From NCBI GenBank assembly GCA_902573725.1, contig CACGLE010000008.1:1-47220 (forward strand): a stretch of DNA of 47,220 bases. Direction: 5' to 3'. Shown here piece by piece: positions 1 to 47,220 of the stretch (positions are counted from its first letter, which is position 1; every line of letters begins with the position of its first letter). This DNA comes from an uncultured SAR116 cluster alpha proteobacterium (lineage in GTDB: Bacteria > Pseudomonadota > Alphaproteobacteria > Puniceispirillales > Puniceispirillaceae). The notes under the pieces are model-generated. The model saw nothing but the letters and a program-made list of their open reading frames with translations, ran no database searches and was not told the DNA's origin. A program made the position numbers and the translations under genes.

Positions 1-2
1 CC

Positions 3-464
3 ATGACACCTAATGCTAAGCCGAAGCAAAGGCTGAATGAGGTTGTTGAAATACCAGACAAACCAGATGATTTGAATGTGCTTATTCACTGGAAAGACCC
101 CATACTAGCTAAAAACTATCCTAAAGGAACTCCAAGGAAACTTACCTTTGTATGCAGCGTCGAATGGGCGTGGTCACCCATGCATAACAGGATAGCTAAT
201 TATTACATCAATCCTAAACCATGGGGATGGGCATTCTGGGATAATATCCTTGATGACTACACCGTTCCATGGAGCTGGTATTGGAACTTCATTGCTTACT
301 CTGGAAAAACCGAAGCGGATGAAAGGACGATAGCAGCATACATGCTATTGGAAGCATGGAAGGATGAGGCAAAAGAACAAATGCTTGACCATTATCATTG
401 GATTAACAACACAGGTTGTCTTGAAATTGAGGATATTCAAGCGATTGCAAGAAAGGTCTGGTAA
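3..464 (+). CDS. Tryptophan-rich protein of unknown function
   Basis: I do not recognise this family. The 153-residue product is unusually rich in aromatic residues: 12 Trp, several of them clustered in the middle third around WGWAFWDN and VPWSWYWNF. It has no obvious signal peptide or membrane segment. A helical, charged C-terminal third follows (about residues 105-153). The ATG lies two bases from the window edge, so its ribosome binding site cannot be seen and an upstream start is possible. A second small gene follows after 3 bp, so the two are probably co-transcribed. It is plus-strand, against most of the element's genes. Confidence 0.55.
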   Translation: MTPNAKPKQRLNEVVEIPDKPDDLNVLIHWKDPILAKNYPKGTPRKLTFVCSVEWAWSPMHNRIANYYINPKPWGWAFWDNILDDYTVPWSWYWNFIAYSGKTEADERTIAAYMLLEAWKDEAKEQMLDHYHWINNTGCLEIEDIQAIARKVW

Positions 465-467
465 AAA

Positions 468-623
468 ATGGGAATAACAAAATTCACACTTGTTGATAGT
501 CCTGCGAAAATGAGGAACCAAGGTGGTTACTCCATAATCTTTCCTCAGGTCAAAGAGAAAAGAACGCAATCTGGACACAATCAAAACATCAAGAAAACAA
601 AAACAAAGCCTAAGAAGAAATAG
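468..623 (+). CDS. Small basic protein, 51 aa, unknown function
   Basis: A 51-codon frame starts 3 bp after the stop of the preceding gene and ends just before a hairpin terminator. The product begins MGITKFTLVDSPAKM and ends in a lysine-rich tail (KKTKTKPKKK). This suggests nucleic-acid contact or simply a disordered basic tail. There is no recognisable domain. Tight spacing, the shared direction and the terminator at 655-686 support a two-gene transcript. The small size makes the call less certain than that of its neighbour. Confidence 0.45.
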   Translation: MGITKFTLVDSPAKMRNQGGYSIIFPQVKEKRTQSGHNQNIKKTKTKPKKK

Positions 624-654
624 TTGGGTTTCTCAACCTCTTAAATTTCTCCCA

Positions 655-686
655 AAATAAGGGCATCTTCTAGATTGCCCTTATTT
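655..686 (+). terminator. Rho-independent terminator-like hairpin
   Basis: An 11-bp perfect inverted repeat, AAATAAGGGCA (655-665) and TGCCCTTATTT (676-686), encloses a 10-base loop. It lies 31 bp after the stop of the 51-residue gene. The AT-rich outer stem gives A- and T-rich flanks on both strands, so it could act in both directions, but no minus-strand gene ends here. Confidence 0.65.
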
Positions 687-710
687 CTGGAATAGATAGG
701 AGATTATTTA

Positions 711-935
711 ATGTATGCTGACAGCGGTATTGTATGGATTGATATCACTTTTGATTGGTGTGTGCTTTTTCTAATCAAAACGGCTAATCAACTTGGAATT
801 ACCTATGAAGAAATCAACGTTTGGTTATTTGTAATTTTACTGCCAACCATCCTTTTAATTTCTCTTCTTACAAATTGGATACTTTTTCTGCAGTTATTGA
901 GACTTAAAGCTGAAAATCACTCACATCTTTTATAA
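711..935 (+). CDS. Small membrane protein of unknown function
   Basis: The 74-residue product has one clear hydrophobic segment (about residues 37-63) containing LFVILLPTILLISLLTNW. A more weakly hydrophobic N-terminal stretch precedes it, and a short polar tail ends in HSHLL. An AGGAG box 7 bases before the ATG supports this start. The gene sits just after a terminator and converges with the DUF2779 gene 52 bp downstream. Size and topology would fit a holin or a small regulatory membrane peptide. Nothing in the sequence identifies it, so I leave it unassigned. Confidence 0.5.
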   Translation: MYADSGIVWIDITFDWCVLFLIKTANQLGITYEEINVWLFVILLPTILLISLLTNWILFLQLLRLKAENHSHLL

Positions 936-987
936 TGCTATCTATTATCGTAATGCGGCTAATAAAGAAATAATTAATGCAACAAGC

Positions 988-2475
988 CTAAGAACAAAAA
1001 TCAGCTAAGGCTTTGTGGATCTTTACCATTGCCAGGGTATCAAGTTTACAATACTCAAGCAGTTCTGAATATACCCGATCACGCTCTGTTTGAGGTATTT
1101 CTTTTCCTAGTGTAACCTCTTTCCATTTACGAGCTGCCGTTGCTCCTTCTTGTATGTCAAGACTTTCATAACTGAAATTGGGAATTAAAACGGGTAAGAC
1201 GTTTTTGATGGATGCGCTTCCTTTAAATGCCTCATCTCTTACCATGTCACTCGCAAATGGCTTCATAAGATCTATAGTACGGTCATTTAAATCCTGTAAA
1301 AAAGAAGCTGAATCTGGATACATTTCACCTAACTCTTTGTTTCTCGTTTTTTCATATGCCTGGTACCAGACCAAAATCGATCCCTCATTACCAATATTCT
1401 GTTTAAGGCTTTCAATGAAATTGGGCATTGGGTTAGAAGCATCTTGATGCAAATACTCGCAATGCTCTGTTTCTCCATCAAGACTTTTAACGATATGAAG
1501 AGAATATTGAAAAGGAACATGCTGATACGGGCGAGTTCCGTCCCATGGAGGCAGAAGACTTTGAGAGGCCTCATAATCAAGGTAATAAACAGGGAAGGAA
1601 ATCTGGGATAAAAATTCGTCTAACTTTTCAGTTTCAACAACACGCCTGCCCTCTGTCCTTGCTGCTAAATATTTTTGAGTTGATCTTTTTAAAACGGTAA
1701 CATCAGTGATTTCATCAACTGTGGTTATGCCCTGTTTGATTAGTTTTGTAGATTTTTCGGCATCCATGTAAGGCAGTAAATAAATACTATTATCAGGCAG
1801 TGGAGGAGATATCTTTTGCCTTATATCCAACCATTCTGTGTATGAACTTAATCTAGCCCGTTCAGGATTTAGGTCAGGCATTTCATCCAACGCGGTAATG
1901 CTGATAGCTTGTTTTATTCGTAGTTTTGTTCCTTCGATTAATTCTTGCACTTTTTCAGTTACATCTGTGAATTGACTGAGATCACTCGCAATTATATCGC
2001 CTGAACGAACATAACGATTATTTACATGAGCAACTTCACATTTCTTAATTGGATATCCGGCCCCCTCAAGTACAATTTTTTGAAACGCTAGATCCCAAAT
2101 ATGTTCTTCCTTATCCGATGTACTGCTTTTTATTTCGGTTAATATAAAGCTATCACCCTCTTTTCTTACAATATCGGAAATGCAGGTGATAGACCCAGTT
2201 TCATATCGGCCCTGTGCAACGGTCTCGGCCCCGTTTTTCCAGGCCTCATTTGTCTTATGTGGCATATCTAAATATTCATAATAGTCGCCAAACCCTAGCC
2301 GCACTAAGTTTGGATACAAGGACTCAACATAATATTCAAAAGCATTGCCATCATCAAATTTTGCTTGAAGCGCTTCATCTATTGGGGGTATGAGATGCTT
2401 TGCATGCTTTTTTATCCATAGCCATGCAGGATGTTTAAGATAAAGCATATAGTCAGATTTGGATAATATTGGCAT
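988..2475 (-). CDS. DUF2779 protein: RecB-like nuclease plus DEDD exonuclease-like domain
   Basis: The 495-residue protein matches the DUF2779 family in order and length. The N-terminal half shows a PD-(D/E)XK core: D101, then E114-x-K116, then Q132. It lacks the four-cysteine cluster of Cas4. Residues about 230-275 look like a helix-hairpin-helix linker. The C-terminal half begins with D300-x-E302, has a DLMKPF motif (D402), and ends with Y475-x3-D479, the pattern of a DEDDy 3'-5' exonuclease. The second acidic motif is atypical (E375 in YEKTRNKE). It probably processes DNA or RNA. Within a mobile element it may be a replication accessory or a defence cargo gene; that role is inference. Confidence 0.8.
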   Translation of the reverse strand: MPILSKSDYMLYLKHPAWLWIKKHAKHLIPPIDEALQAKFDDGNAFEYYVESLYPNLVRLGFGDYYEYLDMPHKTNEAWKNGAETVAQGRYETGSITCISDIVRKEGDSFILTEIKSSTSDKEEHIWDLAFQKIVLEGAGYPIKKCEVAHVNNRYVRSGDIIASDLSQFTDVTEKVQELIEGTKLRIKQAISITALDEMPDLNPERARLSSYTEWLDIRQKISPPLPDNSIYLLPYMDAEKSTKLIKQGITTVDEITDVTVLKRSTQKYLAARTEGRRVVETEKLDEFLSQISFPVYYLDYEASQSLLPPWDGTRPYQHVPFQYSLHIVKSLDGETEHCEYLHQDASNPMPNFIESLKQNIGNEGSILVWYQAYEKTRNKELGEMYPDSASFLQDLNDRTIDLMKPFASDMVRDEAFKGSASIKNVLPVLIPNFSYESLDIQEGATAARKWKEVTLGKEIPQTERDRVYSELLEYCKLDTLAMVKIHKALADFCS

Positions 2476-2574
2476 AATTATTAGAATCTACAAATTTAAT
2501 AGCTCATTGAAAATAGATATTAAAAAATAAAATAATATTTTAATTAAATCCAATGTAAGGCCATATTTATTTTT

Positions 2575-2602
2575 AAGAAAAAAGGGAGCCGTAGCTCCCT
2601 TT
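2575..2602 (-). terminator. Rho-independent terminator for the minus-strand small genes
   Basis: AAAGGGAGC (2581-2589) pairs with GCTCCCTTT (2594-2602) around the tetraloop CGTA. Read on the minus strand, the GC-rich stem is followed by a run of six T. It starts inside the stop codon of the gene ending at 2601. This is the clearest intrinsic terminator in the element. Confidence 0.85.
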
Positions 2603-2810
2603 AAAGAAAATTTGCCATGCGTTCAGCGGTCTTCCTGTCAACATCGTGTGTGACCATTAAGTGATATACTATCGGATCGGGTTTTTGGATATATCTCAGG
2701 TTACCATCCCCCATAGGGTCACACTTGGTTGTCTTACTCTGAGAGGACAAGATGGTGTGTGCGATGATTTCTGCTCTTTCCTGTCCACTAATCTTGGTTT
2801 TCTTCGGCAT
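2601..2810 (-). CDS. Small protein of unknown function
   Basis: A 69-residue product begins MPKKTKISGQERAEIIAHTI and has no recognisable domain. A GAGGAG box lies 7 bases before this ATG and 4 bases before the adjacent in-frame ATG at 2813. A start at 2828 would put that box inside the gene, so I prefer 2810 or 2813. The C-terminal part (VTHDVDRKTAERMANFL) is predicted helical. Its start overlaps the end of the 51-residue gene upstream, a sign of translational coupling, and a strong terminator follows its stop directly. Confidence 0.5.
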   Translation of the reverse strand: MPKKTKISGQERAEIIAHTILSSQSKTTKCDPMGDGNLRYIQKPDPIVYHLMVTHDVDRKTAERMANFL

Positions 2811-2943
2811 CATCCAACTCCTCATCATCGCTTATGGTAATGCCGATATCTTGTAAGACTTTTACTAAGCGAATTAGAGCCTCATCCGCATCTGTTTCTG
2901 GATGGACTGCCTCTAGAAAGACAAGCTGTTTTTTATGTTTCAT
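2788..2943 (-). CDS. Small acidic protein, 51 aa, unknown function
   Basis: A 51-codon frame starts at an ATG preceded by a strong GAGAGGAG box. The product begins MKHKKQLVFLEAVHPE and ends in a very acidic tail (SDDEELDDAEENQD). Its last codons overlap the start of the next gene in another frame, and the acidic tail is encoded by the bases that also form that gene's ribosome binding site. Acidic small proteins in phages and satellites are sometimes DNA mimics or inhibitors, but nothing here shows that. The good ribosome site and the overlap are the main evidence for a real gene. Confidence 0.5.
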   Translation of the reverse strand: MKHKKQLVFLEAVHPETDADEALIRLVKVLQDIGITISDDEELDDAEENQD

Positions 2944-3017
2944 GATATTCTCCTCTCTTTAGTGCTTCAACCAGGATGGCCGGGGTGCACAAGCTGAAAT
3001 CAAATTAAACCCCTTTT

Positions 3018-3043
3018 TCAAAACGGGGCAGAAGCCCTGCCCC
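3018..3043 (-). terminator. Terminator-like hairpin after the 120-aa gene
   Basis: GGGGCAG (3025-3031) pairs with CTGCCCC (3037-3043) around a 5-base loop. On the minus strand the stem follows the stop of the gene ending at 3059 and leads into GTTTTGAAAAAGG. The T-run is short, so termination may be partial and allow read-through into the two small genes downstream. Confidence 0.6.
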
Positions 3044-3058
3044 ATTCGATTATGCGTA

Positions 3059-3421
3059 TTATTGGATCGAGATGCTTTGCTCCTCTTCTACTTCTTCAAG
3101 GGCATCTAATGGCATTTCTACCTCTCCTATTTTTTTAACCTCATCAGGTAGTTCCACTTCGATGAGAAGTTGATCTTCTTTTTCTACCCATAGTGAGCGA
3201 TACAGAAAGATCATTTCTTTAAAATGGCACACACCATAAGGGATGTATTCAGCTGGTATTTTTTCAACTTCTTCAAAAAGGGCCAATACTAAACCAGATC
3301 TGGATTGACTTGTTTTCAGCACTTTTACTACGGAAGTTGCAAACCATACCTTCACATTTTTACCAAGATAATGCTTCTCAATAATTGGGCATATTTCATC
3401 TGCATTATGAGTGTTAATCAT
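3059..3421 (-). CDS. Conserved-looking protein of unknown function, 120 aa
   Basis: I do not recognise this family. The 120-residue product starts MINTHNADEICPIIEKHYLG, has a mixed alpha/beta-looking body and ends with a strongly acidic C-terminus (LDALEEVEEEQSISIQ). An AGGAG box 6 bases before the ATG supports the start. There is no signal peptide or membrane segment. Upstream it has a 670-bp non-coding stretch and a small inverted repeat at 3462-3478 that could be an operator. Downstream is a terminator-like hairpin. It belongs to the element's minus-strand group but is separated from the replication genes by the presumed origin region. Confidence 0.55.
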   Translation of the reverse strand: MINTHNADEICPIIEKHYLGKNVKVWFATSVVKVLKTSQSRSGLVLALFEEVEKIPAEYIPYGVCHFKEMIFLYRSLWVEKEDQLLIEVELPDEVKKIGEVEMPLDALEEVEEEQSISIQ

Positions 3422-3461
3422 ACTGTTCTCCTTCTAATTTCAATTTCAAATAGCAGACGAA

Positions 3462-3478
3462 CTTCACCTAGCGTGAAG
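3462..3478. promoter_or_regulatory. Inverted repeat upstream of the 120-aa gene, possible operator
   Basis: CTTCAC (3462-3467) and GTGAAG (3473-3478) are a perfect 6-bp inverted repeat with a CTAGC spacer. It lies 41-57 bp upstream of the ATG at 3421, where a repressor would overlap a promoter. The AlpA-like protein of the element is a possible ligand. The site is short and could occur by chance. Confidence 0.3.
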
Positions 3479-3599
3479 AACGACAAAACATATTTTTGAA
3501 ATTTAGAAAAAAAACATTTTCACCTTTAACATAAACCTTCCTCGTTTTAATAAGGAAGACAGACGCACATGGACACAATAATTACATAAATGTCACATG

Positions 3600-3665
3600 C
3601 CTTTTTCAAGGATGCCACCTTGCCGTGTCTAGCAGGTTGGCGGGACGTCAGTCCTCTCTTCATGT
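3600..3665. other. GC-rich island with short hairpins in a non-coding stretch
   Basis: Within the gene-free interval 3422-4091 this stretch is clearly richer in G and C than its flanks. It contains two short stems: CAAGG/CCTTG (3608-3612 and 3619-3623) and GGAC/GTCC around GTCA (3642-3653). Small structured RNAs in AT-rich genomes often stand out this way. A 32-codon frame crosses it without a ribosome site, so I do not call a gene. The rest of 3422-3937 is AT-rich and shows nothing else I can name. Confidence 0.25.
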
Positions 3666-3937
3666 TATCAAATTTACCGGTGTTATAAGTCAAATAGCAC
3701 ACCAAATTCAAGTGGACCAACTAATTTCATATGAGAATTTGGATTCTGAATTAATTTTTCCTCGGTATCTTGGTATAACATAATCAACATTAAAAGGTTA
3801 TAAAAGTTCACTAATATAAAGCACCTTGGAAACAAGTTTTAAACAAATCAATCAAAATTAATTATTAACATCTTAGAAAACACCCACTGTGACTGTCTGT
3901 CAAATTCATTTCAGGACCACTGGTGTTATCCTTTCCT

Positions 3938-4118
3938 GTTCAGCCAGTTCGATGTTCACCCCCCTAAGGGGGGGGATGAACTGAACATTGGTGTTCGTCT
4001 TTTTGTTCGCCCCCGAACACTCGCTCTTTGAGGAAATACAACAAAAAGGGTTTATTATTGTTAAGCCGAACAACTGAATGAACGAATATGTTCAGAAGGG
4101 GATTTCTCCACTGTGAAC
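3938..4118. other. Candidate replication origin: cluster of GTTC/GAAC motifs and a C/G-run hairpin
   Basis: Twelve GTTC or GAAC tetramers fall in 181 bp: 3938, 3947, 3954, 3978, 3983, 3993, 4005, 4015, 4068, 4080, 4090 and 4115. About 1.4 would be expected by chance at even base composition. Three are spaced 9 and 7 bases apart. In the centre GTTCA, six C, TAA, eight G and TGAAC (3954-3981) form a long hairpin, and GTTCG/CGAAC (4005-4018) a second one. The cluster sits at the 3' end of the RepA-like helicase gene. Repeats beside replication genes are typical of origins, but the origin role is inference. Confidence 0.4.
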
Positions 4119-5207
4119 ATCTTCATACCCCTCAGGCATAGCAAACTTTTTTGGCCATAGTTGATGTAGTATATACTCTCCATTCCTATTAGGCACATTG
4201 CTTCTTTTTACCGGCTGGAGAAGATCTTCTGAGCGCAAGGTCTGAATAGCCTTATTTACTGAACCGAGCCCCATTTCTAGGTCTTTTGAAATTTTCCTTT
4301 GCGGCGAGTGTCCGTTTTCTTTTAAGTAGCGAAGAACAACATAATGAGGCTGAAGAAACTCCTCTTCTTCTTCACACAGAAATTCGGTCCCATTTTCTGA
4401 GTCATGACGGAGTACAATCGTTCCAAAATCTGGACGAGGTCGAATACCCCTTACCTTATCAAAAAGAAACTCAAAACGCTGCTCTCCTGGTATAACAAAT
4501 TTTTTTTTGTTTTTTTCAGGTTCCTTTAAATGGATAATAAAATCCATTGGCACTTCAATTATTGAAGCACCCCTTTGCTGTCCACTCTTACCCGCATGGT
4601 GAACAATAACAATTGTATAACCGCGATGACGAAGTGAAACCAGCCAATCTAGCAAAGCCTGTGCCTCACTATTATCATTTTCGTTAATTCCCCTTCTCAA
4701 GGTGGACAAATTATCAAGTACAATTACCTGTGGTCGATGCCCCTTACCTTCCAAGTCTAAAAGTAATTCATCTATTGCCTTTTGCTCTAGCTTATCGTCA
4801 AGGCAAATTGGTTTACCATCCCTATAGAGAGTCTCGGAAGGAAGAAGAAATAGATTGTTTAAAGAACGATTAGCAAGACTCTTGAATCTCTCTTTTATTT
4901 CTGCCAAAGCCATTTCACCATCAACATACAAAACCCCATGCTGACCTGATATTGTCCAGCCCAGAAAATGCTTTGAGCCTTGGGCAATTGCAACAGACAT
5001 AGCCATACAAAACCAACTTTTTCCATGTCCCCTTTGCGCATACACCATTCCAAAACTATCTTTTGGCATCCAAGTTCCAATTAAAAATTCTCGTTTTGGG
5101 ATATCCATTTCAGAGAGTTCATCCATTGTTAAAACATATTTAGATAAGTCTCGGGGCTTCTGTGTCGAATCATTTACAATGGCACGTAACTCTGTCTCAA
5201 CATTCAT
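4092..5207 (-). CDS. RepA-like replicative helicase/ATPase (AAA_25) with C-terminal winged helix
   Basis: The 371-residue protein shows a RecA-fold ATPase: Walker A AQRGHGKSW (K63), Walker B VIVLDNLS (D165), and IVIVHHAGKSG (about 199-209), which is typical of RepA/DnaB-like hexameric helicases of plasmids and satellites. About residues 288-335 (LRYLKENGHSPQRKISKDLE onward) read as a winged helix that may bind origin DNA. It should unwind element DNA for the primase encoded just upstream. The start ATG overlaps the primase stop by one base (TAATG), a sign of translational coupling. The first glycine of the P-loop is Ala, as in several RepA-type ATPases. Confidence 0.8.
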   Translation of the reverse strand: MNVETELRAIVNDSTQKPRDLSKYVLTMDELSEMDIPKREFLIGTWMPKDSFGMVYAQRGHGKSWFCMAMSVAIAQGSKHFLGWTISGQHGVLYVDGEMALAEIKERFKSLANRSLNNLFLLPSETLYRDGKPICLDDKLEQKAIDELLLDLEGKGHRPQVIVLDNLSTLRRGINENDNSEAQALLDWLVSLRHRGYTIVIVHHAGKSGQQRGASIIEVPMDFIIHLKEPEKNKKKFVIPGEQRFEFLFDKVRGIRPRPDFGTIVLRHDSENGTEFLCEEEEEFLQPHYVVLRYLKENGHSPQRKISKDLEMGLGSVNKAIQTLRSEDLLQPVKRSNVPNRNGEYILHQLWPKKFAMPEGYEDVHSGEIPF

Positions 5208-5968
5208 TACACCCCCTCCCTTTTTCGGATAGATTTGAAAACATCCTGGACTTCTCTATACGGCAAAGGGGGATCAAAGCACTTTTTGTTAATATGGAGC
5301 ATCATTTCAAATACAGTTTCAGGAGGATATTTCTTTAATAAAAATCCACACCGGCGAGTAATTTCGGTGTTTCTCGCTCCTTCTGAAACTGGGTTAAGTA
5401 ATTCATGGGCGACAGTAGTTGGGTAATGATGTTGGCGCGATATTTTTACATCAAGCAGTTCCCTCAATTCATGTATCATTGGTCTTTGATTATTTTTGAC
5501 TTTGTCGAGCTTGCATAACCATTCATACTCACCCTTGCTAGAGATACTACCAGCTCCAATAGCATATCCTCCTTGAGATCTTATATCGATCCCTGGGGCC
5601 ACGCGTCCGGCAGATGATTGGAAATATTTATTTCTAGTCGATATGTAGAGATGAAGACCACCAGAAGGAGTTCGAACAGCTGGATATATTGATAACCGTT
5701 GAAGCCCAAGTTTTTCTATAGAGTTAAAACCATTTTTGTTCTCCCCTATATCTATATCAACAACAGTGATACCATTAATTTTTCCCGTTGGAATTCCAAT
5801 CATAGCATTGGGCCATTTTGAAAAAAAATGACCTATGGTATGTAGGTCACTACTGGCATTATCCTGCCAACCTGAAATTAATGGACGTTTATTAATGGGG
5901 TTTGCTGGAAAAATCTTCCACCCCAACTCTTGAGCAAACTGTTCAGCTAATTCAATCGGAGGTTTCAT
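5207..5968 (-). CDS. Prim-pol primase with PriCT-1-like C-terminus
   Basis: The 253-residue product carries the bifunctional primase/polymerase domain in residues about 5-165: VVDIDI gives the metal-binding D71 and D73, PSGGLHLY supplies H106, and GIDIRSQGGYAIGAGS holds D128. Residues about 185-253 (RNTEITRRCGFLLKKY to YREVQDVFKSI) match the PriCT-1 helical domain. The enzyme should make primers for element replication. It is the middle gene of a three-gene module: its start overlaps the end of the AlpA-like gene by 17 bases and its stop overlaps the helicase start. Helicase and primase are separate here, whereas many satellites fuse them. Confidence 0.85.
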   Translation of the reverse strand: MKPPIELAEQFAQELGWKIFPANPINKRPLISGWQDNASSDLHTIGHFFSKWPNAMIGIPTGKINGITVVDIDIGENKNGFNSIEKLGLQRLSIYPAVRTPSGGLHLYISTRNKYFQSSAGRVAPGIDIRSQGGYAIGAGSISSKGEYEWLCKLDKVKNNQRPMIHELRELLDVKISRQHHYPTTVAHELLNPVSEGARNTEITRRCGFLLKKYPPETVFEMMLHINKKCFDPPLPYREVQDVFKSIRKREGV

Positions 5969-6203
5969 TGATTATCTCCTTGAGGTCTCTACCTCTGAAA
6001 TAAAAAAGCACCTCAAGCGCAAAATCACCATGAATGCGTCGGATCCAATCATTTACATCCTCTGCCTCAAAAATTGGTTCTCGGGTGCGAAATGGCACAG
6101 GCCTAGGAAACCCCTCTTTTTTAATCATTCGTTTAATAGCATATTCATCACAATTAAATTCGTCACAAATTTCTGTAAGGGTAACAAGTTTAGAAAAGCT
6201 CAT
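5952..6203 (-). CDS. AlpA/MerR-like DNA-binding regulator or excisionase
   Basis: The 83-residue protein has an N-terminal helix-turn-helix of the AlpA/excisionase type: LVTLTEICDEFNCDEYAIKR, followed by FPRPVPFR and the wing-like PIFEAEDVNDWIRR. Proteins of this kind activate integrase or excision, or act as recombination directionality factors, in prophages and islands. It is the first gene of the primase-helicase module and faces the plus-strand gene at 6456 across a 252-bp divergent promoter region. The C-terminal 25 residues are unlike the usual family and overlap the primase start. Confidence 0.75.
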   Translation of the reverse strand: MSFSKLVTLTEICDEFNCDEYAIKRMIKKEGFPRPVPFRTREPIFEAEDVNDWIRRIHGDFALEVLFYFRGRDLKEIINETSD

Positions 6204-6455
6204 TGCAAATCCTCTCAGCCAAAAGGGCTATAGTTTTTTGGTTAAAAATAAGATCTGCGTCGCTTTTATTGAGCTGTGGCAGCATACGTTCGCCACTACT
6301 GCACGATGTTGGTGAGGTTCGTGTAACCAGTCAAAAATTTTTGCTCTCTCAAGAATACCCCGGTTTTCTGACTTTGTGAACATTTTTGTTAGTGTTTTTT
6401 TCTGCATTGTTTGTTTGCAAATTGAATTACAATGATTCTTGTGGCACCTTAAATC
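6204..6455. promoter_or_regulatory. Divergent control region of the element
   Basis: This 252-bp gap separates the minus-strand replication module from the plus-strand gene at 6456 and must hold both promoters. A TACAAT box at about 6428 with TTGTTT 15 bases before it is a possible but poor plus-strand promoter. I see no clean operator repeat. A 77-codon minus-strand frame crosses the gap, but it has no ribosome site and is probably spurious. Confidence 0.3.
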
Positions 6456-7022
6456 ATGCAAAAGTTTACTGAAGAGAAAGTAGGACGATACGTAATCAAG
6501 GTCGGGAATTTTCCTGATGGATATCGGTTTGCGATAAGTATCAATGGTGGGCTTTTCAAAAGAGGCGTTGAAGACACTAGAGAAAAGGCGTACGAAACTG
6601 CCCGCAATCTAATATCAAATGAGAATAGTGAACGTCTTGCTTCTCGAATTGATGGAGTGCCAACCGCAGAGGAATTTAAAGAAGCATTAAGTCAAGTCAG
6701 GGTTTCAGATTCACAATGGGATATGTTAAAAGCTCATTATAATGCGCAAGGGAAAAAGCTGAGTTCAACACAATTAGCAACAGCAGCTGGTTATGACCAC
6801 CTGTCTGTGGCTAATATGCAATACGGAGCCTTAGGGCATAAGCTGGCTGACGAATTAAACTATCAACCACCTGGAAAATACAAAAACGGAGACCCTCTTT
6901 GGATTACTGTTTTAGTGCATGATTCTGGAATTACATATGAAGAAGATTCGGGACATTTTCAGCATGAATTGAGAGAAGAAGTAGCAAAAGCATTGGAACT
7001 ACTTGGAGAAGTGGGCAGATAA
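6456..7022 (+). CDS. Protein of unknown function next to the attachment end
   Basis: The 188-residue protein has two parts. Residues 1-65 form a short module with VGRYVIKVGNFPDGYRFAIS that I do not recognise. Residues about 82-185 contain QWDMLKAHYNAQGKKLSST, then LATAAGYDHLSVANMQYGAL. They resemble a small domain I recall from bacterial proteins found with HNH or McrA-type nucleases; no HNH residues are present here. No tyrosine-recombinase residues (R, HxxR, Y) are visible, so it is not an integrase despite its place beside the tRNA. It may be a nuclease-associated or regulatory protein. No Shine-Dalgarno box is evident. Confidence 0.6.
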   Translation: MQKFTEEKVGRYVIKVGNFPDGYRFAISINGGLFKRGVEDTREKAYETARNLISNENSERLASRIDGVPTAEEFKEALSQVRVSDSQWDMLKAHYNAQGKKLSSTQLATAAGYDHLSVANMQYGALGHKLADELNYQPPGKYKNGDPLWITVLVHDSGITYEEDSGHFQHELREEVAKALELLGEVGR

Positions 7023-7066
7023 AAACTCAAACATTCACTATCTCAGGATTTAAGTTATATATTGTT

Positions 7067-7085
7067 GGTCACAATCTGGTCACAC
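7067..7085. repeat. Tandem TGGTCACA direct repeats near the attachment end
   Basis: TGGTCACA occurs at 7067-7074 and again at 7078-7085, exactly 11 bases apart, so both copies face the same side of the helix. They lie about 95 bp from the tRNA 3' end. Integrases and directionality factors bind short direct repeats at such distances (arm-type sites). The pair could also be an operator. Confidence 0.4.
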
Positions 7086-7101
7086 CGAATTGACAAAGTG
7101 T

Positions 7102-7176
7102 AGGATTTTATGGGATTCTATAGTCAAAATAAAACTGGATGTGATCAAGCTATGATTTAGGGTTTTATTGGGATTA
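7102..7176. repeat. Imperfect 19-bp direct repeat flanking the attachment end
   Basis: TAGGATTTTATGGGATTCT (7102-7120) resembles TAGGGTTTTATTGGGATTA (7158-7176), differing by a substitution, one inserted base and the end. The second copy ends three bases before the CCA end of tRNA-Phe. Position suggests integrase core or arm sites, though AT-rich sequence makes loose repeats common. Confidence 0.3.
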
Positions 7177-7178
7177 AG

Positions 7179-7254
<76 letters not shown>

Positions 7255-7373
7255 AATAAATAGTTTTCGAACGATAAATTATTTGTGTAATTTTTTTATA
7301 ATCAACAGATAATACCTTGTCTAGTCGGAAACAAAAAACAAATTTTCTTTCCAAATTTAATTAAATGAGTCCT

Positions 7374-7592
7374 TTAGGAATCTTCATCTATTTCTACTGA
7401 GAGTTTTTCTACGTAAGGTTCATGTTGAAAATCATGAGTAGGGATAAAGTAAGCTTCATTTAACCAATTACCTAAGTCCAGCTGGGAACATCTTCTTGAA
7501 CAAAATGGCGTATGAGGTGATACGGAGTTTTTTCTGCAAATAGGACAATTATTTATTTTTTCTTTGTGAATTGATGTAACTTTCGCGGCCAT
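7374..7592 (-). CDS. yacG: DNA gyrase inhibitor YacG, zinc-binding
   Basis: The 72-residue protein has the four zinc-ligating cysteines of YacG: CPIC (C16, C19) and CSRRC (C31, C35), followed by the conserved LDLGNWLNEAYFIP. In E. coli this small protein binds GyrB and blocks its DNA binding. It is the last protein gene of the murA-to-yacG block, 13 bp after rng and upstream of tRNA-Phe. The N-terminal 12 residues and the C-terminal 20 are lineage-specific and probably disordered. Confidence 0.93.
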   Translation of the reverse strand: MAAKVTSIHKEKINNCPICRKNSVSPHTPFCSRRCSQLDLGNWLNEAYFIPTHDFQHEPYVEKLSVEIDEDS

Positions 7593-7605
7593 AATAGATT
7601 TTCTT

Positions 7606-8688
7606 CTAATTTACTGATGATGTTGTTTTTATTCTTTCTGATAGTGGCATGCACCTATGTCGCACGGTCATTTCTAACAAACCTGCTGGACCAACACCAT
7701 AAATATCAGGATGGCGAATATCACACAAGGCATATTCTCGGCAAGACTCTTGAAATTTTTCTCTTTCTATTTTTGAAAGGCGTGGCATATCAATGACAAC
7801 TATTCCTGAAATTTGACGAAGCCTAACTTGACTCATAATAGCTTCTGAAACGTGTAAAGATAATTCTAAAGGGCTCATCTTTGAAGCGGCGGAGTCAATA
7901 TCAATAGCCGTTAATGCCTTAGTTGACTGGAACCAAATAACAACGTTCTTTCTTGTAGTAAATTTGGGATCGCAAGCTGTATCTAATTGCGCATTTATAA
8001 ACTGCCAATCAGAGGTATTTTGAATTATCCTAATCTTTGCTTCCGGCGATATTATACATGCTGTCTTAATTAATGACAGACCAGAAAATATTTTCTTCGG
8101 GTCTGTCATTAGCTCCAACTTCTGCGGATAATCAGCATTTTTTTGGAAGTCCTCTAAAAGGGTATCAATTTCATTTTCGATTAGTCTTTTTTCCTCAAAA
8201 ATTGCCCGTCGTCTCAATATCAGACCATAATCTTTAGGTATTAATTTCTTGAATTCCTCCATAACAGAAATAGATGGGGTGTTATTTACAATACTCCGGT
8301 TGCTCATTCGGCTAATATCTGGCTTACCTGGAAACAAAATAACATACTTACCAGCTATCTGAGCTCCTAATGCAGCTCTTGCTGGTTTTGAACCCCAAGG
8401 CTCCGTGCTTATAGTAACAAAAATAAGGTCACCGGACTTTATTTTCTCATTTGACAAACGCACACTTATCTTCAGTCCGTTTTCAATTTCTGCGGTTGCA
8501 AGCCTGTGCTGCCTAAATACTTGATGTACTCTTGCGATGTGAATAGAACCTAATTGCGGCACTTCTGGCCCTAATAAACATAGATATTCAACTAAACTCC
8601 CATTTTCTAGTATTGCTACTTTACTTGGACTAAACTCATCATCGGTAAGTATCTCTTTTGAAAACTTGTTTCTTAAATATTTGCCCAT
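7606..8688 (-). CDS. rng: Ribonuclease E/G family protein, short form
   Basis: The 360-residue protein has the RNase E/G order: an S1-like N-terminal part (SIHIARVHQVF), then the nuclease core with LILRRRAI, and the DNase I-like motifs AIDIDSAA and IVVIDMP that carry the two catalytic aspartates. QVRLRQISGIVVID matches the signature between them, although the loop after the first Asp is shorter than in RNase E. It ends soon after this core, so it lacks the CxxC zinc link and the degradosome scaffold. This is the short alphaproteobacterial form next to maf and yacG. Likely role: rRNA and mRNA 5' processing. Confidence 0.85.
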   Translation of the reverse strand: MGKYLRNKFSKEILTDDEFSPSKVAILENGSLVEYLCLLGPEVPQLGSIHIARVHQVFRQHRLATAEIENGLKISVRLSNEKIKSGDLIFVTISTEPWGSKPARAALGAQIAGKYVILFPGKPDISRMSNRSIVNNTPSISVMEEFKKLIPKDYGLILRRRAIFEEKRLIENEIDTLLEDFQKNADYPQKLELMTDPKKIFSGLSLIKTACIISPEAKIRIIQNTSDWQFINAQLDTACDPKFTTRKNVVIWFQSTKALTAIDIDSAASKMSPLELSLHVSEAIMSQVRLRQISGIVVIDMPRLSKIEREKFQESCREYALCDIRHPDIYGVGPAGLLEMTVRHRCMPLSERIKTTSSVN

Positions 8689-8691
8689 TTT

Positions 8692-9273
8692 TTATCCAAC
8701 ATTCAGGCCACAACCTCTTAAGAGATTTGCTGTTGTATATATATCAAGGCCAACAATATTGCTGTAAGAACCAGAAATTTTTTTGATGAATTGTGCTGCT
8801 TTTCCCTGAATTGCATAACCTCCTGCTTTTCCTTTCCAATCTTCAGAAGCAACGTAAGTTAGCAGTTCATCTTTAGATAATCGACGTATAAAAACTTTTG
8901 ATTCAATAAGTCTATTAATCACTATACCACCAGGTTTTATCAAGCAAATTCCCCCATAGACCCGATGGTTTCTTCCACCAAGCCTTGTAATAAATTCACG
9001 AACTTCATCCTCTGTTTCTGCTTTAGGAAATATAGTTCGTCCGATAGCCACAACAGTATCTGCCGCTAGAATATACTCATTTTCGTTTGAAATAGAGACT
9101 TGCGTGGCTTTGGCTAGTGCCATGCGTTTAGCAAATTCAGGGGGCCGTTCTGCTTTTTTAGGTATTTCGTCAATTATAGCAGGTACTACTAGGGAAGGTG
9201 TTATACCTATCTGCTCCAACAATTTTTTCCTTCTTGGAGAAGCAGATGCCAATATCAACCTATTTCGCGCCAT
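8692..9273 (-). CDS. maf: Maf-family nucleotide pyrophosphatase
   Basis: The 193-residue protein begins with the Maf signature LILASASPRRKKLLEQIG and has the catalytic DTVV block (YILAADTVVAIG) and GKAGGYAIQGKAAQFI near the C-terminus. Maf proteins hydrolyse non-canonical or modified nucleoside triphosphates and help in housecleaning and septum control. Two sub-families differ in substrate (m7GTP or dTTP/UTP), and I cannot assign one firmly. It lies 7 bp after infA and 3 bp before rng, so it is translated within one transcript. Confidence 0.93.
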   Translation of the reverse strand: MARNRLILASASPRRKKLLEQIGITPSLVVPAIIDEIPKKAERPPEFAKRMALAKATQVSISNENEYILAADTVVAIGRTIFPKAETEDEVREFITRLGGRNHRVYGGICLIKPGGIVINRLIESKVFIRRLSKDELLTYVASEDWKGKAGGYAIQGKAAQFIKKISGSYSNIVGLDIYTTANLLRGCGLNVG

Positions 9274-9280
9274 AATGGTT

Positions 9281-9499
9281 CTATTTAAATCTAAAAGTTA
9301 TTCTTCCTTTTGTAAGATCATAGGGAGTCATCTCAACATTAACCCTATCCCCTGCTAGAACACGTATCCTATTTTTTCGCATTTTGCCGCTTGTATGAGC
9401 CAATACCTCATGTTCATTATCTAACTTTACACGAAACATAGCATTTGGCAGTAGTTCAGCCACTGTTCCAGAAAATTCAATTACGCCTTCTTTTGCCAT
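9281..9499 (-). CDS. infA: Translation initiation factor IF-1
   Basis: The 72-residue product is a full-length IF-1: a single OB-fold (S1-like) domain with [33 protein letters not shown] and the terminal [10 protein letters not shown]. It blocks the ribosomal A site during initiation. An AGGGA box precedes the ATG. A candidate promoter overlaps the end of the upstream phosphatase gene, which would let this essential factor be made independently of the murA operon. Confidence 0.97.
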
Positions 9500-9529
9500 T
9501 AATTTTTCCCTGTTTATTTACTTACCACC

Positions 9530-9557
9530 AAAATGAGGGTTAACATTAAAATGTCAA
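9530..9557 (-). promoter_or_regulatory. Candidate internal promoter for infA
   Basis: On the minus strand a perfect -35 box TTGACA (9557-9552) is followed after 16 bases by a weak -10-like CATTTT (9535-9530), about 30 bp before the infA ATG. It overlaps the stop codon of the phosphatase gene. The good -35 and the 54-bp gap in an otherwise tight operon support it; the poor -10 argues against. Confidence 0.35.
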
Positions 9558-9991
9558 GTATTATCGGTTATTCGCTTGATGAGCTCGATTACATATGTGC
9601 TTATTTCGTCGCGAATGCGTCTATAGTGCTTTAATTGAGCTTCTCTATTTTCATCAGCAGAAAATGGTTCTTTTATATACCAATGCTCATGGGAGACTAA
9701 TTCGCCCCATTTATCGAGATGATATTTAGCTTCAATTGATAAAGAGACAGCATAATCGATGTCGCCTATATTAAAATCAGCAAATAATTTTGGCTGCCTA
9801 TTTAAGTCAAGTAAAATTCCCTTTTCCTCCATGACAGCAAAAGTGAAGCCATCGGGTGGGCCTGCAATGACACCACAAGATACGCTTTTCCAACTTTCAG
9901 GAGCGATTTTGTTAAAAATCGCTTCTGCCATTACAGAACGTATAGCGTTCAATGTACAAGAAAACAAAACCTGCTTTACTTGTTTTTCCAT
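9554..9991 (-). CDS. Low-molecular-weight phosphatase / arsenate-reductase-like protein
   Basis: The product of 145 residues has the CX5R loop of low-molecular-weight tyrosine phosphatases close to its start (SCTLNAIRS, C12 to R18). It keeps the fold's order, ending with ELIKRITDNT. In alphaproteobacteria a member of this family lies between UPF0262 and infA, as here; its substrate is unknown. I chose the ATG at 9991 because it follows the UPF0262 stop by 11 bases. An upstream start at 10027 would overlap that gene and add residues outside the domain. A true arsenate reductase is unlikely from context. Confidence 0.8.
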   Translation of the reverse strand: MEKQVKQVLFSCTLNAIRSVMAEAIFNKIAPESWKSVSCGVIAGPPDGFTFAVMEEKGILLDLNRQPKLFADFNIGDIDYAVSLSIEAKYHLDKWGELVSHEHWYIKEPFSADENREAQLKHYRRIRDEISTYVIELIKRITDNT

Positions 9992-10002
9992 AATTCCAGC
10001 CT

Positions 10003-10509
10003 TTATTTGCGAGCAATCATTACACATATAAGAGTAAACATCCGCCGTGAAGTTGGTTGATCGGTACTAATATATTTCTCTAACCTGCTTATAAGTAATT
10101 CAGCTCCCTCGTTATGTAATGCTCTTCTACCCATATCTATCGCTTGTATTTGTGAAGGCGACTTGGTTCTTATTGCATCATAATATGTTTCACAAACTTC
10201 AAAATAGTCCCTAATTATTCGCCTAAATGGACCTAAGGCCATAACGAAACCTGTTAAGGGCTGTTCTTCCTCGTTTCGGACATCAAAAAAAATATGTCGT
10301 GAATCAGTTCTCATATTTAAACAATACGGCCCATCATATTGTTCCAAAGAAAAGTAATTTTCATCTAATATATCATAAATAGCAACTGATTGCTCATGTT
10401 GCTGTTCTGAAGTAATCCGTTTATTGGGGTCCAATTCAATCTTCAGCTGACTAATTATATCCTTTTTTGAAAGCTTAGCTTCACTATCTTTTGATGGTAT
10501 CTCATTCAT
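10003..10509 (-). CDS. UPF0262 family protein
   Basis: The 168-residue protein matches UPF0262 through IELDPNKRITSEQQHEQSVA, the middle YCLNMRTDSRHIFFDVR and the later YYDAIRTKSPSQIQAIDMGRRALHNEGAELL. The family is almost restricted to alphaproteobacteria and sits in the murA-hisD-infA cluster; its function is not known. It appears cytosolic, with no signal peptide or membrane segment. It lies 17 bp after hisG and just before the phosphatase. The N-terminal 20 residues are charged and variable. Confidence 0.85.
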   Translation of the reverse strand: MNEIPSKDSEAKLSKKDIISQLKIELDPNKRITSEQQHEQSVAIYDILDENYFSLEQYDGPYCLNMRTDSRHIFFDVRNEEEQPLTGFVMALGPFRRIIRDYFEVCETYYDAIRTKSPSQIQAIDMGRRALHNEGAELLISRLEKYISTDQPTSRRMFTLICVMIARK

Positions 10510-10526
10510 CTATTCACCATCTGCAC

Positions 10527-11219
10527 TCAATCGATTTTCTCTAATTTTGAATTGGTATTAACTGCTTCTCTAATTTTGGTTATCCATTCACCAATTAATT
10601 CTGGATACATTTTCCATGCAGCTCTATTTACTGCTAACTTGGAAGAGACATTCATCACTTCTTCAATCTCTACTAGTCCGTTAGCAGATAGTGTGGAACC
10701 TGTCTCAACTAAATCAACAATCCTTCTGCATAATCCCAGATTTGGAGCAATTTCCATTGCACCGTTAAGTTTTATACAATCTACCTGAACTCCATTTTCA
10801 GCAAAGTAGCGTTTTGTTGTCTCTGGATATTTTGTAGCAATACGAATATGAGACAATTGCCTTTGATCATGCATGGATACGGTATCTTTCTTTGCTGCAA
10901 CCACCAGTCTGCATTTACCAATCCCAAGATCAACAGGCGCATATATTTCTGGATGATTAAATTCCTGTAATACATCGGATCCGGCGATTGCTAAATGGGC
11001 CGAACCATATGCAAGAAATGTTGCAACATCAAAACTGCGAACACGAATAATATCAATATTGTGGTGATTAGAAGAAAAACGTAACCGTCGGTCAGAGGAT
11101 TCAAAAAAAGCCGGCTCAGGTTCAATTCCCGCAAGTTTAAGAATGGGTATACCTTCCTCAAGTATTCTTCCCTTTGGTAGTGCCAAAATAAGTTTTTTGG
11201 TATCATTTCCGCTATTCAT
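10527..11219 (-). CDS. hisG: ATP phosphoribosyltransferase catalytic subunit, short form
   Basis: The 230-residue protein starts with ILALPKGRILEEGIPIL and contains RIATKYPETTKRYF and IVDLVETGSTLSANGL, the PRPP-binding signature of HisG. It catalyses the first step of histidine synthesis (ATP plus PRPP). It lacks the C-terminal regulatory domain, so it is the short form, which in known cases needs HisZ for activity and feedback control. hisZ is not in this window. hisD, which normally follows in this cluster, is also absent: UPF0262 comes 17 bp later. Confidence 0.93.
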   Translation of the reverse strand: MNSGNDTKKLILALPKGRILEEGIPILKLAGIEPEPAFFESSDRRLRFSSNHHNIDIIRVRSFDVATFLAYGSAHLAIAGSDVLQEFNHPEIYAPVDLGIGKCRLVVAAKKDTVSMHDQRQLSHIRIATKYPETTKRYFAENGVQVDCIKLNGAMEIAPNLGLCRRIVDLVETGSTLSANGLVEIEEVMNVSSKLAVNRAAWKMYPELIGEWITKIREAVNTNSKLEKID

Positions 11220-11243
11220 ATCTCACTCACAAAACAAACTTAT

Positions 11244-11747
11244 TTATTCCTCAGAACTCTCCACAAAATGATCAGGTATTTGTTTCGTAGGGTAAGGCTC
11301 ACCTAAGTCTCTAATAAAAATATTTAATTGAGAGACGTTTAGTTTTACACTAATTCCTTGTGAAAAAACCAAAGTAATCTCATTGAAGACAATGTCATAC
11401 TCAATTGTAAGTAAATTGTAAAATAACGCAGCCTCATTATTTTTTTTTTGAATTAAATTTTTTTGCTTTATTGAAATTACATTTTGCACATTTATACCGG
11501 ATAATACGCGATAATAAGACGTTTCGGGATTTTTACTAGAGACTTTTTCCCAACAAAATCTATTAGCTATAAAAGCAAAGGTTTTTTCTGTTTTTTCAAA
11601 ATATATGTCTGCATTACTAACTAACGAGTCCTGCAATAAACTTGAGATAACTTTTATGTCTTGGTCTTTTTCACATCGAAGCGAAAGAACCTTGTCAGCT
11701 GAAATTAAAGGTCTGTTTTTTAATTTTTCAGGGAAGTACTCTGACAT
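11244..11747 (-). CDS. DUF2948 family protein
   Basis: The 167-residue product belongs to DUF2948, a family found next to murA in alphaproteobacteria. It has LSLRCEKDQDIKVISSLLQD near the start, the diagnostic FAFIANRFCWE at about residues 57-67, and the C-terminal LNVSQLNIFIRDLGEPYPTK. Function is unknown. It begins 3 bp after the murA stop and so is almost certainly co-translated with it. There is no membrane segment. The middle section is more AT-rich and lysine-rich than usual for the family. Confidence 0.85.
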   Translation of the reverse strand: MSEYFPEKLKNRPLISADKVLSLRCEKDQDIKVISSLLQDSLVSNADIYFEKTEKTFAFIANRFCWEKVSSKNPETSYYRVLSGINVQNVISIKQKNLIQKKNNEAALFYNLLTIEYDIVFNEITLVFSQGISVKLNVSQLNIFIRDLGEPYPTKQIPDHFVESSEE

Positions 11748-11750
11748 TTT

Positions 11751-13004
11751 TTACTCTTCTAATCTCTGTATTTTAGCACCACACTTATTTAATTTTTCTT
11801 CAAGATTTGTATATCCCCTATCTAGATGATAAATTCGACTAATCGTTGTCTTGCCTTTTGTGGCAAGTGCAGCTAGGACCAGACAAACAGAAGCACGCAA
11901 ATCCGTTGCCATCACAGGGGCTGGTTTTAAGTGTGCCTTTCCATGCACAATACAGCTTCTTCCATCAATCTGAATGTCACCACTCATTCTCATTAGTTCG
12001 GGAACATGCATAAATCTATTTTCAAAAATTGTCTCAGATATCTTGGAACTCCCGTCTGCTGTTGCCATCAACGACATGTACTGGGCCTGTAAATCTGTTG
12101 GAAACCCTGGATATGGCTGAGTAGCAATATCTACAGGCTTGGCACGAGAGGAGCATGAGACTCTTGCCCAGTTTTCACCTATCTCGACTGCTGAACCGGT
12201 CTGCTCAAGGACAGCAAATAACGCATTTAAATAAACTGGGTTCATATTTGATAAAGTTAAATCTCCTTGTGTTATTGCAGCTGCAATTGCGAAGGTGCCT
12301 GCTTCAATTCTATCGGCGATGACGCAGTGCTCTGCAGATGATAAAGTTTCTACACCGTCAATGATAATATTATCTGTTCCATGACCAGAAATTTTTGCTC
12401 CCATTGAATTCAAGCAGTTTCCAAGGTCTATAATTTCTGGCTCTCTAGCTGCATTTATTATTCTAGTCCTCCCTTTTGCTAAGCTAGCTGCCATCATAGC
12501 ATTTTCAGTTGCTCCGACTGAAATGAAAGGAAATACTATCTTATTTCCAATTAAACCATTTCTACATCTAGCTTTTATATAACCATCAGCAAGTTCAACT
12601 ATTGCTCCTAATTGCTGCATCGCCCAAATATGCAAATCAACCGGTCGAGTTCCAATAGCACAACCACCAGGTAATGAGACTTTTACACTCCCATAACGCG
12701 CCAACAAAGGCCCAAGAACAAGAATAGATGCACGCATTTTACGAACCTGTTCATATGGCGCATCTAATATGCTTGCCTCTCCAATGATACTTACTCCATC
12801 ATCTATTCGTTTCGTTTGAACACCTAAGTATTCAATTAATGCAATCATGGAGGCTGTATCTGCAAGCAGGGGTACATTACGCAACTTAAATGTGCCAGAA
12901 CACATGAGACCTGAAGCAAGTAGTGGGAGTGCAGAATTTTTTGCGCCGCTTATTTTTATTGAACCAGACAACCTGTGCCCTCCCTCAATAACAAGCTTAT
13001 CCAT
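11751..13004 (-). CDS. murA: UDP-N-acetylglucosamine 1-carboxyvinyltransferase
   Basis: This enzyme joins enolpyruvate from PEP to UDP-GlcNAc, the first committed step of peptidoglycan synthesis. The 417-residue length fits MurA. GAKNSALPLLASG supplies K22, and the loop VSLPGGCAIGTRP holds the catalytic cysteine at position 115, so fosfomycin sensitivity is expected. ATDLRASVCLVLAALATKG closes the fold. Its start codon overlaps the stop of a 51-residue basic protein, and DUF2948 follows after 3 bp. It opens the housekeeping block together with that small gene. Confidence 0.97.
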   Translation of the reverse strand: MDKLVIEGGHRLSGSIKISGAKNSALPLLASGLMCSGTFKLRNVPLLADTASMIALIEYLGVQTKRIDDGVSIIGEASILDAPYEQVRKMRASILVLGPLLARYGSVKVSLPGGCAIGTRPVDLHIWAMQQLGAIVELADGYIKARCRNGLIGNKIVFPFISVGATENAMMAASLAKGRTRIINAAREPEIIDLGNCLNSMGAKISGHGTDNIIIDGVETLSSAEHCVIADRIEAGTFAIAAAITQGDLTLSNMNPVYLNALFAVLEQTGSAVEIGENWARVSCSSRAKPVDIATQPYPGFPTDLQAQYMSLMATADGSSKISETIFENRFMHVPELMRMSGDIQIDGRSCIVHGKAHLKPAPVMATDLRASVCLVLAALATKGKTTISRIYHLDRGYTNLEEKLNKCGAKIQRLEE

Positions 13005-13152
13005 CTTTTTTTCCCTTTTTGTCGTCTGTCAGTAAACTTATTCTAATTCTTGATTGAGACTTTCGTTTTTTTAGATTTTCTCTCAACGCTTTAGCCAACC
13101 TTTTTTTCTTTTCCGTCTGCTCTATGCCTGTATTTGATGATGGGTTTTTCAT
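12997..13152 (-). CDS. Small basic protein upstream of murA, 51 aa
   Basis: A 51-codon frame ends inside the first codons of murA, its stop overlapping bases 6-8 of that gene. The product is basic, with a helical core KKRLAKALRENLKKRKSQSR. I recall similar short proteins of the form (R/K)LxxALRxNLxRRKxQxR before murA in other alphaproteobacteria, where they are often left unannotated. The overlap suggests translational coupling with murA. The pattern would fit an RNA- or membrane-binding helix. Function unknown. Confidence 0.6.
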   Translation of the reverse strand: MKNPSSNTGIEQTEKKKRLAKALRENLKKRKSQSRIRISLLTDDKKGKKDG

Positions 13153-13398
13153 GGTTTTTCCGTTTAAAAAAGATTCTACAATTTTTTAAAGCAAAATTTC
13201 GAATTTTCAATACCGAACTACTGAGGAGAAAAAATTAAGACCGATTTAAAAATTAAATTTGTATGTAGTTAATATAAAATTTTTAATTTGAGAAAATTTT
13301 TTTTATTAACTGGTTTTATCTATAATTTAACTTACTTAACTTAAATAATATTAATGTGTCATAATTACGAACTGAGCAAACAAAAGAACTAAAGTAAA

Positions 13399-14115
13399 AT
13401 GACTTTATCTTTAACATTTAAAAATAAAATAATAAAATATCGTGCGTGGATTTTGTTAATTATTTTTTTTGCTGGCACTTTGGTTTTTATTAGTAACAAC
13501 GGACATGAACACCTAAAATACGAAAATGTTTTGTTAGAATATACCGAGCTAAAAAATTTAGCTCAACAAAATATTCATAAGGCTCAATTAATCTTTTTTT
13601 TAATCTATCTTTTTGTTGTTACATTTTCGCTCCCATTTGCATCTTTATTAACTGTTTTAGGGTCTGCACTTTTTGGATGGATAGCTCTTCTGATTATATT
13701 GTTTGCTGCCAGTTTTGGTGCAAGTCTTCTTTTCATTGCAGCTAGAACAATCTTATTTGATTGGTTTTATGAGAAAACAAGTTCACAAAATTCAATAATT
13801 CCCCCTGATTTTAAGGGTAATACTTTTATACTTTTACTTAGCTTACGTTTATTCCCACTTGCACCCTTTTGGATAGTAAACATTCTTCCAGCGTTCACAA
13901 AGATCTCATTAAGAAATTATTTTGTAGCAACTTTTTTTGGAATAATGCCTGGAACAATACTTTATATTTGGCTTGGACAAACAATGGATATGTTATTATC
14001 AAGAGGTGAATGGCCAAACATGATGAGCATTGTGGATAGCAGAATATGGCTACCTTTAGCTGGATTGAGCTTGTTAATTTTTATTACAGCAATCTATCGA
14101 TGGTTAAAGACTTAA
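13399..14115 (+). CDS. TVP38/TMEM64 family membrane protein
   Basis: The 238-residue protein has about five to six membrane segments: one at about 16-32, a pair at about 65-115 containing FSLPFASLLTVLGSALFGW, then segments around 148-170, 175-195 and 216-234. The motif LLSLRLFPLAPFWIVNILPAF and the following FFGIMPGTILYIWLGQ are typical of the SNARE-associated/DedA-like TVP38 family. Its molecular role is unsettled, and lipid scrambling has been proposed for relatives. A flavoprotein gene follows after 19 bp. This TVP38-oxidoreductase pairing recurs in many proteobacteria, sometimes as a fusion, and implies a joint function. Confidence 0.85.
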   Translation: MTLSLTFKNKIIKYRAWILLIIFFAGTLVFISNNGHEHLKYENVLLEYTELKNLAQQNIHKAQLIFFLIYLFVVTFSLPFASLLTVLGSALFGWIALLIILFAASFGASLLFIAARTILFDWFYEKTSSQNSIIPPDFKGNTFILLLSLRLFPLAPFWIVNILPAFTKISLRNYFVATFFGIMPGTILYIWLGQTMDMLLSRGEWPNMMSIVDSRIWLPLAGLSLLIFITAIYRWLKT

Positions 14116-14134
14116 ATATAGAATAGACTGCGTT

Positions 14135-15559
14135 ATGAAGGACATTAATACTGACATTTGTATCATCGGGGGAGGAGCAGCTGGCTTGTCTTTAGCATCT
14201 GGTGCCATACAAATGGGTGCAAATGTAGTCTTATTTGAAAAAGGTAAGATGGGTGGAGATTGCCTAAATTATGGCTGTATACCCTCTAAAACTTTGCTGG
14301 CTAATGCTAAAACTGCGTTTCTTATGAAGAAATTATGTATGCAACATATGCCGAAATCCAAAAAATCTCTTTTAGATTTTAAGGATGTTAAAAAAAATAT
14401 ATCCGGAGTGATAGATAGAATATCACCTCATGATTCAAAAGAGAGGTTTGAAAAACTTGGCGTAAAAGTCATCAATGAACACGCGAGATTCACTGGAAGA
14501 CGTCAGATTAGCTCACAATTATCACAAGTTAATTATAAATATGCTGTAATTGCTACTGGAACAAAACCTTTTATTCCGCAAATACCTGGTCTTTCCAAAT
14601 TACCCTATTTCACGAATGAAACAATCTTTTCTCTTTCAGACTTACCCTCTCATCTTATTATAATTGGTGGTGGGGCTATAGGTATCGAATTAGCGCAAGC
14701 TTTTATTCGGCTTGGGTCCCAAGTGAGCATAATTGAATGCAAGTCAGTTCTTGCAAATTATGACCCAGAATTCTCTGATTTGATAAAAGAAAGGCTTATG
14801 TCAGAGGGCATTAAATTTTATGAAGAAACATTAATTAATAATTTAGAAAGTAAAAATAATAAAATATTCGTTCAGACAGAAAAGGATAAAACTATCACAG
14901 GTTCGCACCTTCTAGTGTCTGCAGGTCGCATTACAAACACAAAGGAACTTAACCTTGAAAAGGCAGGGATCGAGACAAAAAATACCCTGATAAATACAAA
15001 TCAATTTTTGCAGACAAAAAATAAATACGTTTATGCTATTGGCGATGTTGTAACTACAAATAGGCACACCAATGTAGCGTCTGCACATGCTTCTGTTGTT
15101 TTAAAAAATATATTGTTTAAATTTCCATCTAAAATTAATACAAAAATAATCCCTAACACCATTTATATTGAGCCAGAGCTGTCACAAATAGGTTATACTA
15201 AAAAGGCAGCAGAAAAAGAGTTTGGTAGCAATAACATCATTTGTGTAAAACACAATTTTATGACAAATGATAGGAATATCACAGACGGGAATTTAGACGG
15301 GTTAATTCACCTTGTGGCGAAGAAAAATGGTGTGCTCTTAGGGGCAACTATTTTTGGACCGAACGCAGGAGAACTTATTCAGGTTTGTACTTTTGCAATT
15401 ACGCAAAAACTTAAATTAAAAGCATTGGCGACGCTTAACTTTTCTTATCCTTCTTATGGAGAAGCAATTAAGTATGCAGCAAGTTCTTTTTACACAGAAA
15501 AAATATTTAGCTACAAAATGAGATGGCTTGTGAATTTACGCTTTAAACTTTTTCCATAA
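14135..15559 (+). CDS. FAD-dependent NAD(P)-disulphide oxidoreductase, mercuric-reductase-like
   Basis: The 474-residue protein has the FAD-binding GGGAAGLSLASGAIQ, the redox-active disulphide GGDCLNYGCIPSKT (C43, C48), a second nucleotide site IIGGGAIGIELAQAF, and the C-terminal dimerisation domain. The His-Glu pair of lipoamide dehydrogenase is replaced by a YPSYGE motif as in MerA-like proteins. It has neither the HMA domain nor the C-terminal vicinal cysteines of mercuric reductase, so mercury reduction is unlikely. Its partner is the TVP38 protein encoded directly upstream. The substrate is unknown; a membrane-linked electron or thiol role is plausible. Confidence 0.85.
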   Translation: MKDINTDICIIGGGAAGLSLASGAIQMGANVVLFEKGKMGGDCLNYGCIPSKTLLANAKTAFLMKKLCMQHMPKSKKSLLDFKDVKKNISGVIDRISPHDSKERFEKLGVKVINEHARFTGRRQISSQLSQVNYKYAVIATGTKPFIPQIPGLSKLPYFTNETIFSLSDLPSHLIIIGGGAIGIELAQAFIRLGSQVSIIECKSVLANYDPEFSDLIKERLMSEGIKFYEETLINNLESKNNKIFVQTEKDKTITGSHLLVSAGRITNTKELNLEKAGIETKNTLINTNQFLQTKNKYVYAIGDVVTTNRHTNVASAHASVVLKNILFKFPSKINTKIIPNTIYIEPELSQIGYTKKAAEKEFGSNNIICVKHNFMTNDRNITDGNLDGLIHLVAKKNGVLLGATIFGPNAGELIQVCTFAITQKLKLKALATLNFSYPSYGEAIKYAASSFYTEKIFSYKMRWLVNLRFKLFP

Positions 15560-15636
15560 GAGGAGCTAGAAATACCAAATAAATTACCTGAAAGTCGCTT
15601 GCAAACATACTTTCATTCAGTTAAAAATCACGCATT

Positions 15637-15712
15637 GCTGCTGTAGCTCAGTAGGTAGAGCACACCCTTGGTAAGGGTGAGGTCGATGGTTCAAATCCAT
15701 TCAGCAGCACCA
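15637..15712 (+). tRNA. tRNA-Thr (GGT)
   Basis: A 76-base cloverleaf has the acceptor stem GCTGCTG/CAGCAGC and an encoded ACCA end. The anticodon loop TTGGTAA gives GGT, read as threonine. The TpsiC loop GGTTCAAATCC is standard. It stands alone between two protein genes. Confidence 0.97.
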
Positions 15713-15745
15713 CTTATCTTAAAAGAAAACTATCACTGACAGGCT

Positions 15746-16114
15746 ATGCAAAAATATCAGATAAAGGATTCAAAAAAACATGGGCTTGGTGTTTTTGCCA
15801 CACAGGATTTCAAATCTGGTGATATTATAGAAAGATGCCCATATATCGTTATTGATGACGAAGATTTACAAGAAGAAAATCGATTAAATGACTATCTTTT
15901 TACAAGTCCAGATTGCCCCACAGATTATTTAGTTATGATGGGTGTAGGGATGCTTTTCAACCATGCATGTCCTGGGAATTGTGAGTGGGAAATTGATCCA
16001 ACCGATAATCGTTTTGTGTTATTTAAGGCTACTTGTGAGATAAAGTCGGGTAACGAAATATTTCATGATTATGGAGAAGAATACTGGGAGACACGGGATA
16101 TAATATCTGTCTGA
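15746..16114 (+). CDS. SET-domain protein
   Basis: The 122-residue protein is a minimal SET domain: KKHGLGVFATQDFKSGDIIE at the N-terminus, GMLFNHACPGNCEWEI in the middle and GNEIFHDYGEEYW at the end. Together these form the SAM- and substrate-binding pseudoknot. It has no pre-SET or post-SET cysteine clusters. Bacterial stand-alone SET proteins methylate lysines on a few known proteins, but the target here is unknown. It begins 33 bp after tRNA-Thr and converges with the DUF3833 lipoprotein gene. Confidence 0.85.
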   Translation: MQKYQIKDSKKHGLGVFATQDFKSGDIIERCPYIVIDDEDLQEENRLNDYLFTSPDCPTDYLVMMGVGMLFNHACPGNCEWEIDPTDNRFVLFKATCEIKSGNEIFHDYGEEYWETRDIISV

Positions 16115-16133
16115 TAAATAATATTATTTTATC

Positions 16134-16754
16134 TTACCATTCTGTAATATCAAACGGACCAATGATTGATGCTGGTGTTCCCCTTACAAAAAATAAAGTG
16201 ACTTCCCCTATATCAATTCCAAACTTGCTAACAGTTGCTTTATTGACAGCGACATAATCGTCCATTTGGTATATCCAATCAGTAAATCTAACTCGTAATT
16301 TACTTTCTGAGATCTTTAAATCGACATCATATTTCCAAAAAAATGCACTACCGTTTGCAGTCCCTTCGGCGATACCAATTACATCGGCAGCTTCTCCTCT
16401 GTATAGCTCTACGCCATCTTCTGATACATCTTTTTGGATTTTCCATATTCTTTGTTGTTTTTCACCATCCTCATATATAAAATCTTCGGTAAGAGTAATT
16501 TGTTCTGCACTTTCACCATCCCTTATCACTTGCGATTTCTTCCCTGATATATTAACTTTGAAACGACGTTTTAAGTTGCCAAACCTATCTTCAAAAATCC
16601 CATATGCAAGTGTTTCGCCCTCAAAAAATTCAATCAGAGAAAATACAGGTTTTGATTCACTGAAGTAAGATAATTTTTGCTGTGAACAAGCTGATAGAAA
16701 AGTCATTAAAAAAATGAGTGACAGGAAAGGAAAACAATATAATAGTCGTGTCAT
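16134..16754 (-). CDS. DUF3833 family lipoprotein
   Basis: The 206-residue product starts with a signal peptide and lipobox (FLSAC, lipidated C23) and continues with the DUF3833 pattern: FEGETLAYGIFEDRFGNLKRRF, TLTEDFIYEDGEKQQRIW and IYQMDDYVAVNKATVSKFGI. It should be anchored in the outer or inner membrane facing the periplasm. The family is widespread in marine proteobacteria with no assigned function; a lipocalin-like barrel is likely from its strand-rich sequence. It is transcribed divergently from the MFS transporter gene with a 73-bp gap. Confidence 0.88.
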   Translation of the reverse strand: MTRLLYCFPFLSLIFLMTFLSACSQQKLSYFSESKPVFSLIEFFEGETLAYGIFEDRFGNLKRRFKVNISGKKSQVIRDGESAEQITLTEDFIYEDGEKQQRIWKIQKDVSEDGVELYRGEAADVIGIAEGTANGSAFFWKYDVDLKISESKLRVRFTDWIYQMDDYVAVNKATVSKFGIDIGEVTLFFVRGTPASIIGPFDITEW

Positions 16755-16827
16755 AGGGTTCTCTTAAAGTATAATAGTTATTTTACGAAAAGAAAAATCA
16801 CTTTGGATCTAATAAAAGTAAATTCAA

Positions 16828-18078
16828 ATGTCGCCCCACTCGCTAGTGCAAATGTCTACCACTGAGTTAATCAGATTAGAATGGCGTTTTTTAACCTATG
16901 GAGCGCTCATGTCTTTTTGGTCCTCTATTGGTCAAACGTTTTTTATTTCTTTATTCTCACTTGAAATCCGAAACGAGTTGTCCCTAAGCCATGGGGAATT
17001 TGGCAGCTATTATGCTGTAGCAACAATGATGAGTGCCTTAACATTATTCTGGCTAGGCAAACAAGCGGATAAATTGAATGTTTTCCAACTGAGTCTAATT
17101 ACCATAATTTCTTTGACTTTTTCTGGCATATTTTTTTCGTTCATATCAGAAATTATTACTCTCATTTGTGGTATATATTTACTGAGACTATTTGGTCAGG
17201 GAATGATGACACATGTCTATAGTGTTGCTATTTCTAGACGCTATAAGGCTGCCAGAGGAAGAGCACTCGCCATCACTGGATTAGGAATAAACATAGCCGA
17301 ATCTATTGGCCCACCAATAGTTGTCCTTCTAATATCTAGCATGGGTTGGAGACAAGTGTGGCTCATAATACCTTTCATTTTTTGTATTTCAATAGTGCCA
17401 TTTTTAGCACGGCTTACAAAAAAAACATCTTATCAGGAAACTAGTAGTAACATAAAACATAAACTTAAAACTAAGTTTAATGAAACCATACATTTTAGAC
17501 GAAAAGATTTACTGAGGAATATGGAATTTTGGGTTGTTATGTTGCCGATAATTGGTATCCCCTCATTTACAATTACCGGAATATTATTTCATCAGATTTT
17601 CCTAGCAGATGAGAAATCTATTTCCATCTTTCAATGGTCAAGATATTATGCGTTTTACGCATTTGCGGCTATTTTAGGTGCTTTTCTATCTGGGTTCTTA
17701 ATCGACCGAGTTTCGGCAAAAAAAACCTGTTTTATTGGACATTTAGCTTTATTATTTGGATTATTTTGCCTTTGGCTCGGTAGGGGAAATCTAACCCTGA
17801 TTTTATTTTTCTCATTTTTCGGACTTGCCTCTGGAATGATAACAAGCAACACGAGTGCATTATTAGCAGAAAAATATGGTACAAGTTGGCTGGGTGAAAT
17901 AAGAGCTGCAGTGCAACCGATTACTGTTGGCTCCAGTGCAATTTCGCCAGTTTTATTGGGCTTTATGATTGATAAAGGCTTTGGTCTGACTGGCATAATG
18001 TTATTACTAATATTAATCAGTTGCTACCCTGTGTTAGCCACAATATTCAATTTTAATTTTTTTGATAAAAATAATTAA
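16828..18078 (+). CDS. Major facilitator superfamily transporter
   Basis: The 416-residue protein has about 12 hydrophobic segments and an MFS motif A-like loop (GKQADKLNVFQLSL) after the second segment. A charged central loop of about 40 residues (KKTSYQETSSN to RRKDLLRNMEF) separates the halves. A second motif A-like loop, GFLIDRVSAKKTCF, lies in the C-terminal half. The substrate cannot be read from sequence. It is divergent from the lipoprotein gene. RGRALAITGLGINIAESIGP in segment 5 is typical of the monocarboxylate- or drug-type branches. Confidence 0.85.
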   Translation: MSPHSLVQMSTTELIRLEWRFLTYGALMSFWSSIGQTFFISLFSLEIRNELSLSHGEFGSYYAVATMMSALTLFWLGKQADKLNVFQLSLITIISLTFSGIFFSFISEIITLICGIYLLRLFGQGMMTHVYSVAISRRYKAARGRALAITGLGINIAESIGPPIVVLLISSMGWRQVWLIIPFIFCISIVPFLARLTKKTSYQETSSNIKHKLKTKFNETIHFRRKDLLRNMEFWVVMLPIIGIPSFTITGILFHQIFLADEKSISIFQWSRYYAFYAFAAILGAFLSGFLIDRVSAKKTCFIGHLALLFGLFCLWLGRGNLTLILFFSFFGLASGMITSNTSALLAEKYGTSWLGEIRAAVQPITVGSSAISPVLLGFMIDKGFGLTGIMLLLILISCYPVLATIFNFNFFDKNN

Positions 18079-18169
18079 ACTGACAGTTGAAGTGACTATT
18101 GATATTTTTAGGTTGATGTAGAAAGATAAACCAAACAATAATTTTAACCCCTCTAAAAATTAATTTTGG

Positions 18170-19102
18170 ATGACAAAACCTTTTTATTCTCTAAAAAATA
18201 ATTGCGCAGCAATCGAAATCTCTGGTGAAGAAGTTGGTTTATTTTTAAATGATATCTTAACTGCACAGTTAAACTTATTACCTGTAGGGGAAATGCAGAT
18301 GTCCTGCCTTCTCTCACCTCAGGGTAGAATTTTACATGATATGCTTGTATACCGCATAAGGACCGATTGCTTTTGGATAGAAATAAATAAAAACCAAATT
18401 TTAGACTTAAAGAACCGTTTAGCTATATATAAACTTCGAAAAAAAATTGAAATTCAGGTCATTGAAAATTGGCATTCTGCCCATATTTTTTATGAAAATG
18501 GAAAGCTTTTTTCATTGGAGTATATTAATAAAATCATCGAAGATTTAAAGGACGGCGATTTAATATTTGAAGATTCTCGCTGTTCAGAACTTGGTTTGCA
18601 TATCGTTTCAAACGAGCCGTTTTCTAGTACTCTAATACAAGATTTGAAATACACTCATTTATCCAAATGGGAGGCTATACGTATCAAAAATATGGTTCCA
18701 GTTGGAAATATTGACCTAACTCCAAATCGAACTCTTATGCTTGAGGCGAATCTTGATATGTTCTCTGCAGTTGACTTCAATAAAGGTTGTTATATTGGAC
18801 AAGAGGTAACAGCTAGAACAAAATACCGAGGATTAATTAAAAGAAAAATTGTGCCTATCTCTTCTAAATCCTTACTCAAAAAAGATATGATTATTTTTCA
18901 AGACCAGAAAGAGGTTGGAAGTTGTCTTAGCTCAGTTGGATTAGAGGACGGCAGTTTTCTTGCACTCGCAACGCTACGATTAGAAGCGATCAAGTCTTTT
19001 GTAGATGCTAAAAATGCTTTAAATTCTGAATTAGCATCTGTATATATTGTATTGCCAAATTGGTATGATCTCAAAACTGGGAGCAAAAAGTTAGAACTTT
19101 AA
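18170..19102 (+). CDS. ygfZ: YgfZ/GcvT-domain folate-binding protein
   Basis: The 310-residue protein carries the YgfZ signature K205-G206-C207-Y208-I209-G210-Q211-E212, which distinguishes it from glycine-cleavage T-proteins. It also has the N-terminal folate-binding LSPQGRILHDMLVYR. YgfZ/IBA57 proteins assist iron-sulphur cluster assembly or repair with tetrahydrofolate and affect tRNA modification by MiaB. It stands alone, 91 bp after the MFS gene. The lysine- and isoleucine-rich middle part reflects the AT-rich genome. Confidence 0.92.
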   Translation: MTKPFYSLKNNCAAIEISGEEVGLFLNDILTAQLNLLPVGEMQMSCLLSPQGRILHDMLVYRIRTDCFWIEINKNQILDLKNRLAIYKLRKKIEIQVIENWHSAHIFYENGKLFSLEYINKIIEDLKDGDLIFEDSRCSELGLHIVSNEPFSSTLIQDLKYTHLSKWEAIRIKNMVPVGNIDLTPNRTLMLEANLDMFSAVDFNKGCYIGQEVTARTKYRGLIKRKIVPISSKSLLKKDMIIFQDQKEVGSCLSSVGLEDGSFLALATLRLEAIKSFVDAKNALNSELASVYIVLPNWYDLKTGSKKLEL

Positions 19103-19223
19103 ACGTCTCATTCTCAAAAAATCCCTACTATAAAAATTCAGATTATGTTACTGTGATAATGTTTTTTATTTATCCGCTTATGAATACGTGAATAACCGCA
19201 GAATATAGTGATAAATTTAAATC

Positions 19224-19248
19224 AATATTTGCAAAAATAACAAATATT
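19224..19248. promoter_or_regulatory. Inverted repeat upstream of trcR, possible operator
   Basis: AATATTTG (19224-19231) and CAAATATT (19241-19248) are perfect 8-bp inverted arms separated by 9 bases, about 82-107 bp before the trcR ATG. Spacing between arm centres is 17 bases. A dimeric regulator could bind it, and autoregulation is possible. The arms are AT-rich, so chance is not excluded. Confidence 0.3.
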
Positions 19249-19330
19249 CCTGTATATGAGGTACAAATGGGTATTTTTGTTACTTTGAAACGTATTTAGT
19301 TTATCAACTTTAATTTAGAAAGTTTTTTTA

Positions 19331-19897
19331 ATGACACAATTGCTTATGCCAAAAGCAACGGCTGTTTGGTTAATCGACAACACTGGTTTAAGCTTTAAAC
19401 AAATAGGTGAATTCTGTGACCTACATGTTCTTGAGGTGCAGGCTATAGCAGATGGGGAAGTTGCTGTGGGTATTCAAGGCTATGACCCCGTCGCTAATGG
19501 CCAACTTAGCAAAGCAGAAATAGATAGATGTGAACTCGATCCAGAAGTAAAACTAGTCCAAAGCAAAACCAATCTCCCGCAGCCAACTTCACGAACAAAA
19601 GGACCAAGATATGTGCCTGTTGCTCGTCGCGGTGACAAACCAGATGCGATAGCCTGGGTTGTAAAACACCATCCAGAAATATCAGACGCTCAAATCGGAA
19701 AACTTATCGGAACTACAAAGGACACAATAAAAAAAATTAGAGAGCGAACACATTGGAATATTGCAAATATTACTGCAAAGCACCCAGCCATGTTGGGTCT
19801 TTGTACACAGTCTGACTTGAATACTGCAATTGAAAAATCAGGTGGGGAGCTGAAAGCAAGTGAGGAGCAGGTGGAAAGATTATCTGAAATTCCTTAA
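19331..19897 (+). CDS. trcR: DUF1013 family cell-cycle regulator TrcR
   Basis: The 188-residue protein matches DUF1013 along its length: LLMPKATAVWLIDNTGLSFK, then QIGEFCDLHVLEVQAIADGE, then GIQGYDPVANGQLSK. A second helix-turn-helix follows around HPEISDAQIGKLIGTTKDTI. The family is confined to alphaproteobacteria and is annotated as the cell-cycle transcriptional regulator TrcR. It is cytosolic and DNA-binding. The gene precedes DUF465 and purEK. An inverted repeat upstream could mediate its control. The name rests on family recognition. Confidence 0.88.
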   Translation: MTQLLMPKATAVWLIDNTGLSFKQIGEFCDLHVLEVQAIADGEVAVGIQGYDPVANGQLSKAEIDRCELDPEVKLVQSKTNLPQPTSRTKGPRYVPVARRGDKPDAIAWVVKHHPEISDAQIGKLIGTTKDTIKKIRERTHWNIANITAKHPAMLGLCTQSDLNTAIEKSGGELKASEEQVERLSEIP

Positions 19898-19995
19898 ATA
19901 GATATTAATTGCCTACCCTTCATTACCTATCCAACTAGTTTGAAGAATGAAAAATTATTATTCACCTTATTCTGTTCAATAACAGCTAAAAAGTG

Positions 19996-20202
19996 ATGCA
20001 AGATACACAAGCAAATAATATACAAAAAAAACTTGAAACTCTATTGTCAGAGCATAAGGAGCTAGACGATATGATTAATTCTATGATAACAACTCAAGTT
20101 TTTGATCAGCTACAATTACAAAGATTAAAGAAAAAAAAACTAAGTTTAAAAGACGAAATAATCAAATTAAAAGCTTTAATCGTACCCGATATAATTGCAT
20201 GA
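19996..20202 (+). CDS. DUF465 (YdcH-like) small coiled-coil protein
   Basis: The 68-residue product is a charged helical hairpin of the DUF465 family, with KKLETLLSEHKELDDMINSM and then LQLQRLKKKKLSLKDEIIKL. Members are small coiled-coil proteins without a known function and commonly precede purE in alphaproteobacteria. The ATG at 19996 follows directly on an in-frame GTG at 19993, and either may be used. The gene begins 98 bp after trcR and ends 76 bp before purE. Confidence 0.85.
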   Translation: MQDTQANNIQKKLETLLSEHKELDDMINSMITTQVFDQLQLQRLKKKKLSLKDEIIKLKALIVPDIIA

Positions 20203-20278
20203 TTAAAATGGTCATAAATAAATTATCTTTGCGTATAGAGTGTTTATAAATAGCGTGCTTGTTTAAAAAGGGATATCT

Positions 20279-20770
20279 ATGGGTAGTGAGAACCCTGAAA
20301 TTTCTATTATTATGGGCAGTCAAACAGATTGGTCTGTTATGGCAGAAGCGTCTGCAATTTTACAGGAGCTTTCAATTGCTCATGAAACAAAAATTATTTC
20401 TGCACATCGAACCCCTGATAGGATGAGTGAATTTGCAAAATCTGCTGCTTTCAATGGTATAAAAGTTATTATTGCAGGGGCTGGAGGTGCGGCACATCTC
20501 CCAGGAATGGTTGCCTCTTATACGCACATACCAGTATTAGGAGTGCCAATTGAAACACAGGCCTTGAAAGGAATTGATTCATTATATTCCATAGTCCAAA
20601 TGCCAGCAGGGATTCCTGTTGCTACATTTGCTATTGGTTTAGCTGGTGCTAAAAATGCTGCCTTGTTTGCAGCGGCAATTCTCTCACTAGAAAATACAGA
20701 AATCCGCAATTCACTTGAAAAATGGAGGCAAAGTCAAAGTGATAAGGTTGCATTATACCCCTATAAATGA
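20279..20770 (+). CDS. purE: N5-carboxyaminoimidazole ribonucleotide mutase
   Basis: The 163-residue enzyme converts N5-CAIR to CAIR in purine synthesis. It has the PurE order: IIMGSQTDWSVM for phosphate binding, SAHRTPDRM with the catalytic histidine, and IIAGAGGAAHLPGMVASYT. The class I form is implied by the partner purK, whose ATG overlaps the purE stop by 4 bases (ATGA). The two are translationally coupled. Length is normal. Confidence 0.96.
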   Translation: MGSENPEISIIMGSQTDWSVMAEASAILQELSIAHETKIISAHRTPDRMSEFAKSAAFNGIKVIIAGAGGAAHLPGMVASYTHIPVLGVPIETQALKGIDSLYSIVQMPAGIPVATFAIGLAGAKNAALFAAAILSLENTEIRNSLEKWRQSQSDKVALYPYK

Positions 20771-21825
20771 TGAAAAATTTTAAACTTGGTATTCTTGGTA
20801 GCGGCCAATTAGGTAGAATGACAGTCCAGGCGGCGGCGAATTATGGTATCTCTTGCCATGTATTTGCACCCGATGTAAAGGACTCTCCAGCTGGTCAGAT
20901 CTGCAATACACTTTCAAATGCAGATTATACTGATAAAATAGCACTTAAAAAATTTTACAGTATGATAGATGCAGTAACATGCGAATTTGAAAATGTTCCC
21001 TCAATTGCTCTAGAAATGGCTCCAAAGGAATGCATCAAAAGTCCAGGTATTACAGCTCTCAAGACCGCTCAGAATAGATTATGTGAAAAGGATACAGCAA
21101 AATTTTTAGGAATTCCTACAGCTCCTTACTGGAAAATTGAATCTATTGATGATCTAGCTAATGCAATACGATTTCTAGACGGCAATGCTATTTTAAAAAC
21201 GGCAAAATTTGGATACGATGGGAAAGGTCAAATAAGAACAAAAACTGGAGATGATCCAGAGATTTTATGGAAGGAAATTAATACCGATATTGCCATTCTT
21301 GAATATTTAGTTGATTTCAAAAGTGAAATTAGCTTCCTTTTAGCAAGAAACATTGATGGTGAAACAATAATTTTTCCACCGACTATTAATTACCACAACA
21401 GAGGTATTCTAGTACACTCGACAGCACCAGCAATATTGCCAAGTAATGTAATCGAAGCAGGAAATAATTATATCAAAACTATGGCAGACCATTTAGAAGT
21501 GGTAGGACTTTTGGCAATGGAGTTGTTTTTAACTCAAGAAAATACATTAATCTTTAATGAAATTGCTCCAAGACCACATAATTCATTCCATTGGACGATA
21601 GAGGGATGCAAAACAAGTCAATTTCAACAATTAATTAGGAGTTTAAGTGGTCTTCCATTCGGCGATATCAGTGTGATAGGCAGATGGCACATGAGAAACA
21701 TTCTTGGTCATTCGAAGGAGGAACTAACACGGGGTTATAAGAGTTTAGGTAAATACGTTCATGAATATGGAAAGCAAAAAACTAAAGAAAACAGAAAAAT
21801 GGGACATATTACTTGGAACGAATAG
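20767..21825 (+). CDS. purK: N5-carboxyaminoimidazole ribonucleotide synthase
   Basis: The 352-residue ATP-grasp enzyme makes N5-CAIR from AIR, bicarbonate and ATP and feeds PurE. It starts with KLGILGSGQLGRMTVQAA, the N-terminal nucleotide-like domain. It contains ILKTAKFGYDGKGQ of the ATP-grasp core, and FNEIAPRPHNSFHWTIEGC with the metal-binding Glu and Asn. The start overlaps the purE stop. It converges with metA 32 bp downstream. Slightly short for the family, but all core motifs are present. Confidence 0.96.
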   Translation: MMKNFKLGILGSGQLGRMTVQAAANYGISCHVFAPDVKDSPAGQICNTLSNADYTDKIALKKFYSMIDAVTCEFENVPSIALEMAPKECIKSPGITALKTAQNRLCEKDTAKFLGIPTAPYWKIESIDDLANAIRFLDGNAILKTAKFGYDGKGQIRTKTGDDPEILWKEINTDIAILEYLVDFKSEISFLLARNIDGETIIFPPTINYHNRGILVHSTAPAILPSNVIEAGNNYIKTMADHLEVVGLLAMELFLTQENTLIFNEIAPRPHNSFHWTIEGCKTSQFQQLIRSLSGLPFGDISVIGRWHMRNILGHSKEELTRGYKSLGKYVHEYGKQKTKENRKMGHITWNE

Positions 21826-21857
21826 AGAAGGTCATTTCTAGATACATTTGAAAAAAT

Positions 21858-22772
21858 TTAATTTTCTAATTTAGATAAATCAAACAAAGTATCCTGATAA
21901 AGGTCATTTAACCAATTTGCACATAAAAGATAAGCAAATGGCCGCCAATAATTCTGAGGTGTTAATTCTGGATTATTTTGTGGATAGTAATTTCTTGGTA
22001 AAGGAGTATCCATACCGTCATTTTTATCTCGCTTGTATTCTGAGTTGAGTGTTTCAGCATCATATTCCAAATGATTTAAAACAAATAAATCACCTGTTGA
22101 CTTATCTCTAGCCATTCCTACTCCAATCTCATTGCTTTCTGCTAGAATGTTTAACCCAATTTTCAAGAAATCATTCTTTTTATTCATCGTATACCGTGAG
22201 ACAGGCATCGGAAAAGTTGTTGTAAAACCATGCATAAGGCGGCCAGAATGAGATGTTATGGAGTGCTCATAAATGCCAAAAAATTTTTTTTCCATTTGGT
22301 ATTTAGGCAAGCCATAAAAATGATATAAAAGTGCTTGAGCACCCCAACAAATGCCAAGGCGCCTGAAACAGTGTTTTTTTGACCAATTCATAATACCCAC
22401 CAGTTCTGGCCAGTAGCTAACCTCTTCGAATGGTTTTGTTTCGATAGGGGCGCCTGTTATAATCAACGCGTCGAAATAATCATTCTCCACATCGCTTAAT
22501 TGTCTATAAAAACGCCTTAGATAGGCTGGTTCTGTATTTTTTGGAGTATAACTTTCTGTTGTCATTAAAATGAGTTCTACCTGGAGAGGAGAACATCCAA
22601 AAAGCCTTGCAAATTGAATTTCAGTTACTTTTTTAGTAGGCATTAGATTAAGCAAAAGCAATCTCAGTGGCCGTATATCCTGTTTTAGTGCTTGTCCAGA
22701 AGCTATCAAATCAACACCTTCAGCAGCGAGATCATCTAAAGCTGGTAGACTGTCTGGAACCCTTATAGGCAT
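21858..22772 (-). CDS. metA: Homoserine O-acetyltransferase (MetA family)
   Basis: The 304-residue protein is a MetA-type glutamine-amidotransferase-fold acyltransferase. It shows the catalytic RLGICWGAQALLYHF with Cys142, and GIYEHSI with the histidine. Counting from the ATG at 22772, position 111 in ITGAPIETKPFEEV is Glu. In MetA enzymes Glu111 goes with acetyl-CoA use and Gly111 with succinyl-CoA, so O-acetylhomoserine is the likely product, feeding methionine synthesis by direct sulphhydrylation. A TTG one codon upstream is less likely as start. It stands alone and converges with purK. Confidence 0.93.
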   Translation of the reverse strand: MPIRVPDSLPALDDLAAEGVDLIASGQALKQDIRPLRLLLLNLMPTKKVTEIQFARLFGCSPLQVELILMTTESYTPKNTEPAYLRRFYRQLSDVENDYFDALIITGAPIETKPFEEVSYWPELVGIMNWSKKHCFRRLGICWGAQALLYHFYGLPKYQMEKKFFGIYEHSITSHSGRLMHGFTTTFPMPVSRYTMNKKNDFLKIGLNILAESNEIGVGMARDKSTGDLFVLNHLEYDAETLNSEYKRDKNDGMDTPLPRNYYPQNNPELTPQNYWRPFAYLLCANWLNDLYQDTLFDLSKLEN

Positions 22773-22885
22773 CAAAAATTCCTCTTAATTCAAACCAAAA
22801 TTTGGTCTGTTTTTCTATACGCCTTTTTTCTATTTTTAGCAAAAAATGTTATCGAAAATCTTAAAGGAATAGATTTAATTCGCTA

Positions 22886-23578
22886 TTATCTTCGCTTTGC
22901 CATTTGCCTTGACATGTTTTTAACTAATGACGACACAACCCCATTTAATCCTGAGAAAACAAAGTTAGCCTGCTTCTCCAATGGTTTGGTAACTTTTGGT
23001 ATAAAAGATATCTCTTTTAATCTCCTATCCAAAAATGAAGATGTGTTTTCTATCGAACCTGAGTTATCTGCAAGAAAATAAAGTATAGTGGAGGAGTACA
23101 ATGCTCCGAGTAGTCCCCGTTTCGTAAAAAAACTGATATCTGTCGAGTGATCTCCTGTAGTTCGCCAAATGAGATCGATAGTTTGATACAGGAGTTTTTG
23201 ACTAAGTTGCAAATTTCTCGGGTTTAAAAGGTATTGTGCTGTTTTTCTAACCACCTCCTTGTGAGGCAAAGCCTGCTCCAATCGAACGATGATCATAAAT
23301 TTTATTTTAGCGGTTACTCCATTTGGAGCATCATGTGCATCCTTCATTTTCGTTTCAAAAGCAGAAACCATATCATTATCTGCTAATTCTGAGTAAATTT
23401 CTATGGCCTGTGTAACACCACGAGGCAAAATTCGCGCAATATCCGTAGATTGAAAACCACTATCGTTAGCTGCAAGTTCTAAACTCTTTTGGGTCCAACC
23501 GTCGAAAGGCACATGTGTCAAACAAGCACGAACGATTTTAGAGCGCTCCTGATTTTCTGTACTATTTGTTTTGGTCAT
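22886..23578 (-). CDS. COQ9 family ubiquinone-biosynthesis protein
   Basis: The 230-residue protein matches COQ9, formerly described in bacteria as the rpsU-divergently transcribed protein. FDGWTQKSLELAANDSGF at the N-terminus looks like a TetR-like helix-turn-helix. The lipid-binding C-terminal part contains STDISFFTKRGLLGALYSSTI and LYFLADNSGS. COQ9 binds an isoprenoid lipid and helps the hydroxylase step of ubiquinone synthesis. It is divergent from rpsU, 152 bp away, as is usual in alphaproteobacteria. The final KNMSRQMAKRR tail is basic. Confidence 0.9.
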   Translation of the reverse strand: MTKTNSTENQERSKIVRACLTHVPFDGWTQKSLELAANDSGFQSTDIARILPRGVTQAIEIYSELADNDMVSAFETKMKDAHDAPNGVTAKIKFMIIVRLEQALPHKEVVRKTAQYLLNPRNLQLSQKLLYQTIDLIWRTTGDHSTDISFFTKRGLLGALYSSTILYFLADNSGSIENTSSFLDRRLKEISFIPKVTKPLEKQANFVFSGLNGVVSSLVKNMSRQMAKRR

Positions 23579-23730
23579 ATAAATTCCATTAACAACGAAT
23601 TTCTAGCTGCTTATTTATATATGGTGAAATCTTAATAAAAGACAATGTTTGCACATATTGTATAAATATGATAACACTACCACCGAAAATAATAATATAA
23701 ATTTTTAAATGTAAATAGGGATATTAATCT

Positions 23731-23934
23731 GTGTACGTCGCTGTGAGAGAAAATAATGTAGACCAGGCACTTAGAGTGCTTAAGAAAAAGATGCAACGCG
23801 AGGGAATGTTTCGTGAAATGAAAAATAGACGTAATTTCGAAAAACCTTCAGAACGCCGAGCCCGTGAAGCCGCAGAATCAACACGCCGTGTTCGCAAATT
23901 AATGCGAAAACGCATGGAACGTGAGGGATACTAA
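23731..23934 (+). CDS. rpsU: 30S ribosomal protein S21
   Basis: The 67-residue product is S21: [20 protein letters not shown] then [16 protein letters not shown], with the arginine-rich C-terminus [10 protein letters not shown]. It helps base-pairing of the mRNA Shine-Dalgarno region with 16S rRNA. The start is GTG, with an AGGGA box 9 bases upstream, and no ATG fits the conserved N-terminus. COQ9 is divergent from it. pntA follows after 226 bp in the same direction but has its own promoter-like sequence. Confidence 0.95.
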
Positions 23935-24118
23935 TAATCTTAGCTTACGATAATCAAAATATAAATCCCTTCACCAGTATTATAAGACATATTTGTACTT
24001 TTTTTAATCAATCTTAATTAACCGTTGAGTTTAGTGATAATTCTAAAGATTTACCTATTACCTTAACAAAAATATTAACTTAAAAAACCTTATAATAAAA
24101 TAAATTAAAGGTTCGGTA

Positions 24119-24127
24119 TGGTATAAT
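24119..24127 (+). promoter_or_regulatory. Extended -10 promoter for pntAB
   Basis: TGGTATAAT (24119-24127) is a perfect extended -10 element (TGnTATAAT), 33 bases before the pntA ATG. No good -35 box is visible at 17 bases upstream, which extended -10 promoters do not need. The region between rpsU and here is very AT-rich and shows no terminator. Confidence 0.55.
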
Positions 24128-24160
24128 ATTTTTTAAAAAAATAGAACGGATATTGACAAC

Positions 24161-25726
24161 ATGATAATTGGCTCTCCTAAAGAACTACAAGCGGGTGAAA
24201 AACGAGTTGCAATGACTCCAGCAAGTGCTAGCCAACTTTTAAAGCTGGGTTTTGAATGCATTATAGAAACAGGAGCTGGTGTGGAGGCCGGTTTTTCAGA
24301 TGCTGATTATAAAGCCGCCGGGGTAAAAATAATCAAAACAGCCGCGAATTTATGGAAACAATCTGATATTATCATAAAAGTTCAAGCAGTAAATAAAGTT
24401 GAAGAAGCTTACTTAAATAAAGATAAAACAGTTATTAGCTTCTTCTGGCCAGCTCAAAATAAAGAGCTTTTAGACCGTTTGGTATCATCTGGTTGTAGTC
24501 AGATTGCAATGGATATGATTCCCAGAATAAGCCGTGCGCAAAAAATGGACGCTCTTTCTTCTATGGCAAATATAGCCGGGTATAGAGCAGTAATTGAGGC
24601 AGGTAATCATTTTGGCAGATTCTTTACTGGGCAAATAACAGCAGCGGGTAAGGTACCTCCTGCAAAGGTCCTTGTGATAGGCGCTGGTGTGGCAGGACTT
24701 GCAGCAATTGGCACAGCGCAGTCGCTCGGTGCAATTGTTCGAGCATTCGACGTGCGCCCGGAGGTGGCTGAACAAATTGAATCCATGGGAGCTGAGTTCC
24801 TCTTTCTTGAATTTGATGAAGATGGTTCAGGAGAAGGTGGCTATGCAAAACCAGCTTCACCAGAATTCATTGAGAAAGAGATGGCTCTATTTCGTGAGCA
24901 GGCACCGGAAGTTGATATCGTAATTACAACTGCATTGATTCCAGGAAAACCTGCCCCAAAATTATGGCCCAAAGAAATGGTGTCTTTAATGAAGCCTGGG
25001 TCTGTAATTATTGACTTAGCTGCAGAGCAAGGTGGTAATTGTGACTTAACAAAGCCAAATCAAACGGTAAAAACAGACAATGATGTTAAAATTATTGGAT
25101 ATACAGACTTCCCAAGTCGGATGGCTGCTCAAAGCTCTACTTTATATTCTACTAATATACGTCACATGCTTGACGATCTTACCCCAAAAAACAATGGGAA
25201 GGTAAATATAAATCTTCAAGATGATGTTATTCGGGGCGCGTTAGTTAGTCACAAGGGTAAATTGATGTTTCCGCCACCAGCACCGAAAATTGCTGCAATA
25301 GGAAAACAGACAACTCCAAAACAACAAGTTGAACCATCAGCTGAAGAAAAAGCAGCTCTCGAACAAGCAGCTATCCGTAAATCTGGACAACAGCAGTGGG
25401 GGCTACTTTTAGTTGGTGGGTTATTCATGTTAATCATTGGAAATTTTGCTCCAGCCAGCTTTATGCAACATTTTATAGTATTTGCGTTAGCTTGCTTCGT
25501 AGGGTATCAGGTTATTTGGAATGTTAGTCATGCTCTTCATACCCCACTAATGGCAGTTACTAACGCTATTTCGGGCATCATTATTCTAGGTGCACTGTTA
25601 CAAGTTGGCTCTAGTGGTTTCATTGTTACCGTGCTTGCAAGTATTTCAGTCTTAATTGCTACCATAAATATTGTCGGAGGATTTATGGTAACAAAAAGAA
25701 TGCTTGCTATGTTTCAAAAGAGTTAG
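24161..25726 (+). CDS. pntA: Proton-translocating transhydrogenase, alpha subunit (fused form)
   Basis: The 521-residue protein couples NADH/NADP hydride transfer to proton flow across the inner membrane. Residues 1-140 are the AlaDh/PNT N-terminal domain ([20 protein letters not shown]). About 145-380 hold the NAD(H)-binding domain with [20 protein letters not shown]. Residues about 410-520 form the membrane segments with [20 protein letters not shown]. Both parts that are split as PntAA and PntAB in Rhodospirillum are fused here, as in E. coli. pntB follows after 11 bp. Confidence 0.95.
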
Positions 25727-25737
25727 AGGTGTAACCT

Positions 25738-27117
25738 ATGCTGAGTTCTAATATAGTAACTGCCATCTACATTGCTGCGAGTGTATTATTTATTTTATCA
25801 CTCGGCGGCCTATCTAACCAAGAAAAAGCTAAACGAGCCGTATGGTTTGGCATAGTCGGCATGGCCTTAGCTGTTTTTGGAACGGTTTTTGGACCACAGG
25901 TCTCTGGATTTATCTGGATAATACCTATGATCATAATAGGCAGCATTATTGGAACAGTAGTGGCTCAACGCGTCGAAATGACTGGTATGCCACAGTTAGT
26001 TGCTGCTCTTCACAGCTTTGTTGGTATAGCTGCAGTTTTTATTGGAATAAATTCACATATTGAACCTCCATCTAACCTTTTTGGAGCCGAACTAATTATT
26101 CATGATATTGAAATTTTTATCGGGGTCTTTATTGGCGCAGTCACAGCAACAGGGTCTGTTATTGCTTATGGTAAATTGTCTGGCACAATTGATGGCAAAG
26201 CATTACTTCTACCGGCAAGAAATTGGCTAAATTTAGCTGCGGTATTATTTTGTGTATGGCTTGGCGCGCTATTTCTAAATCATGTTGGATCGTGGCCACT
26301 ATACCTCATGACGATTGTGGCTTTAATTTTTGGTGCCCATCTTGTAATGGCAATAGGTGGGGCTGATATGCCAGTTGTTGTCTCTATGCTGAATTCCTAT
26401 TCTGGTTGGGCAGCCGCCGCTACAGGTTTTCTGCTTGGAAATGATTTGCTCATAGTTACCGGTGCACTTGTTGGAGCTTCTGGTGCAATTTTATCTTATA
26501 TAATGTGTAAGGCCATGAATAGGAACTTTATTTCTGTAATCTTAGGAGGCTGGGGAACTTCTGTTGGCCCTACCCAAGAGGTTGAAGGTGAAATGGTTGC
26601 AACCGACATATCAAGTGTTGCTGCTGACATTGTAGACGCTCAGAATATTGTAATTGTTCCTGGCTATGGAATGGCAGTTGCACAAGCACAAAGTGCCGTT
26701 TCAGAGATTACGCGACGTTTAAGAGATAAAGGTAAAAATGTTAGATTTGCAATACATCCAGTTGCAGGCAGACTACCTGGACATATGAATGTTCTTCTTG
26801 CGGAAGCTAAAGTGCCTTATGATATTGTTTTAGAGATGGATGAAATAAACGAGGATTTTCCCGATACGGATATGGTCATCATTCTTGGTGCCAATGATAT
26901 TGTAAACCCAGCTGCTCAGGACGATCCAAATAGCCCCATCGCTGGAATGCCAGTCTTGGAAGTCTGGAAGGCTGGCCAGGTTATTATTTCAAAGCGTGGT
27001 CAAGGCCGCGGTTATTCTGGAATTGAAAACCCACTTTTCTTCAAAGATAATTCTAGAATGTTATATGGAGACGCTAAAGCTTCCCTCGACGAACTATTAA
27101 GCAAAATAACTAAATAG
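25738..27117 (+). CDS. pntB: Proton-translocating transhydrogenase, beta subunit
   Basis: The 459-residue subunit begins with about nine membrane segments (residues 1-265), including the conserved [20 protein letters not shown] and [20 protein letters not shown]. It ends with the NADP(H)-binding domain: [20 protein letters not shown], the [18 protein letters not shown] loop and [20 protein letters not shown]. It pairs with PntA to supply NADPH from the proton gradient. The gene converges with the ABC1 kinase, 17 bp between stops. Confidence 0.96.
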
Positions 27118-27134
27118 TAATATCTTATTTTTAA

Positions 27135-28496
27135 TTATTTTGCTATCAAGCTTTCGGGAAGCCCTATTTGTTTGATCGCGCTTTTTTGGCGCTTTCCTAG
27201 GGAATCAAGTGTAAAATCGTCAATGAGTCCATGAAAAAGTTGATGCCAATTAACCTCTGCTTTTAAATGCATAAAAACAGATCCTAATCCGACTGCAGCC
27301 CTATCCATTAAAACAAATTCACGTGGTGGTTTTATGCCCCCAATTCTTTTAAGTTCTTCATGAACTTTACCAGCAAGCTCGCGACCATAGTTTCCACCTC
27401 TCATTTCTTGAATGGGTCTTATTTTATCCTCTAATAAAGGGCCATAAATGAACCTTGCCCAAATATTTAGAATTTCAATCGCCTCTTTATCTAGACCTTT
27501 AAAACCCCACTGAGAATAAGCATGAACAGCCAGCTCGATATTTCCATCTCTTAGCGCTTTATATAAATCAATAACGCCTCCAACAAATTCTGGTCGAAAA
27601 ACACGAATAGAGCCAAAATCCATCAAGTTAATTTTTAAGTCTTTGGTAATAGAATAATTACCAAGATGAGGATCACCATGAATTACACCATAATAATAAA
27701 AAGGTACATACCAGGTACGAAACATGTTGATTGCAACCATATTCCTATCATCTTGAGATGGTTCTCTTTCAAGATATTTCATTAGTTTTAGACCATCCAC
27801 CCAGCTCATCGTTAAAACGCGAGAAGTTGTAAGATCATCTATGGGTTTGGGTAGAACAACCTTGTTTTCGCCGGCGAGCATTAATCGGTATAATTTCATA
27901 TTCAATGCTTCTCGATTATAATCCAGCTCTTCACGTAACCTGTCAGATAATTCTGTGAAAATGTCCTTCGTAGAGATCGCAGAGTCAATCCGCTCATACA
28001 AGGAAAACACAAGTTTCAACTGGTTTAAATCCGCATTAATAGCAGAATCCATATCTGGGTATTGTAGCTTTACAGCCACTTTTTCATTGTCAAGTTTTGC
28101 TTGATGAACCTGACCAAGAGAAGCAGCGGAATACGCATTCTTATCAAAACTTTCAAATTTTTTTTCCCATTCATTTCCAAGCTCAGACCTCATGCGCCTC
28201 TTAACAAAGAGCCAGCCCATTGCTGGCGCATCAGCTTGCAAAGCAGCTAATTCATCCGCGTATTCTTTTGGAAGTGCATCTGGAATAGTTGATAGAATTT
28301 GCGCAACTTTCATGAGTGGGCCCTTTAAACTTCCTAATGCTTCACGAAGCTGAATGGCATGTTTAGAGCGGTCCAATTCTAATCCTAAGTACCGTTCTCC
28401 TGCTAGCCTTGCCGCCAAACTAGACATGGTACCTGTTACTTGCGCATATCTTCTTAATCTGCCCCCTATGCTTGAGCGTTCTTCATGGTTCGCCAT
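27135..28496 (-). CDS. ABC1/ADCK family atypical kinase-like protein
   Basis: The 453-residue protein is a UbiB/ADCK-type kinase-like protein. It has LKGPLMKVAQILSTIPDALP (the family KxGQ region, here KVAQ), then AASLGQVHQAKL, the ATP-binding lysine in VAVKLQYPDM, GVIHGDPHLGNYSI and LMDFGSIRVF. ABC1 proteins support ubiquinone synthesis or lipid handling through ATPase activity. There are no C-terminal membrane helices as in UbiB, so it is the AarF-like soluble type. It starts 2 bp after the oligopeptidase stop and is co-transcribed with it. Confidence 0.9.
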   Translation of the reverse strand: MANHEERSSIGGRLRRYAQVTGTMSSLAARLAGERYLGLELDRSKHAIQLREALGSLKGPLMKVAQILSTIPDALPKEYADELAALQADAPAMGWLFVKRRMRSELGNEWEKKFESFDKNAYSAASLGQVHQAKLDNEKVAVKLQYPDMDSAINADLNQLKLVFSLYERIDSAISTKDIFTELSDRLREELDYNREALNMKLYRLMLAGENKVVLPKPIDDLTTSRVLTMSWVDGLKLMKYLEREPSQDDRNMVAINMFRTWYVPFYYYGVIHGDPHLGNYSITKDLKINLMDFGSIRVFRPEFVGGVIDLYKALRDGNIELAVHAYSQWGFKGLDKEAIEILNIWARFIYGPLLEDKIRPIQEMRGGNYGRELAGKVHEELKRIGGIKPPREFVLMDRAAVGLGSVFMHLKAEVNWHQLFHGLIDDFTLDSLGKRQKSAIKQIGLPESLIAK

Positions 28497-28498
28497 TA

Positions 28499-30262
28499 TT
28501 ATAAACCCTCAAGTTGGTCAATCATGGTGGAGATCATATCAAGGCCTTTATTCCAAAATTCAGGCTCAGAGGGGTTAAGTGAAAACGGAATTAACGCTTG
28601 ATCAAACCTTACCGTACCTCCGCTTCTTAATAGTGTTTTATAATGAATATTAAAATCTGCGTCTGAGCCATCTTGGTATACCTGCCATAGGGCATTTACA
28701 AGACAATCACCAAACGCATAAGCGTATACATAAAATGGTGAATGCACAAAATGAGGAACATAAGCCCATATTGGCTTAAAACTATCATCAATTCTAATCC
28801 CTGGACCAAGTGCTTGTTTTTGCGTTTCAACCCAAAACTTTGAGATCTCATTTGAACTTAACTCGCCTTGCCTTCGATGAGTGTGCACTAAGTACTCAAA
28901 ATTATGAAAAGCCACCTGACGGACGACCGTATTTAACATATCCTCGATTTTATCCGCTAACATAAGGCGTTTAGATTGCTCTGAAGTTTCTGCATCTAAG
29001 ATTGTGTGAAAGGTGAGCATTTCTGAAAATACAGACGCAGTTTCTGCGAGGGTTAACGGTGTTGATGACATCAACTCACCTTGTTCTGCAGCAAGAAGCT
29101 GATGTACTCCGTGACCCATTTCATGAGCTAAAGTCATCACATCACGAGAATAACCCTCAAAATTCATTAGTATGTAGGGATGAACTGTTGTTACCGAAGG
29201 GTGTGAAAAGGCACCTGATGCTTTTCCAGTTCTTATTTCTGCATCTATCCATGAGTTATCAAAAAATTGTTTTGCAAGCTCTCCCATCTCTGTATCAAAA
29301 GCATTAAAAGAAGATTGCACGATTTCGCATGCTTCTTGCCAACTAAAATTTTTCCCCTCATTTCCTGCTATAGGGGCATTTCTATCCCACCACGGCATGG
29401 TTTCGCCTCCGAGCCAGCCAGCTTTTAATTTATAATATCGATGGGATAACTCTGGCATTCTATTAGTGACTGATTCAACAAGTGTGTCTACAGTATGGTC
29501 GTCAACATCATTCGCAAGGTTTCTTGAAGAAATCACCCCCTTATATCCTCTCCAACGATCTTCCGTATCTTTTTGCTTTGAAATGGTGTTTGTAATGAGG
29601 GTAAATAAACGCAAATTATCATTTAAAACTTTAGATAGAGACGCAGCGGCTGTCTCTCTGACATTGGGATCTGCTTTTGATAGTTTATTTAGTATTTCAG
29701 TCTCAGTAAGCTGTTCACCTAAAAATTCAAATCTAAGCTCAGAGAAAGTTTCATCAAATAGTCTTACCCAAGCCTGCCTATTGGTGGGTGATTGTTCTAC
29801 TAATAATTTCTCAAGCCTTGGTTCAAGATTGTATTTCGAAGCTAACCTCAAGAGCCTAAGCCATGGCTGGTAATGTGCAAAAGCCTCCTCTTTAAGCATC
29901 TGAAGGTACTGCACCTCAGAAATAGATGCTAATTCAAGCTCAATAAAAACGAGATTTGATTGAACAGCATTTATAGCCTCTCTCATATTCTGGGAATGCT
30001 GAGCAAATTCGGGGTTACTTGTGTCTGCTGCAAAGCACAAATCTGCATGTGACGATATTTTACCCAATAAGATGATAATCTGCTCATAGCATACTATAAC
30101 ATTACTAGCCTCATTAGCTGACAAACTGGCTATTTTACCTTCATATTTCTGCTGTAATTTAAGAGCTTCATCGGAACATTTTTGCAAATCAGCCCTAATG
30201 CTTTCCGACTCTATGGAGTCATAAAAATCGGTTAATGACCAAACGGGTAATTTATCTGCCAT
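28499..30262 (-). CDS. M3 family oligoendopeptidase (PepF-like)
   Basis: The 587-residue zinc peptidase has the HExxH site in TLAHEMGHGVHQLLA (H380, E381, H384) and the third ligand Glu in LAETASVFSEML (about E407). The N-terminal 200 residues form the helical cap of the oligoendopeptidase F group (TIGR02290-like). It should hydrolyse short peptides in the cytosol. The C-terminal YVPHFVHSPFYVYAYAFGD is typical for the family. The ABC1 kinase gene follows after 2 bp, a pairing common in alphaproteobacteria. Confidence 0.93.
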   Translation of the reverse strand: MADKLPVWSLTDFYDSIESESIRADLQKCSDEALKLQQKYEGKIASLSANEASNVIVCYEQIIILLGKISSHADLCFAADTSNPEFAQHSQNMREAINAVQSNLVFIELELASISEVQYLQMLKEEAFAHYQPWLRLLRLASKYNLEPRLEKLLVEQSPTNRQAWVRLFDETFSELRFEFLGEQLTETEILNKLSKADPNVRETAAASLSKVLNDNLRLFTLITNTISKQKDTEDRWRGYKGVISSRNLANDVDDHTVDTLVESVTNRMPELSHRYYKLKAGWLGGETMPWWDRNAPIAGNEGKNFSWQEACEIVQSSFNAFDTEMGELAKQFFDNSWIDAEIRTGKASGAFSHPSVTTVHPYILMNFEGYSRDVMTLAHEMGHGVHQLLAAEQGELMSSTPLTLAETASVFSEMLTFHTILDAETSEQSKRLMLADKIEDMLNTVVRQVAFHNFEYLVHTHRRQGELSSNEISKFWVETQKQALGPGIRIDDSFKPIWAYVPHFVHSPFYVYAYAFGDCLVNALWQVYQDGSDADFNIHYKTLLRSGGTVRFDQALIPFSLNPSEPEFWNKGLDMISTMIDQLEGL

Positions 30263-30450
30263 TATAAATTTATCCTTTTACATAATTATTTGAAGTTAAG
30301 CAAAACAGCTAATACAGCTTGTAATCATGAAAGACTAATAAAGCAAAAATATATCTACGTATAAAAAGAGTAGTCCACATTTTAACTTGCTAATGCTTAT
30401 TAAAAGCGACCATAATTAACATACAAACCTCAGTAAATACATAGAAGCAC

Positions 30451-32232
30451 ATGCCCCAGATTCAAGGACTAGGACCAAAAGAAAACACCCTTTATGAGAT
30501 GTTTTTTAATCGTGCAAAGCAACAACCTGATAGCGCGTTTATTTGGACCAAAAAAGAAAATGAGTGGAAAAGTCATAGCTGGGGCCATGTTGCCAATCAG
30601 GTGAAAATCATAGCAAGTGCTCTTACACAACGCGGTATAACTGCAGGTGCTAGAGTAGCAATTTTATCAGAAAACAGAATCGAATGGATAATAACCGACC
30701 TTGCAATTATGTCTATAGGAGCAATCTCTGTTCCATTATTTACAACCTATACCCAAACTGACATCACCTATCTTTTGTCTCATTCGGGCGCGAGAGCTAT
30801 CATCTGCTCTAATTCAGAACTTACGGCTATTGCCGAAACAGCAGCTCAAGATTCACCAGAATGTTATTTAATGGTTATAATGGAGCAAAGTAAATTACTT
30901 CACCACTCACATAATCTGGCAATTGTAAACTGGGAAGACCTAATAAAGGAGGGTGAAAAGGCAAGTTCTAATAAAATTATTTCATCCTTGCCGATGAGTG
31001 TAGACGATGTTTGTTGTATTATTTACACTTCAGATGGCGAAGAAAAACCAAAAGGCGCTATGCTTACACATCGCTCTATAATGGCCGTTTTGGCAGGAGC
31101 GGAGGGTCTTTTAGCAGACTTAACATCTGGTAAAGAAGTGTTTTTATCCATGCTGCCTTTTAGCCATGCATATGAACATTCGGTTGGTTTATTCTTTCCA
31201 ATACATATTCGAGCCGAAATATATTTACTGCAAAAACCAGAAACCCTAAGTTCGGCAATAATAGAGACTAAACCAACGATTATGACAGCTGTACCAAGAT
31301 TATACGAAATTTTGCGTGATAGGATTAATGCTTCTTACCAACATAAAGGTACTATAAATCTAAAAATGCTTGATAGGGCCGTTTATCTTGGGCGAAAAAG
31401 CTTGCAGAAAATACCCCTTACGCTGCTTGAACGAATTGAAAATAGCTATTTAAACCTGACGGTGCGACGTCACATTAATGCACGACTGGGGGGCCGCTTG
31501 AAAGCATTTGTTTCAGGTGGAGCAGCGTTAGACCCTAACATTGGATATTTTTTTCTAGCTTTAGACATACCCATCTTGCAAGGATATGGACAGACTGAGG
31601 CTTCTCCTGTAATCACCGCGAATCCACCTAAAAAAATTAAAATAGAAACAGTCGGGAAATTACTCATTGGAGTAGAGGCAAAACTTACAAAACAAGGAGA
31701 AATTTGTGTTCGTGGAGACCTTTTAATGAAGGGGTATTGGAACGACCCAATTGCTACTAAAAAAAAATTGCGTGATGGTTGGCTTATGACAGGTGATATT
31801 GGTGTGATCCACCCCGATGGGTATATTAGTTTAACAGGAAGAAAAAAAGATATCATTATTAATTCAGGTGGCGATAATATCTCACCTGTGAAAATAGAGA
31901 CTGTTTTAGAGGCACACCCTGATATCGAGCAAGCAATGGCTTTTGGCAACCAACGCGCTTATATAACGGCTGTTATTACCCCAAGTCAGACTCTAATAAG
32001 AAAACTACACGAAGATCAGAATAAGTTATCAAGGATTGTTTCAGAAGCGGTAAAAACAGCAAATGCAAGGCTAAGTAGCCTAGAGAAAGTAAGGAGTTTT
32101 GTTTTAAGTGATGAACCTTTTTCGGTAAGAAATGACTGTATGACCGCCTCAGGTATCATTAAACGCCAACAAATTAATAAATTATATCAGGAACGGCTAG
32201 AACAATTGTATCAAAGAAAAAGTTCGCTATAA
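30451..32232 (+). CDS. Long-chain acyl-CoA synthetase-like AMP-binding protein with altered P-loop
   Basis: The 593-residue protein belongs to the long-chain fatty-acid ligase family. It shows A5 ILQGYGQTEASPVITAN, A7/A8 LMTGDIGVIHPDGYISLTGR and the A10 lysine in SGIIKRQQ. The ATP-gripping A3 loop, normally TSGTTGxPKG or TSGTGGxPKG, reads TSDGEEKPKG (residues 193-202). The glycine-threonine core is replaced by acidic residues while the flanking YTS and PKGAMLTH are intact. Adenylation may be lost or changed. The rest of the protein is full-length and well conserved, so it is not an obvious pseudogene. It is divergent from the oligopeptidase gene. Confidence 0.9.
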   Translation: MPQIQGLGPKENTLYEMFFNRAKQQPDSAFIWTKKENEWKSHSWGHVANQVKIIASALTQRGITAGARVAILSENRIEWIITDLAIMSIGAISVPLFTTYTQTDITYLLSHSGARAIICSNSELTAIAETAAQDSPECYLMVIMEQSKLLHHSHNLAIVNWEDLIKEGEKASSNKIISSLPMSVDDVCCIIYTSDGEEKPKGAMLTHRSIMAVLAGAEGLLADLTSGKEVFLSMLPFSHAYEHSVGLFFPIHIRAEIYLLQKPETLSSAIIETKPTIMTAVPRLYEILRDRINASYQHKGTINLKMLDRAVYLGRKSLQKIPLTLLERIENSYLNLTVRRHINARLGGRLKAFVSGGAALDPNIGYFFLALDIPILQGYGQTEASPVITANPPKKIKIETVGKLLIGVEAKLTKQGEICVRGDLLMKGYWNDPIATKKKLRDGWLMTGDIGVIHPDGYISLTGRKKDIIINSGGDNISPVKIETVLEAHPDIEQAMAFGNQRAYITAVITPSQTLIRKLHEDQNKLSRIVSEAVKTANARLSSLEKVRSFVLSDEPFSVRNDCMTASGIIKRQQINKLYQERLEQLYQRKSSL

Positions 32233-32269
32233 ATCTAATCCCTAAACTCATAAAGGGCTCTATTATTTT

Positions 32270-33610
32270 TTACACATTTAAAAGCAAATATTCTCTTTCC
32301 CATGGAGAGATAACTTTTAAAAATGCCTCAGCTTCAGCACGTTTAACTTCGTTAAACACAGATATAAAGTCAAGTCCGAGCACTTCTTTAAGTTTTTTAG
32401 CTTTATCTAAACTATCAAGAGCCATATCAAGATTTCGAGGTAACGTGTGCAAATTATCTGACTCCTTTACCATTGGCTTCGCAGGCTCTATCTTTTCTTC
32501 AATACCAAGAAGAATACAAGCAAATGTTAAGGCAATCGATAAATATGGGTTTGTATCTGCACCAGGAATTCTATTCTCGATGCGCCTGCTGCGATAATCA
32601 CCAGCAGGAACCCTCAGTCCCACAGTTCGATTATCAACTCCCCATGCAACATTTGCGGGAGCATCATAAGTCGTAATAAATCTTCTATAACTATTTACAT
32701 AGGGTGCCATTAGCGCCATCCCACCAGCAAGATAGCGCTGCAATCCTCCAAGAGCATGCCGAAACGTTTCTGTATCTTCACCACTCGAATTAGAAAACAT
32801 ATTTTGACCATTTTTTAAGTCACAAATCGAACAATGCAGGTGCATTGATGAGCCAGGTTGGTATTGCATAGGTTTTGCCATAAAGGTTGCATGAATATGA
32901 TGATTTAGTGCTGTCTGTCTTACAGTTCTTTTAAAAATCAATGCTTGATCTGCCAGCGTTAATGCCTCTCCATGATTGAAATTAATTTCCATTTGAGCTG
33001 CCCCACCCTCATGAACAAGTGTATCAATATCAAGCCCCATAGTTTCACAATGATCGTAAACATCTTCGAAAAAAGGATCAAAATCATTGACTGCATCAAT
33101 ACCATAAGCTTGTTTTCCTGTTTCGGCTCTTCCAGACCTACCAGGTGGTGTTTTCAGTGGATGATCGGGATCTGAACTTTGTGATACAAGGAAAAACTCA
33201 AGCTCTGGTGCGACTATCGCAGACAACCCTCTATCATTGAGTGCCCGAATAACACGCTTTAAAACAGCGCGTGGGGCGACCGTGACTTCAGCATTATCTA
33301 AGTAAAAAGCGTCATGGATGATCTGAGCAGTTGGTTCTGAATACCATGGCACTAAATAGGCAGCATTTTCATCAGGTTTTAGAACTACATCACCTACCGC
33401 CGCATTTAATACAACGGAGTCATGATAATCACCTGTTACGGTCTGTCCAAACACATATTCTGGAAGACGAAGGCCGCTTCCTCTCAGAACTTTATTATAT
33501 TTGTCCGCTGGTAGAATCTTACCTCTCGGAATACCGGCTATATCCGGAACTAAACATTCAACTTCTGTAATACTGCGATCCGACAGCCATTTATTTAGTT
33601 TTTGGGTCAT
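32270..33610 (-). CDS. puuA: Glutamine synthetase-like gamma-glutamylputrescine synthetase
   Basis: The 446-residue protein has the class I glutamine-synthetase fold: APELEFFLV, EGGAAQMEINFNHG, GSSMHLHCSI, WGVDNRTVGLRVP and RRIENRIPGADTNPYL. The N-terminal ITEVECLVPDIAGIPRGKIL is typical of the PuuA group rather than GlnA. PuuA joins glutamate to putrescine with ATP. It lies 11 bp after an aminotransferase gene on the same strand and near an oxidase and an agmatinase, which supports a polyamine role. A related amine substrate remains possible. Confidence 0.88.
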   Translation of the reverse strand: MTQKLNKWLSDRSITEVECLVPDIAGIPRGKILPADKYNKVLRGSGLRLPEYVFGQTVTGDYHDSVVLNAAVGDVVLKPDENAAYLVPWYSEPTAQIIHDAFYLDNAEVTVAPRAVLKRVIRALNDRGLSAIVAPELEFFLVSQSSDPDHPLKTPPGRSGRAETGKQAYGIDAVNDFDPFFEDVYDHCETMGLDIDTLVHEGGAAQMEINFNHGEALTLADQALIFKRTVRQTALNHHIHATFMAKPMQYQPGSSMHLHCSICDLKNGQNMFSNSSGEDTETFRHALGGLQRYLAGGMALMAPYVNSYRRFITTYDAPANVAWGVDNRTVGLRVPAGDYRSRRIENRIPGADTNPYLSIALTFACILLGIEEKIEPAKPMVKESDNLHTLPRNLDMALDSLDKAKKLKEVLGLDFISVFNEVKRAEAEAFLKVISPWEREYLLLNV

Positions 33611-33621
33611 AATTTAGGTGC

Positions 33622-34977
33622 TCACTTTTTGAGTTCGGTATATGTGTCATCTAATGCCTGTTTTAATTTTTCAATTGTTATATCAATATCTTCTGTTTTA
33701 AAGCTTAATGGCGGCGATAAAATCATGCCATCACGCACAGCACGCACCATCAAGCCACTTTTAATAGCGTGGTCACGGCACCTCATACCTATCTCGCCAA
33801 TAGGATCAAATAAAACAGGTCCAGACTTATGCTTTACTAGTTCCACGCATGCAAGTAATCCAAAACTGCGTGTTTCTCCTACCAAGGGATGGCTATCTAG
33901 CCTTTTAATTTCTTTTGCGAGATACGGGGCGGTAATGTCCCGAACATGACGAATTAACCCCTCTTCCTCAATCAGCTTAATATTAGCAAGCGCGACAGCA
34001 GCAGAAACAGGGTGCCCTGAATAGGTAAATCCATGAAAAAATTCACCACCTTCATCAATTAAGTAATTAGCAATTTTATCGCTTACCATAACAGCAGACA
34101 TTGGCATATAACCGGAAGTAAGACCCTTTGCCAAAGTTATTAGATCAGGTTTTAAATCCATTGTTTGACTTGCAAACCAATTTCCAGTTCGGCCAAATCC
34201 AGTGATCACCTCATCTACAATAAATAAAATATCAAATTTAGCACAGATTTTCTGGATATGATCAAAATAACCTTTTGGAGGAATAATAACTCCTCCAGCA
34301 CCTTGCACTGGTTCCGCAATAAAGGCTGCAATTTTATTTGCACCTACTTCATGAATTTTTTCTTCTAAATGGCGTGCAGAGCTCTCAGCAAATTGTGCCT
34401 CTGACTGATTTCCTTGGTATAAAAAACCGTAAGGGGGTCTTATATGCTCAAAGTCTGCTTCACTAGCAGATTGCTCGTGCATTGCTTTCATTCCACCCAT
34501 ACTAGCTGCCATGATAGTAGAGCCATGATAGCCATAATCACGTCCAACAATTACCCTTTTTTCAGGATGGCCTTTTAAATTCCAATAATGTCGTACAAGA
34601 CGAATGATAGTATCGTTTGCTTCTGACCCCGAATTTGCATAAATTACGTGATTTAAATGTTTAGGGGAAATCGAAGCAAGTTTTGCTGAAAGCATCGCTA
34701 CTGGCTCATTGCTAGTCTTGAAAAAACTATTATAATACGGCAGTTTTTTCATTTGCGCGGTTGCAGCATTTACTAGCTCTTCTCTGCCATAACCAACATT
34801 TACACACCATAAGCCTGCCATTGCATCCAAAATGGCATTTCCATTATTATCGAATATAACATGGCCTTGCGCATGAGTTATAATACGTGTGCCTTCCTTT
34901 TTTAGAGTTTTAAAATCGGAAAATGGCGGCAAATGATGTTGTTCTTCAAAATGCTGAATATCTTCTTGATTTGACAC
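33622..34977 (-). CDS. Class III aminotransferase, probably putrescine:pyruvate type (SpuC-like)
   Basis: The 451-residue PLP enzyme shows YANSGSEANDTIIRLVRHYW, FIVDEVITGFGRTGNWFASQ with the cofactor-contacting Asp, and LITLAKGLTSGYMPMSAVMV with the Schiff-base lysine. This layout and the N-terminal HLPPFSDFKTLKKEGTRII resemble putrescine- or polyamine-pyruvate aminotransferases (SpuC). It would transaminate putrescine to 4-aminobutanal, parallel to the glutamylation route. It is the first gene of a two-gene unit with puuA and is divergent from the oxidase gene at 35156. Beta-alanine or taurine transaminase is an alternative. Confidence 0.85.
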   Translation of the reverse strand: MSNQEDIQHFEEQHHLPPFSDFKTLKKEGTRIITHAQGHVIFDNNGNAILDAMAGLWCVNVGYGREELVNAATAQMKKLPYYNSFFKTSNEPVAMLSAKLASISPKHLNHVIYANSGSEANDTIIRLVRHYWNLKGHPEKRVIVGRDYGYHGSTIMAASMGGMKAMHEQSASEADFEHIRPPYGFLYQGNQSEAQFAESSARHLEEKIHEVGANKIAAFIAEPVQGAGGVIIPPKGYFDHIQKICAKFDILFIVDEVITGFGRTGNWFASQTMDLKPDLITLAKGLTSGYMPMSAVMVSDKIANYLIDEGGEFFHGFTYSGHPVSAAVALANIKLIEEEGLIRHVRDITAPYLAKEIKRLDSHPLVGETRSFGLLACVELVKHKSGPVLFDPIGEIGMRCRDHAIKSGLMVRAVRDGMILSPPLSFKTEDIDITIEKLKQALDDTYTELKK

Positions 34978-35155
34978 AAGGCACCATCCCTTCCCATAGT
35001 TCTTATTTTACAGCCGATAAAGTCATGCTAACGGCTTTTTATAAAATACTTTTTTTTATTAACACTCACTTTTAATATGTAATTTAAGTATATACTATCT
35101 AACGAAATGCTTTAAAAGAAATTTGAACCCTAACGATGCTAAAAGTTTATCCAAA

Positions 35156-36448
35156 ATGTCAATTAGCCATATTTCTAAATCGATTTATCAGCTAGATATT
35201 TCGCCTCCAAAGTTCCTTGGCCAGCTAAATGAAGATATAAGATGTAGTGTGGCAATTATAGGCGGTGGACTTACTGGAATTTCAACAGCTTTATCTCTTT
35301 GTGAGAAAGGATTTGATGTATGCCTGTTTGAAGCTGGAAATATCGGTGATGGCGGCTCAGGTCGAAATGGAGGCCAAATTTGTCAAGGATGGTCATCAAG
35401 TTTTGAGAAACTCTCAAAATATATAGATCCTGAATTTAAAGAAGATATGTGGCAAGCCGGCCTTGAGGGTTCTAATCTTATAAAAGAGAGAATAAAAAAA
35501 TATAAAATAGAATGCGATGTTCATTGGGGATATGTGCACACAGCGATACACAAAGGTCATATGCAAGAATTAGAGGCCTATCAAAAAAGTTTTGAAGAAC
35601 ATGGATATAATCATCTTCTTGCTTTAAATAATAAATCCTCGTTGTTTAATTATATTTGTTCTGATGCCTATATAGGAGGATTGTACGATGCCGGAAGTGG
35701 GCATCTTCACCCTCTTAAATATCTAATTGGCCTATCAAAAGCAGCGTCGATTGCTGGCGCTAAAATTTATACTAACAGCTCAATTTCCTCGATACAGAAT
35801 GCGAATAACAAAAATAAATTAATCACAAAACAAGGTAATAGTATTATTGCAGAACAGCTCGTTATATGTGGCAATGCTTATCTTGGTGCTGTTTCTCCAA
35901 AGAATATGCGTGGGAGAATAGCACCAGTTACTTCATCGGTTATGGCAACTGAACCTCTTAACAATACAGAAATAAAAAGTGCAATTCCTTCTAGAGCTGC
36001 AATTGCAGATGGGAATACAGCATTAAATTATTTTCGAATTGATAAGCAAAATAGAATGATTTTTGGGGGGCGTGCAAGCTATTTGAACACAGATCCAATA
36101 AATGTTGAGAAAGATTTAAAAAAAAGGATGAGAGCCGTATTTCCAGATTTGATGCATAAGAAAATTCAGCAGGCTTGGTCCGGAAGAATAGGAATTACTG
36201 TTAATCGTCTACCACATTTTGGCAGAATTTCAGATAGTGCGATTTACGTACAAGGATATTCGGGACACGGAGTTGCGTTTTCTGGTGTTGCAGGAAATAT
36301 ACTAAGTGACGCAGTCAGTGGAAAAAAAGATAGATTTAACCAGCTTACTAAAATCCTGCATCTTCCATTTCCTGGAGGTCCGTTGCGGACGCCTATTTTA
36401 GCTCTTGGCATGGGATGGTATAAAATGAGGGATTATTTTCATATTTAA
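35156..36448 (+). CDS. puuB: FAD-dependent amine oxidase, gamma-glutamylputrescine-oxidase-like
   Basis: The DAO-type flavoprotein of 430 residues has the N-terminal dinucleotide site VAIIGGGLTGISTALSLCEK, then GDGGSGRNGGQI, typical of PuuB and related oxidases. Near the C-terminus it has VQGYSGHGVAFSGVAG. PuuB oxidises gamma-glutamylputrescine to the aldehyde. The context of puuA, an agmatinase and a second ligase fits. I chose the ATG at 35156; a TTG at 35123 would add 11 residues, and neither has a clear ribosome site. Its 3' end overlaps the convergent agmatinase gene by 4 bases. Confidence 0.85.
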   Translation: MSISHISKSIYQLDISPPKFLGQLNEDIRCSVAIIGGGLTGISTALSLCEKGFDVCLFEAGNIGDGGSGRNGGQICQGWSSSFEKLSKYIDPEFKEDMWQAGLEGSNLIKERIKKYKIECDVHWGYVHTAIHKGHMQELEAYQKSFEEHGYNHLLALNNKSSLFNYICSDAYIGGLYDAGSGHLHPLKYLIGLSKAASIAGAKIYTNSSISSIQNANNKNKLITKQGNSIIAEQLVICGNAYLGAVSPKNMRGRIAPVTSSVMATEPLNNTEIKSAIPSRAAIADGNTALNYFRIDKQNRMIFGGRASYLNTDPINVEKDLKKRMRAVFPDLMHKKIQQAWSGRIGITVNRLPHFGRISDSAIYVQGYSGHGVAFSGVAGNILSDAVSGKKDRFNQLTKILHLPFPGGPLRTPILALGMGWYKMRDYFHI

Positions 36449-37413
36449 CTCTTTTGAAGTGCTTTTACACAAATCCAGTCATGCAAAATTGTTGCAGCAG
36501 CGATTGAGGTGATTTCTGCATGATCAAATGGAGGACTTACCTCTACAATATCAAATCCTATCATGTTTAATGGCTCGAGACTGCGAAGAATTGATAGTGC
36601 CTGCCAACTAGCTATTCCACCAGAAACAGGAGTTCCTGTGCCAGGGGCAAAAGCAGGGTCTAATACATCTATATCAAAACTCAGATAAACCTTCCTACCT
36701 TTTAGATGATTTAGTATTAACTCAACAACAGCAGGCAAACCAATTTCATGAATTTGAGGTGAAGTTATTTGTTTTATTCCAACATCAAATTCATTATGAG
36801 TTCTGATTCCTACCTGAATAGAACTCTCAACATCGATAAGCCCTTCCTCTATCGCACGAAGAAACATCGTACCATGATCAAGCTCTCCGAATGACTTCCA
36901 TGTATCACAATGCGCATCAAATTGAAGTAATGATAAGGGCCCATATATTTCCGCATGAGCCTTTAATAGAGGATAAGTTACAAAATGGTCACCGCCAATA
37001 GAAAGCAAGGATGCGCCGGAGCTAATGATTGATATTGCTTGTTTATAAATATCCGAGATAATTGTCTCTGGGTTATGAGGGTTAAGCAAAAAATCACCAG
37101 AATCTATAACTTTCAAAATAGCAAAGGGATCAAAACCAAAAGGGAATGACGGCAATTCTGCTAGTTGAACGGAGGCTGCTCTTACAGCTCTTGGCCCTAA
37201 TCTACACCCAGGGCGAAAGGTGGTTGCGTTATCAAACGGTATACCAGTAACAACGATGTCTGCTTCATCAAATGCGACTGAATAAGGACGCCTCAATAGA
37301 CTCATTGCACCAGAATATGTTGGTTCAAAAAATCGCTTATTTAAATCAGAATTGCGCCAAGACTGGTCAGATAATGGTTCAGGTATTGCCTTATTTTTCT
37401 TATAATTAGCCAT
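36445..37413 (-). CDS. speB: Agmatinase (arginase/ureohydrolase family)
   Basis: The 322-residue protein has the manganese-binding motifs of the ureohydrolases: SIGGDHFVTYPLLKA, LLQFDAHCDTW and YLSFDIDVLDPAFAPGTGTP. Agmatinase cleaves agmatine to putrescine and urea, so it would supply the putrescine used by the neighbouring ligase, oxidase and aminotransferase. GGAGA lies 6 bases before the ATG. It follows a glutamine-synthetase-like gene by 13 bp on the same strand. Related guanidinobutyrase or guanidinopropionase activity cannot be excluded. Confidence 0.88.
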   Translation of the reverse strand: MANYKKNKAIPEPLSDQSWRNSDLNKRFFEPTYSGAMSLLRRPYSVAFDEADIVVTGIPFDNATTFRPGCRLGPRAVRAASVQLAELPSFPFGFDPFAILKVIDSGDFLLNPHNPETIISDIYKQAISIISSGASLLSIGGDHFVTYPLLKAHAEIYGPLSLLQFDAHCDTWKSFGELDHGTMFLRAIEEGLIDVESSIQVGIRTHNEFDVGIKQITSPQIHEIGLPAVVELILNHLKGRKVYLSFDIDVLDPAFAPGTGTPVSGGIASWQALSILRSLEPLNMIGFDIVEVSPPFDHAEITSIAAATILHDWICVKALQKS

Positions 37414-37426
37414 AACTTTCTCCTGA

Positions 37427-38686
37427 TTATACTCTCTCTATTTCCTGCTTTTTAGTGGCAATAAACATTTCTCTTAACGTCGGGGGCATCAGTTTTTGAA
37501 TTTTTTCTGATTTCTCAAATAGAGATATAGCCGTGCGCAGATCGTGCGGCAACCTCTTTAAATTAGCCTCATAACCATTACCCAAAACTGGAGATGGTGG
37601 CTCTAACATCTCCTCTAACCCGTTTAATATAGCCGATACCAAAATTGCAAAAAGAAAATATGGATTGCTGTCAGCTCCTGGCACTCTCAACTCTAGTCTT
37701 TTTGCATTACTGGGAGAGTTTGGAATCCTTACAGCCAAGGTTCGATTATCGTACCCCCATCCAATATTTACAGGTGCATGACTATTTTCCTGCAATCTAT
37801 CATAAGAATTTGGAAGTGGTGCCAAAATGGCTGCTGCGGGCTCTAATAAATCCACCACAGAGGCTATGGCTGAATTAAAAACGGCTTTATCTTTTGAAAA
37901 TAAGTTTTCTGACTGTTTGTCTCCCATTGAAATGTGGCAATGCAATCCATTGCCTGACAGGTATTTCTCCGGTTTTGCCCTGAAAGAGACAGACATCCCC
38001 TGGGCTAACGCATATGCAGTCAAACTATGTCTTAAAATAAGGATAGCATCTGCTAAATGACATAGATCCGAACAGGGTGCTAATACAATTTCAATCTGTC
38101 CTATTCCTGCTTCTGATAGGATAGATTCAATCTTAATATCAAGTTGGTCTATAATTCTATTAACATCTTGCAAAAAGTAATCTATTGAATCCAACGCTGA
38201 CAAAGAAAGTAATTGAGGCTTCGAAAAAATAGGTGCTAAATCAACATCTGAGAAAAGGCAAAATTCTAGCTCTATACCAAACCTAAAAATTAACTTTTTC
38301 TCATTCGCCTTATTTAATACAGATTTTAAAAAGGCCCTTGGGCAACCCTCAAATGGCTGACCATTGTTAAGAGTAAAGCTTAACGGCATTAATAAAACAG
38401 GTTTGGTCAAATGATTTAAAAATACTAACGGTGCACCCTGACTAGTTGCTATTCCATCTTTATCCCCGGTTTCGAAAACAAATCTGCTATTGGCTATATC
38501 CTCTCCATTAATATCAATATTTTGAGCCGATAAGGGAATTTGTATCCCCTTATCTATAATTTTTTGATAATCCGACGGGGGTAATCTTTTGCCGCGCATT
38601 ATGCCATTTATATCAAAAATACCCGCCTGAATATGGTCAATTTCAGACATAATTGATTTAGCATTTTTTGGATCATTTTTTATCAT
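37427..38686 (-). CDS. Second glutamine synthetase-like gamma-glutamyl-amine ligase
   Basis: The 419-residue paralogue of PuuA keeps the metal and ATP motifs: FGIELEFCLF, EAGIGQIEIVLAP, GLHCHISM, WGYDNRTLAVRIP and RLELRVPGADSNPYFL. Its N-terminal part (IQAGIFDINGIMRGKRLPP) and overall sequence differ strongly from the ligase at 32270, so it probably handles another amine or amino compound. It is the upstream partner of the agmatinase gene (13-bp gap). An internal ATG at 38650 is an alternative start. Confidence 0.85.
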   Translation of the reverse strand: MIKNDPKNAKSIMSEIDHIQAGIFDINGIMRGKRLPPSDYQKIIDKGIQIPLSAQNIDINGEDIANSRFVFETGDKDGIATSQGAPLVFLNHLTKPVLLMPLSFTLNNGQPFEGCPRAFLKSVLNKANEKKLIFRFGIELEFCLFSDVDLAPIFSKPQLLSLSALDSIDYFLQDVNRIIDQLDIKIESILSEAGIGQIEIVLAPCSDLCHLADAILILRHSLTAYALAQGMSVSFRAKPEKYLSGNGLHCHISMGDKQSENLFSKDKAVFNSAIASVVDLLEPAAAILAPLPNSYDRLQENSHAPVNIGWGYDNRTLAVRIPNSPSNAKRLELRVPGADSNPYFLFAILVSAILNGLEEMLEPPSPVLGNGYEANLKRLPHDLRTAISLFEKSEKIQKLMPPTLREMFIATKKQEIERV

Positions 38687-38945
38687 TAAACTTCGCTTAA
38701 CTCATTTATTTGGCAAACTTTATTAAATTATATAAAATTGGATATTATTTTTGCCTATACTTGCTATATGCAACTTGTGAAAAAAATTATAGTCTAATTC
38801 TAATTACTCCTGCAAATTTGACTACATAATTTAGTGGTTAAAACATATAATACACATTCATAATATTCTGTTTAAAAATTTCTGTTGATTATTTTTTTAC
38901 TCTTAATTTATGATACCTCTCCATATTTTAGAAAATAAATAATAA

Positions 38946-39752
38946 ATGAATTTTATCGCTTACCTTATTCTATTGATTTTAATACCAATGGTTTTACTAG
39001 CCTCAGATAAATCCATATTAGTGCAATCAACAACTTCAACCAAAAATTCCGGCTTCTATGATTTTATTCTTCCACTTTTTACGGCAGACTCGGGGATAAA
39101 GGTTAACGTAGTTGCTGTTGGAACAGGTGCAGCAATAAAAAATGCTCGCAATTGTGACGGTGACGTTCTTCTTGTGCATAGTCCGGAGGATGAACAAAAA
39201 TTTATTGCAGATGGTTTCTCAAAAAAACGACATAATATTATGCATAATGACTTTGTTATAGTTGGTCCAGTTGCAGACCCAGCTGGTATTGTTGGAATGC
39301 AAGATGTTGGCTTGGCATTTGCTCAAATAGCCACTTCTGGTGCAAAATTTGCTTCAAGAAGCGATGGCTCTGGTACCCACACCAAGGAGCTTTCAATATG
39401 GAAGAAAATTGGTTTAGACCCAGTAAATGAGTCTGGTAAATGGTATCTTGAGACCGGCTCTGGCATGGGAAAAACGCTAAATATTACGATTGGTACTAAT
39501 GCATATACGCTTGTTGATAGAGCTAGTTGGTACTCTTTTTCCAACAAATATGATCATCGTGTTTTGCTCGAGGGGGATAGCCATTTATTCAATCCTTATG
39601 GCGTTATGCTTATCGATAAAAATAAATGCCCAACTGTAAAATCTGCAGAGGGTCAATCATTCATTAACTGGCTCACTTCATATAAAGGACAAAAAACAAT
39701 AGGACTGTTCAACATAGACGGACAAAAAGTTTTTATTCCAACCTCAAAATAA
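38946..39752 (+). CDS. tupA: Tungstate-binding protein TupA-like, orphan
   Basis: The 268-residue protein has an N-terminal signal sequence (about 1-20, ending MVLLAS). The TupA core follows: ILVQSTTSTKNSGFYDFILP, DVLLVHSPEDEQKF, MHNDFVIVGPVADPAGI, SDGSGTHTKEL and FNPYGVML. TupA binds tungstate, or sometimes molybdate, in the periplasm for an ABC importer. The permease and ATPase genes (tupB, tupC) usually lie beside it. Here the next gene is a tRNA and then STT3 on the other strand. It may use a distant transporter. 259 bp of AT-rich non-coding sequence precedes it. Confidence 0.88.
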   Translation: MNFIAYLILLILIPMVLLASDKSILVQSTTSTKNSGFYDFILPLFTADSGIKVNVVAVGTGAAIKNARNCDGDVLLVHSPEDEQKFIADGFSKKRHNIMHNDFVIVGPVADPAGIVGMQDVGLAFAQIATSGAKFASRSDGSGTHTKELSIWKKIGLDPVNESGKWYLETGSGMGKTLNITIGTNAYTLVDRASWYSFSNKYDHRVLLEGDSHLFNPYGVMLIDKNKCPTVKSAEGQSFINWLTSYKGQKTIGLFNIDGQKVFIPTSK

Positions 39753-39783
39753 AATTGTCAAAGACAATAACTTGTTATGTTTA

Positions 39784-39860
39784 TGGTGACCCCGACAGGA
39801 CTCGAACCTGTTGCCTCGAGATTAGGAATCTCGCGCTCTATCCTGATGAGCTACGGGGCC
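39784..39860 (-). tRNA. tRNA-Arg (CCT)
   Basis: A 77-base cloverleaf starts GGCCCCG and ends CGGGGTC-ACCA, with one G-U pair in the acceptor stem. The anticodon loop TTCCTAA gives CCT, which reads AGG arginine codons. The TpsiC loop GGTTCGAGTCC is standard. It lies between the convergent tupA-like gene and the STT3 gene. Confidence 0.96.
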
Positions 39861-39965
39861 ATATTTATTATTACAAGTCCTCCTAAAGGTAATCGATACC
39901 TATTACCTATAATTTGGTTTAAACAAACTAAAATCACCAAATAAATGCAATATAAAGATTTTTAT

Positions 39966-42068
39966 CTATTTGGATGCAGGCATTAATTTGAATATTCGAA
40001 CATGAGGGTATCCATCATATACTAATTTAAAGATTTCTGGGTCAAATCTTCCCAAATGAAACATCTGATTAAAACTACTAAAAAATAAATCTCTATGGAG
40101 AATAGCTACTCTAGTTGATTTCCTATCTCTATCTCTCATGATTTGAAACATATTTAATTGATTCTGCTGGTAACGCTTACTCCCAATGAGCATTCCTCCA
40201 CGTGTTTCGACCAACAAGTTAAGAACAGGATTTCCATCGATTTTGCCTTCATTAAGATCAAAAATAGAACCGTTACACTTTAAGATCCCTTGGTTTTTTG
40301 TATCTGCACAATTTAAGAAACTATAAGCTAATTGTTGCCCAGGTTTATGACCTTTAGCAGAAATGGGAACACCTAAATCAATGTCCCATCTTCCAATCTT
40401 TGAAATAGACGGAATCCAACTTGTCATTTGGTCTGTGAGCATGAGATATATTGCAGGGGTACTATTCAATCTATCAGAATGGATTTTCTGCTCAAGAGAT
40501 GCTTTATCTTCAATATTTTCTTTCAAACTTGATAGGCCACCACGTGAGAGAAAGCGGAGTGTATCAGCTGAGTGGTTCTGACTATTAGATAACAAAGCAT
40601 CAGCTATAAAATAATTAGAATTACTTAAATGTTGCCCAGGATCTGTAAATGTTGGTATTCCATTCATGAGCATTGAAGCATACCCATAGTCCCACCAGCT
40701 TGCTAAAACACTCTTTTCTTGACCTGCTATAAACTTTAATTCAGCCATTGCTTTAATTATGGGAACAGGAATTGATGGTCTTGCTAACTGATTAACAGGG
40801 CCCTGGATCCAAACAAAAACTAATAAAATAAAACAGGCAACCGAAGATGCTAAGGTACTTACTATTTTTCTTGAGTCTTCAAACCTAGATAAAAATAAAA
40901 AGGCTATAGATTTTGTAGCCAATACAACAATATAAGCACCTCCAAACCAGAAAAAAGGAGCCGAATAAAACAATGCGCGGTTTCCCAATACCAAGGAAAG
41001 CATAGCAAATCCTGCAAGTGGCCCATAGGCAATCGCCAATATTGGATGTCTGATAGCCCAAAAAATCATACCAAATAAGCAAAAGATGCCTATATATACA
41101 GATCCTGTCATTCTATGTAATATTTCATAAAATGAAACTTTCGAGGCTTCAGTAACTGTAGATATCACATTATTAAATATAAATTGATTAAAGCCAAAAT
41201 CTGCTTGAGTATAAACTGTAGTGAATGGATTTATCAGACCAACACCTGATAAAAGGATAAACACCGTTGAAAATCCAATTATTCTTCGCCAGTCCCTAGT
41301 AACAATGATAAGTAGCCAGCATAAAGCAATTAATGCCATTATTATCAGTTCTGATTTACTATACCATACCATAAATACCCTTGCTGATAAGGCAGCTAAA
41401 ATCGTGAAGAAAAGACCCCACTTTAGTTGTTTTGCTCTTCCGGCACACAAAACCATTGCAAACATAAAATACATTAATCCAAGGTTTAGCTGGTCAGTAT
41501 CTATTCTGCCAATAGTTGAGCGCCAATAATATGCTAAAGATAAACCACCTCCAGCAGCTGCGACTGACCCTTCCATCCAATATCCTGTCGCGCCAAATGC
41601 AATAAAAATAGCAATCGCCGTTATAGCTGCAGTATAGGGAATCATTTTATTACCCGCGGTTAACAATGCTTGAGGTGATGAATCTTTGGCAAAATAAGCT
41701 ATGAGTCTTGACAATAATGGAGCTATTCGTTTGGGCAAATCTGTTTGTTGCACCGTTGCTTGATTGTGAGGAAATGTGCGAAGAGAACTATAATCATCCA
41801 TAGTTCTTCCAGATTTAATGTAGCCTGCTATACCTAAAAAATAACCTGCATCCATTGTGGTGAATAAGGGCGTATCCTCATAAAAAAATTCTTCTTTGTT
41901 TTGTTCCCACAATTGCCAATTCGTTTGCCTAACTTGAAAATTCATTTGGATAGCTATAGCACCCAAAATAATAGCCAAGACAACAGCTAGTAAAGTGGTT
42001 TTTGGATGAAATATGCCATTTTGGAACAATTTTTCATGCCACTTAACAATTGTAGATATAAACGACAT
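39966..42068 (-). CDS. STT3/PglB-type oligosaccharyltransferase
   Basis: The 700-residue protein has about 12 membrane segments and a C-terminal periplasmic domain (from about residue 430). The STT3 hallmarks are present. An acidic site in TTMDAGYFLGI (D73) and the second DxD-like GRIDTDQLN (D190, D192) are followed by VISTVTEAS with the EL5 glutamate (E307), RALFYSAPFFWFGGAYI and SWWDYGYASML with the acceptor-binding WWDYG (about 458-462). Enzymes of this family move lipid-linked glycan onto asparagine in N-x-S/T. Such single-subunit enzymes are best known from Campylobacter and archaea, so one in an alphaproteobacterium is notable. No pgl locus adjoins. Confidence 0.88.
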   Translation of the reverse strand: MSFISTIVKWHEKLFQNGIFHPKTTLLAVVLAIILGAIAIQMNFQVRQTNWQLWEQNKEEFFYEDTPLFTTMDAGYFLGIAGYIKSGRTMDDYSSLRTFPHNQATVQQTDLPKRIAPLLSRLIAYFAKDSSPQALLTAGNKMIPYTAAITAIAIFIAFGATGYWMEGSVAAAGGGLSLAYYWRSTIGRIDTDQLNLGLMYFMFAMVLCAGRAKQLKWGLFFTILAALSARVFMVWYSKSELIIMALIALCWLLIIVTRDWRRIIGFSTVFILLSGVGLINPFTTVYTQADFGFNQFIFNNVISTVTEASKVSFYEILHRMTGSVYIGIFCLFGMIFWAIRHPILAIAYGPLAGFAMLSLVLGNRALFYSAPFFWFGGAYIVVLATKSIAFLFLSRFEDSRKIVSTLASSVACFILLVFVWIQGPVNQLARPSIPVPIIKAMAELKFIAGQEKSVLASWWDYGYASMLMNGIPTFTDPGQHLSNSNYFIADALLSNSQNHSADTLRFLSRGGLSSLKENIEDKASLEQKIHSDRLNSTPAIYLMLTDQMTSWIPSISKIGRWDIDLGVPISAKGHKPGQQLAYSFLNCADTKNQGILKCNGSIFDLNEGKIDGNPVLNLLVETRGGMLIGSKRYQQNQLNMFQIMRDRDRKSTRVAILHRDLFFSSFNQMFHLGRFDPEIFKLVYDGYPHVRIFKLMPASK

Positions 42069-42234
42069 AAATACTCCTGTTTATCATGTTTGCTTAAAAT
42101 TCTTAGCGAAGTTATAAGTTAACACTATCTTATTAACAACAAGAGAGAAATATCTCATAAAAAAACAATTTTTACCTAGTCAAATATTTTTAATAATATT
42201 ATTATTGAATTTGATAATTTATAGAGACAAAATT

Positions 42235-42822
42235 ATGACTGAACAGGAACAAATATTTAAAAACTTAAAATCTTTAAGAAAAATTGCCTCAATTGAAGCT
42301 TTGGTTTCAGATGCAACAAACATTACCCAAGATGCATACAAAAATCAAAACAATGATTTGTTGTCTCAAACAAAAACCTCAGATGATTTTGAAATAAACA
42401 TAGCGGTGACGAGCCAAATTAATAAGCTCAGGTTACACCTTAAAGATGCTGAAATCGCATATTTAAAAGAAAAAATAGATGGTAAAAGCGACATAATTTC
42501 CAAATTTGACAAAACAGAGCCAGCAAAAGTAAATACCTTATTAAGTGATATTAGATTAGCTATTTCCAATGCAAAAGAAGATATATCGAAAAATGACTCA
42601 AAGAAAATAAAAACTTTCTCTGCTCCTCAAAATAATGAGAACGTTAATTCTGAATTTGTTTTATCATCTGAAACAAAACAATTTATTAAACTTCTTTTGA
42701 ACCAAGTTGTCTCACAAAATTTAGATAATGTTATACAAGAAATAATAGGGCATAAAATAGAGCGAAAAAATAAAGTTCTTGATCTAAGTGAAGTGGCAGT
42801 AAGTCCGAAAAATGATACTTAA
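42235..42822 (+). CDS. Charged helical protein of unknown function
   Basis: I do not recognise this protein. From the ATG at 42235 it has 195 residues, is rich in Lys, Asn, Asp and Ser, and is predicted mainly helical. No signal or membrane segment is seen. A conserved-looking C-terminal segment (FIKLLLNQVVSQNLDNVIQE, about 150-170) faintly recalls the C-terminal helices of PopZ, but the PopZ N-terminus and tryptophan are missing. A TTG at 42205 would add ten residues of weak character. It is divergent from STT3 and upstream of the EamA transporter by 54 bp. Confidence 0.55.
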   Translation: MTEQEQIFKNLKSLRKIASIEALVSDATNITQDAYKNQNNDLLSQTKTSDDFEINIAVTSQINKLRLHLKDAEIAYLKEKIDGKSDIISKFDKTEPAKVNTLLSDIRLAISNAKEDISKNDSKKIKTFSAPQNNENVNSEFVLSSETKQFIKLLLNQVVSQNLDNVIQEIIGHKIERKNKVLDLSEVAVSPKNDT

Positions 42823-42876
42823 TAAGCAAAAAACTAATACCTAGATTTATCAAGAGTGATAAACTAAATATTCTCA

Positions 42877-43782
42877 ATGGAATTATGGGCCGTCATAGCA
42901 ATAATCGCAGCAATTGCGCAATCGTTGCGAACTGTGTGTCAGAAATTATTGATCCCTCATGTAGGTGAGTTGGGTGCAAGTTTTAGCCGCTTCATCTACG
43001 GTATTACCTTTACTTGGCTCTGGGTCTTCACAATTTGCTTAATGACTGGCAATAGTTTGCCAACTATATCATTTTTATTTATTATTTTTGTTGGGCTAGC
43101 TGGAATTCTTCAAATAGTATTTACGATTTTGTTGATCATGATGTTCAATCATCGAAACTACGCCATTGGTATTGCTCTTTCAAAAACAGAAATTCTTCAG
43201 ACTGCTATATTAGAAGCTATAATAATTGGGTATACTGCAAGCTTTTCGATTATAGGAGCGATTTCAATGGGACTAATTGGTATTGCTCTTTTAAGCTATC
43301 AAAAAGTTGAGTTTAAAAATGGTGTTAAAAGTCATTTATTCTTTTCTCCCCCCCATTTCTTGGGCATCGGCGCTGGAGCCGCTCTTGCGTTGGCCAATAT
43401 TTTTTATTTTAAAGCAACAATACTTTTAAATAGTGATTTACTTGTTATTAATGCTAGTTTTACAGCGGCAATATCAATTTCACTGCAAACAATCATTCTT
43501 GGAAGCTACCTTGTTTTTAAGGAACCAGATCAATTAATGCTTTGCCTAGCGAATTGGAAAATTGGTTTTTTTATTGGCATTACTGCAGTTATTTCCTCTA
43601 CAGCATGGTTTTACGCATTTGCAATGTTTCACCTTGGGGCAGTGCGTGCAGTAGGACAAATAGAGTTGATTATATCGATTTTGTTTTCGTGGCTTTTTTT
43701 AAAAGAAAAAATTACTCTTCTTGAGTTAATTGGTATTAGCATCCTTGGTATTTCAATTGTTATTGTACTGTTATATGCTTAA
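42877..43782 (+). CDS. EamA/DMT family transporter
   Basis: The 301-residue protein has ten hydrophobic segments in two EamA-like repeats (about residues 1-140 and 150-301). The first contains IAQSLRTVCQKLLIPHVGE and the second a SLQTIILGSYLVFKEPDQL loop. The closing SWLFLKEKITLLELIGISIL is the usual end of the fold. DMT proteins export metabolites or sugars; some relatives move lipid-linked sugars. Its place between an unknown gene and a glycosyltransferase (12-bp gap) invites a role in glycan traffic, which is inference only. Confidence 0.85.
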   Translation: MELWAVIAIIAAIAQSLRTVCQKLLIPHVGELGASFSRFIYGITFTWLWVFTICLMTGNSLPTISFLFIIFVGLAGILQIVFTILLIMMFNHRNYAIGIALSKTEILQTAILEAIIIGYTASFSIIGAISMGLIGIALLSYQKVEFKNGVKSHLFFSPPHFLGIGAGAALALANIFYFKATILLNSDLLVINASFTAAISISLQTIILGSYLVFKEPDQLMLCLANWKIGFFIGITAVISSTAWFYAFAMFHLGAVRAVGQIELIISILFSWLFLKEKITLLELIGISILGISIVIVLLYA

Positions 43783-43794
43783 ACCAAGAAAGAT

Positions 43795-44811
43795 ATGCTT
43801 ATGAAAATTCTCCATGTTACAAGTGATAACAAGCCAGGTGGAATTCAAAAAGCCTTTAAAAGCTATGTTGCCGCTCTAGCACCCCTTTCTGAATTTGAAA
43901 ATTTTTACTTTACCCCTAATTATTTATATGCAAACAACGGTGGCGATAATACGAATCATATAAGATTGTCATGGCTTCAAAAAACCCTTATCCGAAGGAA
44001 CTTATTGTTTTCTGTCAATAATTTTCATAATCAATTATTTAACATTTCTTTTGTTCATAATGGCTTCATGTGCAGAAGTATAAAAAAATACTGTGATAAT
44101 GTGATTGGTATTTGTCACAACGACAAACCAGAGCAATTTGATTATGCAGACAATTTAATTTGTCTTACACCAAATGCGGTTCAAAAAGCGAAAGAAATTG
44201 GTAGATGTGAAAATAGTATTCATCTGTTATCTCATTATTTTGAACCTCAAAAAAAAATTACTCATAGGGCTAAGATAGATGAAAAGCTTACCATAGGAGC
44301 TGCAGGAAGGTTTGTCGAAAAAAAAGGCTTCAAAACATTCATTGATGCTGCCGCAAGAGTTCGCAAAGAATTCCCCGAAGTTGAATTTGTACTTGCTGGT
44401 GATGGACCGTTATCAAAAAGTCTCCTGGCATTATCAAAAAGCAAAGGCAATCCAGTCCGATTTACAGGTTGGATTGACATTAAAGAATTTGCCCCCTCAT
44501 TAGATATTTTCTGCCTTCCCTCTCTTGATGAGCCATTTGGCTATATACTGCCTGAAATTATGCAATATGGTGTTGCCATTGTAGCAACACGTACAAATGG
44601 CCCTTTGTGGATTTGTCAAAGTGCTGAAGATGCACTTTTTTTTGAACCATCTAATAGCGACGAGATGGTGGACCGTCTGAAAATACTTATACAAAACCCG
44701 AAGGAAAGGAATAAATATCAGCAAAGAGCCAAGAAAGCTGCGTGTGATGAACGATTTTCAAAAGAAATTTTTACGGAAAATTTGCTAAATATCATTAAAG
44801 TAGTTAATTAG
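43795..44811 (+). CDS. GT4-type glycosyltransferase
   Basis: The 338-residue GT-B enzyme starts with KILHVTSDNKPGGIQKAF, a short N-terminal donor-side motif, and has the C-terminal GT1/GT4 domain: IGAAGRFVEKKGFKTFIDAA, VEFVLAGDGPLSKSLL and LPSLDEPFGYILPEIMQYG with the ExF/E dyad that binds nucleotide sugar. Donor and acceptor are unknown; LPS, exopolysaccharide or N-glycan assembly are all possible. It follows the EamA gene by 12 bp. The start could also be the ATG at 43801. Confidence 0.88.
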   Translation: MLMKILHVTSDNKPGGIQKAFKSYVAALAPLSEFENFYFTPNYLYANNGGDNTNHIRLSWLQKTLIRRNLLFSVNNFHNQLFNISFVHNGFMCRSIKKYCDNVIGICHNDKPEQFDYADNLICLTPNAVQKAKEIGRCENSIHLLSHYFEPQKKITHRAKIDEKLTIGAAGRFVEKKGFKTFIDAAARVRKEFPEVEFVLAGDGPLSKSLLALSKSKGNPVRFTGWIDIKEFAPSLDIFCLPSLDEPFGYILPEIMQYGVAIVATRTNGPLWICQSAEDALFFEPSNSDEMVDRLKILIQNPKERNKYQQRAKKAACDERFSKEIFTENLLNIIKVVN

Positions 44812-44825
44812 ATTTAATTTAATAT

Positions 44826-45284
44826 TTATAACTGATTGATAGGTAAAGATGTGGTATATTTTATCTCCTCCATCGCAAAAGAAGAGCTTACATCTTTAAG
44901 AGATACATCTGTAATTAATTTTTTATAAAATTGATCATAAGCTGACATACTTTTAACAACAACTCTTAACATATAATCTACATCTCCAGACATTCTGTAA
45001 AATTCAACTACCTCATCATATCCAGAAATTTTTATCGCAAAGTTTTTTAGCCATTCTGATGAATGCTCGTTTATTTTTATAGCAACAAAAACACTCATTC
45101 CTAAACCTAACCGTTCTGCATCAAGTAATGCAACACGACCTCTTATAATCCCATCTTCCTCAAGCTTTTGGACCCGTCGCCAACATGGTGTAACTGATAA
45201 ACCTACTTTTCGAGCTATATCTGCTAAAGGCTGTGTCGAATTTTGTTGTAATAAGGTAAGTATTTTTTTATCAATTTCGTCCAT
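44826..45284 (-). CDS. Lrp/AsnC family transcriptional regulator
   Basis: The 152-residue regulator has the AsnC helix-turn-helix in DEIDKKILTLLQQNSTQPLA and IARKVGLSVTPCWRRVQKLE. A RAM ligand-binding domain follows (about 65-145) with FYRMSGDVDYMLRVVVKSM. It binds amino acids and controls amino-acid metabolism, often by autoregulation. The gene converges with the glycosyltransferase gene and is divergent from the methyltransferase gene at 45437. Its ligand is unknown. Confidence 0.92.
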   Translation of the reverse strand: MDEIDKKILTLLQQNSTQPLADIARKVGLSVTPCWRRVQKLEEDGIIRGRVALLDAERLGLGMSVFVAIKINEHSSEWLKNFAIKISGYDEVVEFYRMSGDVDYMLRVVVKSMSAYDQFYKKLITDVSLKDVSSSFAMEEIKYTTSLPINQL

Positions 45285-45436
45285 TATTCAGCCTCCAAAT
45301 TTTTTTATGAAAATTTATATTTTTGATTATAGGAAATAAAATGTTTTAATCACCTTAAATTTTAACCGAAAAAAGTTAAATACTTTCATAAATATTTGGG
45401 TTGTAACTTACCTTTTTGTTCGTCACACTGCTCATT

Positions 45437-46360
45437 ATGTTAATGTCAGAAATAAATATCTCAGAACATCTTCATCCGATAGGGTGGGAAGATTACAAAT
45501 TAATCGACTCAGGTAATGGAAAGAAATTAGAGCAGTTTGGCCCCTATCGCTTTGTTAGGCCAGAGGCACAGGCATTATGGTCACCAAGACTACAAAAAGC
45601 AGAATGGCAATCAGCTGATGGCCATTTTATGGCATCAGAAAAAGGGAGCAAATGGAAATTAAAAGATTCGCTTCCAGAAAACTGGCATATGCATTTCGAA
45701 GATATCCGTTTTTTTGCAATGCCAACATCATTTAGGCACTTAGGGTTCTTTCCAGAACAATCCGTGCATTGGCAATGGTGTGCTGACAAAATCAAAAAAT
45801 TTAAAGAAATTCATGCTCGCGCCCCAAGAATACTAAATCTATTTGCATATTCTGGGATTGGAAGCCTACATGCCGCACGTGCTGGGGCTGAAGTCACTCA
45901 CATCGACGCGAGCAAAAAAGCAATTCAGCTTGCCTTTAATAATAGAGAATCGAGTAATTTAAATGATGCTCCAATTCGTTTTATAACTGAGGATGCTATT
46001 CAATTCGTTCAGCGTGAAATTAGACGTGGCAAATCATATGACGGAATTATACTCGACCCACCAAAATATGGTAGAGGTCCAAAAGGAGAAGTTTGGCAAC
46101 TACACAAAAATCTCCCAGACCTTTTATCCGACTGCACAAGTTTAATTTCTAATTCACCTTTATTTTTAGTTGCCACTATTTATGCGGTAAGAATGTCCAT
46201 AATTTCTGTTCATTCGGCAATAGCAAATAGTTTTTCCGCTAAGTTAGGAAAGATAACATCCGGAGAGATTTTTATCATGGAAAATGACACGATATCAAAT
46301 GTCAAACCTAGAGCTATAGGACAAGCACTATACACAAGATGGTATGGTCTACGAGAATAA
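45437..46360 (+). CDS. Class I SAM-dependent methyltransferase, RlmI/RsmC-like
   Basis: The 307-residue protein shows a Rossmann-fold SAM site ILNLFAYSGIGSLHAARAGA with EVTHIDASKKAIQLA, and the catalytic-type motif IILDPPKYGRGPKGEVW. These place it in the COG1092-like rRNA methyltransferase group acting on a base nitrogen or carbon. The N-terminal part (about 1-100) has no PUA domain as in RlmI. I chose the ATG at 45437; a second ATG lies two codons later, and a TTG at 45416 is less likely. Its stop lies within a 16-base palindrome. Confidence 0.85.
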   Translation: MLMSEINISEHLHPIGWEDYKLIDSGNGKKLEQFGPYRFVRPEAQALWSPRLQKAEWQSADGHFMASEKGSKWKLKDSLPENWHMHFEDIRFFAMPTSFRHLGFFPEQSVHWQWCADKIKKFKEIHARAPRILNLFAYSGIGSLHAARAGAEVTHIDASKKAIQLAFNNRESSNLNDAPIRFITEDAIQFVQREIRRGKSYDGIILDPPKYGRGPKGEVWQLHKNLPDLLSDCTSLISNSPLFLVATIYAVRMSIISVHSAIANSFSAKLGKITSGEIFIMENDTISNVKPRAIGQALYTRWYGLRE

Positions 46361-46380
46361 AATCCGGATTTTAATTTTTT
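46358..46380 (+). terminator. Palindromic terminator-like site after the methyltransferase gene
   Basis: TAAAATCCGGATTTTA (46358-46373) is a perfect 16-base palindrome that contains the stop codon and is followed by ATTTTTT. As a hairpin it has only a short AT stem around CCGG, so it is a weak terminator. It may serve both the plus-strand gene and the convergent TrmH-like gene. Confidence 0.35.
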
Positions 46381-46394
46381 GTTCACAAGCGACT

Positions 46395-47220
46395 CTAATT
46401 AGTTTCCTGCCGCAAAAACTCATACAAAGAAATCCCTGTCGCCACTGCCAAATTCAAGCTATCAGACCGGCCGCGCATTGGCATAGTTATAAGTTGGTCA
46501 CATGCATCAACTAATTTATTCGATAATCCCATTTGCTCGTTTCCCATAAGTATTACACAAGGGCTTTTCCAGTCTGCAGTTTTATAATCAATACTAGATT
46601 TCAAGGAGGTACCAATTATTTTTCCTGAAAATTTTCTTCCAAAATCAAGAAATTCATCTGTACTACAATAACTTATTTTTAGGCTAAAAATAGCACCCAT
46701 CGAGGCTCGCACAGATTCAATCGAAAACGGGTCAGTACAATTATCAATTAATATGACTCCATCTGCAGCAACGGCATCTATCGTACGGATGATAGTACCT
46801 AAATTTCCTGGGTCACGTATCCTGTCAAGTGCTACCCAACACCTTATTTTCTCTTCTATAATATTAGAAAAACTTGTAGCAAATTGCGCATAAGCACCAA
46901 TCACAGTTTGAGGATTATCTTTATTACTTACCTTTACCAATAATGAGCGAGTGACAGGTAATACACGGCCACCTTCCTTCTCACATGCAGATATTAAGTT
47001 CGATATCAAAGGATCTCTATTTCGATCTCCCTCATAAAGCAGCCTTTTTGGGGCAAAACCCTGCTGCAATGCTTCTGTGCAAATACGCAAACCCTCCGCC
47101 AGAAACCAGCCTGTCTGTTTGCGATATTTTCGTTCGTGCAAAGAACGTAATTTTTTTATTTCCTGATTACTAGCAGAGGTGATTAATGTGCGTTGCTGCT
47201 TATCATTTAATAGGTCACTC
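46395..47220 (-). CDS. TrmH/SpoU family RNA 2'-O-methyltransferase, 5' end cut off
   Basis: The frame stays open to the window edge with no ATG or GTG in its last 27 codons, so the true start lies outside. The first visible residues include LITSASNQEIKKLRSLHERK, the typical start of the N-terminal substrate-binding domain of this family, followed by YRKQTGWFLAEGLRI. The SpoU catalytic domain follows: RCWVALDRIRDPGNLGTIIR, then CVILMGNEQMGLS and the knot motif MPMRGRSDSLNLAVATGISL. It methylates a ribose 2'-O in rRNA or tRNA; the target is not clear. Confidence 0.9.
   Translation of the reverse strand, partial: SDLLNDKQQRTLITSASNQEIKKLRSLHERKYRKQTGWFLAEGLRICTEALQQGFAPKRLLYEGDRNRDPLISNLISACEKEGGRVLPVTRSLLVKVSNKDNPQTVIGAYAQFATSFSNIIEEKIRCWVALDRIRDPGNLGTIIRTIDAVAADGVILIDNCTDPFSIESVRASMGAIFSLKISYCSTDEFLDFGRKFSGKIIGTSLKSSIDYKTADWKSPCVILMGNEQMGLSNKLVDACDQLITMPMRGRSDSLNLAVATGISLYEFLRQETN

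Follow-up and report, generated by a model that had tools for sequence, protein, structure and literature searches.

A gene for a single-subunit STT3/PglB-type oligosaccharyltransferase (OST) is present in the genome of an uncultured SAR116-cluster alphaproteobacterium, where it probably encodes a working N-linked enzyme that looks ancestral in SAR116, whose alleles appear to be exchanged by recombination and whose donor glycans seem to be variable. The gene lies within the 47,220-nucleotide stretch of DNA analysed here (the window), and what is new about it is that it stands apart from a pgl locus, seems to be ancestral and varies in its alleles. The comparisons set out below establish the gene, its predicted fold, the conservation of its residues, its distribution, the donor-type genes, the divergence and mosaicism of its alleles and the purifying selection on it; from them we infer its enzymatic activity, the N-linkage, the identity of the donor, the acceptor rule and, if there is one, a selective reason for the diversity of alleles. 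The range of PglB-type OSTs whose active sites are complete is in this way extended to an order of surface-ocean alphaproteobacteria, and N-glycosylation in this order becomes directly testable.

A divergent member of the STT3/PglB superfamily

The preliminary description of this DNA had recognised an STT3/PglB-type OST in an alphaproteobacterial host, and both assignments have been borne out. The nearest named relatives of the window are SAR116-cluster alphaproteobacteria, and the protein combines a Pfam core-domain match, a match to the PglB of Campylobacter lari and a PglB fold over nearly its full length.

39966..42068 (-): STT3/PglB-type oligosaccharyltransferase, 700 aa (PF21436, phmmer against the PDB, AlphaFold2 model, VIA Z against C. 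lari PglB)

The reading frame is intact, with an ATG start and 700 codons. It scores 47.1 bits with the Pfam model STT3-PglB_core, PF21436 (cut-off 23, E 4e-12), and matches the C. lari PglB entries 6gxc/5ogl at E ~4e-13 in a phmmer search of the PDB, whilst with a profile built on 23 SAR116 STT3 proteins the match to C. lari PglB improves to E 6e-43, that to human STT3B being only E 2e-5. Chance is excluded as the source of the assignment. PF02516, the Pfam model for the N-terminal part of STT3, remained below threshold, a limit of the reach of that profile; in the structural model the N-terminal part nevertheless has the PglB fold. With the NCBIfam PglB equivalog NF050801 the protein scores 86.8 bits (E 1e-24) against a cut-off of 1300, so that it is not filed as an equivalog of the Campylobacter PglB.

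The AlphaFold2 model (pLDDT 87.3, pTM 0.84) has three PglB entries as its top matches among solved structures (Foldseek E 4e-25), and its superposition on PglB 5ogl gave a VIA Z of 34.1 with an rmsd of 3.8 over 627 aligned residues, at a sequence identity of ~17-19% to C. lari PglB. The yeast, human and archaeal OSTs come next (Z 21-26), and other GT-C enzymes (PMT, ArnT and arabinosyltransferases) rank far below PglB in both profile and fold matches. Membership in an unrelated GT-C branch, named earlier as the result that would speak against the assignment, was not what emerged, PglB being the closest profile and the closest fold. The SAR116 STT3 thus belongs, as a divergent form, to the STT3/PglB superfamily (CAZy GT66), with a GT-C membrane domain and a periplasmic OST core domain (PF21436; model residues 16-696), the acidic motifs of EL1 (Asp, D73) and EL2 (DxD, D190 and D192), a TIxE-type glutamate in EL5 (E307, in TVTE/TITE) and a WWDxG motif (WWDYGY, 458-463). 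The panel of tested OSTs covers epsilonproteobacteria, deltaproteobacteria and Aquificae (PMC4894442), and the SAR116 enzyme, which looks catalytically complete as judged from its sequence, falls outside these groups. No report on a SAR116 or Puniceispirillum OST or glycosylation, or on an alphaproteobacterial STT3, was found in the open literature, subscription papers lying mostly outside the search.

Active-site residues and comparison with known enzymes

In tested enzymes the WWDYG motif, the EL5 glutamate, both acidic motifs and the MI-like segment serve transfer to the asparagine of a sequon. Residue conservation was followed in 23 SAR116 STT3 homologues with 25-77% identity.

41850..41852 (-): codon of D73, catalytic/metal Asp of EL1, equivalent to C. 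lari D56 (invariant in 23; alignment with C. lari)
41520..41522 (-): codon of R183, equivalent to C. lari R147 (invariant)
41493..41501 (-): codons of DTD 190-192, the EL2 DxD motif (invariant; aligned with C. lari DTD)
41148..41150 (-): codon of E307, glutamate of the EL5 TxxE, equivalent to C. lari E319 (invariant)
41112..41114 (-): codon of R319, equivalent to C. lari R331 (alignment with C. lari, SAR116 comparison)
40977..40979 (-): codon of R364, equivalent to C. lari R375 (invariant)
40680..40697 (-): codons of WWDYGY 458-463, WWDxG pocket for the acceptor Ser/Thr (invariant in 23)
40404..40427 (-): M548-I555, MI-like segment of bacterial OSTs (conservation in 23)
40275..40310 (-): cysteine pair C587 and C598 (conserved in 23/23 SAR116 homologues; C. 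lari has no cysteines at the corresponding sites)

The three acidic sites, the EL5 glutamate and the WWDYG motif, earlier described as all in place, are indeed so, and D73, R183, D190/D192, E307, R364 and WWDYGY 458-463 are invariant in 23/23 SAR116 homologues. Within the MI-like segment, a candidate for the MxxI motif of the core domain in bacterial OSTs, W551 is invariant and M548 and I555 nearly so, with a tentative register to M568/I572 of C. lari. The pair C587-C598 could form a periplasmic disulfide special to the SAR116 clade. R319 is kept in the genus of the window, not across all SAR116; its C. lari counterpart, R331, has been implicated in the recognition of the acidic residue at position -2 of the acceptor, though not as its sole determinant (PMC4894442). 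The analysis thereby adds ~30 divergent OSTs to those available, and these vary naturally at a residue tied to the -2 acceptor preference, which should be useful for glycoengineering.

Among known systems, C. lari PglB (5ogl, 6gxc, 3rce; GT66) shares with the SAR116 STT3 the near-whole fold, the acidic residues of EL1, EL2 and EL5, WWDYG, a putative MI-like segment and, in the genus of the window, the R331 equivalent, whereas the cysteine pair C587/C598, the low identity, the absence of a pgl locus and the allelic hotspot set the SAR116 protein apart. The PglBs of Desulfovibrio (D. desulfuricans, D. gigas and D. vulgaris), active though they are only 15-20% identical to C. jejuni PglB (PMC4894442), resemble it, by their published description, as divergent single-subunit OSTs in which the R331 position is variable. 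Archaeal AglB and eukaryotic STT3 have the same OST fold, WWDYG and acidic motifs (Z 21-26), but match more weakly in sequence and fold and differ in lipid carrier and partner subunits.

Glycan donor genes and the proposed reaction

The surroundings of the gene contain the following features.

39784..39860 (-): tRNA-Arg(CCT), lying ~100 bases downstream of the STT3 gene and close to the left end of the divergent segment (ARAGORN, identity profile)
42205..42822 (+): 205-aa ORF, divergently transcribed from STT3, family unassigned (conserved synteny)
42877..43782 (+): EamA/DMT-family transporter (Pfam PF00892; syntenic in the genus)
43795..44811 (+): glycosyltransferase of family GT4, immediately after the EamA gene (PF00534; weakly similar to PglH at 42 bits)

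The 205-aa ORF has no Pfam or NCBIfam match. The only glycan-related hints near STT3 are the EamA transporter and the GT4 gene, the latter a possible glycan-assembly gene, and a locus of the Campylobacter type, with the OST clustered with the donor genes, was not found here. The preliminary description had considered the enzyme to be without a pgl cluster, which holds for the vicinity of STT3 but not for the genome, as a set of PglC-, PglD-, PglE-, PglF- and GT4-like genes is found near mnmA on another contig (G000:C1, ~73.8-81.3 kb; L097:1786-9256). The order of this set is GT4, a PglC-like gene overlapping one for a PglD-type acetyltransferase, and then a PglE-like aminotransferase, with an EamA gene and a PglF-like membrane dehydratase divergently placed. 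The best PDB match of the PglC-like protein is an N,N'-diacetylbacillosaminyl-1-phosphate transferase (E 9e-65), the acetyltransferase scores 179.7 bits with TIGR03570 (NeuD/PglB/VioB; cut-off 160.8) and has sugar acetyltransferases as PDB matches, and the aminotransferase matches 1o61/4ztc, which we take to be C. jejuni PglE, at E 5e-92. The genes of a diNAcBac donor pathway (PglF/E/D/C) thus occur together on this contig, as in the Campylobacter pgl pathway (PglF, E, D, C, A), and the sugar would presumably be of the bacillosamine type. In contrast with that pathway, STT3 lies outside the set, the PglF-like gene is divergently placed and the set is missing in most genomes of the genus. Gene kinds of the PglF/E/D/C series serve O-antigen and O-glycan synthesis as well, and for this reason the set is evidence for the donor side but not proof of it.

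The pgl-like set was found in the genome of the window, which is 64% complete, and in part in G001; no close PglF came to light in G002-G004, G006, G008 and G009, and most close STT3 carriers among the sampled genomes of the genus lack the set and have WecA-type starters. The glycan therefore probably differs between close relatives, and, STT3 being also unlinked to the set, donor and OST are not strictly coupled. Other SAR116 genomes carry a UDP-sugar epimerase, a WecA-like starter or a Wzy_C protein next to or near STT3, and a PglK-like ABC flippase in the glycan cluster of one relative scores 352 bits with NF050066, under its cut-off of 1000. PglC- and WecA-type starters both yield a reducing-end HexNAc, which suits PglB-type enzymes. 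Such a reducing end suits C. jejuni PglB in particular (PMC7725333). By hand count in 61 genomes the starter phosphoglycosyltransferase does not track STT3, being present in 26/32 genomes with it and in 22/29 without. A coupling hinted at in the first 32 genomes (17/18 vs 9/14) was gone in the full 61, and Wzx (PF01943) was discarded as a marker, occurring in only 8/32 genomes whether STT3 was present or not.

In the reaction that we propose, the single-subunit STT3 of the inner membrane would take a HexNAc-initiated glycan from undecaprenyl diphosphate at the periplasmic face. D73, D190, D192 and E307 would coordinate a divalent metal and activate the amide, the WWDYG pocket would hold the Ser/Thr of an extended N-X-S/T sequon, and the glycan would be moved onto the asparagine of exported proteins. 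In the genome of the window the PglF/E/D-like enzymes would make a bacillosamine-type sugar, on which the PglC-like phosphoglycosyltransferase would start the donor; relatives would start it with WecA-type enzymes instead.

A protein with the fold and residues of an OST may nonetheless have taken up another job, be it O-linked transfer, a lipid or polymer acceptor or an unusual donor, and some of the data would agree with this: an identity to tested PglBs of only ~17-19%, the uncoupling of STT3 presence from starter enzymes, and the Wzy_C ligase-like genes near STT3 in some relatives. We regard such a job as unlikely, as the protein retains WWDYG, the EL5 glutamate, both acidic motifs and an apparent MI-like segment, and its fold match to PglB is well over those to PMT, ArnT and arabinosyltransferases.

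An allele hotspot confined to STT3

Over the 34, 33 and 22 kb outside STT3 that align with the genomes G009, G004 and G008, the identity of the window to them is 93.7%, 94.8% and 97.0%, respectively, whereas the nucleotide identity of STT3 itself falls to 79.3%, 75.3% and 82.0%. The shift coincides with the edges of the gene, the hotspot segment spanning 39784-42300. In the three pairings of the window, G009 and G004, synonymous divergence of STT3 reaches 0.52-0.57, against medians of 0.15-0.16 for the flanking genes (13-17) and 0.31 for the highest other gene; in the adjoining 205-aa ORF divergence is mildly raised (pS 0.21-0.31). Within the genus the dN/dS of STT3 is 0.10-0.18, indicative of purifying selection, and because synonymous sites share in the rise, selection on amino acids alone cannot explain the divergence. 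Moreover, the gene is an intragenic mosaic, in which nucleotides 1-315 join G009 and G004, ~1156-1365 the window and G009, and 1891-1995 the window and G004; in a runs test on these pairing blocks, 0/2000 shuffles were as low. At the protein level G004 is 71% identical to the window allele, and other species of the genus 72-73%; for the neighbouring EamA protein the values are 98% for G004 and 75-79% for the other species. Variation is greatest in EL1, around EL5 and at residues 521-540, with the catalytic blocks nearly constant, and the changes are not concentrated in one domain, affecting 37% of the residues of the membrane part and 36% of those of the periplasmic domain.

Exchange of old STT3 alleles by homologous recombination within the species complex of the window fits all of these observations. 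A mutational hotspot or an assembly artefact could also be put forward, given that contigs of related genomes break here (those of G006 and G005 end at or just before STT3 and that of G008 inside it), a sign of difficult assembly that probably makes some apparent absences of STT3 mere breaks at a polymorphic gene. Such an origin of the excess divergence is improbable, though: the excess is seen in all three pairings with the gene intact and flanks at 92-97%, the reading frame is open and under purifying selection, the blocks of the three pairings alternate within the gene, and close genomes differ in it as much as do different species of the genus. In pairs from other SAR116 genera no excess was seen, so that the hotspot is documented for the genus of the window alone.

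Bacterial N-glycosylation is not usually viewed as a variable surface trait. Tentatively, and with the odds rather against it, it might be one in SAR116, with one OST gene retained and its alleles swapped between lineages at a fixed site, donor clusters exchanged elsewhere, and the choice of acceptor or glycan varying between near-clonal cells, perhaps under pressure from phages or grazers; that such pressure on surface glycoproteins drives the variability of STT3 is a guess. If the hotspot is selected, protein N-glycosylation would, much like the O-antigen loci, count among the surface traits that vary. A comparable polymorphic OST was not found in the literature searched.

Distribution and probable ancestry in SAR116

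STT3 is present in 32/61 related genomes, which represent 14/17 sampled genera of the order, and no strong match outside SAR116 was found among 386 alphaproteobacterial genomes sampled. The phylogeny with other forms suggested in the preliminary description recovered the SAR116 proteins as one clade with 100/100 support that broadly tracks family boundaries, but left their exact branching relative to PglB without significance: the sister position to Campylobacter PglB (84/69) obtained an AU p of 0.29 when SAR116 was tested as closer to PglB than to Firmicutes/archaea, in a tree where PglB is represented by a single, long-branched sequence. A query with C. lari PglB gave no match in plasmids or viral contigs, and for this reason the tree has no further Campylobacterota or Desulfobacterota sequences. 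In deep lineages belonging to more than one family STT3 lies directly behind ispE (order ETF-QO, TPR protein, ispE, STT3), and in the genus of the window and its neighbours it is sited elsewhere. The presence in 14/17 genera, the single clade and the ispE-adjoining site together suggest that the common ancestor of the SAR116 families sampled probably already had STT3, with moves and losses later; its ancient transfer into that ancestor is possible. That one lineage recently gained a pglB of Campylobacterota type by horizontal transfer, with an element at the tRNA-Arg ~100 bases downstream as its carrier, is very improbable despite the rarity of OSTs in alphaproteobacteria, in view of this breadth and conserved site, the ~17-19% identity to C. 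lari PglB and the absence of STT3 from phage and plasmid records, with no copy confirmed in viral contigs. On the same records a mobile or phage origin of the gene was rejected.

Several distant proteins were met in these surveys. One alphaproteobacterium outside SAR116 has a weak STT3 relative with WWDVG (L078:94-2595; PF02516 41 bits), and distant WWDxG proteins occur in 4 others among 397 genomes of the phylum (Pseudomonadota). The STT3-like proteins of other Pseudomonadota at L080-L083 share DTD with the SAR116 enzyme and exceed the cut-off of the STT3 N-terminal model in 4/4 cases and of the core model in 3/4, but form a separate clade in which WWDNG, WWDAG, WWDFG and WWDIG replace WWDYG, and their acceptor pocket may differ. 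WWDYG STT3 of Lachnospiraceae and related Firmicutes (L033-L044, L047) grouped with sequences of Methanobacteriaceae, which hints at exchange with gut archaea. In several SAR116 genomes, TPR-sulfotransferase fusion genes that vary strongly among genomes lie near the ispE-STT3 site (L060:7234-9039, L061-L064).

Other features of the window

Positions 1-7254 hold primase-like, AAA/RepA-like and other small ORFs ending at a tRNA-Phe (7179-7254), and this region resembles an integrated element. What follows the tRNA-Phe junction in G009 is instead a glycan cluster that includes a Wzx flippase (L095:10517-16982). Further along the window, at 32270-38686, an aminotransferase gene is clustered with two genes resembling glutamine synthetase, one resembling an FAD oxidoreductase and one resembling agmatinase, a composition like that of clusters for polyamine use.
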